From NCBI GenBank assembly GCA_037783545.1, contig JBBELK010000482.1:186001-250000 (forward strand): a stretch of 64,000 nt of DNA, read 5' to 3'. The translations under genes and the position numbers were made by a program. The DNA comes from Henricia sp. BOLD:AAB3569. Its lineage: Eukaryota; Echinodermata; Asteroidea; Spinulosida; Echinasteridae. Of this stretch, positions 1-64,000 are shown one piece after another. The notes under the pieces were generated by a model. That model ran no database searches. It was not told the origin of the DNA and worked only from the letters and a program-made list of their open reading frames with translations. Every line of letters starts with the position of its first letter. Position 1 is the stretch's first letter.

Positions 1-456
1 CCAGACATTTGTAGCCGGTGTCTTTCAAATCTCAGCTCAATCCGAATGCACACAACAATCCGCTGTCACCAAGCTATACCCATGTTTGCCGTTCCAGACT
101 GGACCAGCCTCTAAAATCCCCTGCCCGGTCTCTCCCGGGCTTACACACGGCGCCACAGTCGTGGATTAAACTTTCCCTCAGTCCATAGACTTCCGATCTA
201 GGGGTTTAAAACCCTTGCAATTCTTTCCCTTTCCCCCCGATGCCAAAAATCCCCGTTGGCTGGTCAATTTTGTGACGCCACATGCTCCTTGCGGAGCTTT
301 GCAAATCTTGATCTAAGACCCTGACTTGTCCGGGTTAAGAAGCGAGTCAACATCAAATCGCGATCAAACATGTGCCCTTTTGGGTTCGCCAAAGGCGTCA
401 AATCGATTTGGACCGATATCAGCTCTATCTAGCATACCCATTACAACACAAAAGAT

Positions 457-550
457 GCGGAGAACTGGTCGTGACGGCATAGGTCATCATCGGGATTCAA
501 ACCCTAGACCTCTGACATACAGGACACATGCTCTAAAAGTTGAGGTTTGA
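457..550 (-). repeat. tRNA-like sequence, minus strand (SINE head relative)
   Basis: Read on the minus strand it gives GAGCATGTGTCCTGTATGTC, AGAGGTCTAGGGTTTGAATCCC. This parallels the 1005-1070 sequence, with B-box GGGTTTGAATCC. Degenerate and not a functional tRNA. Confidence 0.45.
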
Positions 551-589
551 GGCATATACTCCATCAGTTTCCCCATTGAAGTTTCCCCC

Positions 590-799
590 AGTTGGGTTAA
601 TGGGAAAACCTGGGGGCCGATTTCAAGGACTAAGACACGTCTTAGGAAGGGTCACATTCTTCTTATCTTGGGACGTTGGTATGGGAATTAGGACGCATTG
701 AACTCGTCTTAACTTTTGTAAAATCGACCCCGTCTCAGTGGTTAATTGATAATTTGTACTAACTGGTGAGACCTGTTACTTGATTTAAATACATGACCA
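590..799 (-). repeat. Dispersed repeat, reverse copy of 47158-47610
   Basis: Contains CTAAGACACGTCTTAGGAAGGGTCAC, TGGTATGGGAATTAGGACGCATTGAACTCGTCTTAA and GTAACAGGTCTC-type words that match the complement of the 47.2-47.6 kb array. It is split from its continuation (922-1000) by the 800-921 MITE. Confidence 0.65.
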
Positions 800-921
800 G
801 GGCTGCGTTCCAAAAACGCGAACATTGAAAACGTTGGCAACGTTCGCCATCAACAGGTACCCGGCTTTCCATAGACAGTGGCGAACGTTGTCAACGTTTG
901 CGTATAAGTGGAACGCAGCCC
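800..921. mobile_element. Palindromic MITE, GGGCTGCGTTCC ends, copy 1
   Basis: A 122-bp fold-back: GGGCTGCGTTCCA at the left and GGAACGCAGCCC at the right, with inner arms AACGTTGGCAACGTTCGCCA and its inverse. It interrupts a dispersed repeat also present at 47160-47610. A CA before and an AG after the ends recur in both copies, so the true termini may be one or two bases longer. hAT-like ends are possible, but no target duplication was found. Confidence 0.75.
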
Positions 922-1004
922 AGGTCTCAGTGCTTAGTTGATAATTTGTACTATAACTGGCGAGACCTGGCGAGATCTTAACGTTTTTGTGAAATCGATA
1001 CTAT

Positions 1005-1070
1005 GCCTCACAACTCAGATGGTAGAGCATCTGTCCGGTGTGTCAGAGGTCTTAGGTTCGAATCCTGATA
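1005..1070 (+). repeat. tRNA-like sequence (SINE head)
   Basis: An A-box-like CTCAGATGGTAGAGC and a B-box GGTTCGAATCC sit at tRNA spacing, but the anticodon arm does not fold as a normal 7-base loop, so this is a tRNA-derived SINE head or pseudogene rather than a functional tRNA. A minus-strand relative lies at about 457-550. Confidence 0.5.
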
Positions 1071-2224
1071 AAAACCGTATTTTTTTCCTCTCACTCCACG
1101 TAAAAGGAAAGGATCTAAATTTAAACCAGAAATCACTAAAACACATTTTGTAAAGCAACTACAAACACATGAACAGACCCATGTTCACAATATAGAGTTA
1201 AACTCCATAGGCCCTACACAATATATTTTTATAATGCGTAAAATGTAAAAACATAAACATCTTGCAAACAGCAGCCAACCGGCTGTTTTAATTGTCGTTT
1301 CTGAATTCAGTACATTAAACAGCCACTAAATAGCACATTTTGTTTTATCTCTGAAGCTTATACAACTTCTAGAAAAATGTGTTTCTTGTGGATAAGGTCT
1401 AATGTGGTGTGTCTACGCCATGAGACATTATCTGATACATTATCTACTACATTTTGTACAAAAAAATAGAAGTCGTTGGGGCGATAGCGCGATCGATGGC
1501 CGAATGTTCGCGTTTAACAAAGACACCCCAGTCTGTTTACACAACTGTTTGGGAGAATTTGTTGAAACAAAAGGGACGACCCCATTATTTTGCCAAACTC
1601 AAACGCCAACCCGGTAAAATATACATTCTTTGTTCCACTAAACTAATAAACACACCGCACCCGGACCAAAATCGAAGCACGTTTGCCAAGTGCGTCTAGC
1701 CCGTGCCCGAACCGTGCAGCCCCCGCGGTAGGCCTATATAGTTTTTAGGTTCGCCTTGCGCTTGTCCCACTTTCGCCTGAAAAACAGAACATGGGATAAA
1801 AAAATACCCATATGCAACTCCAGTTCGACACGCGACTCAAGGTCAAATACAAAAGGGAGAAATTATTGGGCCTAAATCTTCCGTTTCGATGATTCTTTTG
1901 TCTGGGTTCGTCGATAATTGCATTCGAATCCTATGGAACTGGGTCTGCAGTGGCGTGTGTCACCAGTTACGAGTGTACGTTAATTAATTGGCTTTATGTA
2001 CTATATATGCATACAGCGTGTATATGAATATAGAGTCCACACTAAACAAAACAATGGCCAAAACAAATGCCTTAGTTTCCCTGTTTGCCTCTTCTGTTGT
2101 TACAGCCAATACGATATTCATGTTTTAACTGTCTAAACATATTTTCTTAAAACAGCGTATCTCTCACGCGTTTGACTTTAAAGAGAATTCTACGTACGCA
2201 AAATTTAAAAGGCGACCTTGCCCT

Positions 2225-2804
2225 TTAAAGGGCCCCTTATTTAGGATTTTTATCAATGAAATCTATGCTTTAAAACCACTCTACTCAGTTAAAGTCATAA
2301 AAATCCTATTTGGAGCTTGCTTTGGGGGTTAAAACGAAGGTTTTTAGTTTTTATGCTAATGCGAATATGCATATTCATGACCAAGGTCACGATGTCACAA
2401 GAGGCACAGACAGGAAAATCACATACAATTGTGCACAAACGATTCCACTTTTTTCTCAATTTTCCTGAAACTGTTGTAATCCATGGCTGTTTGAGTTTGA
2501 TTTACATGTTGCCTGCTGTAAGCCATGATAATACTGGGGGTAGAAACTGCAGCAATTTGCCACAAGTCCAACTTGAAGTCTTATGTTTTTTCTTAACTTT
2601 TCCCTTCTGTCTTCCTTATGTGATGCACTCAAAACAGCGCCCTCTGTCTGTGATTTATTGCAATGAAATCTTCAAAGTTGCAAAAGGCCACCTTTTATTG
2701 ATTTTACATCCAAACGAACAATAGTATGTCTTGCTGAACAAGTAATCCATCATTATGAAGCAAAGCTTAGGCACAAAGTTATTTTGGATGTCACAGCCCT
2801 TTAA
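2225..2804. mobile_element. TTAA-flanked MITE family A, copy 1
   Basis: A 580-bp element bounded by TTAA with short inverted ends (TTAAAGGGCC... and ...AGCCCTTTAA). Near-identical copies lie at 14031-14611 and 61543-62125. TTAA ends and no transposase suggest a non-autonomous piggyBac-like element. An open frame in the middle is shared between copies only because the DNA is shared. Confidence 0.8.
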
Positions 2805-3688
2805 GCATAAATATCTGCTGTTAAACACAGAAATTTGCTTAGCACAAAAGTTATTTGCTTTGCAAAAATGGGTTACCAGTCAAAATCGTATAGGTGTGTT
2901 TGTACGATTGACTGGTATTCTGTTACTGTTGTTAAGAACATGTATATACGCATATTTTTGGCTACGGCATTCCTTACATTTAGTACCCTGTTCCATATAA
3001 GAGATTAAAGGTGTTATATTTATCAAACAACCCATGTTGCTCTTGAACATTTTCTTCAGAATGACAAGATTATTTTTGTGAAAAGAGGGCAGGGTTTTGA
3101 TTTTTTTGGGAAATTGTGGGGTAAAAACAGGAATAACAAAGGTTTAACAAATTCAAGATGGCGTTTTTTGTTCAGTGTGGCATGAAAGGCCGTTTTTGAT
3201 TGGCTGAGAAAGGTTTCACTTTAATACCCAGTCTCTGATTGGTCAATGAGTGGAAGTTTTTTTTACAACATGACACAGCAAATGCCAAATTCAAGTGAGT
3301 TAGCAATGCTGAAGCTGACAAAACAGGTAACAAAAATTGTATTTAAAAAAAAAAGGAATTATCGTCCAAAAGTTAAAAAAACAACTAGAGATTAGAGGAA
3401 TGAAGAAGAGTTGTTTGTTTTCACAAAAGTGAAATTAGTGCAAAAAAAGTCAGCTTTACAGCTGTAAACGTTATTACAAAAATGGGTGGCCTAAAAGTAT
3501 AAGCCCTTGGCTAGTAACCTATTTTTTTTCTCAACAATATCGACTATGAGCAAAATTCTGTATTTAACAGAAATTGGCCCAGGTCCTTAGCCGGTCTTAA
3601 ACATGGAGTTTTAGACCGACCACCCACAACGTTTTTTTTCTTCACTAATGTAAAATAAATTCATCTAAAATCTAAAATTAGTCAAGAA
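2805..3688. other. Gene-free AT-rich stretch
   Basis: No coding region seen. A short hairpin (ACCAGTCAAAATCGTA ... TACGATTGACTGGT, 2872-2922) and GC-poor runs suggest decayed repeat sequence. Confidence 0.4.
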
Positions 3689-3831
3689 TAGACGCTTTGC
3701 AGTGGAGGCCATGACAGGGGGCAGATTTTCAAATTTAAATGATGTGACAATAGATCAGCAAAGTGCCTACTCATGCATGACGCACGGTGACAATTTGACT
3801 GCCCCTTGTCATGGCCTGCACCCGAGCAAAG
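3689..3831. mobile_element. Palindromic MITE, GGCCATGACAGGGGGCAG arms, copy 1
   Basis: Inverted arms CTTTGC...GGCCATGACAGGGGGCAG and CTGCCCCTTGTCATGGCC...GCAAAG surround a loop with GATGTGACAATAGATC and GTGCCTACTCATGCATGACGC. The reverse copy is at 38016-38145. Confidence 0.65.
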
Positions 3832-4984
3832 GGTGGCCATGATGAAGACACAGGCCATTCCTATTAGCGGGAATGTGTCGCATCAACCATCGGTCCTTAG
3901 CCATAATTGACGGGGCCGGCCAGATGTCGATATCAACCCACGATTGGCCCCTTGAACTACAAGGGGGAAAGCTTCAACAACAAAGGCAGTATTAAAACTC
4001 CCTCCTTCACAGGAAATACGAACATCTATATCTCAATTGGTTCACAAACAAACGTTAGCACTAGTTATACATGGCACTCCAAAGCCAGAACACTTCAATT
4101 AACGATTTGGGTGAAGAGGGGCGCTCTCGGTCAAAATTGAGTGGGAGTGCGCATGCACAATTTTGCCAATCATTTTTCCATCGTTATCAATTATTTCTAA
4201 TCAAGCGCCCGGGGTTTTTCATTATGAAATTCTCATTTAGTCTTATTAAATAGCTCTCCTGTTTTGGGGTTTTATATCATGTCAATGAAGGCGTGTGGAG
4301 GAGGATTAACGATTTTTCTCTCAGTCTTTTTTTTTTTAACATGAATAATTTGTAGCGTATTCAAGGTAATCGCGGGAAAATGCGATCTCGCGTGACAGGG
4401 CAAACACAATTCGGGTTTTGTGTGTTTGTTCCGCGTTAATTGTGACGCGGCAGCGTATTGAGAATAAGCGGGAGAAAATGTCAATTTTAAGAGGGTTTAT
4501 TGGCGGAACAAATAAGACAATAACGAGAGGGGTTGGGACAATCGAGCGGGCTTATGGCGAGTCTCTCACGGGGCTAACGGCTCGTCAGCACCGGTAGATG
4601 GGGAGCTATAGCGTGCGGTGCGATCGATGCTCGCTCGATGCGCAAATTAAGTCGCGGGAAAATGTGCGTTTTAATGTAATTAATTGACTATTTAGCCAAT
4701 AGTGACTAAATTGCTACACACATTCATTGTTGGGCGGTGTGCAGATGGCGAGAGGTTGCTCTTTTCTCAAGGTATAGAAGTTTGGGGTTTGTTTACGCAG
4801 AGAAAATGTTTACGGAAGATATTGTCTGACCGAAATACGGAAGGGAAAATGGCTTGTATAGTGGCATGGGCCGTTAACTTTTACGAACCTCCATAATGAC
4901 ATGACATTACGGACGCACAGTGACATACAGCCGATGTTACAGATTTTTGACGCCACAAGATTTGGAAACAGCGTTAACTCTATG

Positions 4985-5220
4985 TGTGATTGACGACGGT
5001 ATGATCAAAACCAACCTGTGTATAATAAATCAGCTCAGTTCCTTATCTACGTTCCGAACAAACAAATAAAAATTGTGTCCATGCTTTCAGGAAATTGTGC
5101 AAAGCCACTGTCCTATTTAGTCTGGTTCTCTAGTAACACTGCATTAAAAACGGTGCCATAAAGTTACGGTATAGTCAGGGGCCTATTTTCATTCACATGA
5201 GGGCGTCCTTGTAAAAAAAT
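4985..5220 (+). repeat. Dispersed repeat, copy 1
   Basis: Shared blocks with 22965-23172 are GTGTGATTG/GTGTGACTT, AAATCAGCTCAGT, CCTTATCTACG, CTTTCAGGAAATTGTGCAAAG, CCACTGTCCTATTTAG and CACATGAGGG...CCTTGTAAAAAAA. No terminal inverted repeats seen. Confidence 0.6.
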
Positions 5221-5230
5221 GTGTGTGCGG

Positions 5231-5458
5231 CTCATAGAGTTAGATATAGAAAACTAGAGTGCGCACTCCCAATACATGATGTGCCGATATGGACGCCGCC
5301 ATTTTGGCTTAACGCTATGGGTGCACGGTGGGCAAAGGGGTTTTGTCCATTTCACACTCATAGCGTTAGGCAAACATGGCGCCGCCCATATCTGCACAGT
5401 CCAAATGCGTGACTTGAATAACCAGTGCACACTCTAGTTTTCTAAATCTAACTTTATG
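5231..5458. mobile_element. Fold-back MITE with about 110-bp arms
   Basis: Left arm starts CATAGAGTTAGATATAGAAA, and the right arm ends with its inverse (TTTCTAAATCTAACTTTATG). The similarity runs through GATATGGACGCCGCCAT and CTTAACGCTATG almost to the centre. Any open frame here is a by-product. Confidence 0.75.
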
Positions 5459-5468
5459 GTGCGGCTAT

Positions 5469-5660
5469 GGAGCGCTTTCACAGGGGGTCAAAAGGTCATA
5501 TGTAACTATTGCTCGTCTTCCAGAACGGGAGAGAACAATAGAGCCACATACTTTTCTGCTAGCAACCACGTGCGTTTCCCCACGTGGCTCTATTGTTCTC
5601 TCCCGTTCTGGAAGACGAGCAATAGTGACCTATAACCTTTTGACCAATGTGAAAGCGCCC
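5469..5660. mobile_element. Fold-back MITE with about 80-bp near-perfect arms
   Basis: Left end GAGCGCTTTCACA, right end TGTGAAAGCGCCC. The inner arms (CTATTGCTCGTCTTCCAGAA, CGGGAGAGAACAATAGAGCC) are perfectly inverted. TAT-rich flanks suggest a TA target. Confidence 0.8.
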
Positions 5661-5667
5661 TATATAG

Positions 5668-5810
5668 TAGAGTATTAAAGTGTGTTGCCAAGGTGACTGG
5701 GTCTAAACTAAAACCAGCGAAGTCCCTGTGCTTTGGCAATGGATGTTTCACATTACCAACGATTAGACCCAGTTACCCAGGCAAGTGACGTCACACTTCG
5801 GTAGTCTGTT
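5668..5810. mobile_element. CRE-bearing palindromic MITE (family C), copy 1
   Basis: Inverted arms AGTGTG...TTGCC...TGACTGGGTCTAAAC and GATTAGACCCAGTTACC...AAGTGACGTCACACTTCGG. Related copies lie at 10286-10410, 22507-22675, 41484-41646 and 59920-60086. Contains a perfect TGACGTCA. Confidence 0.7.
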
Positions 5811-6218
5811 ACAATGTTCTTATTTGAAAACCGACTAATTATTCGGTATGTCTCGACGAAAATTATCAATTGAGGTTGTATAAACTAAAAACTCGCAACA
5901 TTTCAACCGATAAAACTCGTGTGACGAGAAAATGTTATATATAAACACAAATTTGGGTGCATTTAGGCACAAGGTACTAGCGGGGGAAAAAAGCGTCAGC
6001 TTGGGCCGTAATATGATACGCGCGACGCGGGTCGACGGAGCGCGAACGCTAGCTTAATTCCCCGAAACCGGCTCGGTAATCTAAACTCGGACCCATTATG
6101 AGTCGCTTTGCGCCAATTTAGGCGGGCCGTTTCGCTGCGTTTAAGAAGCGAAAATGTCCTTCGCAGTTCGTTAATTTTCAACAAGGGCGGTGGTAATGAC
6201 ATCCGAATGAGAGAAACA

Positions 6219-6361
6219 GGGCTGCGTTCCAAACACGCGAACGTTGGCAACGTTCGCCACTGGTTACAATGCTTTTGTGCACTCGTCTATGGAAAGCCGG
6301 GTACCGGTTGTTGGCGAACGATAAAAACGTTTGCAATGTTCGCGTGTTTGGAACGCAGCCC
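6219..6361. mobile_element. Palindromic MITE, GGGCTGCGTTCC ends, copy 2
   Basis: A 143-bp second copy with the same terminal inverted repeats and the same subterminal GCGAACGTTGGCAACGTTCGCC arm, but a different loop. Confidence 0.75.
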
Positions 6362-8289
6362 AGATGTCGCTATTATTATGAGGTGGAGAACCTTTTTTTA
6401 ACTTCAATTTCTGCTCGACGGGACCAGATCATGCACAAGGCCGCATCATCTAACAAAAATGGTGTCAGTATTTTAGAACCATGTCGGTTTTGTTGTTGTT
6501 TATCTGTCGTTTGTTGTTGTTATTGATGTTGTTTTTTTTCTGGCCAGTGGGTGAAAACAGGGTCCCACCGGCCGTTGGTGCAAAATATTTAAAGAAATTT
6601 GCGAAAGAAATCGAAAATGTTTTGATGTACAAAATCATCGTCATAAATCATAGTCCGTTGGATGTCCGATTTAAACATGTACTCAACAATAAGGAAACAC
6701 ATTTTTGCAACTGCCAATATTTTGCAAATTAGCCACCACGGAGCAGCGAAATTTTGACACCATTCGTGTGAAGCATTGTAAATTTCATCTGCACCAATTA
6801 GGCTTGTGACCTTGTTGGGTCTGCTAGATAATGTTACGTAACTCCGAATATCCCATAACATTTCAAATGACGATATGGGAAAACATTTTCTGGTTATGAA
6901 CTTTAATTGAAGTCACTTTGTAAAAAAAAATTACGTTTATTGCAAGCCACACGAACACAATGAACAAAATTACAGAAATAAGTCTTCTTTGTTGACAAAA
7001 AGGTTCCAGGTTTCGGCAATTTCGCAGTTCAGCAACTCAATCGGCAAGCCATGCCCTGGGACCGGGAGAGATTACCGAAATAAAGCCATGATACTGGGAT
7101 GGACTCAATGAAATACAGCCCATTAGGACACGGGGAATAGAGTGAAAAATAGATGCAAACTGCTCGCTTCATGATCGCCTCGTCAACTTGCAATTTACCC
7201 CTCATTCTTGATGAGTCTTTGGGGAGTTTGTGAGGTATAGAAGAAGCGGGGGGACCGGGGTTGGCGAGCCGGGGCGCGAGGCAGGGGATTGCCGGCGGGG
7301 TTTAGCGGCGATTTCGCCCCGGTCGCATCTGCTGTCCCCATCTGTCCAACTGCCGTGCATCACACAGCTGTATGTGCGTGGCTTTCAAATAATAAAAAAA
7401 GAAAGTTAAAAGGTTGTTGTGATGGGGCGCAGCTTTGTATAGAATACGCCCTTTTGGTGCCTTTTAACTCTGCAAGTGTTTGGGTTTTTTCTTTCTGTCT
7501 TCGGTGATGACACGAGCTGCGGAGTTTTCTATTTTGCTATCGGGGCACGACGGTGCGGTAATTGGTGTGACAGCTAGGGTGAAAGTTGTAAAATGTAAAA
7601 TTGCAGACGACAGGATGACTCGAGAATTAGTCAAGCCACGTTCCAAGTTGGGCCTGGGGCAGTTGAGGGTTCATACAGCGTGTAATTGAAAATGGGACTG
7701 ATTTTGAGACTTGCGCTCGGAGCAAAAACGGGGGAAAAAAAACTCCAACCACGGGAAGACGACGAGACTGGAATACTGGCGACCGAGACGCCGGGGGATC
7801 CCTGGCGCTAGATTATACGAAGATCAGAGATCTTCTTAAAGTCAAGATTTCTTAAAGTCAACTCTGTAGCGAGTCGCCAAAATATATTCACGTACACTAT
7901 TGGCGCGATGAGATAGAAAAACGGCCAAGGGGAGTGATTATGAAAACCTTCCAGTAGGGAAAATCATTTTACAAAGGACACTGTTCCAATTTCGCGTCTG
8001 TTTCCGGCCACAAAAATGCAAACATGATACGCATGCACAGAAAAGTGTTAGTAAATTAATGCGCTGTTAAAGCGTCAGTTATCAGAAATTATTTTTCAAA
8101 ATTGTCATAATTATTATTCCCTATATTAAAGCAAGCATTTGAAGTTCGAAATGGTACCGTTGTAATTTGGGTAGCAATTAAAGTGACTCCATTACACGCT
8201 ACTTTGGCCAGTTTTATTTAAAACAGAGTGACCATCACGAGGAAATAAAAACATGCGTTATGGTAAAATTATGCAAATGTATTAAATCT
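6362..8289. other. Gene-free stretch, no repeat recognised
   Basis: Mostly unique sequence. A GC-richer, G-run segment lies at 7235-7330 (CCGGGGTTGG, CCGGGGCGCG). Only short open frames; nothing with a recognisable domain. Confidence 0.4.
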
Positions 8290-9260
8290 AAAACCACCAC
8301 ATACAACAGCCGCATACTGACAGAAGCCAAATTGGAATAGCCCCAATGGGAGCTCAATCTTTCCAATGTGCTACGATACTCTGCATGCTTTCCCTGCTGT
8401 ATAATTAGTGATCCCACCGCTGACACCACCACTATACAAAGCCCAGGTTGGAAATAAGGCCAAGTTAGAAATAAGGCCAAGTTGGAAAAGAAGCGAAGCT
8501 GGAATAGTCCCAATTGGAGGTCAATCTTTCCAATGTGCTACGATACACTGATTCTTTCCCTGCTGTAGAATTAGTGATCCCACCGCTGACACCATCACTA
8601 TACAAAACCCAACTTGGGAACAAACCCAAGTTGGAAAGGGACACATGTTGGAAAAGAACCAAATGGGTATAGTCCCTGTGTAAACTCGTTCTTTCCAACG
8701 TGTAATGATCCCTTGAACGTTTTCCCTACAGTAAGATTAGTGATCCCACCGCTGACACCACTACTACACAAAACCCAAATTGAAAAGAAGCATAGGCTGG
8801 AAAGGAGGCCAAGTTCGAAAAGATCCCAAGTGGGTATGTCCCAGTGTGAACTTATTCTTTCCAATGTGGTATGGTCCCTTGAAAGTTTCCCTACAGTAAG
8901 ATGAGTGATCCCACCGCTGACACCACCACTACACAAACCCAAATTTAAAAGAAGCCTAGGCTGAAAAGGAGGCCAAGTTCGAAAGGAACCTAAGTGGGTA
9001 TGTCCCAGTGTGAACTCATTCTTTCCAATGTGTTTTGGTCCCTTGAAAGTTTCCCTACTGTATAGTGATCCCACCGCTGACACCATTGACACCACCATTA
9101 TACAGAACCCACTTTGAAAAAAGCCCAAGTTGGAAAGGGGCCAAATTCGAAAGGAACCCAAGTTAGAATAGCCTAAAAGGTAACTCCCACTGTGTATTGA
9201 TCCCCTGAGGTTTGTGAGCTATATAGAACCCAAGTTGGAATGTATCCCAAGTTGGAAAGG
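8290..9260. repeat. Tandem repeat, about 166-bp unit, 5-6 copies
   Basis: The phrase GATCCCACCGCTGACACCA recurs near 8410, 8576, 8743, 8908 and 9067 (spacing about 160-168). Each unit also carries several CCAAGTTGGAAAGG-type sub-repeats, so there is a higher-order structure of short motifs inside a long unit. The minus strand has a long open frame across it because some units are 165 bp (divisible by three). Confidence 0.85.
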
Positions 9261-12200
9261 AATCCTCTTTTGAAACCATTACCCCAAAGTCATATTTTAT
9301 CCTATAGAAATGGTTTTCTTCACGTGTGGAGCCGGAGATGAGCTTCCTTCATGTGTGAAATTCCACGTTATTTTTCGCAGTTGAACTTTTGTTCCATCAA
9401 CGAGAAGTGAATTCCGTGAAAAGTTCATAACTTGGGTTTGTTCTTCCTGTCTGAAACTACCTAAAAGCAAGATGGCGTTAAAGAGAGCGCGGCTAATGAT
9501 GCTAGGGAGCTTAAAATATACATTTAACGAGGGTAATTTTATGCAAGCATTAAGTAGCCGTCAAATTGACATGCTCTGCCCGAAACACCAGCGTGCATTT
9601 TACAGCTCGGCGACGGGGGAACTGGGGAATTTTTACAGTCCAACACGAAGCGACAATCACACTTGCTGCCGAGGTGAAATTAAACGTTTTCAGGTCGCTG
9701 GTCGCGCCCGAGAAAAGAAAAATATACCGTCAGGGGGTTCGGGCTTGATAGATCGCGACAGGCCGAGGCTGCGGGTTTGATGTTTAATTAATCAGGGTAA
9801 TTATAGGCGATTCCCCGGTGAGGTGAGGCCGGCGATCGGGGCTGATGGGAAGAGGTGATGGTGACGAAATGGCATACGCCTCTATCGGCCCAGGAATATC
9901 CCCAAGATAAATGGGAGAAAAAAACTGCCTCGCTTGCAAGCAGGAAAGGTTCCCCGTGTTCCATCCTCCTATCCGCCGATGCCTCCCATAAACGGCTGAA
10001 TTATCCAACCCCGCTAATGTTTCACTTTTCGGCTAACACACACAAAAAGGCGCGACCCGTGCGGTGGGGATCGGGTAACGACAAAAAATTATCGGGTGGT
10101 GCGAAGTGGCCGAGTCTAGGTGTGAAATGAGTACCGTCTTGGCCGGCGTTGTCACGGCACTGTGCCCGCACATGACGCCAACACGTCTCGTGGTGTGGAG
10201 ACGGACTCCTTATAAACTTCAGAATTAAAGGTGTATTATCACTGATTGTGAATACATGTATATTCAGTTTAATTATCAATCCTCAAACTGTGTTGCCAAT
10301 GTTACTGGGTCTATACTAAAACCATAGTGTTTCCCTGCACTTTAGCAATGGACGTTTCAGATTACCAGCGATTGTTGAGACCCAGTTACACTGGCAATGA
10401 CGTCACACGTCACATTACAATTAATGGATAAAACGCCGTGCATAGCAATATATACCAAAACACAAAAGTCACAGAGTCGAAGCGTTATACGATGTATGAT
10501 TGATGCACAAACGGTCACAAAGAAGAAGTAGCGTTTTACGGCACTGGCATGCAGTAAAAAAAGAAAACAGTCCAGCGCTTGAGAAACAGAGCGAATGGCC
10601 CACTCAGAGCAGTATTAATATTTCATCGGAAACTGCCGTCGACCCGACTAGAGTGACTGCAAAAACCGTCTAGCCTGGCCAATACGCGGAGCACCCGACC
10701 GAATAATAATGACACTTACAACCTTTCTCGGGAACAATTAAGAACTTTTTCTTTTCATGTTTCGTCTTTCGGTTCCAGGCCAGCGCGCGGACTAGGCATT
10801 CCGTGCCGGTACCCATGGCCAGTAGACCGCGCGTTCGCAGAAGGTGAAGTCCTCGTCTAACTTCATAACAACCGCGAGGATTTTTTTTCCTCTTTCGTAT
10901 TTTGGAAAGGACGGTTATTAAAATCCATCAAGTATAAAACGGCGGTAATCTATCACACTGTCATTGGCAGCCATGCGTAGCAACATCCTTGGTTTTTTAA
11001 TTTTAAAAAGTTAGTTCCGCTTGAGTTGGCGCGGGAAGAGCAAACTTGTCCGTGACATGCATTCGTCTCTGAGAGAGTACGTTTTCATATCTTGAACGAT
11101 GATTTTTGTTTTAAAGGACCGCTGAAATGTCTGTCAACTGAGGCCATTTTTTTGCAGTAATAATGCAAGATTATTTAAATGATTTAGCTTATTATCTTCA
11201 TTTTAAAAAAAATTGATGATAAAATGTAAATCGCTGACAAGAGAGGGCGCTGTTTGTGTCGCGTCACTTTAGGGACCCGCCAATAAAAAGTAAAGGGGAA
11301 AAAGAATTCAAACTGGCTATAATGTCACAAACTGATAGATTTTCAATAATTTTATTTGTAATACAAGCAATAATAACCAAGGGTTACAATCCAATGGGAA
11401 ATTCCTGGGTCGCCAACGTGGATTACGCACAGGGCACCAGCCAAATCCCGTCTGGCATCCCGTGCTTTCGCGTCGTTTATTGCACTGCCAACTATAGGCT
11501 CCTGACCACAGGAATAGCATTGCAATATGGCTGCTGCATTTGTGCGATGTCAAAGATTGAACAAACAATAATTTAATAGACAATTCATTATCGACTCTTG
11601 ACATTTTGCGATATATCAAAGAATAAAGCTTTTGTACATTGTAATGGACGAATTATTTTGAAGACTTCACGTTTCTCTTTAGCAAATAAGGGACACGAGC
11701 ACTTTTTGTTGTACTTTTTATGTCAGTATTTTCCGCGCCATATAGGAGAAACCCCGCTGTTTTAATACGATTTTCCCATTTACTGCACGTCGGCCGCTGG
11801 ACGGAATTAATCTTTCCTCATCACACACGGTGGCAAACACCAGATGGGAAAAGAGTTCTGCAACCAGAGAAACGGCCGAATTCAAAGCCGGCATCTGGGC
11901 ACTAAGCTATCAGCCATGACACAATCAGTGGTCCGTAACGCGAGTACTCTAAATACCGAGACGCGTCCACTCGAGAGCGTGGGGGAAACCGCGCCGCTGA
12001 TCGGTAGGTCCCAGCGTGCGTGCGCCGCTGTACTCCATCGAGCACGGCGTCTTCGGGATGGTGAGCCAAACAGATGGAGCAGACATCAAATCGGTCGGGC
12101 AAAAAGCTGGCATGAAATACGCCATTAATTCTGTTTTAATTGCGGCGTTGTGTCGGCCTGTTTTCGTCAAATCGCCGTCTAAGCGGCCAGCGTATACATA

Positions 12201-13854
12201 CACAGACTCGCGATAAAGGCCACGCGTCAATGACTATACCCCGCATGACTGCTTTAATATCTTAACGGTACCCAGACCCTCCATAATTTGTAACCGCCTT
12301 AAAACAACCAAGCACATCAGAGGCTCAGTCTACTCACACTTCTAAGTGAATCGTTTTTAGCCCGAGGCGAAACAAGCGGGACTTTGCGAGTCGCTCGCCC
12401 GGCGAAACCGGCCCTACGTGCTCGGCATTTCCGCCGGAAGCCACAGCCCATCTTAACTCCAAAAAATAGAATCTTAAAAGAAAAAACCGGAACGGATTCA
12501 CAAGCTCTCCTCACACTTAAAAAGTACACAATATATGCCTTAATACCAAACTAAGAGCACCCTTTGCGATTTAGCCCCAGGGTACATACGCAATCGCTTC
12601 AACTGAGATATCTTAATACTGCTCTTAGCCAATCTCAAACTTGACACAAGTAACTCTGTTTTTCAAAATTCTGTCACCTCACTCGTCTAACAGGAAACAC
12701 TTTAGGCAAAGTGTACTGGATTATCCGATTAGCCGCAAAAAACCACGGCACTTTTCACAAATGTACTTTCGAAATGACTGACCAAGTACTTATTTGTTTT
12801 GGCCGTATATAAGATGTGGCTCAAACAGAACTAAACCGGTTTGAACCGGTTCCAACCGCTATAATTTAGTGTTCGCGCCTTTACTTGAAAACATTAAAAC
12901 GCACGTATACAAAAAAGGCAAATTTATCACACAGCTACAGGAATTTCAAAATGTTATCGAAACCGACAAGGGTCTCTGTGCTATTAAAACGAGGCGCTAA
13001 TTTAAAATTTGTCAATTTTATAGCGTTCACTGTGCTAAAATTGGGAACAAAATATAGTCCAAGTGCACGAATTAAAAGGTCGCGCAACCAAGATGGCTGC
13101 CAGGCCAACGCGCGCATGCTCAGTGTCTATCATCACCTCCAGGCGCGCGCGTCCGGGTAACCCGAACTTGCCGGCGGTGAAAAAGTAATGAGGAATAAAT
13201 ATCGGTGTTTAATAAACAATGGCGGAGTAGCGCCCAAGTGCGAACCGCTCTCCACTGATGGGGAAAGTGGCGTCAATAATACATGAGCCACAGGGAGGCT
13301 TGCGAAGCATGATGATATACAAAATGACAAATCAAATTATATGTGTATACCTGCCTGCGCGTGCGTGAGTGTTAGCGCGGCAAGTCTGCCCCACGCCATT
13401 TATTATGTCTGGGTCGGGAGATCACTCGGGCATCATCCTCATATTACATGCATTTTCTTTTCTTTCTTCCCCGAGTAAGTGGGAAAGCTCATACAAAATT
13501 GACAACATTTCTTGGTTACATTACCATGCATGAATTTTAGTCTCTTTTATGTGAAACCACGCCACAGCCTTGTACATTGCGCTTGTATAAACGCATAGTG
13601 CAGCCCCTCCACATAGTGCACACACCGTATACGGTAAATAAGTCAAGGAACGCGACAAATATGGCTGCAGTATAATAAAGATAACATTTCTAGCGATATT
13701 TTCAACAACATACCGTGATGTATCAGCATGCATTTGTTTTTGCGTTTGGACGTTTCGATTTTAAACAGACGGCTGTTGACTGTTAAGTTTACCACTGTGA
13801 AATCTATACATGTAACTGTTTCGTATTCACAATGGCACGATCAAAAATCTACAG
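9261..13854. other. Largely unique, CpG-containing gene-free stretch
   Basis: Apart from the family C MITE at 10286-10410 no repeat was recognised. A 102-codon open frame at 9472-9780 starts after AAGATGG but has no recognisable domain, splice partner or repeat copy. Composition shifts to CpG-rich at 9580-10200, 11750-12450 and 13080-13420, a candidate pattern for regulatory sequence. Confidence 0.4.
10286..10410. mobile_element. CRE-bearing palindromic MITE (family C), copy 2
   Basis: Carries TGTTGCCAATGTTACTGGGTCTATAC and the inverted GAGACCCAGTTACACTGGCAATGACGTCACAC; inner word TTTAGCAATGGACGTTTCAG as in copy 1. Confidence 0.7.
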
Positions 13855-15030
13855 TACATTTACTATAAGTATTATTGGGTTTCACTTTCTTGACAATCGG
13901 TTGCTATCCGCCATTACTGTGTCCATACTATGGCACGCCAAAGCGACAAATAATTCAACACTGATAATTTAAAGTTGACTCATATTTTCGCAAATGTTGC
14001 GCAAGCAAAAAAAAAAGGTTGGCATGACACTTAAAGGGCCCCTTATTTAGGATTTGTATCAATGAAATCTATGCTGTAAAACCACTCTACTCAGTTAAAG
14101 TCACAAAAATCCTATTTGGAGCTTGCTTTGGGGGTTAAAACAAAGGTTTTTAGTTTGTATGCTAATGCGAATATGCATATTCATGACCAAGGTCACTATG
14201 TCACAAGAGGCAAACACATGAAAATCACATTAAACTGTGCACAAAAGATTCCACTTTTTTCTCAATTTTCCTGAAACTTTTGTAATCCATGGCTGTTTGA
14301 ATTTGTTTTACATGTTGCCTGCTGTAAGCCATGACAAAACTGGGGGTAGAAACTGCAGCAATTTGCCACAAGTCCAACTTGAAGTCTTATGTTTTTTCTT
14401 AACTTTTCCCTTCTGTCTTCCTTATGTGATGCACTCTAAACAACGCCCTCTGTCTGTGATTTATTGCAGTGAAATCTTCAAAGTTGAAAAAGGCCACCTT
14501 TTATTGATTTTACATCCAAACGAACAATAGTATGTCTTGCTGAACAAGTAATCCGTCATTATGAAGCAAAGCTTAGGCACAAAGTTGTTTAGCATGTCAC
14601 AGGCCCTTTAAATGTTGATAGACTGTTTGAAACTGGCATACCGTGCTTTTGTTGGCAATTTTTAAAAATGTTGAGACTTGTTTTTCAGGGTTGATGGCAA
14701 AATTATCAGTGTTGAATTATTTCTGCTTTGGCGTGCCATACGCGTGACGTCAACAACTCTCATATCCGCCATTACTGCGTCCATACTATGGCAACATTTG
14801 CGAAAATATGCGTCAACATTAAATTATCAGTGTTGAATTATTTTCGCTTTGGCGTGCCATATAGTATCACGTATATACATGTGTATACATGTACAATCAT
14901 GTTCAGTACCCTGCCGCCATGCTTTAAATGTTATAGTTGGAGAACACTGGTATGGTCACAGTAATGGCGGATAGCAACCGGTTTTCAAGCCAATTGAAAC
15001 CCAATAATACTTTTATTGTACATTATACGA
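13855..15030. mobile_element. Composite palindromic element hosting a nested MITE
   Basis: The left part (ATTATTGGGTTTCACTTTCTTG, CGGTTGCTATCCGCCATTAC, GGCACGCCAAAGCG) recurs inverted at 14700-15020. The middle segment (CAACACTGATAATTTAA...TTTTCGCAAATGTTGC) is present more than once, both ways. TTAA MITE copy 2 (14031-14611) is inserted inside. Confidence 0.6.
14031..14611. mobile_element. TTAA-flanked MITE family A, copy 2 (nested)
   Basis: This 581-bp copy has ends TTAAAGGGCCCC...CAGGCCCTTTAA. It differs from copy 1 at scattered positions and sits inside an older palindromic element (13855-15030), which resumes on its far side. Confidence 0.8.
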
Positions 15031-15509
15031 CTGGTCATGGTTCTGCATAAAACACATTCTGGTCAAAGCACTATAGAAAACGCTGGAAAAACAAAATGGC
15101 GTCTAAACGAACGAAGTCAAAATTCACTATGTCGTGTTTCGTAATAACAATACCCATATTGCACGTATTGTTTTCACAGAATGTGTGCTTAAATGTACAA
15201 CATATTTTTTAGTTTTTGCAGGCGTCGCCTACAATAATACCGCTATCTTAATTTTCGGCATTAAATTTGTCGTCGTATTTATAGGCCTATACGGTGCGTT
15301 TCTGAGATTATTCAAAGGCAGATGGCATGAGTGTACCGTGTATTTGTAGCACCAAACGGGTCGTTCAAATCCCCGCCAATGCGTGACCGATGTGTGCATA
15401 GGCCTACACCAACCAGTCGTTGAACGCAATCTTTCATGCTTTGGGCTAGGCACGTTCGCAAACACTGGACATTTTTGGCGTAACTCCCCGATTGACTTCG
15501 TACAGAATA

Positions 15510-15760
15510 GGGTTGTAGTCGAGTCCATCACAAGTCCTCACAAGCCTTCACAAGTCCACAAAAAATCCCTGGGTCTTAATTCAAGTCACAAGCTATTCAA
15601 ATGAACTCCAACAAAGGCATTCTTTTGTTCGTGTTCATCCTTTACTTCTTGTTAGTGGACTTGTGACTGACTTGTGCGGGACTTGTCACAAACTTGTGAT
15701 TTTATCGGCTCTGGACTTGTGATAGACTTATTAGACTTGTGATGGACTCGACTTTACAAC
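15510..15760. mobile_element. Palindromic MITE, GGTTGTAGTCGAGTCC ends, copy 1
   Basis: Left end GGTTGTAGTCGAGTCCATCA; the right end is the inverse, GATGGACTCGACTTTACAAC. The interior is filled with CACAAGTC/GACTTGTG words. A second copy lies in Barhl intron 2. Confidence 0.75.
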
Positions 15761-16296
15761 TCTGGTACAGAACGGTCAAAAAACATCCGGGAACTCTAAA
15801 AACTGCTTCTATCTTGTTTCAATCCTCATTCACTTGAAAATGAATGTGTCATGAGTCGGGGGTGCTGACTCAGTGCTTCGTTCATTGTTTTCCTCGTAAA
15901 TCTGACCTAAAGCATGTTTTCGCAACCGCGACGATAAAGATGTATCGGACGTAACTACGTATTCAACTATACCGAAGCCGTTTATTGGTCGAATCTCTAT
16001 TACGTCAAACATGATTCTGGTTATTTTCGCGAAAACATCCCCTGCAGTTATTCTAATTTGTTTTTATCGTGCGTGCATTTGACAGCATTTTAATCGCTTT
16101 TAAATAGCACGACGTTTGCTTTTGGTGTATATAGTGCTTCGGGCTTACACGCTCGCGTAGTTTTTGCCTACAATTCTTCACGGGACTAATTAGGCTTATG
16201 CCCGACGAGTGGCGCGGCCGGCGTCAGCCGTGCGTGCAGGACACAACTGTTGGTGTGTTTCGCAGACTCGTGGTTTCTTTTTTTGCGACGGCTGAT

Positions 16297-16788
16297 TTAA
16301 AGGGCTGAATGCCGTTTTTTATTATTATTTTAATCCATGTTAGGTAACTGCTCCTTTAAGTTACGGTCATCAAAGTTTACTTTGAAACCCGTTTTGAATG
16401 TGTGTAATTACATGTTTTTAGTTTTTATGTTAATTTCAATATTCATTAGGAAAGTTGTGACGTCACATGAGATACTTTTCCCATTGGTTTATGCGCAGAT
16501 ATCCTTTTTTTCATGTTGCGTTTTTGACACGTTTTGTTTTCTTGTGTTAAATATTCCCTGTTTCGAGTAAGGAAAAAACGAGGGTGGAAAGTGGAGCATG
16601 TTTATACAATTCCTGTTTAAAAAACAATGTTTTTCATTTACTTTTTCACTGGTGGTTCATAAGGTGACGTCACAGAAACAGCGCCCTCTATTGACAAAAG
16701 GTTAACAGGTAAAAAAAATGCTTCCTTATGATTTCAAATATTGCAAGAATGATCCTAAAATAACTTACCATTTTGAGGGACCCTTTAA
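16297..16788. mobile_element. Diverged TTAA-flanked MITE related to family A
   Basis: Ends TTAAAGGGCT...GGACCCTTTAA. Internal words (GTTTTTAGTTTTTATG, ATATTCAT, a GTGACGTCAC block, CAGCGCCCTCT) recur in the same order as in family A, so this is an older relative or subfamily. An adjoining family-B-like segment continues to 17029. Confidence 0.6.
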
Positions 16789-17029
16789 ATGTATCAACCA
16801 CCACATGAATTCGTTTGGTCTAAAATGGCACCTTTTTTGCACATTTAACCACCAAAGAATTCACTCATAAAAAACACAAATTTCAAGGATTTCTGAAATA
16901 TTGCTGCGTCTACGTAGTTGAAATTTCTACAAGCTATACCAACATTCTTCTTTAGATATATGTAATGCCGTTGTTCCGAGAACTAATTAAAAACATATTT
17001 CATCTGCGAATGAATCAATGCGCCTTTAA
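16789..17029 (+). mobile_element. MITE family B, partial copy
   Basis: Shares the CACCACATGAATT...TCCAAAATG-type block and the late TGCGTCTACGTAGTTG segment with 18473-18826. It ends in GCGCCTTTAA and abuts the TTAA element at 16297-16788. Confidence 0.5.
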
Positions 17030-17529
17030 ACTCTGTGATCCATCGCTGTTACCAAACTACACTCACAATATCACACTAATGTCGCATAAACATTATGTCG
17101 TGGATTATTAAAGGGTTTTTATTAGTGATATCATTTCCCCGTATCGATATCAAGAAGTCATTCATTTTAGCGGTAAAAAATAAATGACACGTGAAGGAGT
17201 CGAATTTCAGTGAAACCTTTAAAATACATGCACGGTATGTTACGTGAATGCTAAAAGATGACCATGTTTTGTAACTCATTTTCATGTTAATTTTCGATAG
17301 GAAAGAGCCAGGGGCGGGTTAGGCTTTTGGTTAAGGGTGGGGCGTGGCTCTATACTGCCGAAACCACGCCGTGATATAGGGGCCTCGGGAAAATTTTGAA
17401 AATTAGATGCTTTCTCCTGCAATCTAAGGCACTTGGGACTTTTTTTTAAGGTTTCAGGAGAGGGATTTTTAATGCAATATTTTATTTATTTATTCATTAA
17501 ACAATTATAGATCGCCGCTCAAGGGAGGG

Positions 17530-17570
17530 GTTAAAACCCCCTCACCCCCTCCCCACCCCCCAACAAGATC
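17530..17570 (-). repeat. C-rich tract
   Basis: CCCCCTCACCCCCTCCCCAC-type run; the minus strand has at least four G4+ blocks and G-quadruplex potential. Confidence 0.55.
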
Positions 17571-17621
17571 CGCCACTGAGAGCCATTTTTGACAAAACAA
17601 AAATCGCATGAGTGCTTGATA

Positions 17622-17803
17622 CAGTGAAACTTGTCTATAACAGTGGCCACCTTCGGGACCGTAACAAATGGCCACTATAAAAAGGTGGCCTCTTTATAGA
17701 GGTTTCTTAAGCATTATACACATGGCATTTGGGACCAAAGGTGGGTGGCCACTATATGCAGGTGGCCTGTTTATCAAGGTGGCCTTAATAGCAGGTTTCA
17801 CTG
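17622..17803. mobile_element. TA-flanked MITE, CAGTGAAAC ends
   Basis: A 182-bp element with CAGTGAAACTTGTCTAT at the left and GCAGGTTTCACTG at the right, TA on both sides, and internal repeats of GGTGGCC/GGCCAC. CAGTGAAACCT termini are typical of widespread Tc1/mariner or pogo-type MITEs. Confidence 0.75.
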
Positions 17804-18472
17804 TATATTGGTGTCAAAACTAAGAAGGTTTTTTTGTCAACTTATGAAATCAAATTTTGGGTCACTACAAAAATACAACGGGACCTCGGAAATAATGTAA
17901 ACTGCAACATTATTATTGTTTTACTCCTTTTTGCATAATACGTGTTCTAAAATCGCGCCAAAAAGACAACACAACACGCCAGGAGGTTTGGCAGGGACAT
18001 TATGCCGTCCGTCCTGTTTGCATGGTAAAGGCCTCTGATGAAGCCTTTCCAATCGATTTGGTGTCCCAAAGGCCAAAATGCCGACAACTTTTTTAATGCA
18101 AAGATAACATTTTCTCGGCTCGCGGGACAACAAGACTCGGAAAACGAGAATCACAATTTATAATGTTCGTATAAACTCGGACGCAATTTATTCTCGGGGC
18201 GTGGCAAAAGTGGAAAACATGGAAAGGTGTAAACATGTTCGGAGCTCGGTGTTAAGTGGCGATTTTTTGAGATGAGTGTTACAGTATTTCAGAATGGCGT
18301 TATATTTCGCAATTTTATTAAAATGTCTTGTGACATTGCCTATACGAGCTATTTCATTCACCTGTACCTTATATTAGATTTCTATGATTGGAATTCATTT
18401 TGCACACAACAGTTGTTGCTAGGTATAGGACAAGCCCCAGAAAGCTTCGTGGTCGTTAAGAGTTGTTTGTTA

Positions 18473-18826
18473 TTAAAGGCCTATTGTATCATTTGCAATG
18501 ACCCAATTTTGTTTTTCATGAGTTGACAAGAAAAACCTTAGCCAAAGTGTTGACAGCAATGGTAACAAACACCACATGAATTTATTTCCGTCCAAAATGA
18601 TATTACATGCTGGAAATTGACAACCGAAGGTGTTTTTCTTTTTAAAATGTACCATTCACTTGTACACAAAATCCATATATAGATTTTCAACTTTTCTGAA
18701 GCATTGATGCATCTAAGTAGCTAAAAAAAATTCAGGCTAGTTTACCAACATTCTTCCTTATGTTACACTCTTATTTCACGAATCTGTAAAAAGTTTTATC
18801 TTGCAAATGATACATAGGGCCTTTCA
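18473..18826 (+). mobile_element. MITE family B, most complete copy
   Basis: About 354 bp. Left end TTAAAGGCCTATTGTATCATTTGCAA; the right end is its near inverse (TTGCAAATGATACATAGGGCCTTTCAA). Fragments of the same element appear at 16789-17029 and 39335-39485 (same orientation) and at 40830-41065, 47650-48200 and 50208-50499 (reverse orientation). Confidence 0.7.
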
Positions 18827-19589
18827 AGTATTCACGAAATTATACTGTATTTCAAAGAATTTTCCTTCTGTCCGTTGGATGGACTGTCTGTGAGCGGTCT
18901 ATCTCTGTTATTCACTTTAGGAAATTTGACCCGTTTTCCCAAGATTATTTTAATATTCTCTTCAAATTTTACGCAGATCGACTTTTAATCTGTAAATGCC
19001 CTACAGCCTTACGAGGAGCTATCTCGCCTTGTGGCCTTATTCCGCGTCCATATAATCGTTGTTTATACAGTTTTCCCCAATTTTCGGGTGAAAACCAACA
19101 AGGGGTGTCCTTGGTCACCGGGGACCGCGAAGTAATCCGGGCGGGACAGGACGGCGGCGTGGGGGCCTGCGCTCCTCCGCTCGGTGTGTTTAGTTAGCCC
19201 ATTCACGCTGCTCTACCGTGTGTTGATTTTTGGTGATTACATGTATTAACGTGTGTATACACTGCGGACATGGGCGTTGGCGAAGGGGCGATCGGGGCAC
19301 GTTTGTCAATTAGAAATCGTTCCGAGGTTCATTTAATGGCAGTTTGACTCATATTTTTTGGGGAAGAGTACATATTTAGAGGAACATTTAAGGCTAATGA
19401 TGTGAGCAGATGCTGGAATCGCAGTTCGTGTTGTTTTTTTTCCTTCACGCCTCGAGAAGTCAATGTTTTTCTTTTGGCGGGAAAATGTTTCGGGTGTTGG
19501 GAAAACTGTTGGCTGTTAGATCATGAAACGAGGCTGACGTTGAGGGCGTGTTGACGATAGGACACATACCCATGTCTGTGCGCAAACCA
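18827..19589. other. Unique GC-richer stretch
   Basis: No gene or repeat seen. 19060-19200 is CpG-rich (GGCGGGACAGGACGGCGGCG) and could be a regulatory or CpG-island fragment. Confidence 0.35.
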
Positions 19590-19831
19590 CACTGCAAAAA
19601 CCGTGGTGTTAAATTAACACCAGTGGTGTTGTCTTATATAGATACCAAGCCTGGTGTTAAATTTTAACACCACGAGTATCAGTTTTAACACCTAGGGTGT
19701 TAAAAATATTGCATTTATTCCAAGTGTAGAATTAAAACTAACACCTATGGTGTTACATTTTAACACCAGGCTCGGTATACCTATATAAGACAACACCACT
19801 GGTGTTAATTTAACACCAGTTTTTTTCAGTG
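19590..19831. mobile_element. GTGTTAA palindromic MITE, copy 1
   Basis: Ends CACTGCAAAAACCGTGGTGT and the inverse near 19831. Internally built of repeated TGGTGTTAA/TTAACACCA words, with the motif ACACCAGTGGTGTTGTC in both arms. Confidence 0.8.
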
Positions 19832-22506
19832 CATACACTGACCTATTATATATATACAAAGGATTGGTTAAGCTGACTCCATTACGCAACCGTCCGCCAT
19901 CTTGTTCAAGAAAAGGCAGTGCCTTGCACTTTGTGGTTCATCAAACGAGGTATTTTTGGGACTTTGTATATTACCTTGTTATTATCAGAAATTTGTTCTC
20001 GTTATAAGCAGAATGTTATATTAACAGTGCTCGTCTTATCGAGGTTTGACTGCCCATCCATTTTACATAGAATAAGTTATGAGAGCATCAGACTTCTTCG
20101 TAATAGGATGCATAATACGCGCTATACTAATGGCGATACTTCATCATTTGTCATTTTTCACTGTCACCGCGCATTATAGTACGGCAGACGTTTCGACTTT
20201 ATCAAGATACGAGGTTGCGAAATCGTCTGGAAATTCAGATGGTATATCGATTAAAAATCGGAATAGAAAAAAAGGTATATCGTCTACCTTTAGAATCGAT
20301 TCCACCTAAATATATTTTCGATTGAGCTGTTAAAAAAAATCTCCAGGAAAATCTCCGTTGCGATTTATTTTCGTGCGATGTGTTTACGTGTTGCGTGGAC
20401 CAACATTCGTCACGTGATCTGTGCGTCTAACCAGTAAGGCCGGTGATTGGCCAATTGTGTGTAATGTTGCAGGACACGCCCATTTTATTTGAAAAGACTT
20501 GTTTGACATTTCATTACTGACGCACAGAGCAAAATGTAGGGTTGGGAGAATTTAGCAGAGAGAGCCTTGCATGTACGCAGATTGCTATGGGCAGTTTTAC
20601 ACTTTTCTAATTTCTCAAGAGACAAGAGGGGTTGGGAGAAAATACAAAACATCAAGCACTGCTGTTAGGAAGCTTTGTTCATTTTCTCCTAACTTACTAG
20701 GATGGGATTGTTCGCTCGAACGCCTCAACACCTGTGTTAAATGTGTCATCGTTTGGCAATTATCTTAAGTTTCAAATGCCAAAGCGCTTGCAGTGATTGG
20801 AAATGACAAACTGCCGTGCATGGGTCTCGCAAAATTGGTTTAAAAACACCCGCCCCTTAAAAACAATATTTAATTTCCGTGTTACATGAAACATCCAAAA
20901 GTTGAAACCGGCTTTGCGTCCGCACAACGTACCTTTAAGATTGTTCCTTGCAGACGGGCGGGCGCATGCAACTCGCGCTACAAGCTTGATCCGTATAACC
21001 GATTATTGCGTCAACCACACTGGCCATGCATTATTAAAATGGCCTGACAACTGTTCTAAAGCATCCTTCCACACGACATTTTGGCTCGCTCGGGCTTTTT
21101 TTCCTGTCTTGTCTTGTTTATTCTTCCCTCGTTGACTTCCTAATCACAAATCGAAATCACGGCTTGGATGGACCTCGCGGGGGCCATTTACCCGCGGCCG
21201 GCCGGGGCACGCACCGCGGGGCCACGGTATCGCGCCGTGCTATCGGCCACTTTATCGGCTACAACTTCTCGTTTATCACCGATGATGTTTCCCTCATTTT
21301 TTCCCTCCCCGTCGGTCTTTTTTTCACCCTTATAGCTTTCCTTAACCCTTTTTGGGCACTGTGGCTATCTTTTTGATCGCATTGTGCACGATATTAGAAT
21401 GCATTTTCTTCTTTTCTTAGTCGCTCTCCTGAGGTAATTTGCATGCGGGATAGAAGCAATCTTGCGCGTTTTGTTTTGAGTTTATCTCTACCATCGCGGG
21501 ATGCATAATGACCATACGGCCTTACAGGTTTCAACCTTGTAAAGAGATTTCTCTTGCGTGTGTTTCGATGTTTTTTTTAAATCAAGAATCGGCTGTGGTT
21601 TTTTTATGCATCAGAGAACTATTTTTTCTGCTTTTTCGGGATTGCTCAATTTATTTGTTAAGTGTTTTTATACGAGATCAGACGTCAAAGACGAAAGATG
21701 TGAAAATGCCCGTGTGAACGCGAATAATTTTCTTTCGATATGGAGGTTAATTTTCCTCAAACTTGCATCTTCGATAGGCCTATATCTTAAATGCATTTTA
21801 TAAATGTTTAATAAAAATTATGACAATGAATAATAACATTGTAAAAATATGAAAAAATTATCATTTTGAAATTCTAAAGTAAAATTTACCCGTTTTTTAA
21901 AAATTGTCAGATTTTATAAAAGGAATGTAATAAATTTTGAGAATAATTTGGCGAGCTATGTGAACGTTAAACCTCCTTTAAAATCCTTTAATTTTGTATA
22001 ATTTTAATTTCATAGACTACAACAAAACAGTGAAAAAAAGAGAGAAAATACGTGCAAAAAAAATTAATACCCAGATAAGAACAAAATCAAGGTTCGTGTT
22101 TTATGTTGCATCGCGAATGAACACTCGACCGTGAATGACGCGTCGACGCGGCCTGGGTGGCGCGTTTCTCGCCCCGCGTCCCGACCGGAGCCTCGCCCGC
22201 TGCTGGCCTTTTCCCACCCCGGTAAAACAGTCGCGTGATGGCGCAAGGTGTCAGATTTGAAGCAGTGTTTTCACGACCTTTTCTCACTTTCTACAGGACA
22301 GGTGGTTCGAACACGATTATGACAAAAAACGGTGGGTTAAACAACGTCCAAGTGTCGTGTGTTAACACAAGGTGTAAATTTGTATCTGCTAAAATGCCGT
22401 GTCGAGGCCGATGTGTATTCGAGAGTTTAAACATCAATAATTACTGCGTTGCTTTGACTGTAAAAACTATTGACTTCGTGACAATAAAATGCATTTCTCC
22501 AATAAT
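19832..22506. other. Gene-free stretch upstream of Barhl
   Basis: No gene seen. 21160-21250 and 22130-22230 are CpG-rich; 21790-22080 is very AT-rich. Short open frames only. Confidence 0.35.
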
Positions 22507-22675
22507 AGACCACTAAAGTGTGACGTTACTTGCCAGGCCCGGTAATTGTGTCTAAACATTCACTGGTAATCTAAAACGCCCATTGCTGAAGCACAGGGGA
22601 ATAATAATTCACTGGTTTCAGTGTAGAGACCTAGTAACCTTGGCAAAGGGGTGACGTTTTCTCTTTAGCACTCTA
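22507..22675. mobile_element. CRE-like palindromic MITE (family C), copy 3
   Basis: Begins TAGACCACTAAAGTGTGACGTTACTTGCC and ends CTTGGCAAAGGGGTGACGTTTTC...CTCTA. The inner GCCCATTGCTGAAGCACAGGG parallels the other copies in reverse. Confidence 0.65.
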
Positions 22676-22688
22676 TACGTCTATAGTG

Positions 22689-22925
22689 GTTTACAAAGGG
22701 ACTTAGTTCGAGGAACACCTCAGTATTGGACTAGAGTTCCCCGAACAACGGATGTATCCGTTGTTCGAAGGACATGGTTGAACTATATTTTGGGACATTG
22801 CAAATCCTGTGTAGGCCTATACAGGCTTAAAGTCACACCCCTCGCCCCGCCCCTCTGGACTTAATATTAGAGTCCCTTGAACGACGGGTAATATCCGTTG
22901 ATTAAGGGATTCCGATGGAACTACA
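22689..22925. repeat. Two tandem short hairpins, possible MITE
   Basis: GAACAACGGATGTATCCGTTGTTC is a near-perfect hairpin at about 22743. A related, weaker hairpin (GAACGACGGGTAATATCCGTTGATTAAGG) follows near 22878. Boundaries are uncertain. Confidence 0.4.
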
Positions 22926-22964
22926 GTTAACGATTACATGATTGGAAAAAATATCTGTGTGACT

Positions 22965-23172
22965 TATAGATGTGTATGTTAAAAATCAACTTGTGTGTAA
23001 GTCAGCTTAGTACCTCATCTACGAGAAAACAATGAAAAACTGAGCTCGTGCTTTCAAGAAATTATGCAAAGCCACTATCCTATTTAGGCAGGTTCCGTGG
23101 TTATACTGCATGTACAACGGAGCCATTGTAGTCAGGGGGGCTAGTTCACATGAGGGTGCCCTTGTAAAAAAA
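22965..23172 (+). repeat. Dispersed repeat, copy 2
   Basis: Second copy of the 4985-5220 repeat, in the same orientation and about 70-80% similar by eye (TTATGCAAAGCCACTATCC, CACATGAGGGTGCCCTTGT). Confidence 0.6.
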
Positions 23173-23301
23173 CTAAATGCGTGTGCAGACGCATTTATAA
23201 ATTCATTTTTAATTATCAGTTTTTATACAAATATTTCTCGAGCGGAATCATTCCATTGGACAATTTAAATGATGTGGAAATAAATTCGTATGTACATGTA
23301 T

Positions 23302-23711
23302 TTGGGTCTTTCCACGGTAATGGGGTACATTTCTGTAACATTCAAAATCTTAGGTCCCAGTTCACTTTAAATGTCTTAATTTTATCTTTAAATTATCAAG
23401 CTAAACTGAGGAAATAAATTTTTCACCAAGGAGTACGAAAAATAGTCCTACAACATACATTTGTGAAAACCTCGTGCACAAATATTCCTGTTACGCATGG
23501 TCTGTCCACGTTACATACGTAATAGGAAAATTTGTACACAAGCTTTTCAAAAATGTATGTTGTGGCAGCAATTTCTTACCTTTTTGGGCAAAAGTTATCT
23601 CCTGAGAACATGCAAAACAAGGACATTTCTTTAATTCTGAGATAAACTAAAGACATCTGAAAGTAATTATTGACTTATTTTTCAAATGTACCCCATTCAT
23701 GGACAGACCCA
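23302..23711. mobile_element. Fold-back MITE, GGGTCTTTCCA ends, copy 1
   Basis: Left TGGGTCTTTCCACGGTAATG, GGGTACATTT; right AAATGTACCCCATTCATGGACAGACCCA. An inner palindrome (CAACATACATTTGTG...) lies at the centre. Related to 45779-46156. Confidence 0.65.
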
Positions 23712-25532
23712 TTTCTATATAGGCATAATTTTGAAAGAAAAAGAGTGAATAAGATATATTATTGTCACATCAATATTATATATGAAATGAGTCACCAACG
23801 ACAGTATGAAATTTCCATTATTTTAACAGACGCTTACATATCAGTAACTACATACAGCACAACATGCTAATTATTCGCTTTAGAAAACAAACGATGTTGT
23901 AAAAATTTATTGTCATGAACCGTTTCGCTCAGTGACCACATAAAACATTAAGCGGTCGGTTTCGTTCTAATAATATGATGCAATTATTCGCCATCGGGTT
24001 GTGTATGGGGGATGGAGCGCACCTAATGAATATTTATGAGCTGTCAATAACGCACGCGTCACGCGCGATCGGCCAATCAAATTCGCCGGCTGCGTCGTCC
24101 TACTGCGCAGGCGCGTGCAAGTTGCTCAATTTACCATGCAGTACCGTTACACCTGCCTGAGTTTTTCTGCAGAAAAAGGAGGCGAAAATATCATGTACGC
24201 CTTCGGTGTTTCTCATTCAAACGACACTGTGTAACAGCGTCAACATTTAGCCTCAACGCACGCTCTCTGTTTTTCTGCTTTTAGCGTGTCATTTAGAAAA
24301 GCCTCGCCCGATTAAAACGGTCTCTAGTTGGCGGAGAATTAACAATTGAGCACGGCGGCCGTAGGGGAGCGTGGCTATAGTTCCTGACAAACAAAAAGGC
24401 GGCCGATTTTTCTCGTAAGCTGCGGAAGTGTTGGATGTATAGTGGCGAACTGTAACGAAAACAACGGACGGGGAAAGAGGGCATTTACTGGGCCCAAACA
24501 AGGTAAGACCGTGGACAAAAAAGTGGGATGTACTTTGGGGGTAGGTGTAACACCCTGCGTTTATAGTACTTTTGTTAATGTCACCAAAACTAATAAAATG
24601 TCGATGCAAATATTTTTTATATAGACATAATCAGTATAATTATTTTATAAAGATGCTTGAGGTCGGGAGAGTACGTTAGCACTCTTTTTGCACACTGTTA
24701 AAATCACCTAAAAATACAAAATTTTCGGTTTACTTTTGGTCAAATTTTTAAAAATTATAACCAATGAATGTCAAAGTATACGTGGCGCTGGCACGATTAA
24801 TCACGATTTATTTTGATTCTGAAAAATTTTACTTTCTTTGTGATTTAAAATTATAATTTTTGGCCACCAAAAATAAGTGAGTTTGGGTATTATCGCACGG
24901 GCATAAAAATCTGGTCACATATACTAATATTTTTTTTTTTTAATGAATACTGGAAATTATATTTTGCAATCCGTTTTCTATAAGGGATCAATAAACACAT
25001 AATAGCCTTAAAAATTTATTATCACTATTAAAATAAAATATAGGCCTACATCAAAATTTCAGTCATCCTTAATTTTGAGAATTGTATATTTTCGTGCCAT
25101 GTAGCAGAAATCACTATACAAAAAAGAATCAAATTTTTGCGGATATTAGTAAAATGAGCATTTTGGAGTAGTTTCCCTTGACGGGAAGCTAGCCAGATTA
25201 AACGGTCACAATAAGCGGCACCCGCTGATACCAATTTGCGGTATATAAACTTGTCCAAAGTAATTGTTCCGTCAACATACTTAGTGCCAAATTAACGCAC
25301 TCCTTGTGTAAGAAGGGGGTCAACAGCGCCTTGTGCACGCGCGCACCCCTCTAAAACTTAGTTCCAAAATACTCAACAGGGCGGAGCAAAACGTAGCCCC
25401 ACCCACATTTCACACACAGCCGTATAATTAATTAAACATTAGTATTTTAACGGTTGGCCGTCACTAGTGGTTCGAAGGCGGCGAAAGACGAAGGCGGCGG
25501 ATTAAGGAGTTTGACACGGGGCGTTTGAGAGC
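23712..25532. other. Barhl 5' flank
   Basis: Contains a CpG-rich patch at 24040-24120 with a CCAAT word (GGCCAATCAAA) and an NRF1-like CTGCGCAGGCGCG, and a strong isolated donor (CAAACAAG|GTAAGA) at 24502. These could mark an alternative upstream promoter and first exon. The rest is AT-rich. Confidence 0.35.
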
Positions 25533-25538
25533 TATAAA
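25533..25538 (+). promoter_or_regulatory. TATA-like box, candidate Barhl core promoter
   Basis: TATAAA lies in a GC-richer context (AGCTATAAACCGGGCC) about 750 bp upstream of the first coding ATG. A start site about 30 bp downstream, near 25560-25577, would fit; a TCAACT initiator-like word lies at the far end of that range. This is inference from spacing and base composition only; no transcript evidence is available. Confidence 0.35.
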
Positions 25539-25881
25539 CCGGGCCAGCCGGCGCTGAACAGCGGTGGTTTTTGAGTCAACTTGGGTCCCCCCTAAAAGCA
25601 CGAGTTCTTTATGTTATGATAAGTAGTATTACGCGTGCTTGGCTGCCAGTTTTCGACAGTCCGTGATGACTGTTGTGTACTACACCGAATAGAAAAGACA
25701 GCTAAACTACGGCGAGTGTGAGGAGTCGGCCAGTCAACTATTTGACATACACGGTGCAAGACATTTCGAGGTTCGCTCGTCAAAGTGTCTTGATTTTTTA
25801 TTTATAAAAAAGCTTTGCCAGAGCTACAAGTTTACTCTGATTATTGCGGCTTTGAGGACAAAATCTACGCCCGTTTCCGAG

Positions 25882-26115
25882 GTAATTTCAAACCCAAACT
25901 GTATTTTTTGATAAAGCTGCCGAGATTAGAAAGTGCGAGATAAACTTTGGACATATTTTGCGATGTCATTATCGATATATAATTTCAAAATTTTGATAGA
26001 TCTACCGTTTGCGTTTGTCTGAAAAGTTGGCAAGTGGCGTTGCGCGCATTATTAGTGTAGCACTTATACTTGATAACTTTCAATGTTCGTCAATAATTGT
26101 TGCTTTGTTTTACAG
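25882..26115 (+). other. Candidate 5'UTR intron of Barhl
   Basis: A good donor (CCGAG|GTAATT) at 25881/25882 and a strong acceptor (TTTGTTTTACAG|GTC) at 26115/26116 bracket 234 bp of AT-rich sequence upstream of the coding exon. Splicing here would join a non-coding first exon (about 25565-25881) to 26116-26943. It would not extend the protein, because TAG is in frame just before the ATG. Predicted from splice consensus only. Confidence 0.35.
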
Positions 26116-26288
26116 GTCGCGAACTATCTTAATTTGGCTGGTTCATCGTCGGTTGACTGGAGAAGAGACTACTAGTGCTACAGTGTGTATGGATACAGTT
26201 GGATACTAACTTTGCACCTGAGACAAGTTTGTCGAGAGGAAATTGGACGGATTGGGCCTTAGGTTTTGGATTTTTTTGGACCCCATAG

Positions 26289-26943
26289 ATGCGAGGTGAA
26301 GTCTCCATGGAGGCCCTACCGTTACCCCGTATTCGATCACCGCTCACAATGCCCGTTAGCAGCCCCAGAAGCGACACCTCGTCGTTGTCAATGTCGATGT
26401 CATCATCACCTCCGAGGGACTCCGAGGAACCGGAATTTACGGGACGAAGTGGCGGTGCCCATGTCACATCGGCAGGTGGACGGACCAGCGGGGCCGGCGC
26501 GGTGACGGCACCGGGCCCGGAGCACAGCGCCACGGTCGAGACCTCGCGGTCGTCGCCCGCTAACTTTCCGCCGAACAACAACACGATACACCCGTTGAAA
26601 TTCGGCCACCACGGCCACCATCGGCTCCACACGGATGCCGTCCGGACTTCTAATCACGTTCCTTCGTTCCTGATTCGCGATATTTTGGCCGATATCAAGC
26701 CGAAACATGTTTCAGAAGACGAGGACGAGGGGAACGACGAAGAAGACAGAGACTCGGAGTGCGAACGGACAATGTACACAGAGCACAGCTCAAAACTATC
26801 TGGGCAGGATTCGGACCCTGAACCAACGAGGTTACATCACAACCACCACCACGTGCACCACAATCACGAGAACAGTTTGAAAAGAACACGCACGGAAGAC
26901 CCAGACAGCGAAGAGAAAAACAACCACTGTGACAACAGCACAG
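26289..26943 (+). CDS. Barhl: Barhl coding exon 1 (FIL/eh1 repressor motif, acidic and His-rich linker)
   Basis: First coding exon of a BarH-like homeobox transcription factor, a nuclear DNA-binding regulator of neural and sensory fates in animals. It encodes 218 codons plus one base. Residues 1-50 are Ser/Pro rich. Residues 127-133 (FLIRDIL, preceded by PS) form the engrailed-homology/FIL motif that recruits Groucho-type corepressors in this family. Residues 143-160 are strongly acidic, and His clusters lie near 107-114 and 183-193. An in-frame TAG sits directly before the ATG at 26289, so translation cannot begin further upstream in this exon. A second ATG at 26307 (codon 7) is an alternative start, and neither has a strong Kozak context. 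The exon ends at a consensus donor (ACAG|GTAAAT) in phase 1, which joins exactly to the next exon. The N-terminal FIL motif known from vertebrate Barhl is not visible. Exon assignment is strong; the exact start is less sure. Confidence 0.9.
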
Positions 26944-27395
26944 GTAAATAACTGAAAGTTTAACCTAACCAGGACTCGAACCAGAGACCCCAGTTCAATT
27001 CTGCATGAAAAATAAATCTGGTTAAATTCTGTATCCAAATTCAACAAGTTCCCATACGTTTTCTAGTATAACATACATATCTGAAATCTACAAATACATT
27101 AAAAAACAAATCCCTTTTGAAATAAAGTGCTCAAAACTTTCAAATCTTAGTATGATCATGATTTTAGTAAAACGAAAATTCTTTACAGCGCCGATTTTAT
27201 TTATTAAAGTTACTAAAATTACAAACATTTTTTTATGTGTCCTGTCTTTTCAGTGCCAACCAATGTGTGTGGCGATACGCAGATACGCGAAAAATATAGT
27301 ATCGACTCCAAAGTGCAAAAAAACTGTTCAAAATATAACTCTTTTTTTGCATCCATTGACATACACCTTTAAAACATGTCAATGTTTTGTGTATA

Positions 27396-27645
27396 CACTA
27401 CAAAAACTGTGGTGTTAAATCAACACCAGTGGTGTTGTCATATATATAGGCCTATAGATACCAAGCCTGATGTTAAGTTTTAACACCACAAGTATTAGTT
27501 TTAACACCCACGGTGTTAAAAATAATGCATTTATTCCAATTAAGGAATAAAAGCTATCACCCATGGTGTTAAATTTTAAGTATCTATAAGTATCTATATA
27601 TGGCAACACCACTGGTGTTAATTTAACACCACAGTTTGTGCAGTG
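27396..27645. mobile_element. GTGTTAA palindromic MITE, copy 2 (Barhl intron 1)
   Basis: Ends CACTACAAAAACTGTGGTGT and CACCACAGTTTGTGCAGTG, with the same inner organisation as 19590-19831. Lies about 450 bp downstream of the exon 1 donor. Confidence 0.8.
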
Positions 27646-28132
27646 TAACGACATTAGCTCTAACTCTAAAATCCCCGTTTCTGAAATAAATAGCCAAATT
27701 ATGTCATTATAAGTACTTAATACAACCACACCACAGATAATAATTGGTCTCAATACACCACGCAGCAATTTACACCCACAAGATACGTTGATAATGTGTG
27801 TATTAAGTGACAATGATTAATCCCAAAGCTTCACGCAAAAGCTATTAGGCTGTAGAATATATTCCGAAGGGATTAAAAGTTAATTTCTGAATTCGATTGT
27901 TATTCCCCATTTTCCGACTAATGTACTCACTATACCGCATAATGTTTAATGTTATTTTGTGTAATTCGTACAGCCACTCGAATTTTTAAAATTGTTCAAT
28001 AAGTATAGTTTAGAAGTACATTTTTGGACTGCAGGGCACACATGCGATTTCTCAGTAAAGGTCATTTTCAAGAACATTTATATCTTCCGCACAATATAGG
28101 ACACAATCGAAATTCGATAAGAGCACTGTAAC

Positions 28133-28480
28133 AATTAGGAAAACGGTTGGTTCCAATTAGATTCATATACCCATTTTGGGTATGAATCCTCTCTGAAGTC
28201 GACATTAGAATCGATTCCAAGTTGGGATATCGATTCGATTTTGGAAGAATCGATTCCCATTAACTTGGCGATTTCAGGAAGCACCCGGCGATTCTGCATG
28301 TTAGAAATTATATGAAAATGACAATTTGTGGGATTTGGCAGTGTTTGTTTCAGCTTTACAAGGTTTTTTCCCCAAAAGTGCCAAATTTCGTTTTGAAAAT
28401 GGAATCGATTCCTCGGAATCGATTCCAAAATGTTGAAATCGAACATGCCCCGCTCCAATCCTTTGTTCTTCAATGTTTTC
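28133..28480. repeat. GAATCGATTCC-rich dispersed repeat (Barhl intron 1)
   Basis: Shares with 36579-36895 the words AATCCTCTCT, CGATTC...GAAGAATCGATTCCCATT, TTGGCGATTTC and GGAATCGATTCC in similar order. The ends are less clear than in the downstream copy. Confidence 0.55.
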
Positions 28481-29263
28481 ATTCATAATAATACAAGGTT
28501 CCTAGTACAAGGTTCCATGCGCAAGAAGAGGAAGTACATGTATAATAACAAATAATATTCCCATAAAAGCACCGTCCCGTCCGCCCAACCCGTTAGATCG
28601 AACATTATCCCAGTACCGCGCCGATATTGGATTTTAATTCGTTTCTAAAGCGCCCAGTGAGGGCCGCTAAATGGGTTATAACGAGGCACTTGACTCTGTC
28701 TCTAAGCCTTCTTATACCCCCCCCCCCCCCCCTTTTTCTCCCCCTGCTAAATCCCCCTCCTATCGCATCTCTGATGGGCACATCTGCCGCGCTGAAAACT
28801 AATCCAATATGATTACACGCCGTCAAACCGCGATCTCCCCGTCTTGTCTAGGCGGGCCGATCTCCGGCACATATCGCCAGTCATGTGTGACGCTATTATA
28901 AGCATCAGTATAGTACTCGCCCGTGGGCCAAAGTCGTCAGTCTTTCCCCAGCACTGTATAATATTTCCCGTTTTGTTAGAATGGCGAACAAATAATGTAT
29001 TTGAAACAATGACTGTTATTAGAGAAAATCGAGGAATTGAAAAAATTAGAGGTTTATATAAAAATATGGAAAACGACTTCATGCAAATTTAAATTAAGAC
29101 AATTTGGTTGAAAAGATCATTGTTGAATTTAGATTTAAATTGACAATTTTCCGAGAAAAAACTGATGGATATGCATGCATGGTTGCGTCATTTCAAAATA
29201 ATTATTTAACTTTTTTTTTGATGCAATAAAAATTGAGAAATCTGGATGCATTGAAAAACAACT

Positions 29264-29344
29264 TGGCTCCACCGGGATTCGAACCGCAGACCTTCTGCTT
29301 AACTTAACGTGCAGACGTCCTACCAATTATTGAGCTTTCAAGCC
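29264..29344 (-). repeat. tRNA-like sequence (minus) in Barhl intron 1
   Basis: A-box-like AGCTCAATAATTGGTAGGAC, B-box GGTTCGAATCC, acceptor ends GGCT...AGCC. The anticodon loop is expanded by a repeated TTAA(G), giving a 12-base loop, so it is not a functional tRNA. Followed on the minus strand by a short sequence and an A run, like a small SINE. Confidence 0.5.
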
Positions 29345-29657
29345 AACTGATAGTCTCGAATCACGTGAGCTTAACAAGCCCTACAGAGAGATAAACCCCC
29401 CAATGAGATAACCACCTCTTCCAGAGATCACTTAATATACGCTTCAAACCCCTGCCCGCCTTGCCCCAATTACTAAGTATGGATAAGTGATTATTATTAA
29501 TTTGTTTTTAGGGATTATGACCCAGGGACCGCCGGGGTGATTAAATTCGATACAAATGTGGACAAATGTCACGCAATTTAAATTAAGGACAATTAAATAC
29601 AATTAGGCTAATATTAAAATATGAGTTAAACAGATATTAAATTTGGATTTAAATTGA

Positions 29658-30008
<351 letters not shown>

Positions 30009-30062
30009 TGAGTTTGACTCGGGTCACAATGATTGGGGGTTTGGGTATCATGGTTGTCATAT

Positions 30063-30246
30063 GCAGCACGATATGTGGCAGAGGGACCCTACCATTGTTC
30101 CCCTATTGTGTCTCAAACACCCAAGGAATTCCAAAGGAATTCCTTTCAGTTTTTAGGAGGGGTTGGTGCTTAACAAAAGGGAAGAGTGTGTTGAGGAATA
30201 GGGGCGTAAGGGGGGAGGGGATCCCTTTGCCACATATCGTGCTGGG
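30063..30246. mobile_element. Fold-back MITE in Barhl intron 2
   Basis: Left arm GCAGCACGATATGTGGCAGA, right arm inverse CCACATATCGTGCTGG. Inner arms include CCCCTATT and AACAC words; the centre is the palindrome AGGAATTCCAAAGGAATTCC. Confidence 0.65.
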
Positions 30247-30252
30247 TATAAG

Positions 30253-30496
30253 GGTTGTAGTCGAGTCCATCACAAGTCTATCACAACTTAAGTCCAGAAC
30301 CGATAAAATCACAAGTCCGTGCATGACGTCGACAAGTCTGTCACAAGTCCAGTAACAAAAAGCAAAGGACGAACACGCACAAAAGAATGCCTTAGTTGGA
30401 GTTCATTTAAATAGCTTGCGATTTGAATTAAGGCCCAGGGACTTGTGAAGGCTTGTGGGGACTTGTGATTGAGCTGTGATGGACTCGACTATAACC
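30253..30496. mobile_element. Palindromic MITE, GGTTGTAGTCGAGTCC ends, copy 2 (Barhl intron 2)
   Basis: Same termini as 15510-15760 (GGTTGTAGTCGAGTCCATCA ... GATGGACTCGACTATAACC) with the internal segment inverted relative to the other copy. Inserted among GACTCGGGTCA repeats. Confidence 0.75.
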
Positions 30497-33400
30497 ACTT
30501 GGAGTGACTCGGGTCACAATCATAGGGTTTGAGTTGCTGACTCGGGTCAGATGATGGGGTTTAAGAACGACTCGGGTCAGGACAAAAATAGGCTTGATTC
30601 CGAAATGGGTAACCCTTGATTGCCACACACATCTCGGCCAATACAGGGGTTTATGCACATCGACTCGGGTCAAGGGCGATACACAGACAGGGCCAAATGG
30701 GAATTTGCCCAAGTTGGAATGACAATAATTTTGATATAAGCATGTATACGCAAACAAGTTGAAGTTATCAATAAAATAAATAAAGTCAGTCAAAAATCAA
30801 ACAACCCCAAATCATAATTGATTGCCACCGTGTACAAATCACACACAAAAATGAAATAAACGACTCTATAACTACGTTATCTTTAAGCTCTGCTCGAAGC
30901 AAATCCGGCTTGAGACTCGCATCTTAATGTAGCCTACACTATACTCACAAAGAAAATAAAATGCCGCGAAATTTTGTTCCGGGCAAATGGTATACTCGTA
31001 TAATAAATCCGGCAGGAGATAAGCCCCTCTTCACTAAAAGCGCGGGAAATTGATTCTTACAGTTTGCCTGAGCGTTCATGGGTGCAAAATGCGTGCATGT
31101 ACGGATTTCACTCATACCTTGTCGTATAAAATCGAGCGTGATTATTAAATATTTCATGGGCTATCTTTTCTCAGTTGGCGGTATGTCTCGCCTCCAAGCG
31201 TTCGGAGCGGTTTAAGACATGAGCGGATTGTATCGCGGAAATCCTTTTTCATGCCGGTTTTCCCCTTAAATATCTTTAATTTTCCAGCTTCTTCCGCTGT
31301 GTAACTCTGGTGACAATTTCGCTTTTTTCTGATGGGTCTGGGATAATATCCGGCCACGGGGGTTATTATTTTAGGAGTTCTGACTTCAACCGCGCGTTTG
31401 AGACGCGCTTGAATGGGCTAAGTACATTGTGATTGGATTATAATGGTACTTCAAACTCGATTTTGATAGGAATTTGATGGTTTTGTTTCTTCTATTTTTT
31501 CCGCGGAATTAGTTGTTTCAGCGGGGATTTTCCCACTAACTTCTGCCGGATGGGTATTGACAGTAAGAGGGGAACCGCTTTTGAGAGAATTTAGCAAATT
31601 AAAGACGGGGATTATGGGAAGAGCGCGGCGAATCAAAGATCGGGTGCAAACAAAAAGATTTTATTTTCATCTTGTGGTGTTGCACAAATTAACTAAAACA
31701 TCCAATACATTTATAACGATCTAATCTATATTTTTTGCTAAATAATGAAATATGCTTTATGAATATTTTAACTAGGCCTATACGAATGAATCAGGCGGTT
31801 AGTGGCACACATCGGAATAAAAGAATTTCCAAATACGAAAAAAGGACACAAAACCGGGTCAAAAATGCGCACCTTTGTTGATTTTTCCGCCTCGTCGCCA
31901 AAATGGAATTTAAGTCAAATTTTCTTCCGGGGATTTTAAGCGTTACTATTTTTCGACAATTATTTGAAATTTTAAGGTCCAGATATTTGGTAAATGTTTT
32001 CTTTTCTTTTCTTTTCAACAACTTGAGAGTCAAATTCTGTAAAATCGCTGGTATTTATGTTTTGATTGTACACAAAAGACAAGGAATTTGTTTTCGTGAT
32101 AAATATTTCACGGGACAATCACAAGAATATAAGAAATCTTCTGGACTTCTGGCAACCTAAACTCCCTTCAATTTTCCCTTTGTGTATTGAAAAAAAAAAT
32201 AACATTCTTGTGTGCGCCTACGTGAACAAAATCGGGAGAGCTCGCTTAGTTTTGCCCAAATTCCTACCTTTAACTCGCTCGAACAGATTTGAATATGAAA
32301 AAATGTATATAAAGCGGACATCAAAACATAAATCTTTTCTATAGGTCATGCGTTCTTTAAATAAATATGTACAAAACTGGACCGTTTATGTTTTTAACGG
32401 TGCCTGGAAAACTTTACATGCACTTTCAATGGTCTATAGTCTGACGCTTGGTGGCGCGCTAACCATTTATGATCAAAAATGACAGTGAACAATGCCATGT
32501 AAAGGGCGTATGCACGGATGAAAGTACCAAACAGTTAAAAAGCACAAAATGGACCAACACGCAGAGTCAATACATATTTGAAAGTTTGTTGTTAAGCCGA
32601 CTTGCAGCTTGCAAAACGGCGCTTTGCCAATTAATGTCAAAACTTTTTCTCTCTCAAGCGAAGAAAAAAGAATAAGAAAGTGTTAAATTTGGCGTGAGGA
32701 AAAAGGCACACAAGAGGAAATAATAGCCGTGGGTTTATTGTTTTCCGTAACTCATCCGCTCCGTGGTTGGGGGCTTACTCGGCGGGCCTGCTACCGGGTA
32801 CAAAGCCGAGAAAACACGGGCGCCTGCGGGTACAAAATGGGGCATTTAGCGGAGTTTTGTTGTCCAACGCGGAGGAGAATGATTGGTCACAAAAATAGGG
32901 GGGAGGGGGGTTAAGGGAAAAATTGAATAAAGGATATGACGCGCAATAATTACGACACTATTAGTGTCGACAAGGAGGATAAAAGGGGTCTTGTTAATTG
33001 GGATTGAATGGGGGAGGTCAGGGGAACAAATTGGTCCAAACTTGGCCCCCGAGAGTTATTGTGAGGGGACAATGAAAAAAGTGCAACGGGTTTTTGGGCA
33101 GTTTTATAGATATTGTATTATTAAACAAGGAGAAGCGAATATAAACGATTTTTGATTGGCTCGCGGCATGCAAATTTTTGAGTGGCTAATTATAGTGTGG
33201 CCAATGAAAACGTTTATCTTCAAAAAACCGTTTGTTTAGACGCGCTCTAATTGGTCAAAAAATCAAAGATGGCAAAAACATTAAACTAGCCTATAGGTCT
33301 ATTAAGATTTCGATTCGCCAGAATGTTTTTGTAACTTTCTAACAAAATGAATTTAACTCGTGGTCTGAATAAGTCCCCATACTGTTTGTGCTAAGCTGAT

Positions 33401-34463
33401 CGATTTTAGTCCAAAAATCGAAAGTTCGAGTGAATTTCTCTCAGATAATCTTTAAAAAATATATATATATTTCAAACTTTTTCCCAAGTATATATACAGC
33501 GTCAATTGCATTTAAACTACTAAAATGGGAAACCACACAACATTTGCTTAATATAAGAACGCAACAACTTACTACATTATATTCGCAAATGGAATTGCTA
33601 TATGACGTGACCCGCGTGACACAGACAAAGTGGTCTTTTAAAGTTGAATTCAACCATTTCCTAACTGTCGAAATATAAATAAAGAGCTATTAAGCCTATT
33701 ATTACAGAACAGTGCCCCTAAAAATGGCACATGTATTTACGCAGACACGCCGTGCACAATACTTAGTCAACTCACGAATTCATGTGTGAAAAAACAGCGC
33801 TTCGAGGCGACTTTTAAGTTCCTTTCTTGTTTTGTTTTCGCGCAATATAACCAACAACAGCGCACAACACCGCGAGGTTTAGCGTGAGCCGAGGCAACGG
33901 AAGTGCCGTACAAAACAGTTTATGCACGGTAGGCTGGCTCGCTCCGGGTACGGTCACATTAATCCATATTGTGTTTTTGCTCGTTGAAAGAGCCAGGCTT
34001 GATACAGGGACGCCTTGAATATTGCGGCCGGAGGGACGCTTTGTACCGCAGTGGCGTCCCGTGCACGGGGCTGGTAGCATTTTATTACTGCCTCTGAGCT
34101 TTGGAACGTTAAAATAGGGGGTAGTTTTAACACAAACAGTATATAGTTGACAAAACTACATTATTTCTGCCAATGGCTTGTTACACTTCAGAATTGCGCA
34201 AAGAAATGGGTTGTTTTAACGCCCATAGGTGGTGAAAACTAGCATGAAAAACGGCTTACAAAACAAAACACAAATGGCCAGTTAATATCGTGTCAAAGAA
34301 CCATTATAGTTGAATAAAAAACAAAACAAAATAAATTGACAAAACAAAACGATTCCCAAGAAATCGGAAGTGGGTGGAATCGATTTGTTAACGCTGGTTT
34401 TACTATAGAGTAATGCGACACTCGTCTATAATCTTGCCGAATTTTGTTTGTCGATTTCTCCAG

Positions 34464-34722
34464 GACGAAATGGAAACGTCAAACAGCAGTCGGGTTGGAA
34501 CTCCTGGCCGAGGCTGGTAACTACACAGCGTCCATGCAGAGGATGTTCGCCCCGCCCTTCTACTACCACCCCACCCAGGGGATCGTCTCGAACCTAGACG
34601 GTCTATACAACCTGCACACCGGGCAGAGACCAGTGTTTCCACGGCTGTTTCTACACGGGTTGCAACAGCATGTGAGTCACTTGCCCCTGGCCCCAAGGGC
34701 GCTACACCCTCATAGTCACTGA
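34464..34722 (+). CDS. Barhl: Barhl coding exon 3 (end of homeodomain and C-terminal Barhl tail)
   Basis: Last coding exon, 259 nt, ending at TGA 34720-34722. It starts after TTTCTCCAG and completes homeodomain Arg53, followed by TKWKRQ. Immediately after the homeodomain comes TAVGLELLAEAGNY, the family-specific Barhl extension, then QRMFAPPFYYHP and a short RPVFPRLFLHGLQ block. That block corresponds to the RPLVPRILIHGLQ-type block at the end of vertebrate Barhl. The three exons sum to 1131 nt (376 residues plus stop), within the usual Barhl range of about 330-390. The intron position between NRR and TKWKRQ matches, as I recall it, the vertebrate BARHL genes. The protein binds homeobox sites through helix 3 and is expected to act mainly as a repressor. 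Confidence 0.95.
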
Positions 34723-34849
34723 TGGTCAACCTCGGTTCCAAGGTGAACGATCCCAATGACAAAATGGACGTGGTGTAAAATCGACTCCACTAGTCTACCG
34801 GGAACGAGGATGTGCAGGACCTCAGGTCGACATTACACAAGTGCAGTTT

Positions 34850-35215
34850 TTTGTCGAACTACATCGGTGTCAAAATTTTCAGACTGTGTCGACAATTTGA
34901 AAGTACATTGCCGAACAAAATGTGTTGACAAACCAAACGTTCAGCATTGTCGGACCAACAGTGTCGACATTTTAGAACAACAGTATTACAGGGCCAAAGT
35001 ATGTCTGTGTCGATATTCAATTCATTGTCGGACCAAGCCTGTGTCGACATTCCAGAAAGTACAGCACTGTCGAACTAAGTCGGTGTCGACATACAGCGTT
35101 GTCGGACCAAGACTGTCGACATTTTAAAACTACAGTATTATGGTGACATTTCAGCCATTGTAGTTCGACCAAGCCTGTGTCGACATTCCAGAAGCGTCGA
35201 CATTCAGACTCGGGG
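34850..35215 (+). repeat. Imperfect tandem repeats rich in GTCGACA, downstream of the Barhl stop
   Basis: About nine GTCGACA or one-base variants (near 34886, 34921, 34960, 35006, 35041, 35083, 35114, 35175, 35197) alternate with TTGTCGGACCAA words. Units are roughly 35-45 bp and degenerate. If the AATAAA at 36086 is used, this lies in the Barhl 3'UTR. Confidence 0.75.
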
Positions 35216-36578
35216 CAAAAGGACCGATCACCTTTGAGTAAATCGCCAAGAACTGTTCTAGGATGACGTCATGGTGTCACGTGGTATCCTATGTTACTCA
35301 TTCCACGAGTAAAAAACTTAATCATTCCACAAAATACTCTATTTTAGACAAACTAATAATGCGACTTTAGAACGCCGACGTAAACCCAACAATTAACGTG
35401 TATTTGGTGGTCTCGAGTCAAGCAGTTGACGTGTAGTTGGTTATAAACTTTCAATTTAAAGAATTTGCACTACTGTTTCAAGCTGTTTCTGAAACATAAT
35501 TGTGCAAACTGTGCTTACTAGGGTTTAAATCCTCGACAATTTGCGTGCTAAAATCGGGGCCCTTCAACTTCAAAACCAAAGAAACGTTGATCGAAAAACA
35601 ATTTTTAAAACTGCAACTGAACAGCCACTCGTGAGTCATTGCGAAGAAAAATATATAGATGTATTTGTAGCAATTATATTTTCCCAAAGAAGACAAGTAC
35701 TTGTGAATATACGAGGCGAACCTAGGGATATGCCAGCAAAAGTTAAAAACTAAGGAATGTGTTTTCTGTGGGGAGGGCGCACAAATTTTGGCAAATCATT
35801 GAGTCGTCCAAAACGTGCGAGACTTGAAAATCCCAGCATTTATTTATTCTTTATTATTTTATTACCTCAAATTTCTGCAAAATTGTTGGTGATATCCCAC
35901 GATCAAAATCAATTATCTTTGTCACGGAAACCAAATTCAGTTTAGTGGCAAAATTAGGAGCTATCATTGTATTGTGATGCCGGCTTCAGTCGGCAAAAAG
36001 AGTGTCCCGAGAAAACGCACGAATACTGGGTAGAGTCTATTCCTAGCTCGTGGTTAATTTTCTGTTGTCCGCAAAAACCTAATCCAATAAAGGTTTTGCG
36101 CAGATTCGAAGTCCTAAAATTTAATGAACGCTCCAAAATAACTCAAAACTTTATATAATTACGAACTGCTCGAAAGAAAAGATTAATCTGGTTAATTCTT
36201 CATCCTTATTTTAAGACTGTTTTCCATTATTCAGTTGGTTTTTACCAAAACCGGAGGAAAACAAACGAAAGATTTCTCAAAAGCAGTGTTGTGTGTGTAC
36301 GTATACGTAACCCGATTACGTTATGCAGTAATGATGTTAGAGCCCCAGTTAATGAACGAACACGCAATCTTTTATTGTGGATTACACGGCAATAAAACTG
36401 GTAAAATTGTTCATTCTCCTTTTGTTAAAAAAATCCTTTTTTTTCGCTTTTTGAAATCCAAGCATTGCTGCTAATTATAACACACTAAGCTTGTTAGTAT
36501 CTCTGTAATTTACAGCGCTGCTGGGAAAGTCTCTTGGGGAAAGTCTCTTGGGGAAAATTGATTTGGCGACAGATTTAG
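35216..36578. other. Region downstream of Barhl (possible 3'UTR)
   Basis: No further coding exon. Contains a CRE/E-box cluster (GGATGACGTCATGGTGTCAC, 35260s) and AATAAA words at 36086 and 36391. Otherwise unrecognised. Confidence 0.35.
36086..36091 (+). terminator. First canonical AATAAA downstream of Barhl
   Basis: I saw no earlier AATAAA between the Barhl stop codon (34722) and this hexamer, so it is the first candidate polyadenylation signal; others follow near 36391 and 37420-37475. Use of this site implies a 3'UTR of about 1.4 kb that would include the GTCGACA array. Non-canonical signals closer to the stop are possible. Confidence 0.25.
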
Positions 36579-36895
36579 CTTGGGCGAATCCTCTCTCGAG
36601 TCGATTAGTATCGATACCAAATTGGAATCGAAATCGCGATTCGATATTTTAGAGGAATCGATTCCTATTGTATTGGCGATTCCAGCAAGTATCCGGCATT
36701 TTCTGAATGTTAATACATGCAGACATTACAAAATTCCAGTAATTTGGCAGTTTTTCGTATCGGTGTCTTGTATTGCGAGATGTTTTCAAATTTTAGTGCC
36801 AACTAAAGAATCGATTCCGAATAGAATCGCAATTTTATAAGTGGAATCGGAATCGATACCAAAAACGTCGGAATCGCCCAAGCCGAATAATGAGC
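36579..36895. mobile_element. GAATCGATTCC MITE with GCTTGGGCGA ends
   Basis: Left end GCTTGGGCGAATCC, right end GGAATCGCCCAAGC, with many palindromic GAATCGATTCC or CGATTCG words inside. Lies 1.9 kb downstream of the Barhl stop; a relative is in Barhl intron 1. Confidence 0.65.
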
Positions 36896-36956
36896 CTGAA
36901 AATGGTGACGTCATGTTGTATGAAAAGACCACGTGACAAGTAATACATGTAATCCA

Positions 36957-37745
36957 TTAAAGGGACGTCTGAAGTTCTGAACTAAAATTGTGTTTTTTTC
37001 TAACGGAAGCTAACTTTAGTTCAGATCTGATATTTTACAAATGTGTGCCAAACTTAACAAGATTTGATTAAAATTAAAATTATGAACATTTTTATTAGCG
37101 ATCGGTTTTAATTTCAGTCTCATGTACAAGGACTTTTCCGATTTTTTTTGTAACTGATATCGGATTTTTTTGGGGGGATGGTTGCTTAAAACTACAATTT
37201 ACAACTCTCGAATACTTGTATGGAGTAGATCAGTACTTACTGTGTAAAACCGTGTAGCATAAAATAACGTTCACTTTTTTTGTAAGTGCGAAATTATGCT
37301 TTTCGCACGCTGTTACGACCTGAAATGTATAAAATATGGTTGGCCCGGTCAGTTTATATTGTGATATTGTTAAATGTACAATTTTATTTCTGTGAAACTT
37401 GTGAAGTTGAGAAGAAAAAAGAATAATAAAAAAGAGGTCTATCGCTCGAAGAGCGCCAAAAATGATTATGTTGAATAAAGTTGTCGTTTTTCTTACTATT
37501 AGGTTTGAAATTGTATGTCTCCTGTTTTGCGTAGAATTTTTTCATATTTAATTTTCACGGTTGGTTCCTAAAGTGACATCACACAAACAGCGTCCTCACT
37601 TGGTAAAGAGAGGAAAGTGTAAAAAAAAAGAGCTTCATTTTTACATGTAGTTCAAAACAAAATGTCTTGATAGTATAATAATCTTACATAGGCCTATATT
37701 GCAAAGACCGAGCCTGATTTGACTGGCCATTTCAGGGGCCTTTAA
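36957..37745. mobile_element. TTAA-flanked element related to family A
   Basis: A 789-bp stretch bounded by TTAAAGGGAC and GGGGCCTTTAA. It contains the GTGACATCACACAAACAGCGTCCTC block that parallels the conserved block in family A. It lies downstream of Barhl and includes several AATAAA words near 37420-37475. Confidence 0.5.
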
Positions 37746-38015
37746 CACAGTTTTAACCTATTAATGACGTACCTCCCGCCCTATCTCCAAAACCCGCAAA
37801 AAAACCTTTAAAATTCCTTGGATTTTTTTAGGCACATTGAAAAAAAAAAAATGCATTTTTAAGGGGGCGTGTTTTGGAAATAAGCATGTGGCGAAAATAA
37901 TTATACACCGTACCTCCTATTTCAATATGCCAATAGGGGGCGCTATTTACAAAGATGGACCGACAACAATCTTTGAACTTTTCTCCCGAAATGCTACTGC
38001 ATGCACACCACCAAT

Positions 38016-38145
38016 AGACCCTTTCCACAGGCGGCCATGACAGGGGACAGTCACATTGTCACAGTGCGTCATGCACGAGTAGGCACTTTGTGGATCTATT
38101 GTCACATTATTTAAATATGAAAACCTGCCCCCTATCTATAGCAAC
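38016..38145. mobile_element. Palindromic MITE, GGCCATGACAGGGG arms, copy 2
   Basis: Begins after a TA with GACCCTTTCCACAGGCGGCC. The inner loop matches the complement of 3689-3831 (GTCATGCACGAGTAGGCACTTTG). Right arm CTGCCCCCTATCTATAGC. Confidence 0.65.
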
Positions 38146-39334
38146 AACCGTTTTCTTTTTTGAAGGATTTTTGTCGTCATTTTGCGTGAAAATTAAAGAA
38201 GCTCATTGGTGGAATGACATTCGTGCGCGTTGTGCGTATCCCCGTCACGCGCAACGCCTTCGTTGTACCAATAGGATGCGTTTGTTTCGCGCGTGTGGTC
38301 ATACGGAATTTGTGAGGATTTTAATATCGCTTTCTGTGGTCAAAAACTTTCATGAGAAATTCAAAGTTCAAAGCGTTATTACATTATAACATTGATATGA
38401 AATATGCAGTACAATTTGTCAAATTTTAGTACTCGGCAAAAATTAAAATTCTCATTTTTTTCCTTCAAAATCTTCGCAGTTTTTGAGAGGAATTTCGGCG
38501 CTCCTAGCGGTCAGGAAGGGAATTCACAGAATTTGTGCATGCATTATTGAAGAAGAAAAAAAGAAAGCCCGTTTTTGCTTGAGGGAGGGATGCGCTTAAC
38601 CCGTGGTAATCTCTTCGCATCCGCGTTTAAAGCAAGTCAAAATAATGCTCATCGATTATTGATAACACTTCTTCGGTTAAAAAGCTTTACAAGATATTGG
38701 GTGAAAATCGGTTAAGAAGATGTGTCAGATTATCCCGCTTACAATCGGCAACGGTGCAAATCCAACTCCCTTACGGTAAAAAATGTGCGCTCTTTTTTTT
38801 CTTCTTCTTTTTCGAGATAAAAGCCAATTTAAAGCCGGTGCGGCCGCAAAATTCCCACGCAAATCATTAAAACGTCTGCAAATATGAACAAATTTGTGAA
38901 AAGTGGAGCAGTGTTTGTTCGTGTACATAATCAGCGCCATTTTATCATACTGAATAACAGCTAGACAGACAACAAAAACGAATGACTATTGTCGAAGCTT
39001 CTGTCCCAAATATCGTTGAGGGAATCGCCGGGCAATCGGTGTTACTTATTCGGACGAGTCACCCGGGACAATCGGTGAAAACAGCCGGTTGCAAAGATGA
39101 CTTTTCCTCGGTGGTCTAGCTGAACGAGAATGGACTCGGGGACCGTAATGTTTGTTACATGTAATTAGAAGATTGCATTTTCCCATGATTGTCCATTTGC
39201 AAAACATCTTTCGGCCGGCGTATTGTCAACTTCATGCAAGTTGTATGAACCACGAGTGTTCTATTTCAAACATCGTGCTTGTGTAAGACCCGGTTTTGGG
39301 GGTTAGGGAATTTCATGTTAAATCGCTGTGCTGT
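38146..39334. other. Gene-free unique stretch
   Basis: No gene or repeat recognised; mixed composition with CpG-rich 38220-38290 and 38990-39130. Confidence 0.35.
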
Positions 39335-39485
39335 TTAAAGGCTCTATGTATCATTCCCAAGATACAACTTTTTGCAGATTCGTGGACGGGACTTTTTTTA
39401 TGAGTTAGCAATAACAAACACCACATGAAGTTATTTCCGTCCAAAATGGTATTACATGTTGGAAATTGACAACCAAAGGTGGGTT
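39335..39485 (+). mobile_element. MITE family B, truncated copy
   Basis: Begins TTAAAGGCTCTATGTATCATT and carries the block ACACCACATGAAGTTATTTC shared with 18473-18826. It stops where the large fold-back element (39486-40240) begins. Confidence 0.6.
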
Positions 39486-40240
39486 TCTAAACCAGTAAAA
39501 ACAGATTGGTTGTATTCAACCAATGTGGTAGATGTGTCCAACCAATCTATTGGTTAAAATAACCAATCTTACATGTATGTTTTTTCTTTTTAACCAATCC
39601 ATATTGGTTAAACCATAATATATCAAATTTTAGCTGAACATATCCCTCAAAGGAATAGAGCTCAAGAGAGATCACGATGGCAAGCTTCACTGAACAGGAA
39701 TGCAACAAAGGAGTGTGGGGTCAGAATGAAAAACACCAAAGAACAATGCAACTTGTGATTTGGGCAATTTGTGTGTATAGACAATTAGGAAATTTTTAAG
39801 TGAGTTTGGATTTATCAATGTCTTGTCAAAAACATCCAAATCAAAATGGTTAAATTGTCCAATCTGAATCGTGCCATTGCATTATGTATGGTGGAAGCAA
39901 AATACTGAACTGTAACTCCCCTTGCTTGAGTGCAATAAAGTTGACATCGTTGTTTTTTTGTGTTTTTCACTCCGACCCCACACTCATTTGTTGCATTCCT
40001 GTTCCGTGAAGCTTGCCATCATGGACTCCGTTGAGCTCTATTCCTTTGAGTGATATGTTCAGCTAAAATTTGATATATTATTTTCCTACATTAAATCTAA
40101 TTTCATAATAAATATCTACAAATGTCTTACTGGCGACAGAACTTTTTTGGTCGAGTGTAGATTGGTTGAAAAAGGAAACCACATGTAAGATTGGTTGGAC
40201 ACATATCTACCAACCACATTTGGTTTAGAAAACGTGCCCT
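39486..40240. mobile_element. Large fold-back element, AACCAATC-rich ends
   Basis: About 755 bp. The outer ends carry TTTCTAAACCA and inverse TGGTTTAGAAA, then TGTCCAACCAATCT in both arms. Long inner arms (39618-39760 and 39945-40083) are inverted copies sharing ATTTTAGCTGAACATATC, GGAATAGAGCTCAA and AGGAATGCAACAAA. No transposase frame. Confidence 0.75.
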
Positions 40241-40829
40241 CTTTCGTTCGGGAGGGGGCGCTGTTCATAACTTGAGAGAGAAAAATAGTAACGGGTCACT
40301 TTGTTATATAAATTAATAACAAAAAGGCGTAAAAACATGCAATTCGGGGGAAATCTCAACCTAGGGGTGATTACTCCTTGGCGCCAAGTAGACTATACAC
40401 TTTATGCAAGGATTAGTATACAAAAAAAATGTCATGGCCAGATTTAGCTTGAAACAGTGGCGCGGATGTCGTGGAGAAAACCATTAACGCGGCAAAATTT
40501 TCGCAGGGAAGATTTAGTAGTATTTTTCGATGGGAGGAGGAGAGGGAAAGATTGGGGAAATAAAAGGCTCCCAAGTTGCTGAAATGGCGAAGGTGGACAG
40601 CTTTGCCTCCATTACAAACTCATTTCGGCCGCCCCACTGGATCTAAAGCTCTTCCTATAACCCCAAGGCGCTCTTTAAGACTTTTGCGCGTGCAAAAAGG
40701 CGACCATAGACGGCGAGCCAACGGCTGTTGCATGTGTAACTGCAAACGTTGAAACACTGCTGTTTCATGTTGTGATTACATGTTTGGAAAACGTCTAAAA
40801 ACAGGAACAACAGCATCACATACCGGTAA

Positions 40830-41065
40830 CTAATGTTGATAATTTCAGCCACATAGATGCAGTAATACTTCAGAAAACATGAACAATTCAAGCATAGTTT
40901 TGTGTTGAATGAATGGAAAAAATTGTCTGCAGAAATTTGTTAAATACTTTTTGTTGGCAATTTCTCCCACAAAAGTACCATTTGACGCAGGAAAAAATTA
41001 CCATTGCTATCACCACTTTTAGTTAGATTTTATGGGTCACTGCTAATGATGTATTGGGGGCTTAA
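40830..41065 (-). mobile_element. MITE family B, reverse copy
   Basis: The segments TTTCAGCCACATAGATGCAGTAATACTTC and GGTCACTGCTAATGATGTATTGGGGGCTTAA match the 50208-50499 copy. Diverged, with no coding content. Confidence 0.5.
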
Positions 41066-41483
41066 AAGGGCCCTGAAATATATGATAAATTTGTTTAGAA
41101 AGACTTATTTCATTTTTATGTAAAATTTAATGTAAAATTTAAAAAAAGTAGAATTTTTCAACTTTGAAAATTTCTCAGACGGAATGCACTATTTTGGGCA
41201 CGAGAAAAGTAAAGAAAAACACAAGATTTCAAACTGGAATTGTGGAAAACTGCTGCAGTTTCCGCCCCTATTTTTCCACAGGCAATATGTAAAACAAATC
41301 CAAACACCCATGGGTTACAAACGTTTCAGCATGTTGGAGAAAATAATGGAATCTTCTGTGCACAGTTGAGTGTGATTTTCCTAATATGACATATTTATGA
41401 ATATGCAAATTTGTAGTAGCAAAAAACCCAACACTTGATTTTTGTCACCAAGACTTCCAAATACGGTTTCAATGACTGTAACA

Positions 41484-41646
41484 GAATAGACTGCAGAAGT
41501 GAATACGTCACCTTTTGTTAGTTGCCTAGGCAATGGCTCTACACTACAAATTACTGAACCGTGTCCTTGTGCTTTTGCAATGGTACTTTTTCCGACGGCC
41601 ATGATGTTTAGAGCCAATTACCATGGCAACCACGTCACACTTTTTG
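41484..41646. mobile_element. Palindromic MITE (family C), copy 4
   Basis: Starts ATAGACTGCAGAAGTGAATACGTCACC and ends AATTACCATGGCAACCACGTCACAC. Closest to copy 5 in reverse (both contain AAAAGTACCATTGCAAAAG or its complement). Confidence 0.7.
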
Positions 41647-42437
41647 CATCATTTGCATAATGACTGGTGCCCTGAATGCTTCACATTCAAATGGAGGGGC
41701 AGTTTAGAAAGTCGCATACTAAGCTGTTGTTGCTATGTGGTGCACACCATTGCCTTATAGCAAACAACAGTCTGGTTGCTTTGTACCATTCTCTCCTAAG
41801 TGAACATGATATTGATACTGTACTTAACACCTGCCATGTGCACCACATTGTAACAAAAATTTAGTCTGGTCAAGTGTAGGGATGAGATTGTCAATCAAAG
41901 AAAAAGTCTGAAAACTGACGAAAAGTCTGAAGAATGCATGTATCTTTCTATACTAATAATGTCATTCTCCCAGATTCAAAATGTCTGATTTCAGACAAAA
42001 GTCTAAAAAATCGCATGCCTGCAAGTGGGTACTAAAGTGTGCATGTGCAAGGAAATACATCAGTACACAATGCATGTCAAATACACAAACGGCTAAATTA
42101 CTAGTTGGACAGCATAAATTTCACTGATAAAAATACAATTTCTAGGGCACACTGCGCAAAAAAGTCAGATTGACATGTCCTGAAAGAGAGTCATGAAACA
42201 GCAGTTGAGCGTTGCTTGAAATACTCAACAGTCTGGTACTTACTAAAACAAAGTCGCAAATGGAAAATAAAGTGCTAATGGTCTCGAGGTGGTTGGGTGC
42301 GTTTTTGAAGCCCCGGGTCATGAATGCATTTTTGATTGAAAATTATTGGCTGTTGGGATGCTTTATTTACCGCTGAGAATATCGTTCCCCTTAGCGAGAT
42401 ATTAAGCAGAATTGTAGTTTTTGAGTATTTTTTTGAC

Positions 42438-42752
42438 TTAAAGGGCACCTGAAATGCATTTTACGTCCATCTTTGTGTGAATTTTATCAATAAATGTTAA
42501 TAAAATTGTAATATTGTAAAAAATTAATGTGGAATAAATGTAACACAATATTGAACATAACGGTGTTAATTTTTTTGCCTAAATCTACATCACGGCTTTT
42601 CCAGCTCTCCCGTGGTGGTAAATATTTAGTTTTATTTATATTTTCCCCATAAATACCCATTTACAACTAGAATATTTGCAGGGCTGTCTTTTGTTGACAT
42701 ATTTGAGTGTACTTTTTTAGCGAGAACTTGAAACTTTTTGTGAGCCCTTTAA
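42438..42752. mobile_element. Short TTAA-flanked MITE
   Basis: A 315-bp AT-rich element with ends TTAAAGGGCACC and GAGCCCTTTAA, which gives a 9-10 bp inverted repeat including TTAA. No coding content. Confidence 0.55.
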
Positions 42753-43291
42753 GGTGTAACATTTTCACTTAATTTGAAAGCAACGTGTTTTTAAGAGCTT
42801 CAAAAACAAAAAGCAAAAAACACCGCCTCCCCACCCAAAAAAAAAAGAAAGGAAAAAATAAATGAACAAAGTATACCGGTAAACCAAACTAAAACAACAT
42901 AAATTTAAAACAAAATGAAACAATTCCAGTGACGAAAGGTACATGAGACCAATTCCTTTTAATTTAAATTTTGATAAAATAAATGTAACTTGTGACGAAA
43001 GGGATTTTAATAAATGTGTGAAGTCATGCTTAAATTGACCAGGGGCAAATGTTGGTCTGGAAAAATAACGTTGGACTCAGGAAAAGTGCCTGATTTTGGT
43101 AACTTTTGGTAAATTTTTGTAACTTTTACCAAAGAATGTCCAACCTACATGTAGTGTTGGAAGAAATCCAATATGTCAAAATCTGAATATTCTATTCTTG
43201 AAAATTGAATATATGATGATCTTCTGATTTTGCAAACATTATCCAAAGCATGAAGTGAATGTTTACTCGTGCACCAACTGCGCTGCTAATA

Positions 43292-43433
43292 GACCGTATC
43301 GAATAGCCGCCATTTCGTGGGGCAGTTTCTTTGTTCCTTGAGGACATGCATGGTTGCACATATTGTGCTTCCATTGTTGAACGGTTTAAGTAACAAAAGG
43401 TGCCCCACGAAATGGCGGCTATTCGATACGGTC
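43292..43433. mobile_element. TA-flanked MITE with 34-bp perfect TIR
   Basis: A 142-bp element; TIR GACCGTATCGAATAGCCGCC...TTTCGTGGGGCA, perfectly inverted at the right, with flanking TA on both sides. Lies about 250 bp downstream of the putative DDX31 stop codon. Confidence 0.8.
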
Positions 43434-43686
43434 TATACTTGCGATTTCAAAAATTACTGTCTTATTAAACATTCGGAACAAGATAGAAACTCTGCTAGTG
43501 CCTCTTTAATCTTGTTTTTAAACGCACTATTGGCAATCCAGAAACGTTTTGCGCCTTTAAGTCCCATTGTTAGGACTTGACCCGAATCTGAACACACTTT
43601 GTGTCGACCTATAATTTGTACCTGTGTACTCAACCATCGCTTGTTGTAGAGATGACAGGAGGGGTGTTTTGAGGGCCGCCAACGTT

Positions 43687-43846
43687 TCATAACCGTCTTC
43701 CTTTAAGCCTCCGTCGATGTTTCGTCTTGGAGAATGACACCTTAGGTTGTTTCCTTCCCACCATGGTCTTGGCTCCGCCCCCAAGCCCGCTGGAATACTC
43801 GCTGAGTATGTGCTGCTTGGCGCTTGGTGGTTTGTAATCTGGTGTT
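43687..43846 (-). CDS. Terminal coding exon resembling the C-terminus of DEAD-box RNA helicase DDX31 (partial)
   Basis: On the minus strand a textbook acceptor (long T-rich tract then TATCAG) is followed by 160 nt open in one frame to TGA at 43689-43687, giving 52 residues in phase 2. The peptide begins TPDYKPPSAKQHIL, then SEYSSGL, GGGAKTMVGRKQPKVSF and a very basic end (KHRRRLKGRRL). The SEYSSG block after a Lys/Ser-rich stretch resembles the C-terminal LAEILRSEYSSGME region of human DDX31 as I remember it. DDX31/Dbp7 is a nucleolar helicase for large-subunit rRNA maturation, and a basic tail fits that. KVSF also matches an RVxF-type PP1-docking pattern, which could be chance. The position and orientation (tail to tail with Barhl) match human BARHL1-DDX31. 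No upstream exon with helicase motifs was found between 43.9 and 64 kb, so the gene is partial here. Exon reality is likely; the family name is tentative. Confidence 0.5.
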
Positions 43847-44311
43847 CTGATAAAAACAAAAATAAAACAAATTGAAATATTGTTAATTGTTAAATTATGT
43901 TAATAACCCAGTGTCAATGTTGCAACAAATCATGCAATCCACCGAAACATGCAATTTTTATAAAACACAACTTGGGTCATCCCAAAGCATAGTCTTGATG
44001 CAAGACTGAACTAACTGTTGGAGTTCGCGATCCCCGCACTAGTGTACGTGTTGCGACGAATCAATCGGTCTTACATCAATACTATGCATGTTTTGGTGGA
44101 TCACATGATTTGTGACATCTACAGGGGCTTCAAGATAATTTGTACAAAGTTGGCTATAATTTATAAAGGGTTTGAGGCTGCAAAAATGTGCTGCGACTTT
44201 GGGCTATTATTCACGAAATCACGAGACCTGCCAACCCTCCCGGATTTTGCAAAAGATTTTCTGGAAAATGACTGATTTTGCGACTCCCGACTTGACACAG
44301 ATAAAAACTCT

Positions 44312-44757
44312 CCTGCATCCCGTTTACACTTGATCCCGAGCTCGGGGTCGAACACCGAGCTCGGGATCAGCCCCGGATCACACAAACCGAGTGTAAATGC
44401 TATCTGGACCAAATTGGCCCCGGATCAGACCCCAAGATTTTGGTCTCGCATTGGCGAAGGGTTCGATCCTGAGCTCGGGATCAGTTTACAGTTAGATAAG
44501 CAATTAATCTTTACCGCATCCTGCCGCAGGAATTCAAGGGGCCTTGTACACTGTACATGTACAACCCATGCACACATTGATCAGTACATATACACACAGA
44601 GCATGACCTTTGACTGCAACTTCTGGCACCGCGCGCGCGAGATCAACTACACAATGTAAACTCGGCACTCAGGATCATTGCGGTTAACACTGACGCATTA
44701 TTATCAGGGGATCAATCTTGATCCTGAACTCAGTACCAGTGTAAACACGGTCCTGGA
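44312..44757. mobile_element. Fold-back element with GTTTACAC ends
   Basis: Left CCCGTTTACACTTGATCCCG and right CAGTGTAAACACGGTCC are inverted. Subterminal words GAGCTCGGGATC / GATCCCGAGCTC recur several times in both orientations. Confidence 0.6.
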
Positions 44758-45778
44758 TTGTCAATTAACAACCTCAGAGATTTATAGATGTGTCTGAAGT
44801 CAGGAGATCAACCTTAGTCACTCTTGTCTTTGCACAATTAAGGCATTTTGTACACATTTTGATTTCTTAAATTTATGTTTTGTTTCTTTGTTTTAGCTTC
44901 ATCTTAAAAGTGGTTGGAAATTCAGTAATCCTCTCTCGTGGTAAAGCACTCATTAATTGTGAGTGCATTTTTAAAAGCAAAAAGGAAAGCGTCAAATAAA
45001 AGCTGATTAATGCCATTCAGAACTTTAAATTAAACAGAAAAACAAAACGCGACAAAAATGCCATAAATTTATTCATGACACCGCCACTGCCATGAGCAAA
45101 CATCAACAATGACAGCTGGCTTAAATCTGCCACTCGCTCAGAAAATCCATCCATAATGGAGCTCCAATACGATCGCCATTAATTCGTCGACAATAAAACG
45201 TGAGAGAAACAGGAAAGCATAAGAAAAACACTTTTTTTTCCCTTTTTAATTCTGGGGATTACTGCAGTTGCGGGTATTAAGCCTTTGCTATAATGTACGG
45301 AGCGGCTCGAGTGCCAATTAAGTCTTCGCCGGCGCGAGGAAAATAGACCTAATCAGGCGGAAAATATGAGCAATGGCCACAATACACCGGCTTTTGATGG
45401 CTCGGACATCATTCCCGTAAAAGGGTCCATTTGCAAAATGGCTGGAGCCAGGGAAATTAAAAGGGACTTTTTCTTTTCCTCTGCAAATGAACAACATGGC
45501 CGTTACCAGATACGAGCCCCAAAAAATGAAATATGGACAATTCACAATTTTACTTAAGGTGTATAAAATAATTATATGTCAAACTGTTCAACCTTTTTCC
45601 TGGATATGGTTTATTTAAACAATATATTTCTGCATTTAAATTGAAATTATTTTCATTTTAAAAAATTTAGATAATGCCTACAAACATGCAAGGCTCTACA
45701 ATGCATTTAAGAGAGAGTTTACTCACTAATAATGATCATTCTGTGAAAAAAAGGTTTTAGGAGGTTCATGTGTCAGAT
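44758..45778. other. Unique stretch within the presumed DDX31 intron region
   Basis: No gene or repeat recognised. 45100-45540 has mixed base composition with ATTAA/TTAATT homeodomain-like words and could be conserved non-coding sequence; cannot be tested here. Confidence 0.3.
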
Positions 45779-46156
45779 ACGAGTCTTTCCACGGTAAAGG
45801 GGGCATTTTGGCAACATTTTCCAGAAAATACCTTTGTCTGGTCTCAAAATAAAAGAATTAAGTTTCAGTTCTGAAGAGATTTAAACCGAGGCCCAAAAAG
45901 GGTTACAAATAGTGTGACAACATGCCTTTTTAAAAACCCTGTGTACAAATTTCCAATATACGCTTGTAACCAGGACGGCCTAAAATGTATCCACAAGTGT
46001 CCGTCCCGGTTACGAGCGTACATGTATATTGGAAATTTATCTCTTCAGAACAACTTAAACTTGATTCTTTTATTTTGTGACCAGACAAAGGTATTTCCTC
46101 GAAAATATGGTCTGTGTTGCCAAAATGCCCCCTTTGCTGTGGAAAGACCCATATGA
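45779..46156. mobile_element. Fold-back MITE, GGGTCTTTCCACAGCAAAGG ends, copy 2
   Basis: Arms of about 180 bp inverted almost end to end: AGTCTTTCCACGGTAAAGGG...GGCATTTTGGCAACA at the left and its inverse at the right, with shared ATACCTTTGTCTGGTC, AGTTCTGAAGAGAT and AATTTCCAATATAC blocks. Confidence 0.8.
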
Positions 46157-46267
46157 AGTTTGTAGACTTAAAAAAAGCAATGGGTTAAGTGACAACATTT
46201 TACCGGCACTGTGGTATTTTATGTTGCTTTTTGCCCAAAAATGAAACTATGTGGGATGGAGGCGACC

Positions 46268-46301
46268 ATCTCCCCCCACCCCCACCCCCACCCCCACCTC
46301 C
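46268..46301 (-). repeat. C-rich tract (minus-strand G-quadruplex potential)
   Basis: (CCCCCA)n-type run; the minus strand reads as four or more G5 blocks separated by single T, a strong G-quadruplex pattern. Confidence 0.7.
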
Positions 46302-47157
46302 CATCCATGGCTACAAGTTGCTCTGATCCAAATCCCTGTCCAACGGTCTGAGCAAGAAACAATGACAATTCGAAATGATCGCTCAGGGGTTTCCTGCCTA
46401 TAAACTGAGCTTGTGTATCGCTAGTTCTGCTATGTTTTATTGACGATGACACTAACACAGCTTAGTGACAAAACCAAGGCCTAAAGCAGACCGCACTCCA
46501 TAGTGCAAAACGGCCCGGGGGGAGACACAGGTCCACAGAATCCCCCTTTTATGCTCAGCATCCACCGCAGCAGAGAGAGAGGGGAATCAATTGCTCTAAT
46601 GGTCTAATCTCGGCAAACACACACCCGGACGAAGGTCTGTCTCTTAAATAAGCCTTTGCAATGTTGTGTGTGTGTGTTGTGCTAATGGGGGTGACAGATG
46701 CGGGCACATCGGAGACGTGGGCCTAAAGTAATCGAGCCTCGCAAATTTGCGCGTGCGTGTGTCCATCCCCGCACACGCGAGCGGGGACGGAAGCGCGGGT
46801 GGTTGGGTTTGCTCAATGAATCGGGGATCAAGTACTTGAGTCGAGTGGGACGAAATGATGCAAATCTGGAATGAGAATGGGTGATCTTGACAAAAATGAG
46901 GTGCTAATGGAGATTTAATAAGAATTCACGGAGTGGGCCAATGGCCTGTTAAAAATGTGGAGGTTTGTCGACGTCGAAGAAATTTAGTCTCGGTTTGCTT
47001 GTAAATTACAAAGTACCGGTACATGTATGCAATGCAATGAATCTATCTTCTTGAAATGTTTTGTGAGCAAAAGTAGCTTTTGATTTTGTTTAAAGGCCTA
47101 ATGAGTAATATGTCATCTGCAAGAAGAAGCTTTTTAGGGATTCCTGGGATGCGATTT
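46302..47157. other. Unique stretch, candidate conserved non-coding sequence
   Basis: No repeat recognised. 46490-46900 is GC-balanced with CTAATGG, CAATTGC, TGACAG and CTTTGCAATG words and a (TG)n run. No coding potential. Confidence 0.3.
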
Positions 47158-47610
47158 CACAACAGTTAATAAGACGAGTTCAATGCATCCTAATTCCCAT
47201 ACCAACGTCCCAAGATAAGAAGAGTGACCCTTTCTAAGATGCGTCTTAGCACTTTGTGAAATCGGCCCCTGGTCATGTATTTAAATCAAGTAACAGGTCT
47301 CGCCAGTTGGTACAAATTATCAACTAACCACTGAGACCTGAAAATCGATTACACAAAAGTTAAGACGAATTCAATGCGTCTTAATTCCCATACCAACTTC
47401 CAAGAAAGGAAGAGTGACCCTTCCTAAGACGTGTCATAGCGCTTTGTGAAATCGGCCCCTAGTCGTGTATTTAAATCAAGTATCGGGTCTCGCCGGTTAG
47501 TACAAATTGTCAACTAACCACTGAGTTCAATGCGCCCTAATTCCCATACCAACGTACCAAGATAAGAAGAGTGACCCTTCTTAAGATGCATCTTAGCACT
47601 TTGTAAAATC
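47158..47610 (+). repeat. Dispersed repeat in three tandem units
   Basis: Three units of about 170-180 bp repeat the words GAGTTCAATGC, TAATTCCCATACCAAC, GAAGAGTGACCCTT, TTGTGAAATCGGCCCC and ATTTAAATCAAGTA. The last unit lacks part of the second half. A reverse copy lies at 590-1000. Confidence 0.65.
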
Positions 47611-47737
47611 GCCCCGCGGAATAACAGAAAAACATATATCTAGAGAAGATTGTTGATAAACTAGCCTGAAGAAATTTCATGCAATCAATGCTTCATACAA
47701 CCTTTAAAATCCATGCACGGTTTTTGTGTTAAGTTAT

Positions 47738-48075
47738 TTATTTTTATTTATTTATTATTTATTTATTTCTGGTATTCATACCAAGGATTCCTCTAAAGTG
47801 ACCATTGCACTGTCACTTGCAAGCGTGAGGAAACCCATGAAGAATTCGAATCTTCACGAAAGAATTCTCTGGGATCATTAAAGTGCGTTACCGTTACCTA
47901 AACACACTGGACCAACGGCTTTACATCCCTTCCGAAGGATGGAGCAAGTGTGGTTGAGTGTCTTGCTCAAGGGCACAGGGACCGCAGCCGGGGGGGGGGG
48001 GGTTCGAACCCGCAACCCCAAGTTTTCACCTATGATTGCGAGTCAATGACCCAAACCACTCGGCCACGGTAGCCC
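47738..48075 (-). mobile_element. Full-length tRNA-derived SINE with ATAAATAA tail
   Basis: On the minus strand the head (A-box TGGCCGAGTGG, B-box GGTTCGAACCC) is followed by TGCCCTTGAGCAAGACACTC, a core word seen in other metazoan SINEs as I recall, then ATGTAAAGCCGTTGGTCC. It ends CTTGGTATGAATACCAG plus an (ATAAATAA)n tail. It interrupts a MITE family B copy. A G homopolymer (47989-48002) lies next to the B-box. A 3' fragment of the same SINE is at 55268-55345. Confidence 0.75.
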
Positions 48076-48200
48076 AGTGAATACATGTAGTAACACAGAG
48101 TTTTAAAAACCACCTTCAGTTGTTAATTTCTTACATAGAGTACCATCTTCACACTTCTTATTATTTGTGAAAACCCCATTAAAATATAACCTTTGGTTAA

Positions 48201-48972
48201 AAAATTACATTACTATGTACAAGCTTCTTTTGGAAACAGTATCCATTTTTTTTCTTTTTAAAGTAAATTTTTTACCACTTCCCTTATACATTTCAATAAA
48301 ATATTATTTTCATGTAAAAGAATAATAATTTCCCTTTCTGTTTTTGTTTTTAAAAAATCAATTATGATTTTTCCAACTCGTGAATGTATTTTCTCCCATA
48401 TCTCAATACAAGGATTGCAGAGTTGCTACTGAATTTGCGTGATCGAATCCCAAATAATATATGACTGGATAGAATGCGCAGTCCAGTGAATCCACACGAA
48501 CAGTGTCTTTTGCATACGGCATCAGTATTCATTTCGCAACTATAACGACACATTTCAGTGGTTATTACCTCTGACTCGCGCTTATCTCTTTACAACGATC
48601 AGCCTTAAATCAATTTTGTCTTCGTTTTTTTTTTTCGGCCTCATGTCCTGGCCTCATGTCCTGGCCGAGGGACGATGATAAAAATCAGCGTTGATGATGT
48701 GTGGTTGCGATGGAATGGGCCTACGAGGGATGACATTTGCTTACAGGGAAACGTTATCGCTGGCTTTTTGTTTCCGAGGGCGCAGGGTGATAATTAGCCA
48801 ACCAGTGGCGCAATTCGCTGATAAATAGCTTGGCTAAGTGTGTTCGGTGGGGCAATCGCGGTGATGTTATCGGTGATTAATTAAGAGCTGTAAGGCATGA
48901 GACCCGGCAGTAAAATTTACATTTTCGAACTCGATAGTTTTCCTAATTTGGGCCAATATTTCTTCAAGAAAA
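48201..48972. other. Unique stretch with a short tandem duplication
   Basis: The 15-bp unit GGCCTCATGTCCTGG is repeated twice near 48640-48665. A 63-codon minus-strand frame at 48362-48553 has no recognised domain. 48700-48950 is GC-balanced and repeat-free. Confidence 0.35.
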
Positions 48973-49130
48973 ATGGGTATGAATTCCGTTCACTGGTCGC
49001 CACTGAGACAGAAGTATTTTCAAGTAAATTGTTTGTTTTTCACTCCTAAAATCACTTCCCTTTAAAATATTTACACATTTATTGTAAGGAGAATAAGTGG
49101 CGACCAGTAAACGGAATTCTTTCCGAAAAA
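48973..49130. mobile_element. Palindromic MITE, GAATTCCGTTCACTGGTCGC arms
   Basis: Left arm GAATTCCGTTCACTGGTCGC, CACT; right arm AGTGGCGACCAGTAAACGGA, ATTC, around an AT-rich loop. Confidence 0.6.
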
Positions 49131-49431
49131 TGCATTTTTTTGTTATAAACCTGTTCTGTTGGCTTCAGCATCACTAGGCTTGCTTAAATTTGACCCAAGT
49201 TTAATGGCCTGTTGCTGTCAATTCTCCATTATGATACATCAATATTTTATCTCCACTTAACGGACAGTAATAATTAAAAGCATTTGCACCCATTTTGTAA
49301 ATTGTAATGAACCTGTTAAGCTTGGTTAGTTATGTTAAAAAATGGAAAAGATGCATGACTTTGCACAAGACGTTTCCTCAAAATGGACATGACTAAAATG
49401 TAATATTTCACCCACTGGTTGGTGGATTTTT

Positions 49432-49736
49432 GTATAGCGCACGTGTCTATCCTACAGGATACCCCTGGTGCTGTTGCCATTATTATCACTGCCATCAGGG
49501 AATCACCAGAACCATTTCACTTCAACTAGGTGGCTGCCTGGCCAAGGCACACAACCCTATCAGCACTTAGATTGTGGCATTCCCCCCAACAGCTCCACAA
49601 ATATCGCTTGGGTTGACGAGGCAATTGAGATTAAGTGTCTTGCCCGTGGACACAAACATGTTGGCACAAGTAGGGCTTGAACCCATAACCTTAATCATGA
49701 GCACGGCTGTGTAACCACTAAACTACATTTGCTGGC
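49432..49736 (-). mobile_element. Full-length tRNA-derived SINE, family 2
   Basis: Minus-strand head with A-box TAGTTTAGTGGTTA and B-box GGGTTCAAGCCC, followed by CACGGGCAAGACACTTAA and a body ending CCTGTAGGATAGACACGTG. An interrupted second copy is split between 61005-61107 and 62399-62575. Confidence 0.7.
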
Positions 49737-49848
49737 ATGTGTTTTGCATATGACATGCTACAACTATTTTCATCAGTTTTGAGCATTATTGAAAATCATG
49801 CTTTATATGTTACGTTACAGGGGGTGTCAGCATACTAGTACACATGTA

Positions 49849-50081
49849 CAGTTGTAGTCAGAAGTTTACATACAACTGTGTTAAAACTGGTGTGCTTAAA
49901 CTTGCGTTGTCACCATTTTTGTAACAGTCTTTACTAAAGTCGTGATTTTGTGGAATTCCTCATGTGCTTGCAGTACTTAAAACATAGCTTGCACACCTTG
50001 CAATGGTTCGGGTAGTCCTGTTTACCATTTTGGATTATGATGGTAGTGGTGTACATGTATGTAAACTTCTGACTTCAACTG
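49849..50081. mobile_element. Tc1/mariner MITE with Sleeping-Beauty-like termini
   Basis: A 233-bp element with TIR CAGTTGTAGTCAGAAGTTTA, CATACA at the left and TGTATGTAAACTTCTGACTT, CAACTG at the right, TA flanks on both sides. This terminal sequence closely resembles the fish/vertebrate Tc1-like (Sleeping Beauty type) inverted repeat as I recall it. The interior is non-coding. Confidence 0.85.
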
Positions 50082-50207
50082 TATTAGTAATACTAGCACA
50101 GACCTAAACCTTACACAAACACACAGAAAAGAAAAGATTCTTAAAAGGTAGAACACATGATTGGTAAACTGTTTAAAAAAAGGGGGGGTGGGGATTCCCA
50201 CTCGTGG

Positions 50208-50499
50208 TTAAAAGCCCATGTTGATAAAACTGCCCTGTAGAAATTTCAGCCACATAAAACTAGGTGCAGTAATACTTCTGAAAACTTGAAAAATCCATGC
50301 ATGGTTTTTGTGTTAAGTTGAATGGTAAAAAAGTCTTTTGTGAAATACATTTTTTAGAAAACCACCTTTAGTTGTTAATTCCTCACACAAACAAAATGTT
50401 GTGTTTAGTACCATTGTTATTAACACTTTTAGTAAGGTTTTTCTTGTCAACTCGTGAAAAAAAATTGGGGTCACTGCAAATGATGTACTCTACCTTTAA
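50208..50499 (-). mobile_element. MITE family B, reverse copy
   Basis: About 290 bp between TTAA words. It shares long segments with 40830-41065 (GGTCACTGCAAATGATGTA) and with 47650-47740 (CCATGCATGGTTTTTGTG). Confidence 0.55.
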
Positions 50500-51325
50500 C
50501 CAAAAGAGACCTGTTTACGATAAACGAGAAAAACACCACACAAAGACCAATCTCTTTCCCCTCACACGATGGCGACAAAAACGATTCTTTAATAAGATTT
50601 CCGCACAGACTGCAAACAAAGTGAACTGAGAAATGTTCACATGCAACCATTTTGGAAAATTGGAAATGGATCTCTGTGATTTCCCCAACGTTTTTTGGCA
50701 AATCTCTTTGGGAGTGGGACTGAGCACTCTGGCCTTTCGGTGTGAACGTACGGACAAGTTCTTAAGTGGTAAAAAATGTAGATTAAGTCCTAATCCATTT
50801 TGTCCATTTAACGGTGGAACTTGACACTGTTACTGACAAAATGTGACCTGTCACCACCAAATGAGCTGAAATTCTGACTTTTCAAAAATTGGATATTTGT
50901 ATTTTTCAATTTGGCAGAAAAAGAGCTTTCTAATGGTATATAATACATAAGGTAAAACTATCCCCCCAACGAAACACAGCTTGGAGAAGTGGTAGTGTTC
51001 AAACAAATCTTCAAAAAAAAATTCTTACGAGGTACGAAGAAAGCTATCTTGAAAATTGGTTTTAAAATGATGTTTTTAATTGTTGGATGACGCTAACAAT
51101 TTAGAATCAAATAGATTAAGAGTTACTCTTTTTAAATATTACAATATTACTAAAATTTACCTTCCTTCAATTTTTGACTTTGAACCGTTGTCACGGGTCA
51201 CAATGGCCAGCTCAAATTTGAAAACAATTTTTTTTTCACTTTTTGCAGTCTACTTGCATTTTTAGTTTGTGGTTTGGAACGATCAGCGAGGTAACTCATG
51301 GCTAGACATGCAGGAGCACATGTGG

Positions 51326-51395
51326 TATACAAGGTATAATGCTAGACTCACAATCGGGAGGTTGTGGGTTCAAGTCGCAATGTGTTTAATCTGTG
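51326..51395 (+). repeat. tRNA-like SINE head
   Basis: AATGCTAGACTCACAATCGGGAGGTTGTGGGTTCAAGTCG has anticodon-arm-like and B-box (GGGTTCAAGTC) features. The A-box is poor and no functional cloverleaf is complete. Confidence 0.45.
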
Positions 51396-52098
51396 TGTCT
51401 GGGCATCACTGACCTTCACTTCACCTTTGTAAAAAAAAAAATTATTTCCCCCGATCTCGTGCCACGAGACAAAGGCATGATGGATGTCGCAAGTGTTTTT
51501 AATTTCCCACTAAAAACTGCATTTCACATGTGGGTGGGCACCGGCCATCCCTGACCGGTCCCCGCATCATCACCGGTGCCCATCATTCACCGGTTTCACC
51601 TGTTTCTCCCCTTGCAATATTAAACATCAAAATTTATGGCAATTATCTCCAGTGACACTCCGATATTATTAACTCTTAAATGCTTATTTGGGGGATTTTT
51701 TTCTTCTTCAGGTGACGACGGAATTTCCTAGTTTAACGAGAAGTGTCATTTCCACGGATCATGAAGGGCGCGTGGAGAGGGGAGGATGGTTGGTGGGGCA
51801 ACTCGCGCGTGACAAACGGAAAAAACAGCTGACTGATTTGTGTAACATAATACAGAATTAAGTTTGATCGAGCGGCCGACTAGATCATAAAATCAGCCGA
51901 TCCATTTCTGGTTCATAATACGAGTCTATTTGAACCTTACATTGATGCCCTATTTTCAAATCTTGTGACAATGTAGTCAACAAATTTTGACATTAAAAGG
52001 AAGCATATCTCATTTCATTTCTTTAAATATTTAGGAGTGGTCATATGGTTACCCAGATTTTTTTGGTTTGAGAAAGTATTACAAAATGTTGTGTTGAG

Positions 52099-52260
52099 TG
52101 CTGTGGTGGAACGGTCTGGTGGATCATATTCAAAACCTGGGTTAGTTCCAAAGGTAGTGGGTTCGAATCCCGGTCCGGTCCATCCATAGGGTGTGTGTGT
52201 GCCCTTGGGCAAGGTACTTTGTCATGCATTGCTTCTCTCCGCCCAGAAGTAAAATCATTT
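52099..52260 (+). mobile_element. tRNA-like SINE with GGGCAAGGTACTTTG core
   Basis: The head runs from GCTGTGGTGGAACGG to B-box GGGTTCGAATCCC, followed by GTGTGCCCTTGGGCAAGGTACTTTG, the same kind of core as in the 47.7-kb SINE. Confidence 0.5.
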
Positions 52261-53349
52261 TTAAAAACCTTCAATTGTTGTTTTCTTCAAAAAGGCCGAA
52301 TAGCTTTATTATTTGTTACCATTACTCTAATCATTTTGATTTTCAGAACCAACTCGTGAGATACCGATGTTCTGAATCACCTGCAATGATTAGTTGTTTG
52401 CATTCGGCCAAATACTTTTAGTAGCGAGGTCGCGGAGATGCATCTCAAAAAAAAAAAAAAGCAAAAAAGAAAGCAGGAAAAATGAAATCGTAGTGTGGTA
52501 TTGATTAATCCTATTCAAATGATAGTTGACAATGACGGGCACGAACACAAATCTGCTTATTTCCAAGATTACAAATATTATTTTTGCCCGGACAATTCAT
52601 CAGCGGTCCAGCGGGATTCGACGGGGAAGGATGATAGGGCAAATTCAAAAGCGGAATTAATACGGGAGAAAAAAAGGGGTCCGTATGCCGCACTGGCAAA
52701 AACCAATAACGCAAGCAGAATTACGTTTGTAATGGGAGCCCGGGGACTTTAGTCTGACGAGACCTTTTCCTCCATTAGAGGCCCGGTACCGCCATTACAC
52801 GGCAATAGAATTTCTTTTTACCGCAAATGGTAGCGAAATGAAGAAATCTGTTCTGTTGTGACGAGTTCACTTAACAGCAAGGACAGATCTCTCGGGAGAT
52901 TATACGGAAAGACGGCACAAAGCTTTGCTTTTGTTCTTTTTTTAAGCCTGCAAAATAAAATTGAAGCTAACCGTGGTTCTTTTTTTGGTCAATGGCAGAA
53001 GCTTTTGTGAGAAATACAGAGATGGGGACTGGCAAATGCCAGCTGAAAATAAAGCCCAAAGCAAACATTATTATTGACTGGGCAGAATGCCGCAACAGAC
53101 CAACAAATTGGCTAGCCTTTTTAAACGACACTTATCAGTATAAGTAGTTGACAAAACAAAGTTATCAAAGAAAATACCAAAACATGTTTAAATAGTTGTA
53201 ATTTGTTTTAAATATACCACACTACCTGGGAACTGCAAAGAAAATTTATTTTGAAAAATTTGGTAACTCGGAAAAGCCACTTTTAAAAATGCATCAACAT
53301 GTAACACTTTTGCTCATGTTTTTATGGAAAGAACGTTTTGGGGAAACGT
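52261..53349. other. Unique stretch within the presumed DDX31 intron region
   Basis: No gene or repeat recognised. 52600-52860 is GC-balanced with several ATTA/TAAT words (GGAATTAATACGGG, CCTCCATTAGAGG, CGCCATTACACGG). Confidence 0.3.
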
Positions 53350-53490
53350 TTAAAGGCACAGGCTCGTCAGCAATGCGCGTGCGCCAAATTCGTGCCACGA
53401 AATACGCAGCTCAATGCCTTTGCTATGGAGCTGCGTATTTCGTGGCACGAATTTGGCCTCGGCGTATTGCTGACGAGCCTGTACCTTTAA
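53350..53490. mobile_element. TTAA-flanked near-perfect hairpin MITE
   Basis: A 141-bp element: about 63-bp arms (AAAGGCACAGGCTCGTCAGC ... GCCAAATTCGTGCCACGAAA, TACGCAGCTC) inverted around a 15-base loop, TTAA at both ends. RNA from either strand would form a long hairpin. Confidence 0.85.
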
Positions 53491-54189
53491 ACATCACACA
53501 GAGTTTATCCCATCAAGAATTTGCAAAAAGTTAAATATTTCTAAAGTGCAATTCATGATGCGAGATTCGCATTAAGTTCTGCTTTCACGCTAAGCATAAT
53601 GCTGCTTCTAGTAAGCAATTTTAACAATGCTCTTTGTTGCAACATATCACAATAATTAATCAAAATAAAAAGTTGAAGTACCGAGTAATTCTTGACAAGG
53701 ATTTTCCCAAGTAAATGACAAAGAAATCAACGTTCCGACACTAGCCGCTAAATCACAAAGAAACGTCCCTCCTAAACACAACTCATGCAGGAACACAATA
53801 ACGGCAATAACAGATGGGGGGGGGGGATTCCTCTTACAGATCAAGCGGCGATACAAAATACTAATTTGCGAATTTCTAGAAATGAATCCTTTTTTCTTCC
53901 CCCATCTACTTCCTTGATTACTTGAAACGAGACAGCTGGACCCCGACTTTTAAACTGATTCATTAGTCTTGGGAATACCAGGACTACAAGCTATTGAAAA
54001 CCGTAGGTTTGCCCTTGGAACCGAGCGACAAATACCCAAAATGGTTCGGCGTCAATGTTTACAGAAACGGGATGCCTGGATGTGAATCCGCCCGTTTTCA
54101 TTGTACTGATTCATTTCGTCAATTGAGAGCCCCCGCTTTTTTCTAATGATGGTTTTACTTGTAATGTAACTACAGCATACCTAGTCAAT

Positions 54190-55056
54190 GGGCTGAATAC
54201 ATAAAAACTAGCAATTACTTATGATAAAGAAGCACCAAGCAAAAGCATAAGCCCATCAAGCAGAAACAAACAATTGCTTGAAAACATATTCATACACGCT
54301 TATTTCGTCCAAGAAAAAGCTTCCCAGATTAGCAGTTGCTTAAAAATGTATACATAAAAACAAGCTTTTGTTTTTGCCACTAAGCATTTGCTTTTGCCAC
54401 TAAGCATTTGCTTTTGCCACTAAGCATTTGCTTTTGCCACTAAGCATTTGCTTTTGCCACTAAGCATTTGCTTTTGCCACTAAGCATTTGCTTTTGCCAC
54501 TAAGCATTTGCTTTTGCCACTAAGCATTTGCTTTTGACACTAAGCATTTGCTTAGAGTGTTTCAAGCTCCTCAATAGGAGCTTCAGCTCTTGCTTATCAC
54601 ACAAGATTCACCGTTATCAACCGTAACCTACCTTTAGAGACGGTCAGTAGGTCTAAAATGTACAGAAGCAGAATTAATCGCAAAGAAATATCGCACGAAT
54701 CTTGAACTGTTTTCTTTCGACATGCATGTTGAATGGCTACTTGGCGTAAACATTTATGCACGAAAATGGTACGGTTTCTCCTCACCCTGGACATCCGAGT
54801 CCCAGATGAGGATGAAGCAAACCCATGCATCTATACAGAGCCGTTACATAATACGCACGCCCCTTGATTAATAGCGCTATTTTTCAGAACCCCAAGCAAT
54901 TGCTAGGGAAGCTTTAAAAAACAGTCAAAGCAAAATTTTGCTTTCATTTAAGAGTAGATGCTTTTGTTCGATAGCACTTGCTTATTTTTACATACAAAAA
55001 TGAAGTACATGTAAGAGCCTAGAAAAAGCAATTGCTAGTTTTTATGTATTCGGCCC
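54190..55056. mobile_element. MITE (867 bp) with internal 20-bp tandem array
   Basis: Terminal inverted repeats GGGCTGAATACATAAAAACT, AGCAATT(A/G)CTT at the left and AAGCAATTGCTAGTTTTTAT, GTATTCGGCCC at the right. The 54365-54550 satellite and many AAGCAAAAGC/GCAATTGCTT words lie inside. Confidence 0.8.
54365..54550 (+). repeat. 20-bp tandem repeat, nine units
   Basis: Unit CTTTTGCCACTAAGCATTTG repeated nine times, nearly identical; the last unit has GACAC for GCCAC. High identity points to recent expansion. Confidence 0.95.
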
Positions 55057-55267
55057 AATCTCTCTTCTTTTTCAACTGAAGTTTAAATCACCAAAAGAAC
55101 AAAAAAGGAATAAAACAGTTTCCCATCCAAAGCAATAAAGATTTGGCAATGGTAATTGATCAGATTTATCAATATTTATGCAGTACGCTTGTCAATTTTA
55201 TGTTAGCTTTTTAACACATTTATCCCGAGTGGATTTGGTGGAGCAAATTTCATATCTAAAGTCCCGA

Positions 55268-55345
55268 GTTTACTTTTATTTTTATTCTTCCTGGTACTCA
55301 AACCAAGGATTCCTCAAAAGCGCACTCGACACTGTAGCTCATACA
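55268..55345 (-). mobile_element. 5'-truncated copy of the 47.7-kb SINE
   Basis: Carries the T-rich (tail complement) stretch, then CCTGGTACTCAAACCAAGGATTCCTCAAAAG, matching the 3' end of 47738-48075. The tRNA head is absent. Confidence 0.6.
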
Positions 55346-55619
55346 TGTATGCCTAAAGAAATTTGTTAGGAAAAATGTGGTATTGGCAAAAATGGCAAAT
55401 TATTTGTATTTTTTAAAAGTTGGTACAGCACAGCTAAAAATAACATACGGAACAACAAAGACACAAATCCCCACCAGCAAATCAACAACACCTGAACTTC
55501 CCTTTTTGTTTGCACGTGTAGATGAGCACCATATGTCACCAGGCAGTGTAAATGAATTACTGGTTTCAGCTCCCCCACCCCCTTCAACCACCAAACCCGA
55601 ATACAAGTCCAATTAGGCT

Positions 55620-56592
55620 AAAGAGCTATTTGTGCTAAGTCTGCACTAATTTCAGTAAGAGCCCAATTGTCGATCTGACGCCATCAAGACAATCTCGCTG
55701 TCTGTTTCCCCGAAGTCCCTGCCCTCGACAGGACGGACAATTTGTACCGTCGCACACGGAGGGGCTCACACAAAAAAACTTGCAGGCTTTGAGAATCTTG
55801 AGAGGGACAAAAAAATAAGCACGAAGATTGGGATTAAAAGGCCTGAGGGCTCTTGGCTATGCGATCAAATCTCAGACACGAAACATCAGCAATTCGTCTC
55901 TTCCTCCGTGTTTCCTCGCGTCGTGCATTGTGAAGCGGCGGAGTTATGCCCCAGTGGGTTTGACCGCTAACAATGGACAAATGCGTCACATAAGTGGTGC
56001 GGAGATGGCGGGGCATCCGTTCATTTTATTTTACCGTCTCCCGTTCTTTCACTTCGTCTTTCTTTTTTACGACTGCCCCGGCCGTCCCTCCCTGGTGCCG
56101 CATTTGAGGGATGAGACGTCCCCATACAAAGGGGGTCTTGAGAAACGCGATACAGGAACGCATCTCCCGATGAGTGTCTGGGGACCGGCCGGTGTTTTGT
56201 GCGCGTGAGATGGGGGGTCTACGGGATAGAGCAAGTGGCCCTAAGCGATGGGCATTGATACTCTATCAACAACTCTCTAGCCCCGCTATCGCTACACGCT
56301 CCCGGTAATAGCGGGACAGCAATTCGGCTAAAAATTTGCCACAAGGCAAACAACGCATCCCGTTAAGAGCTGACATTTTCCGCAGTGTCGCGTTACCACT
56401 AATGTTACCATTACGTCGCAAATTGGATCATGAAGGTGTTGGAATGACGAGCGCGGGGTGACAAAGTTTGTCAGAAAAGTGGTGGACAACTTGGTCAATT
56501 CGCTGGCCGGAAACACCCTCAACAGTCTACACATATTAAAATCATGCAAAAATTGCCAAAATTACTTAGAGATCACAGATACACATGTCTTT
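55620..56592. other. CpG-containing unique stretch
   Basis: No gene recognised in spite of GC-richer sequence. A 126-codon + frame (55828-56208) has no recognised domain and no splice signals that join it to anything. Confidence 0.35.
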
Positions 56593-56664
56593 CTCCCTTT
56601 CGAGCCCGAGACTCCAATTTACAGTTCCAGCATTTTACCAACTGAGCTACACAGCTCTATATTG
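56593..56664 (-). repeat. tRNA-like sequence (minus), SINE head
   Basis: Perfect A-box TAGCTCAGTTGG and an anticodon region CTGTAAATT; the B-box is decayed (GGGCTCGAAAG). Pseudogene or SINE fragment. Confidence 0.5.
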
Positions 56665-57406
56665 ACGTCATACCTATTTTGCATACTCAACTTATACCGT
56701 AGCTGGTTAGCACTAAAGATTTAATTTCAAATGGCAGATTTGGGGGAAATTTTCCTAGAAATGTATTATCAGTTTAGGAGTTCGGAAGTAACTCATAATG
56801 CATAATCTTTTTCCTTGTGCCTTCGCAAAAAATGCAGCCCCCATTTCAACCAAAAGCAGAGTGGCTCTTGTGTGTTTTTGTGAATAAACGCAAACCAATT
56901 TGGCAAATTGGATGGGAGATGAATAAGACTGCTCCTGCTAAAGTTGGCGGACCCAAATGGGAACTAAACGTCTTCGTGATTAGCTTTTTTTCAACGGCAG
57001 TGTGGACAAACGGTGCCTCAGGAATAAAAAAATACAGGGGGTAGGGGAAGCAAGCAAGCAATCCATTGTGTTGTCCAGAGCGACCACCAGTAAATTGATG
57101 AGTTTGTAATTTCATTTCTTTCTTTTTTTCCCCCTCCGTTTTCCGTCCGACTCTTTAGGGGATCACGCGGGAGACGCGAGACAAAAACCGTGGCTTTTTA
57201 GTTCTTTCCAAGCGACACTCAATTACTGATATTGACTCTGATATCGTGGGAGAACCAGCTAGTTTTTAATGGCATGAGTTCTTCCTAACTCTTTTGTATA
57301 TTCTTTCTCACATACAAAAAAAAAAGACATTTGTACCGTACGTTCGGCTGAATATTACAGATGCATCTTGGATATAAGTGAATGACCGAAAGATTGAAAG
57401 TTTTAA

Positions 57407-57520
57407 GGGGGGGTGGGGAGGGGGAGGGGAGGGGGAGGGGGAGGGGAGGGGGAGGGGGGGGGGGAGGGGGAGGGGGAGGGGGGGGGGAGGGGGAGGGGGA
57501 GGGGGGGAGGGGGGGGAGTG
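57407..57520 (+). repeat. (GGGGGA)n microsatellite
   Basis: About 110 bp of G4-6 runs separated by single A. Strong G-quadruplex potential on the + strand. It creates spurious poly-Gly and poly-Pro frames. Confidence 0.95.
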
Positions 57521-59819
57521 ACGCCACTGCATATACAGTCAAAAACAGCTTTACAGTCACTTCGAAAACCACTTCGCCCTGAACCACGGCCTGTGCACGA
57601 AGTTTTGGGACAAAGTGATTTTTTGTATCATGAGACGAAAATTAATTTTTTACTCATTTCTCAAAGACAGCACTTCAGACAAAACCATTTCGGGGGAATT
57701 TTTCTACCGTCATCATGTTTACATTGTGTAAGTTATGTGTAAATCTGTGAACCTTTCTGATTTTTAAGATACCAATCATGTGTTCTACCTTAAAAAGGGG
57801 AGTGGGACAAATGGAAAATGCCTTGGTGTTGTTCTCCCCCGACTCCCCTTTTAAATTGTTAAATAATTTTCTCACATTTCTTCAAAACTATGATGCCAAG
57901 ACAGGTCTAACTCTTTGTAAATCATTTTAAATATTCTACACTATTTAGAAATTGCACGAAAATTACATTTAAGAATTCTGACAACTTAAAAAGCCATTTT
58001 TACAAATGCATCAAAATGTAACACTTTGGCTCACATTTTATTGGAACAACCCAAATATAATTCAAATTCCTTATAGTCACTGACTCATGTCCACCTTTTT
58101 AAGAAATTACGATTATCAAGATTATTCTAGACCCTTACTTTTTGCATGCATAGGTCCAAGTACTTGTATTGTATACATATTTGTACTCAAATATTTTAAG
58201 TACAAATACTCAACTCTAATATTTGTTTTGGTAAAAAAGTCAACAATCGCGTTGTATGTTCTCTGGTCAGTGTCCGACAGATTGCAAAGCCATTAAACTC
58301 CCAAACTACCCAGTCAAATGGTAATTAGAAAGCCATGAATAAATTTGGCCGAAAATCCCCTTTCCTCCGCGGCGAGAGAGAAACCCCCAGCCATACATTA
58401 CGTCCGCTAGGGTGGAGAAGCGTATAATCCCCCCTTGCCCTATCAGTAACTTGAATAGCCGTAAAGCGTCACATACAACAAGAACACAACCTGGCAAATG
58501 GTGGACACAATAGAGACACTTGGGTTAAAAAAGGAGCTAGGGGAAAAAAAAGTTTGAGTTTTTTGTTTTCTTGCTTTTGGTTCAATTAGCAAGCTAGCCT
58601 GGGGGCAATTATTGGGAATTATTCTCAACTGCTGCTGAGTACACAAGACTTGTGTCAGCTCAGTCTCCAGAGGGAATTTTTTCTGAGTTTGTTGTTGCAA
58701 TGGTGTCCTTACCAAATGCATCACCCTCTCCTTCCCCCCATCCCTGCCCGACGAATGCAGTGATTTCAATTTGCCGCGCTGGCAGAAAACCCTGGTTGGT
58801 TGGCAAACGAAGTGCTACCGATAATTCTACGATCATTGTATTGGACATGGCATGACGACCGCGAACCTATCTACAAATCCAGTGAACAGATGTTCAACAC
58901 GAGGCCGAATTGTGCAGCCAGCGCGACACACAATTGGTCAACTGAACAGCCCCCTTGCCGTGAATTAGCCAATGGTATTTTCTTTTCAACCCAATACCCC
59001 GATCCCAACCCCGGCATTCCCATTCTATCACAGCGTGTGCCAAAAACCCAAGAGAGCACTTCCTAATGAATGAGCTTCACCAGAAACATGCTCGGGCCAA
59101 AACTCCCAGCAGATGCACGCGTACTATTAAAAATAATCTACCCATCAAATGGTAATCAAAAAACGAGCCTTAGTTTTCTTAATGCAGCGTATCACTCTAA
59201 GCTAGCCGTAATACCAGATGAGTTAGTATTCATGGGTTTTTCCTAATAGGATTACACGGTGGTACTTTAAAATATACACACAATCACGGCCCGGCTATAT
59301 TCCTTTCTCTTTTAGGTTTACGGTTTGTAAAGTCGTTTATTTTAGGAATGCTTTGTGGGAGAGGTAAGTCCCGACTGATCGAAAGGTTCTCTTTAATTGA
59401 TTGCAAGCTTCGTAAATTTGGTTTGATAAAGCTGAAAATAAACCGAATAAAATAATGTTGATAGCTGGTAACAGGAGGGGTGCATCAAATTGTAAATAAA
59501 CGTCAAGATTAATACCGTTGAATGAGTCATAAAATGATTAATCCAGGGTTGGTTTTGTTTTTCATTGTATTATAGGAATGGTCTTCCACTGTATTATAGA
59601 AATGGCTTTCCAATTTATTGGAAGTATTGGAATTTGAAAGTTAACTTTAACCCTAATACTCTTTAATCCCGCAAAATTAATAGTATTTTACATACACTCT
59701 AGGGAGTTAGGGTTAAATTTAATCAGATTAAAATTCACAAATTGGTCTAAGTTTGTTTTAAAAAAATATAATTGCAGTCTGCCACTGGAGGTTTTAAAAA
59801 GGCCATTTAACATCCGCAA
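57521..59819. other. Gene-free stretch
   Basis: No exon, RNA or repeat family recognised. Short frames only, including a 108-codon minus frame at 58443-58769 without recognisable domain. Confidence 0.35.
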
Positions 59820-59891
59820 GCTTGGTGGTCAAATGGTTAAGGTGTCTGCCTAGCGTGCAGGAGGTTGTGGGTTCGAGTCCAACCCGAGCAC
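59820..59891 (+). repeat. tRNA-like sequence, near-complete cloverleaf
   Basis: A-box TGGTCAAATGG, anticodon stem CTGC-CTAGCGT-GCAG (AGC anticodon, alanine) and B-box GGTTCGAGTCC. Acceptor strands GCTTGGT and ACCCGAGC pair at six of seven positions including a G-T. Not a standard tRNA-Ala body, so more likely a young SINE head than a working tRNA. Confidence 0.5.
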
Positions 59892-59919
59892 TCACTACTT
59901 TAGATTCTCTCAGGGAAAA

Positions 59920-60086
59920 GCCGAAGTGTGACGTCGGTTGCCATGGTAATTGGCTCTAAACATCATGGCCGTCAGAAAAAGTACCATTGCAAAAGAACAT
60001 GCAGGGACAAGGTTCAGTGATTTTTAGTGTAAAGCCATTGCCAAGGCAACTAACAAAAGATGACGTATTCACTTCGGCAGTCTATA
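59920..60086. mobile_element. Palindromic MITE (family C), copy 5
   Basis: Begins CCGAAGTGTGACGTCGGTTGCC and ends GATGACGTATTCACTTCGGCAGTCTATA. Directly abuts another TA-flanked MITE (60087-60387). Confidence 0.7.
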
Positions 60087-60387
60087 GACCTTTATCACGG
60101 TGCGGCCATCTTCCCTTTTCCCCTATTAAAATGAACGTAACCAAAGCGAGGCTTGCCGAAATAAAATAGTTTGGCCCCGTGTTGAAAATGTTCATTGTGT
60201 GCATCACAATGACATGCGCGCGTTGCAATCAAGAAAACGCGCAGCGCGGACAGTGATTCTCTCAAAACAACAACGGAAGACTGCACGCGCTATCGCGCAG
60301 ACACGCACACGCACTGATCATGCCCGACACGTACGCGTACTATGCAGTGGGGAACAAGACAAAGATGGACGCACCGTGATAAAGGTC
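60087..60387. mobile_element. TA-flanked MITE, GACCTTTATCACGG ends
   Basis: A 301-bp element. The left TIR GACCTTTATCACGGTGCGGC is matched at the right by its inverse, GCACCGTGATAAAGGTC, with TA on both sides: Tc1/mariner-like target preference. The interior is CpG-rich with no transposase. Confidence 0.75.
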
Positions 60388-61004
60388 TATTGCAAATACC
60401 ACTTCATGTATGGGCAAATTTATTTAACACTGTATGGGCCAGAGATCGGAGGTTTAACCATTTAACCAAAAAAGATTGAAAAACTGGTTTTGCCGAACGT
60501 TTAACGAAACCCAATTTTAAAGAATTTACAATAGTTTTCAGAGGGTTATTTGTAATGACTTCATGAAATTTAAATAAATTTATGAGGTCGTAGTAAAATT
60601 TTGACTAGATAAAGGATCAGTGATTATTTGGGGGGCCTAGGGGTATTGTGTACATTGCACATGCATCTATAAACACCAGCAACAATCTTTAGTGTCGGCC
60701 GAACGGTTGAACGGTTAACCAACACTTGAAAAAAATTGCAAACCGGTTTCTGAATTAACCGTAAATTCCCATTCCTAGTATGTACCAACGCAATATTCAC
60801 AAAAATACACTTCATCCCCAGAATGGGTTTAAAACTCAAAATTGCAGTAATAACCCTTAAAACCAAATTTGCGAGAAAAATTAGTCTTTAGCTACACTTC
60901 ACTGCAGACAATTTCCCAAATTGCACTATTTCTCGCATGAACGATCACCGTACCAAGGACAATTGAGGTAATTAGCAGCTTGAAAAATAATGGTGTTCGC
61001 CTGT

Positions 61005-61107
61005 TTTTATGCAACACATGTCTATACTGCACGATATTCCTGGCACTGTTGCCATTATTATCGCTGCCATCAGGAAATCATCAGAATCATTTCATTCCAT
61101 CTCCTAC
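61005..61107 (-). mobile_element. SINE family 2, 3' half of an interrupted copy
   Basis: Matches the low-coordinate half of 49432-49736 (CTGTTGCCATTATTATCGCTG, CCATCAGGAAATCA, CATTTCATT). The match breaks at about 61107 and resumes at 62399. Confidence 0.65.
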
Positions 61108-61226
61108 GTGTCAAAACAAAAACATGTCCTACTATTAATCTTAAATAACTTTGTCATTTTTTAACAGATTTAAACCAAAATTTTACATCATGTAAATGAG
61201 GCCTGACAAATTTTATTGGGCGACTT

Positions 61227-61536
61227 TCATCTGTTTTGTCCAAAAGGTTGAGATTTAAACACCATACGAAAAAAAGGTCAATTTTCAGAATTCGCTACTT
61301 TCGACTTGGCCTCCTTCAATGTCAATACGTCGCTGGAGACGGTGGTGGAATGTGTGTGCTGAGCCGAAAGCTTCCGAGGAAAGGCGGGATCACTCCAAAT
61401 GTTACGCAAACCATCTTGATCATTTCGCGCAATTCATCAAGAGGTGCAAAGGGACCACAGACATAGACAATTTCCTTAACAGCGTTTTTTTTTCGTATAG
61501 CGTTCAAATCTCAACCTCTTGGACAAAACTGATGAA
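61227..61536. mobile_element. Inner fold-back element
   Basis: The left arm (TTTCATCTGTTTTGTCCAAA, AGGTTGAGATTTAAACACCATACG) is inverted at 61488-61536. Between the arms lies a 61-codon minus-strand open frame of protein-like composition (see findings). Confidence 0.55.
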
Positions 61537-61542
61537 ACTCAC

Positions 61543-62125
61543 TTAAAGGGCCCCTTATTTAGGATTTTTATCAATGAAATCTATGCTTTAAAACCACTCT
61601 ACTCAGTTAAAGTCATAAAAATCCTATTTGGAGCTTGCTTTGGGGGTGAAAAACGAAGGTTTTTAGTTTTTATGCTAATGAAAATATGCATATTCATGAC
61701 CAAGGTCACTATGTCACAAGAGGCACAGACAGGAAAATCACATACAATTGTGCACAAACGATTCCACTTTTTTCTCAATTTTCCTGAAACTTTTGTAATC
61801 CATGGCTGTTTGAGTTTGATTTACATGTTGCCTGCTGTAAGCCATGATAAAACTGGGGGTAGAAACTGCAGCAATTTGCCACAAGTCCAACTTGAAGTCT
61901 TATGTTTTTTCTTAACTTTTCCCTTCTGTCTTCCTTATGTGATGCACTCAAAACAGCGCCCTCTGTCTGTGATTTATTGCAATGAAATCTTCAAAGTTGC
62001 AAAAAGCCACCTTTTTATTGATTTTACATCCAAACGAACAATAGTATGTCTTGCTGAACAAGTATTCCATCATTATGAAGCAAAGCTTAGGCACAAAGTT
62101 ATTTTGGATGTCACAGGCCCTTTAA
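61543..62125. mobile_element. TTAA-flanked MITE family A, copy 3 (nested)
   Basis: This 583-bp copy has ends TTAAAGGGCCCC...CAGGCCCTTTAA and the same orientation as the other two copies. It lies inside a larger insertion (about 61108-62398) that itself interrupts a SINE. Confidence 0.8.
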
Positions 62126-62398
62126 GGAAATTTGTCAGGCCTTGTTTACCGGTACATGATGTGAAATTGTGGTTCAAAACCATTAAAAGATTACGAAGTT
62201 ATTCGCCACTTGCACGGTTGCACTCAAAACGAGGCTTTCCTGGCATACGTCATATTTTACAATGGACGAAAGTCAACGTCACAGCAACAGACGCGAGGGA
62301 GTCATTGTTCATGCAAGGAAAGCCTCGCTGTTTTGCCAATATGGCAGTTCCGAGCAAGCGGTGAATTGAAGATCTAAAGTACCGTAGGACATGTATTT

Positions 62399-62575
62399 TT
62401 ACACATAGTAGGTGGCTGCTTGGCCATAACGCACAACCCTATCAGCACTCCTATAAGCACTCCATAACTATCTCTTCGGTTGACGGGAAATATATTTATT
62501 TGTCTTGCCCAGGGACACGTACCGGTATACTTAGTGTGTTGGGCAGAGTGGGGGCTTAAACCTCCAGATTTGATA
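62399..62575 (-). mobile_element. SINE family 2, 5' half of an interrupted copy
   Basis: Continues from AGGTGGCTGCTTGGCC...CACAACCCTATCAGCAC to a decayed tRNA head (GGGGGCTTAAACCTCC), matching the high-coordinate half of 49432-49736. Confidence 0.65.
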
Positions 62576-64000
62576 CTTTTCTTAAAGGAGTTTGTTCAGA
62601 TTTTTCAAGAAAATGGATTTTGTTCAAACCTAATTTTCATATAACCTTCTTCAAAATACTATCCAGGAAATTTGCAATTTCCAATTTTGATGTGGAAGCA
62701 AAAGGGTTGGTATAATCACTGCACTGCTTTATGGAACTGGATAAATTAGTTTACAAAACATCGGTGGTTTTTTGTTATGACATCCTTGAAAATATACAGA
62801 TTTAGAGCACACAATTTCAGAATGGTAATGAGAAAATTATGACAAATGATATGGGGGGAGGGGGGTGGTTCCGGGAGGTTAAAAAATGTGATCTGGACAC
62901 GCTCCTTTAAAAAGTATTCTCTATGAAACCGAAACACCCCCTCCTACTACTTTCACAAATGTTTCGATGTGTGTCCTAAAAAGAAAGAAAAAGGTCTTTC
63001 ACACTCAACAAACAAGGCAAGCGAGAAATGACAAAAGCATACATTCACGATAAATGGTAGGCGGCACTCGGTAAAATGAAGCGAACACAAACTTAGACGG
63101 CGTGGAAAATAAACTACATCTTTTAGCATTGCGATGTTTTTACAATTTCCCGCTCGACTGAACGCAAGTAATCCACCGTGCCATCTAAATATAATGGCTG
63201 AAACAGTTTTCCGATTGCAAACCTCTCACCAAAAAGATGATTTGCGTGTTCCGAAAGCATTCATGCAATTCAAGAAATGACAAAAACTAGTTGCTTAGAG
63301 TGCTTTACAATAATAACATCGATTTGTTGTAATGCCGGGGAAAAAAATTGCCACAAGTTCACAGTACTGCAAAGGGCTCATGTAGAACTAGAATGCCGAA
63401 CACTAACCTTAAATTAGGTACACACAAGGACACTGTTAATATTGCAACTCATACATTAGTGGTATACAAAGAATATTTAAAACAAAATATGACCCACTGA
63501 AAAGCAGATATGAATTTCACAGAGAATGGCAATTGATAGCTTTGGACCACATGCAACATCCAGGAATGTTTGGGCGTCACCGGCCACGCGCGTACACGTG
63601 CGCGCCAATAGACGCACATGAACATGCGTAAAAAATACCCACCGGCGTATTTTTTTATTTGAAAATGCCGCACGCGCGCATTGCGATACGTTCAAATGAT
63701 TGAGCATGTACTCAGCTTGTAAAAAACGAAAGTGTTTTTACTTGATCACGATTTAGCCTGAAGAAAGACAGTTTTATCTTTCTCGATACAACAGCCGTGG
63801 CGCAACAACATAAAGCAAGGTTAAGCAACAGAGGTAAGTGCAACCAATGCGCTTTTCTTGCCGTTTTTGCCGGTAATCACTCGAGCCATATGGGTCATGA
63901 AAATTGACACCCAAAATGGTGGATGGAAGGCATTACGTCACCAGAAAGCAATCAATTGCTATAGAAATGTTGCATAAAAAGTGTACGACCTGTATCCAAA
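62576..64000. other. Gene-free end of window
   Basis: No exon or repeat recognised. 63570-63680 is rich in CGCGCG/ACGTG words. Confidence 0.35.

Follow-up and report, generated by a model that had tools for sequence, protein, structure and literature searches.

A Barhl gene and a DDX31 gene arranged tail to tail in a starfish, a candidate ancient gene pair

Results

In the 64,000-nucleotide stretch of starfish DNA analysed here (the window) and its extension along the same contig (C482), a Barhl gene on the plus strand is adjacent to a DDX31 gene on the minus strand, and the two converge, an arrangement that we establish in one echinoderm. The best explanation of the observations as a whole, to which we assign a probability of roughly 0.5, is that Barhl(+)/DDX31(−) is an ancient convergent gene pair kept by regulatory constraint. 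The first-pass annotation had argued that retention of the pair across deuterostomes would point to Barhl enhancers inside DDX31 introns; the identity of the exon facing Barhl and the tail-to-tail order stood, and retention was seen in one echinoderm only, which leaves that proposal partly supported. The relevant features of the window are listed below, with slashes at exon boundaries.

26289..26943, plus strand: Barhl coding exon 1; open frame, donor CACAG/GTAAAT; carries FLIRDILAD
29791..30007, plus strand: Barhl coding exon 2, with most of the homeodomain; PF00046 E 3.1e-18 for the exon alone, acceptor CACCAG/GCAAAG, donor AGAAG/GTGAGT
34464..34722, plus strand: Barhl coding exon 3 with the stop codon, homeodomain end and C-terminus; E 2e-55, the genome's best match
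34723..43686, no strand: convergent intergenic stretch between both stop codons; no gene recognised, AATAAA/ATTAAA on both strands
43687..43846, minus strand: probable last coding exon of DDX31, containing the SEYSSG block, a basic tail and the stop (43687-43689)
43847..64000, minus strand: window part of the probable DDX31 terminal intron; donor and acceptor of matching phase 2

The Barhl gene is complete at 26289-34722, as had been claimed from the letters, and its three plus-strand exons join into an uninterrupted 376-aa protein plus stop that scores as Pfam Homeodomain with E 2e-22. A Bar-type homeodomain followed by TKWKRQTAVGLELLAEAGNY, which we take to be the mark of Barhl homeobox genes, is present, and FLIRDILAD in exon 1 is a FIL-like motif. 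Searching the genome with the homeodomain-to-C-terminus query (91 of 91 candidates scored, 27 matches listed) returned Barhl's own exons as the two top matches (E 2e-55 and 2.8e-31), followed by a place on a different contig (E 3e-20). Two Barhl exons were 70% and 59% identical to an approximate BARHL1 sequence. Two suspicions were rejected, that C837:113152 is Barhl's second haplotype copy and that C482:1235162 is another Bar gene, since each place has a different homeodomain.

The tail-to-tail order likewise held, the stop codons of the two genes lying on opposite strands and 8,964 bp apart (34723-43686). The 3' UTRs of Barhl and of DDX31 are both expected in this stretch, and no other gene was recognised in it among the ORFs or codon-score entries listed, the codon score being home-made from few training exons and serving as a guide.

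A tblastn search along the contig past 64 kb, as the first-pass annotation had suggested, uncovered what reads as a DDX31 gene of 14 exons on the minus strand, with one open frame of 681 codons plus stop and an open 5' end; all modelled exons other than the last lie at least 6.2 kb past the window edge. DDX31 is a ribosome-biogenesis helicase by family, and the model carries the DEAD (E 1e-47), Helicase_C (E 1e-25) and CTE_SPB4 (E 3e-20) domains, the combination expected of DDX31 (Dbp7) helicases. Aligned over 569 residues with an approximate human DDX31 sequence, it is identical at 312. The exons were taken from 14 of 60 tblastn rows. Ten rows had E < 0.05, nine in the gene and one (window 9512-9315) outside it, and five of the 14 exon rows have E > 0.05 and were retained for their collinearity. 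Only GT and AG were considered as splice sites, so that the GT-AG intron ends hold by construction, and the test was that the chosen junctions keep a single frame open.

Among the 54 PDB sequences listed for the model, none bore the name DDX31 or DBP7, and HAS1 and DDX18 came nearest. An exon-level genome search for CTE_SPB4 (all nine candidates scored) gave five places above the cut-off, which amount to four gene loci, those on C181 and C124 looking like two haplotypes of one gene. This gene is clearly DDX18 (PDB E 1.8e-25), the C298 locus is DDX55-like, with SPB4 as its nearest and weak match (E 0.019, for a 34-letter query with one wrong letter), and the C11 locus, which gave no hit, we take to be DDX10. 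As the remainder of the four, C482 reads as the DDX31 locus.

The exon at 43687-43846, whose acceptor is TTTATCAG/AACACC and which reads TPDYKPPSAKQHILSEYSSGLGGG.. before a basic tail, is best read as the last exon of DDX31 because of a rare SEYSSG pattern, an in-frame phase-2 join and a DDX31-type helicase gene upstream on the same strand. Six-frame translation of 180 kb contains S[ED][YF][SD]S[GA] a single time, and SEYSSG appeared in 0 of 400 order-1 Markov simulations of the minus strand of the 26.4-kb intron. The phase-2 donor of the upstream CTE exon joins the exon in frame (..KRGTKRK-R-TPDYK..), and donor and acceptor of this junction are the top-scoring ones of their exons by a home-made score. 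Human DDX31 presumably carries SEYSSG too, and KR-PD..SEYSSG aligns with its tail. The competing view, that DDX31 stops near the CTE exon, the present exon being no part of it and SEYSSG a word that arose by chance, draws on the exon alone being statistically unrecognisable (tblastn E 35, best PDB match E 0.72, no Pfam family above the cut-off). In addition, a further eight intronic AG sites, each preceded by a fairly pyrimidine-rich run, open phase-2 frames of at least 40 residues with at least 20% K+R, and the CTE exon read past its donor meets a stop immediately (..KRKR-stop), so a short DDX31 form is possible. Against the rarity of the pattern, the agreement of strand and phase, the best-scoring junction and the alignment to the human tail, we consider this view improbable. 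The proposal that the minus-strand exon 9 kb beyond Barhl is the DDX31 C-terminus is thus supported, and neither a joining of this exon to an unrelated gene nor a DDX31 orthologue elsewhere was found.

Past DDX31 lie a Myb gene (TTF1-like) and AK8, both just beyond it, and NCS1 and DDAH, while NUP188 is located ahead of Barhl. NUP188, Barhl, DDX31, the TTF1-like gene, AK8 and NCS1 all fall inside about 143 kb of C482. AK8 is identified by PDB adenylate kinase 8 (E 5e-140, against 2.5e-34 for the runner-up). The Myb gene is only weakly assigned to TTF1 (top PDB chain reb1, E 0.006). Queries for AK8, NCS1, DDAH, Myb and NUP188 were exon blocks strung together and trimmed by visual judgement rather than gene models. 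Matches of one AK8 kinase half to the other were left out, as was an extra DDAH-like row (C482:321922-321623). We take NUP188, BARHL1, DDX31, TTF1, AK8 and NCS1 to be human 9q34 genes, and DDAH not; in human, we further assume, TTF1 lies on BARHL1's other side and GTF3C4 between DDX31 and AK8. In Henricia, all seven TSC1 (Hamartin) matches map to C58 and the single, weak GTF3C4-type match to C481, both off the Barhl contig. CFAP77 had no match in the genome, a result made uninformative by controls that were also without match. The neighbourhood appears to conserve gene content of human 9q34, with its order shuffled.

Discussion

The echinoderm pair very probably goes back to a Barhl-DDX31 pair already present in the ancestor shared with vertebrates, which suggests that the two genes have remained neighbours for about half a billion years. 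Given common descent, we put regulatory constraint at even odds as the mechanism. Under this proposal, Barhl would be the developmental target gene and DDX31 the bystander; cis-regulatory elements of Barhl would occupy both the Barhl 3' flank and the terminal intron of DDX31, so that breaks between the genes would be selected against.

A strong rival to regulatory constraint is that rearrangement was slow in both lineages, the whole block being a conserved linkage group whose genes stayed neighbours by inertia, with no shared regulation. This would have a little under an even chance. Six 9q34-type genes are linked rather than merely this pair, and conserved linkage seems general since NUP188, the TTF1-like gene, AK8 and NCS1 belong to it without obvious regulatory reason, so that slow rearrangement could suffice. 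However, local order was shuffled, as judged from the presumed human positions of TTF1 and GTF3C4 and from the TSC1 and GTF3C4-type matches elsewhere, and the neighbours changed place around a tail-to-tail pair that stayed intact. That the genes parted and rejoined by chance is very unlikely: nothing was found in its favour, and the same partner, side and orientation would rarely recur by accident in two lineages within one shared linkage group.

Human BARHL1 and DDX31 are presumably oriented tail to tail. The starfish locus resembles the human or zebrafish one in having Barhl beside DDX31, in the order presumed for human, but it belongs to an echinoderm with one Barhl found, has a 9-kb gap, and has the TTF1-like gene and AK8 directly after DDX31. 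BARHL1 and DDX31 occupy one human locus according to three articles, which give no orientation (PMC4911170, PMC12209359, PMC9943750). The first two describe a BARHL1/DDX31 super-enhancer able to control BARHL1, which activates GFI1B after a deletion fusion in some medulloblastomas (PMC4911170, also PMC12209359), and the third gives BARHL1 as the candidate gene of a DDX31 association locus (PMC9943750). Around vertebrate barhl1 and barhl2, both gene order and non-coding sequence are described as very highly conserved in PMC3235082, citing Kikuta et al.; the same article describes the teleost barhl1 neighbourhood as seemingly less constrained than that of barhl2, with the Tetraodon barhl1 neighbours scattered over three loci, a break-up that speaks for passive retention, and its main text names no ddx gene.

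Barhl-DDX31 would be a further case of an ancient microsyntenic pair and is a candidate regulatory block, sharing with such metazoan pairs a developmental transcription factor gene kept by an unrelated housekeeping-type gene. Irimia et al. 2012 reportedly described ancient microsyntenic pairs of metazoans. Examples involving developmental genes include Tbx2/3, Foxa, Pax1/9 and Egr (PMC13317027), and 'barh' and 'ddx' are absent from the main texts of PMC13317027 and PMC11175523. Literature naming both barhl and ddx31 included no title on deep synteny, and none was found that joins ddx31 with amphioxus or with microsyntenic.

Given the published human super-enhancer at BARHL1/DDX31, enhancers of Barhl within the introns of DDX31 are a plausible idea. 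The DDX31 terminal intron runs to C482:256235 (window-equivalent 70235) and measures 26,389 bp, compared with 151-1,625 bp for the other introns; this single long intron sits directly behind the last exon, the one nearest Barhl, and makes up most of the intron sequence of the model. Its length fits enhancers inside DDX31, and alone proves nothing because matched blocks of the nearby DDAH gene are also 20.3 kb apart. More doubtfully, the 26-kb intron may represent a Barhl landscape predating the echinoderm/chordate split, the starfish counterpart of the human super-enhancer region, which would hold the far last exon in place while the protein may also end at the CTE exon. Were Barhl enhancers in DDX31 to hold the pair, the medulloblastoma super-enhancer region would be of pre-chordate origin and dissectable in starfish embryos. 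The pair also lends itself to testing the bystander model cleanly, the bulk of the modelled DDX31 intron sequence being in one intron beside the target gene. An Atoh1 E-box consensus showed no excess in the window (two sites, 1.34 expected). Rfam searches at gathering thresholds, over 84,000 bases including the window, yielded a single tRNA. When 180 kb was compared with itself, repeats were found to make up 21.8% of the terminal intron, slightly less than in the other regions outside Barhl (25.3-40.5%), and 13.7% of Barhl.

DDX31 faces Barhl tail to tail

Three plus-strand exons of Barhl were recognised in the window and joined in frame:

26289-26943 (+), Barhl exon 1
29791-30007 (+), Barhl exon 2
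34464-34722 (+), Barhl exon 3

They share one frame of 376 residues followed by a stop and encode a homeodomain (Pfam, E 2e-22), confirming the complete plus-strand Barhl gene proposed by the first-pass annotation. A search of the assembly (740.7 Mb, 2,104 contigs) with Barhl listed 27 matches, the top two being its own exons and the other 25 having E values of 3e-20 or weaker. The two of these 25 that were inspected, C482:1235162 (C482 being the contig under study, JBBELK010000482.1, of which the window covers 186001-250000) and C837:113152 on another contig, are other homeodomains, and no second haplotype copy of Barhl was seen among the 27 matches with these two non-self ones inspected. The match to each of these two homeobox exons breaks off at QNRR, just as Barhl exon 2 does; the former lies on the same contig as Barhl, 1 Mb off.

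We followed DDX31 beyond the 64-kb window by tblastn with a human DDX31 sequence (14 of 60 rows kept). The 14 blocks are collinear and lie on the C482 minus strand, running from 265466 down to the exon already proposed as the DDX31 C-terminus. With splice sites sought as GT and AG only, the gene comprises 14 exons in a single open frame of 681 codons to the stop, open at the 5' end, with introns of 433, 1625, 723, 709, 774, 691, 1048, 778, 207, 178, 205, 151 and, lastly, 26,389 bp. The product carries the Pfam domains DEAD (E 1e-47), Helicase_C (1e-25) and CTE_SPB4 (3e-20); aligned with the human sequence over 569 residues, it is identical at 312. Among the 54 PDB sequences listed for the protein, no entry bears the name DDX31 or DBP7; HAS1 and DDX18 come closest, as they do for the DEAD exon alone.

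A CTE_SPB4 search of the assembly, run exon by exon so that a split domain could escape, scored all nine candidates and gave six rows, five of them over the cut-off: C482:256298-256420 (minus) and one each on contigs C181, C124, C11 and C298. The C181 and C124 copies are near-identical and probably represent two haplotypes, which leaves four loci. The C181 exon is DDX18 (PDB, E 1.8e-25), that on C298 is nearest to SPB4 with a weak E of 0.019 (from a query with one wrong letter), and the C11 locus, whose exon had no match in the PDB search, we take to be DDX10.

Taken alone, the terminal exon (window 43687-43846, minus) was not identified by tblastn with human DDX31 or by PDB or Pfam comparison. 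The CTE_SPB4-encoding exon of DDX31 ends in ..AAAAAG/GTAAG in phase 2, the acceptor of the terminal exon reads TTTATCAG/AACACC, and their junction reads ..LREKRGTKRKRTPDYKPPSAKQHILSEYSSGL... A correctly phased basic tail also opens at eight further AG sites of the intron; because such a tail is not rare, the case for the terminal exon is carried by its SEYSSG word, which human DDX31 presumably shares. The pattern around the word was found a single time when 180 kb were read in all six frames, and SEYSSG itself appeared in none of 400 simulated minus strands of the terminal intron. The exon is most probably the DDX31 terminus, ending at 43687 with a stop-to-stop gap to Barhl of 8,964 bp. Read through its donor (C482:256235, 6.2 kb past the window), the CTE_SPB4 exon meets an immediate in-frame stop (AGG TAA), which leaves room for a shorter protein: judging from the sequence, a transcript that retained the intron would encode a DDX31 that ends in ..KRKR and lacks the SEYSSG tail. 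The terminal intron also contains a tRNA-Ala (AGC) gene (window 59819-59891, plus), antisense to DDX31.

The surrounding block and the persistence of the pair

Further genes were placed on C482 around the pair:

152,405-156,229 (-), NUP188, blocks upstream of Barhl; Pfam Nup188 subdomain, E 4e-7
about 268.7-273.6 kb (-), Myb-domain gene beyond DDX31; Pfam Myb, E 1e-12
277,992-283,871 (+), AK8; PDB adenylate kinase 8, E 5e-140, next 2.5e-34
295,324-286,305 (-), NCS1; PDB NCS1, E 1.4e-76, hippocalcin 1.4e-56
324,603-300,621 (-), DDAH; DDAH_eukar, E 1e-6

The Myb-domain gene, whose nearest PDB chain is reb1 (E 0.006), is presumably TTF1. An extra DDAH-like stretch at C482:321922-321623, diverged from DDAH's own exon, is perhaps a duplicated or decayed exon. 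On human 9q34, TTF1, BARHL1, DDX31 and AK8 share a stretch of roughly half a megabase, with NUP188 and NCS1 presumably a few megabases away; set against these places, the block is conserved in content, not in order. Given the human order, there is good support for the Barhl-DDX31 pair having been inherited from an ancestor shared with vertebrates.

Why the pair has persisted may lie in regulatory elements, which would be expected in the 26-kb DDX31 intron adjoining Barhl. A published passage describes a BARHL1/DDX31 super-enhancer able to control BARHL1 (PMC4911170), and another gives a median TAD size of about 200 kb. The 47 kb upstream of Barhl (C482:165000-212000; window 1-26000), where no gene was recognised by eye among the candidates listed, is a second candidate regulatory space. 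Several observations weigh against regulatory constraint: matched DDAH blocks nearby lie 20.3 kb apart, self-repeat in the terminal intron (21.8%) is little under that of other regions (25.3-40.5%; Barhl 13.7%), the one motif scan, for an Atoh1 E-box, was negative, and the teleost barhl1 neighbourhood is described, in a passage of PMC3235082, as less constrained than that of barhl2. Passive retention, in a block that rearranges slowly, is nearly as probable as regulatory constraint.

Conserved pairs and regulatory blocks of this kind are already known. Among the matches listed in the literature searched, by title or passages, no joint treatment of DDX31 and deep synteny was found. Irimia et al. 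2012, reportedly the main published list of ancient gene pairs, may already contain Barhl-DDX31.

Mitochondrial sequence in the assembly

COX1 of the mitochondrial contig contains 11 in-frame TGA codons, and reading AAA as Asn (echinoderm code) yields NHKDIGTLY at its start, which we take to be the COX1 start. Over 4.3 kb, tRNAs follow in the order Leu(taa)-Gly-Tyr-Asp-Met-Val-Cys-Trp-Ala-Leu(tag)-Asn-Gln-Pro, most of them encoded on the minus strand, and after tRNA-Pro come COX1, Arg, two frames interpreted as nad4L and cox2, and then Lys, an order that presumably matches the starfish (Asteroidea) arrangement. Contig C955 contains three copies of COX1 spaced 16,221 bases apart, and C2104 contains one; in the assembly, copies of the mitochondrial genome apparently follow one another head to tail, which is probably an artefact.
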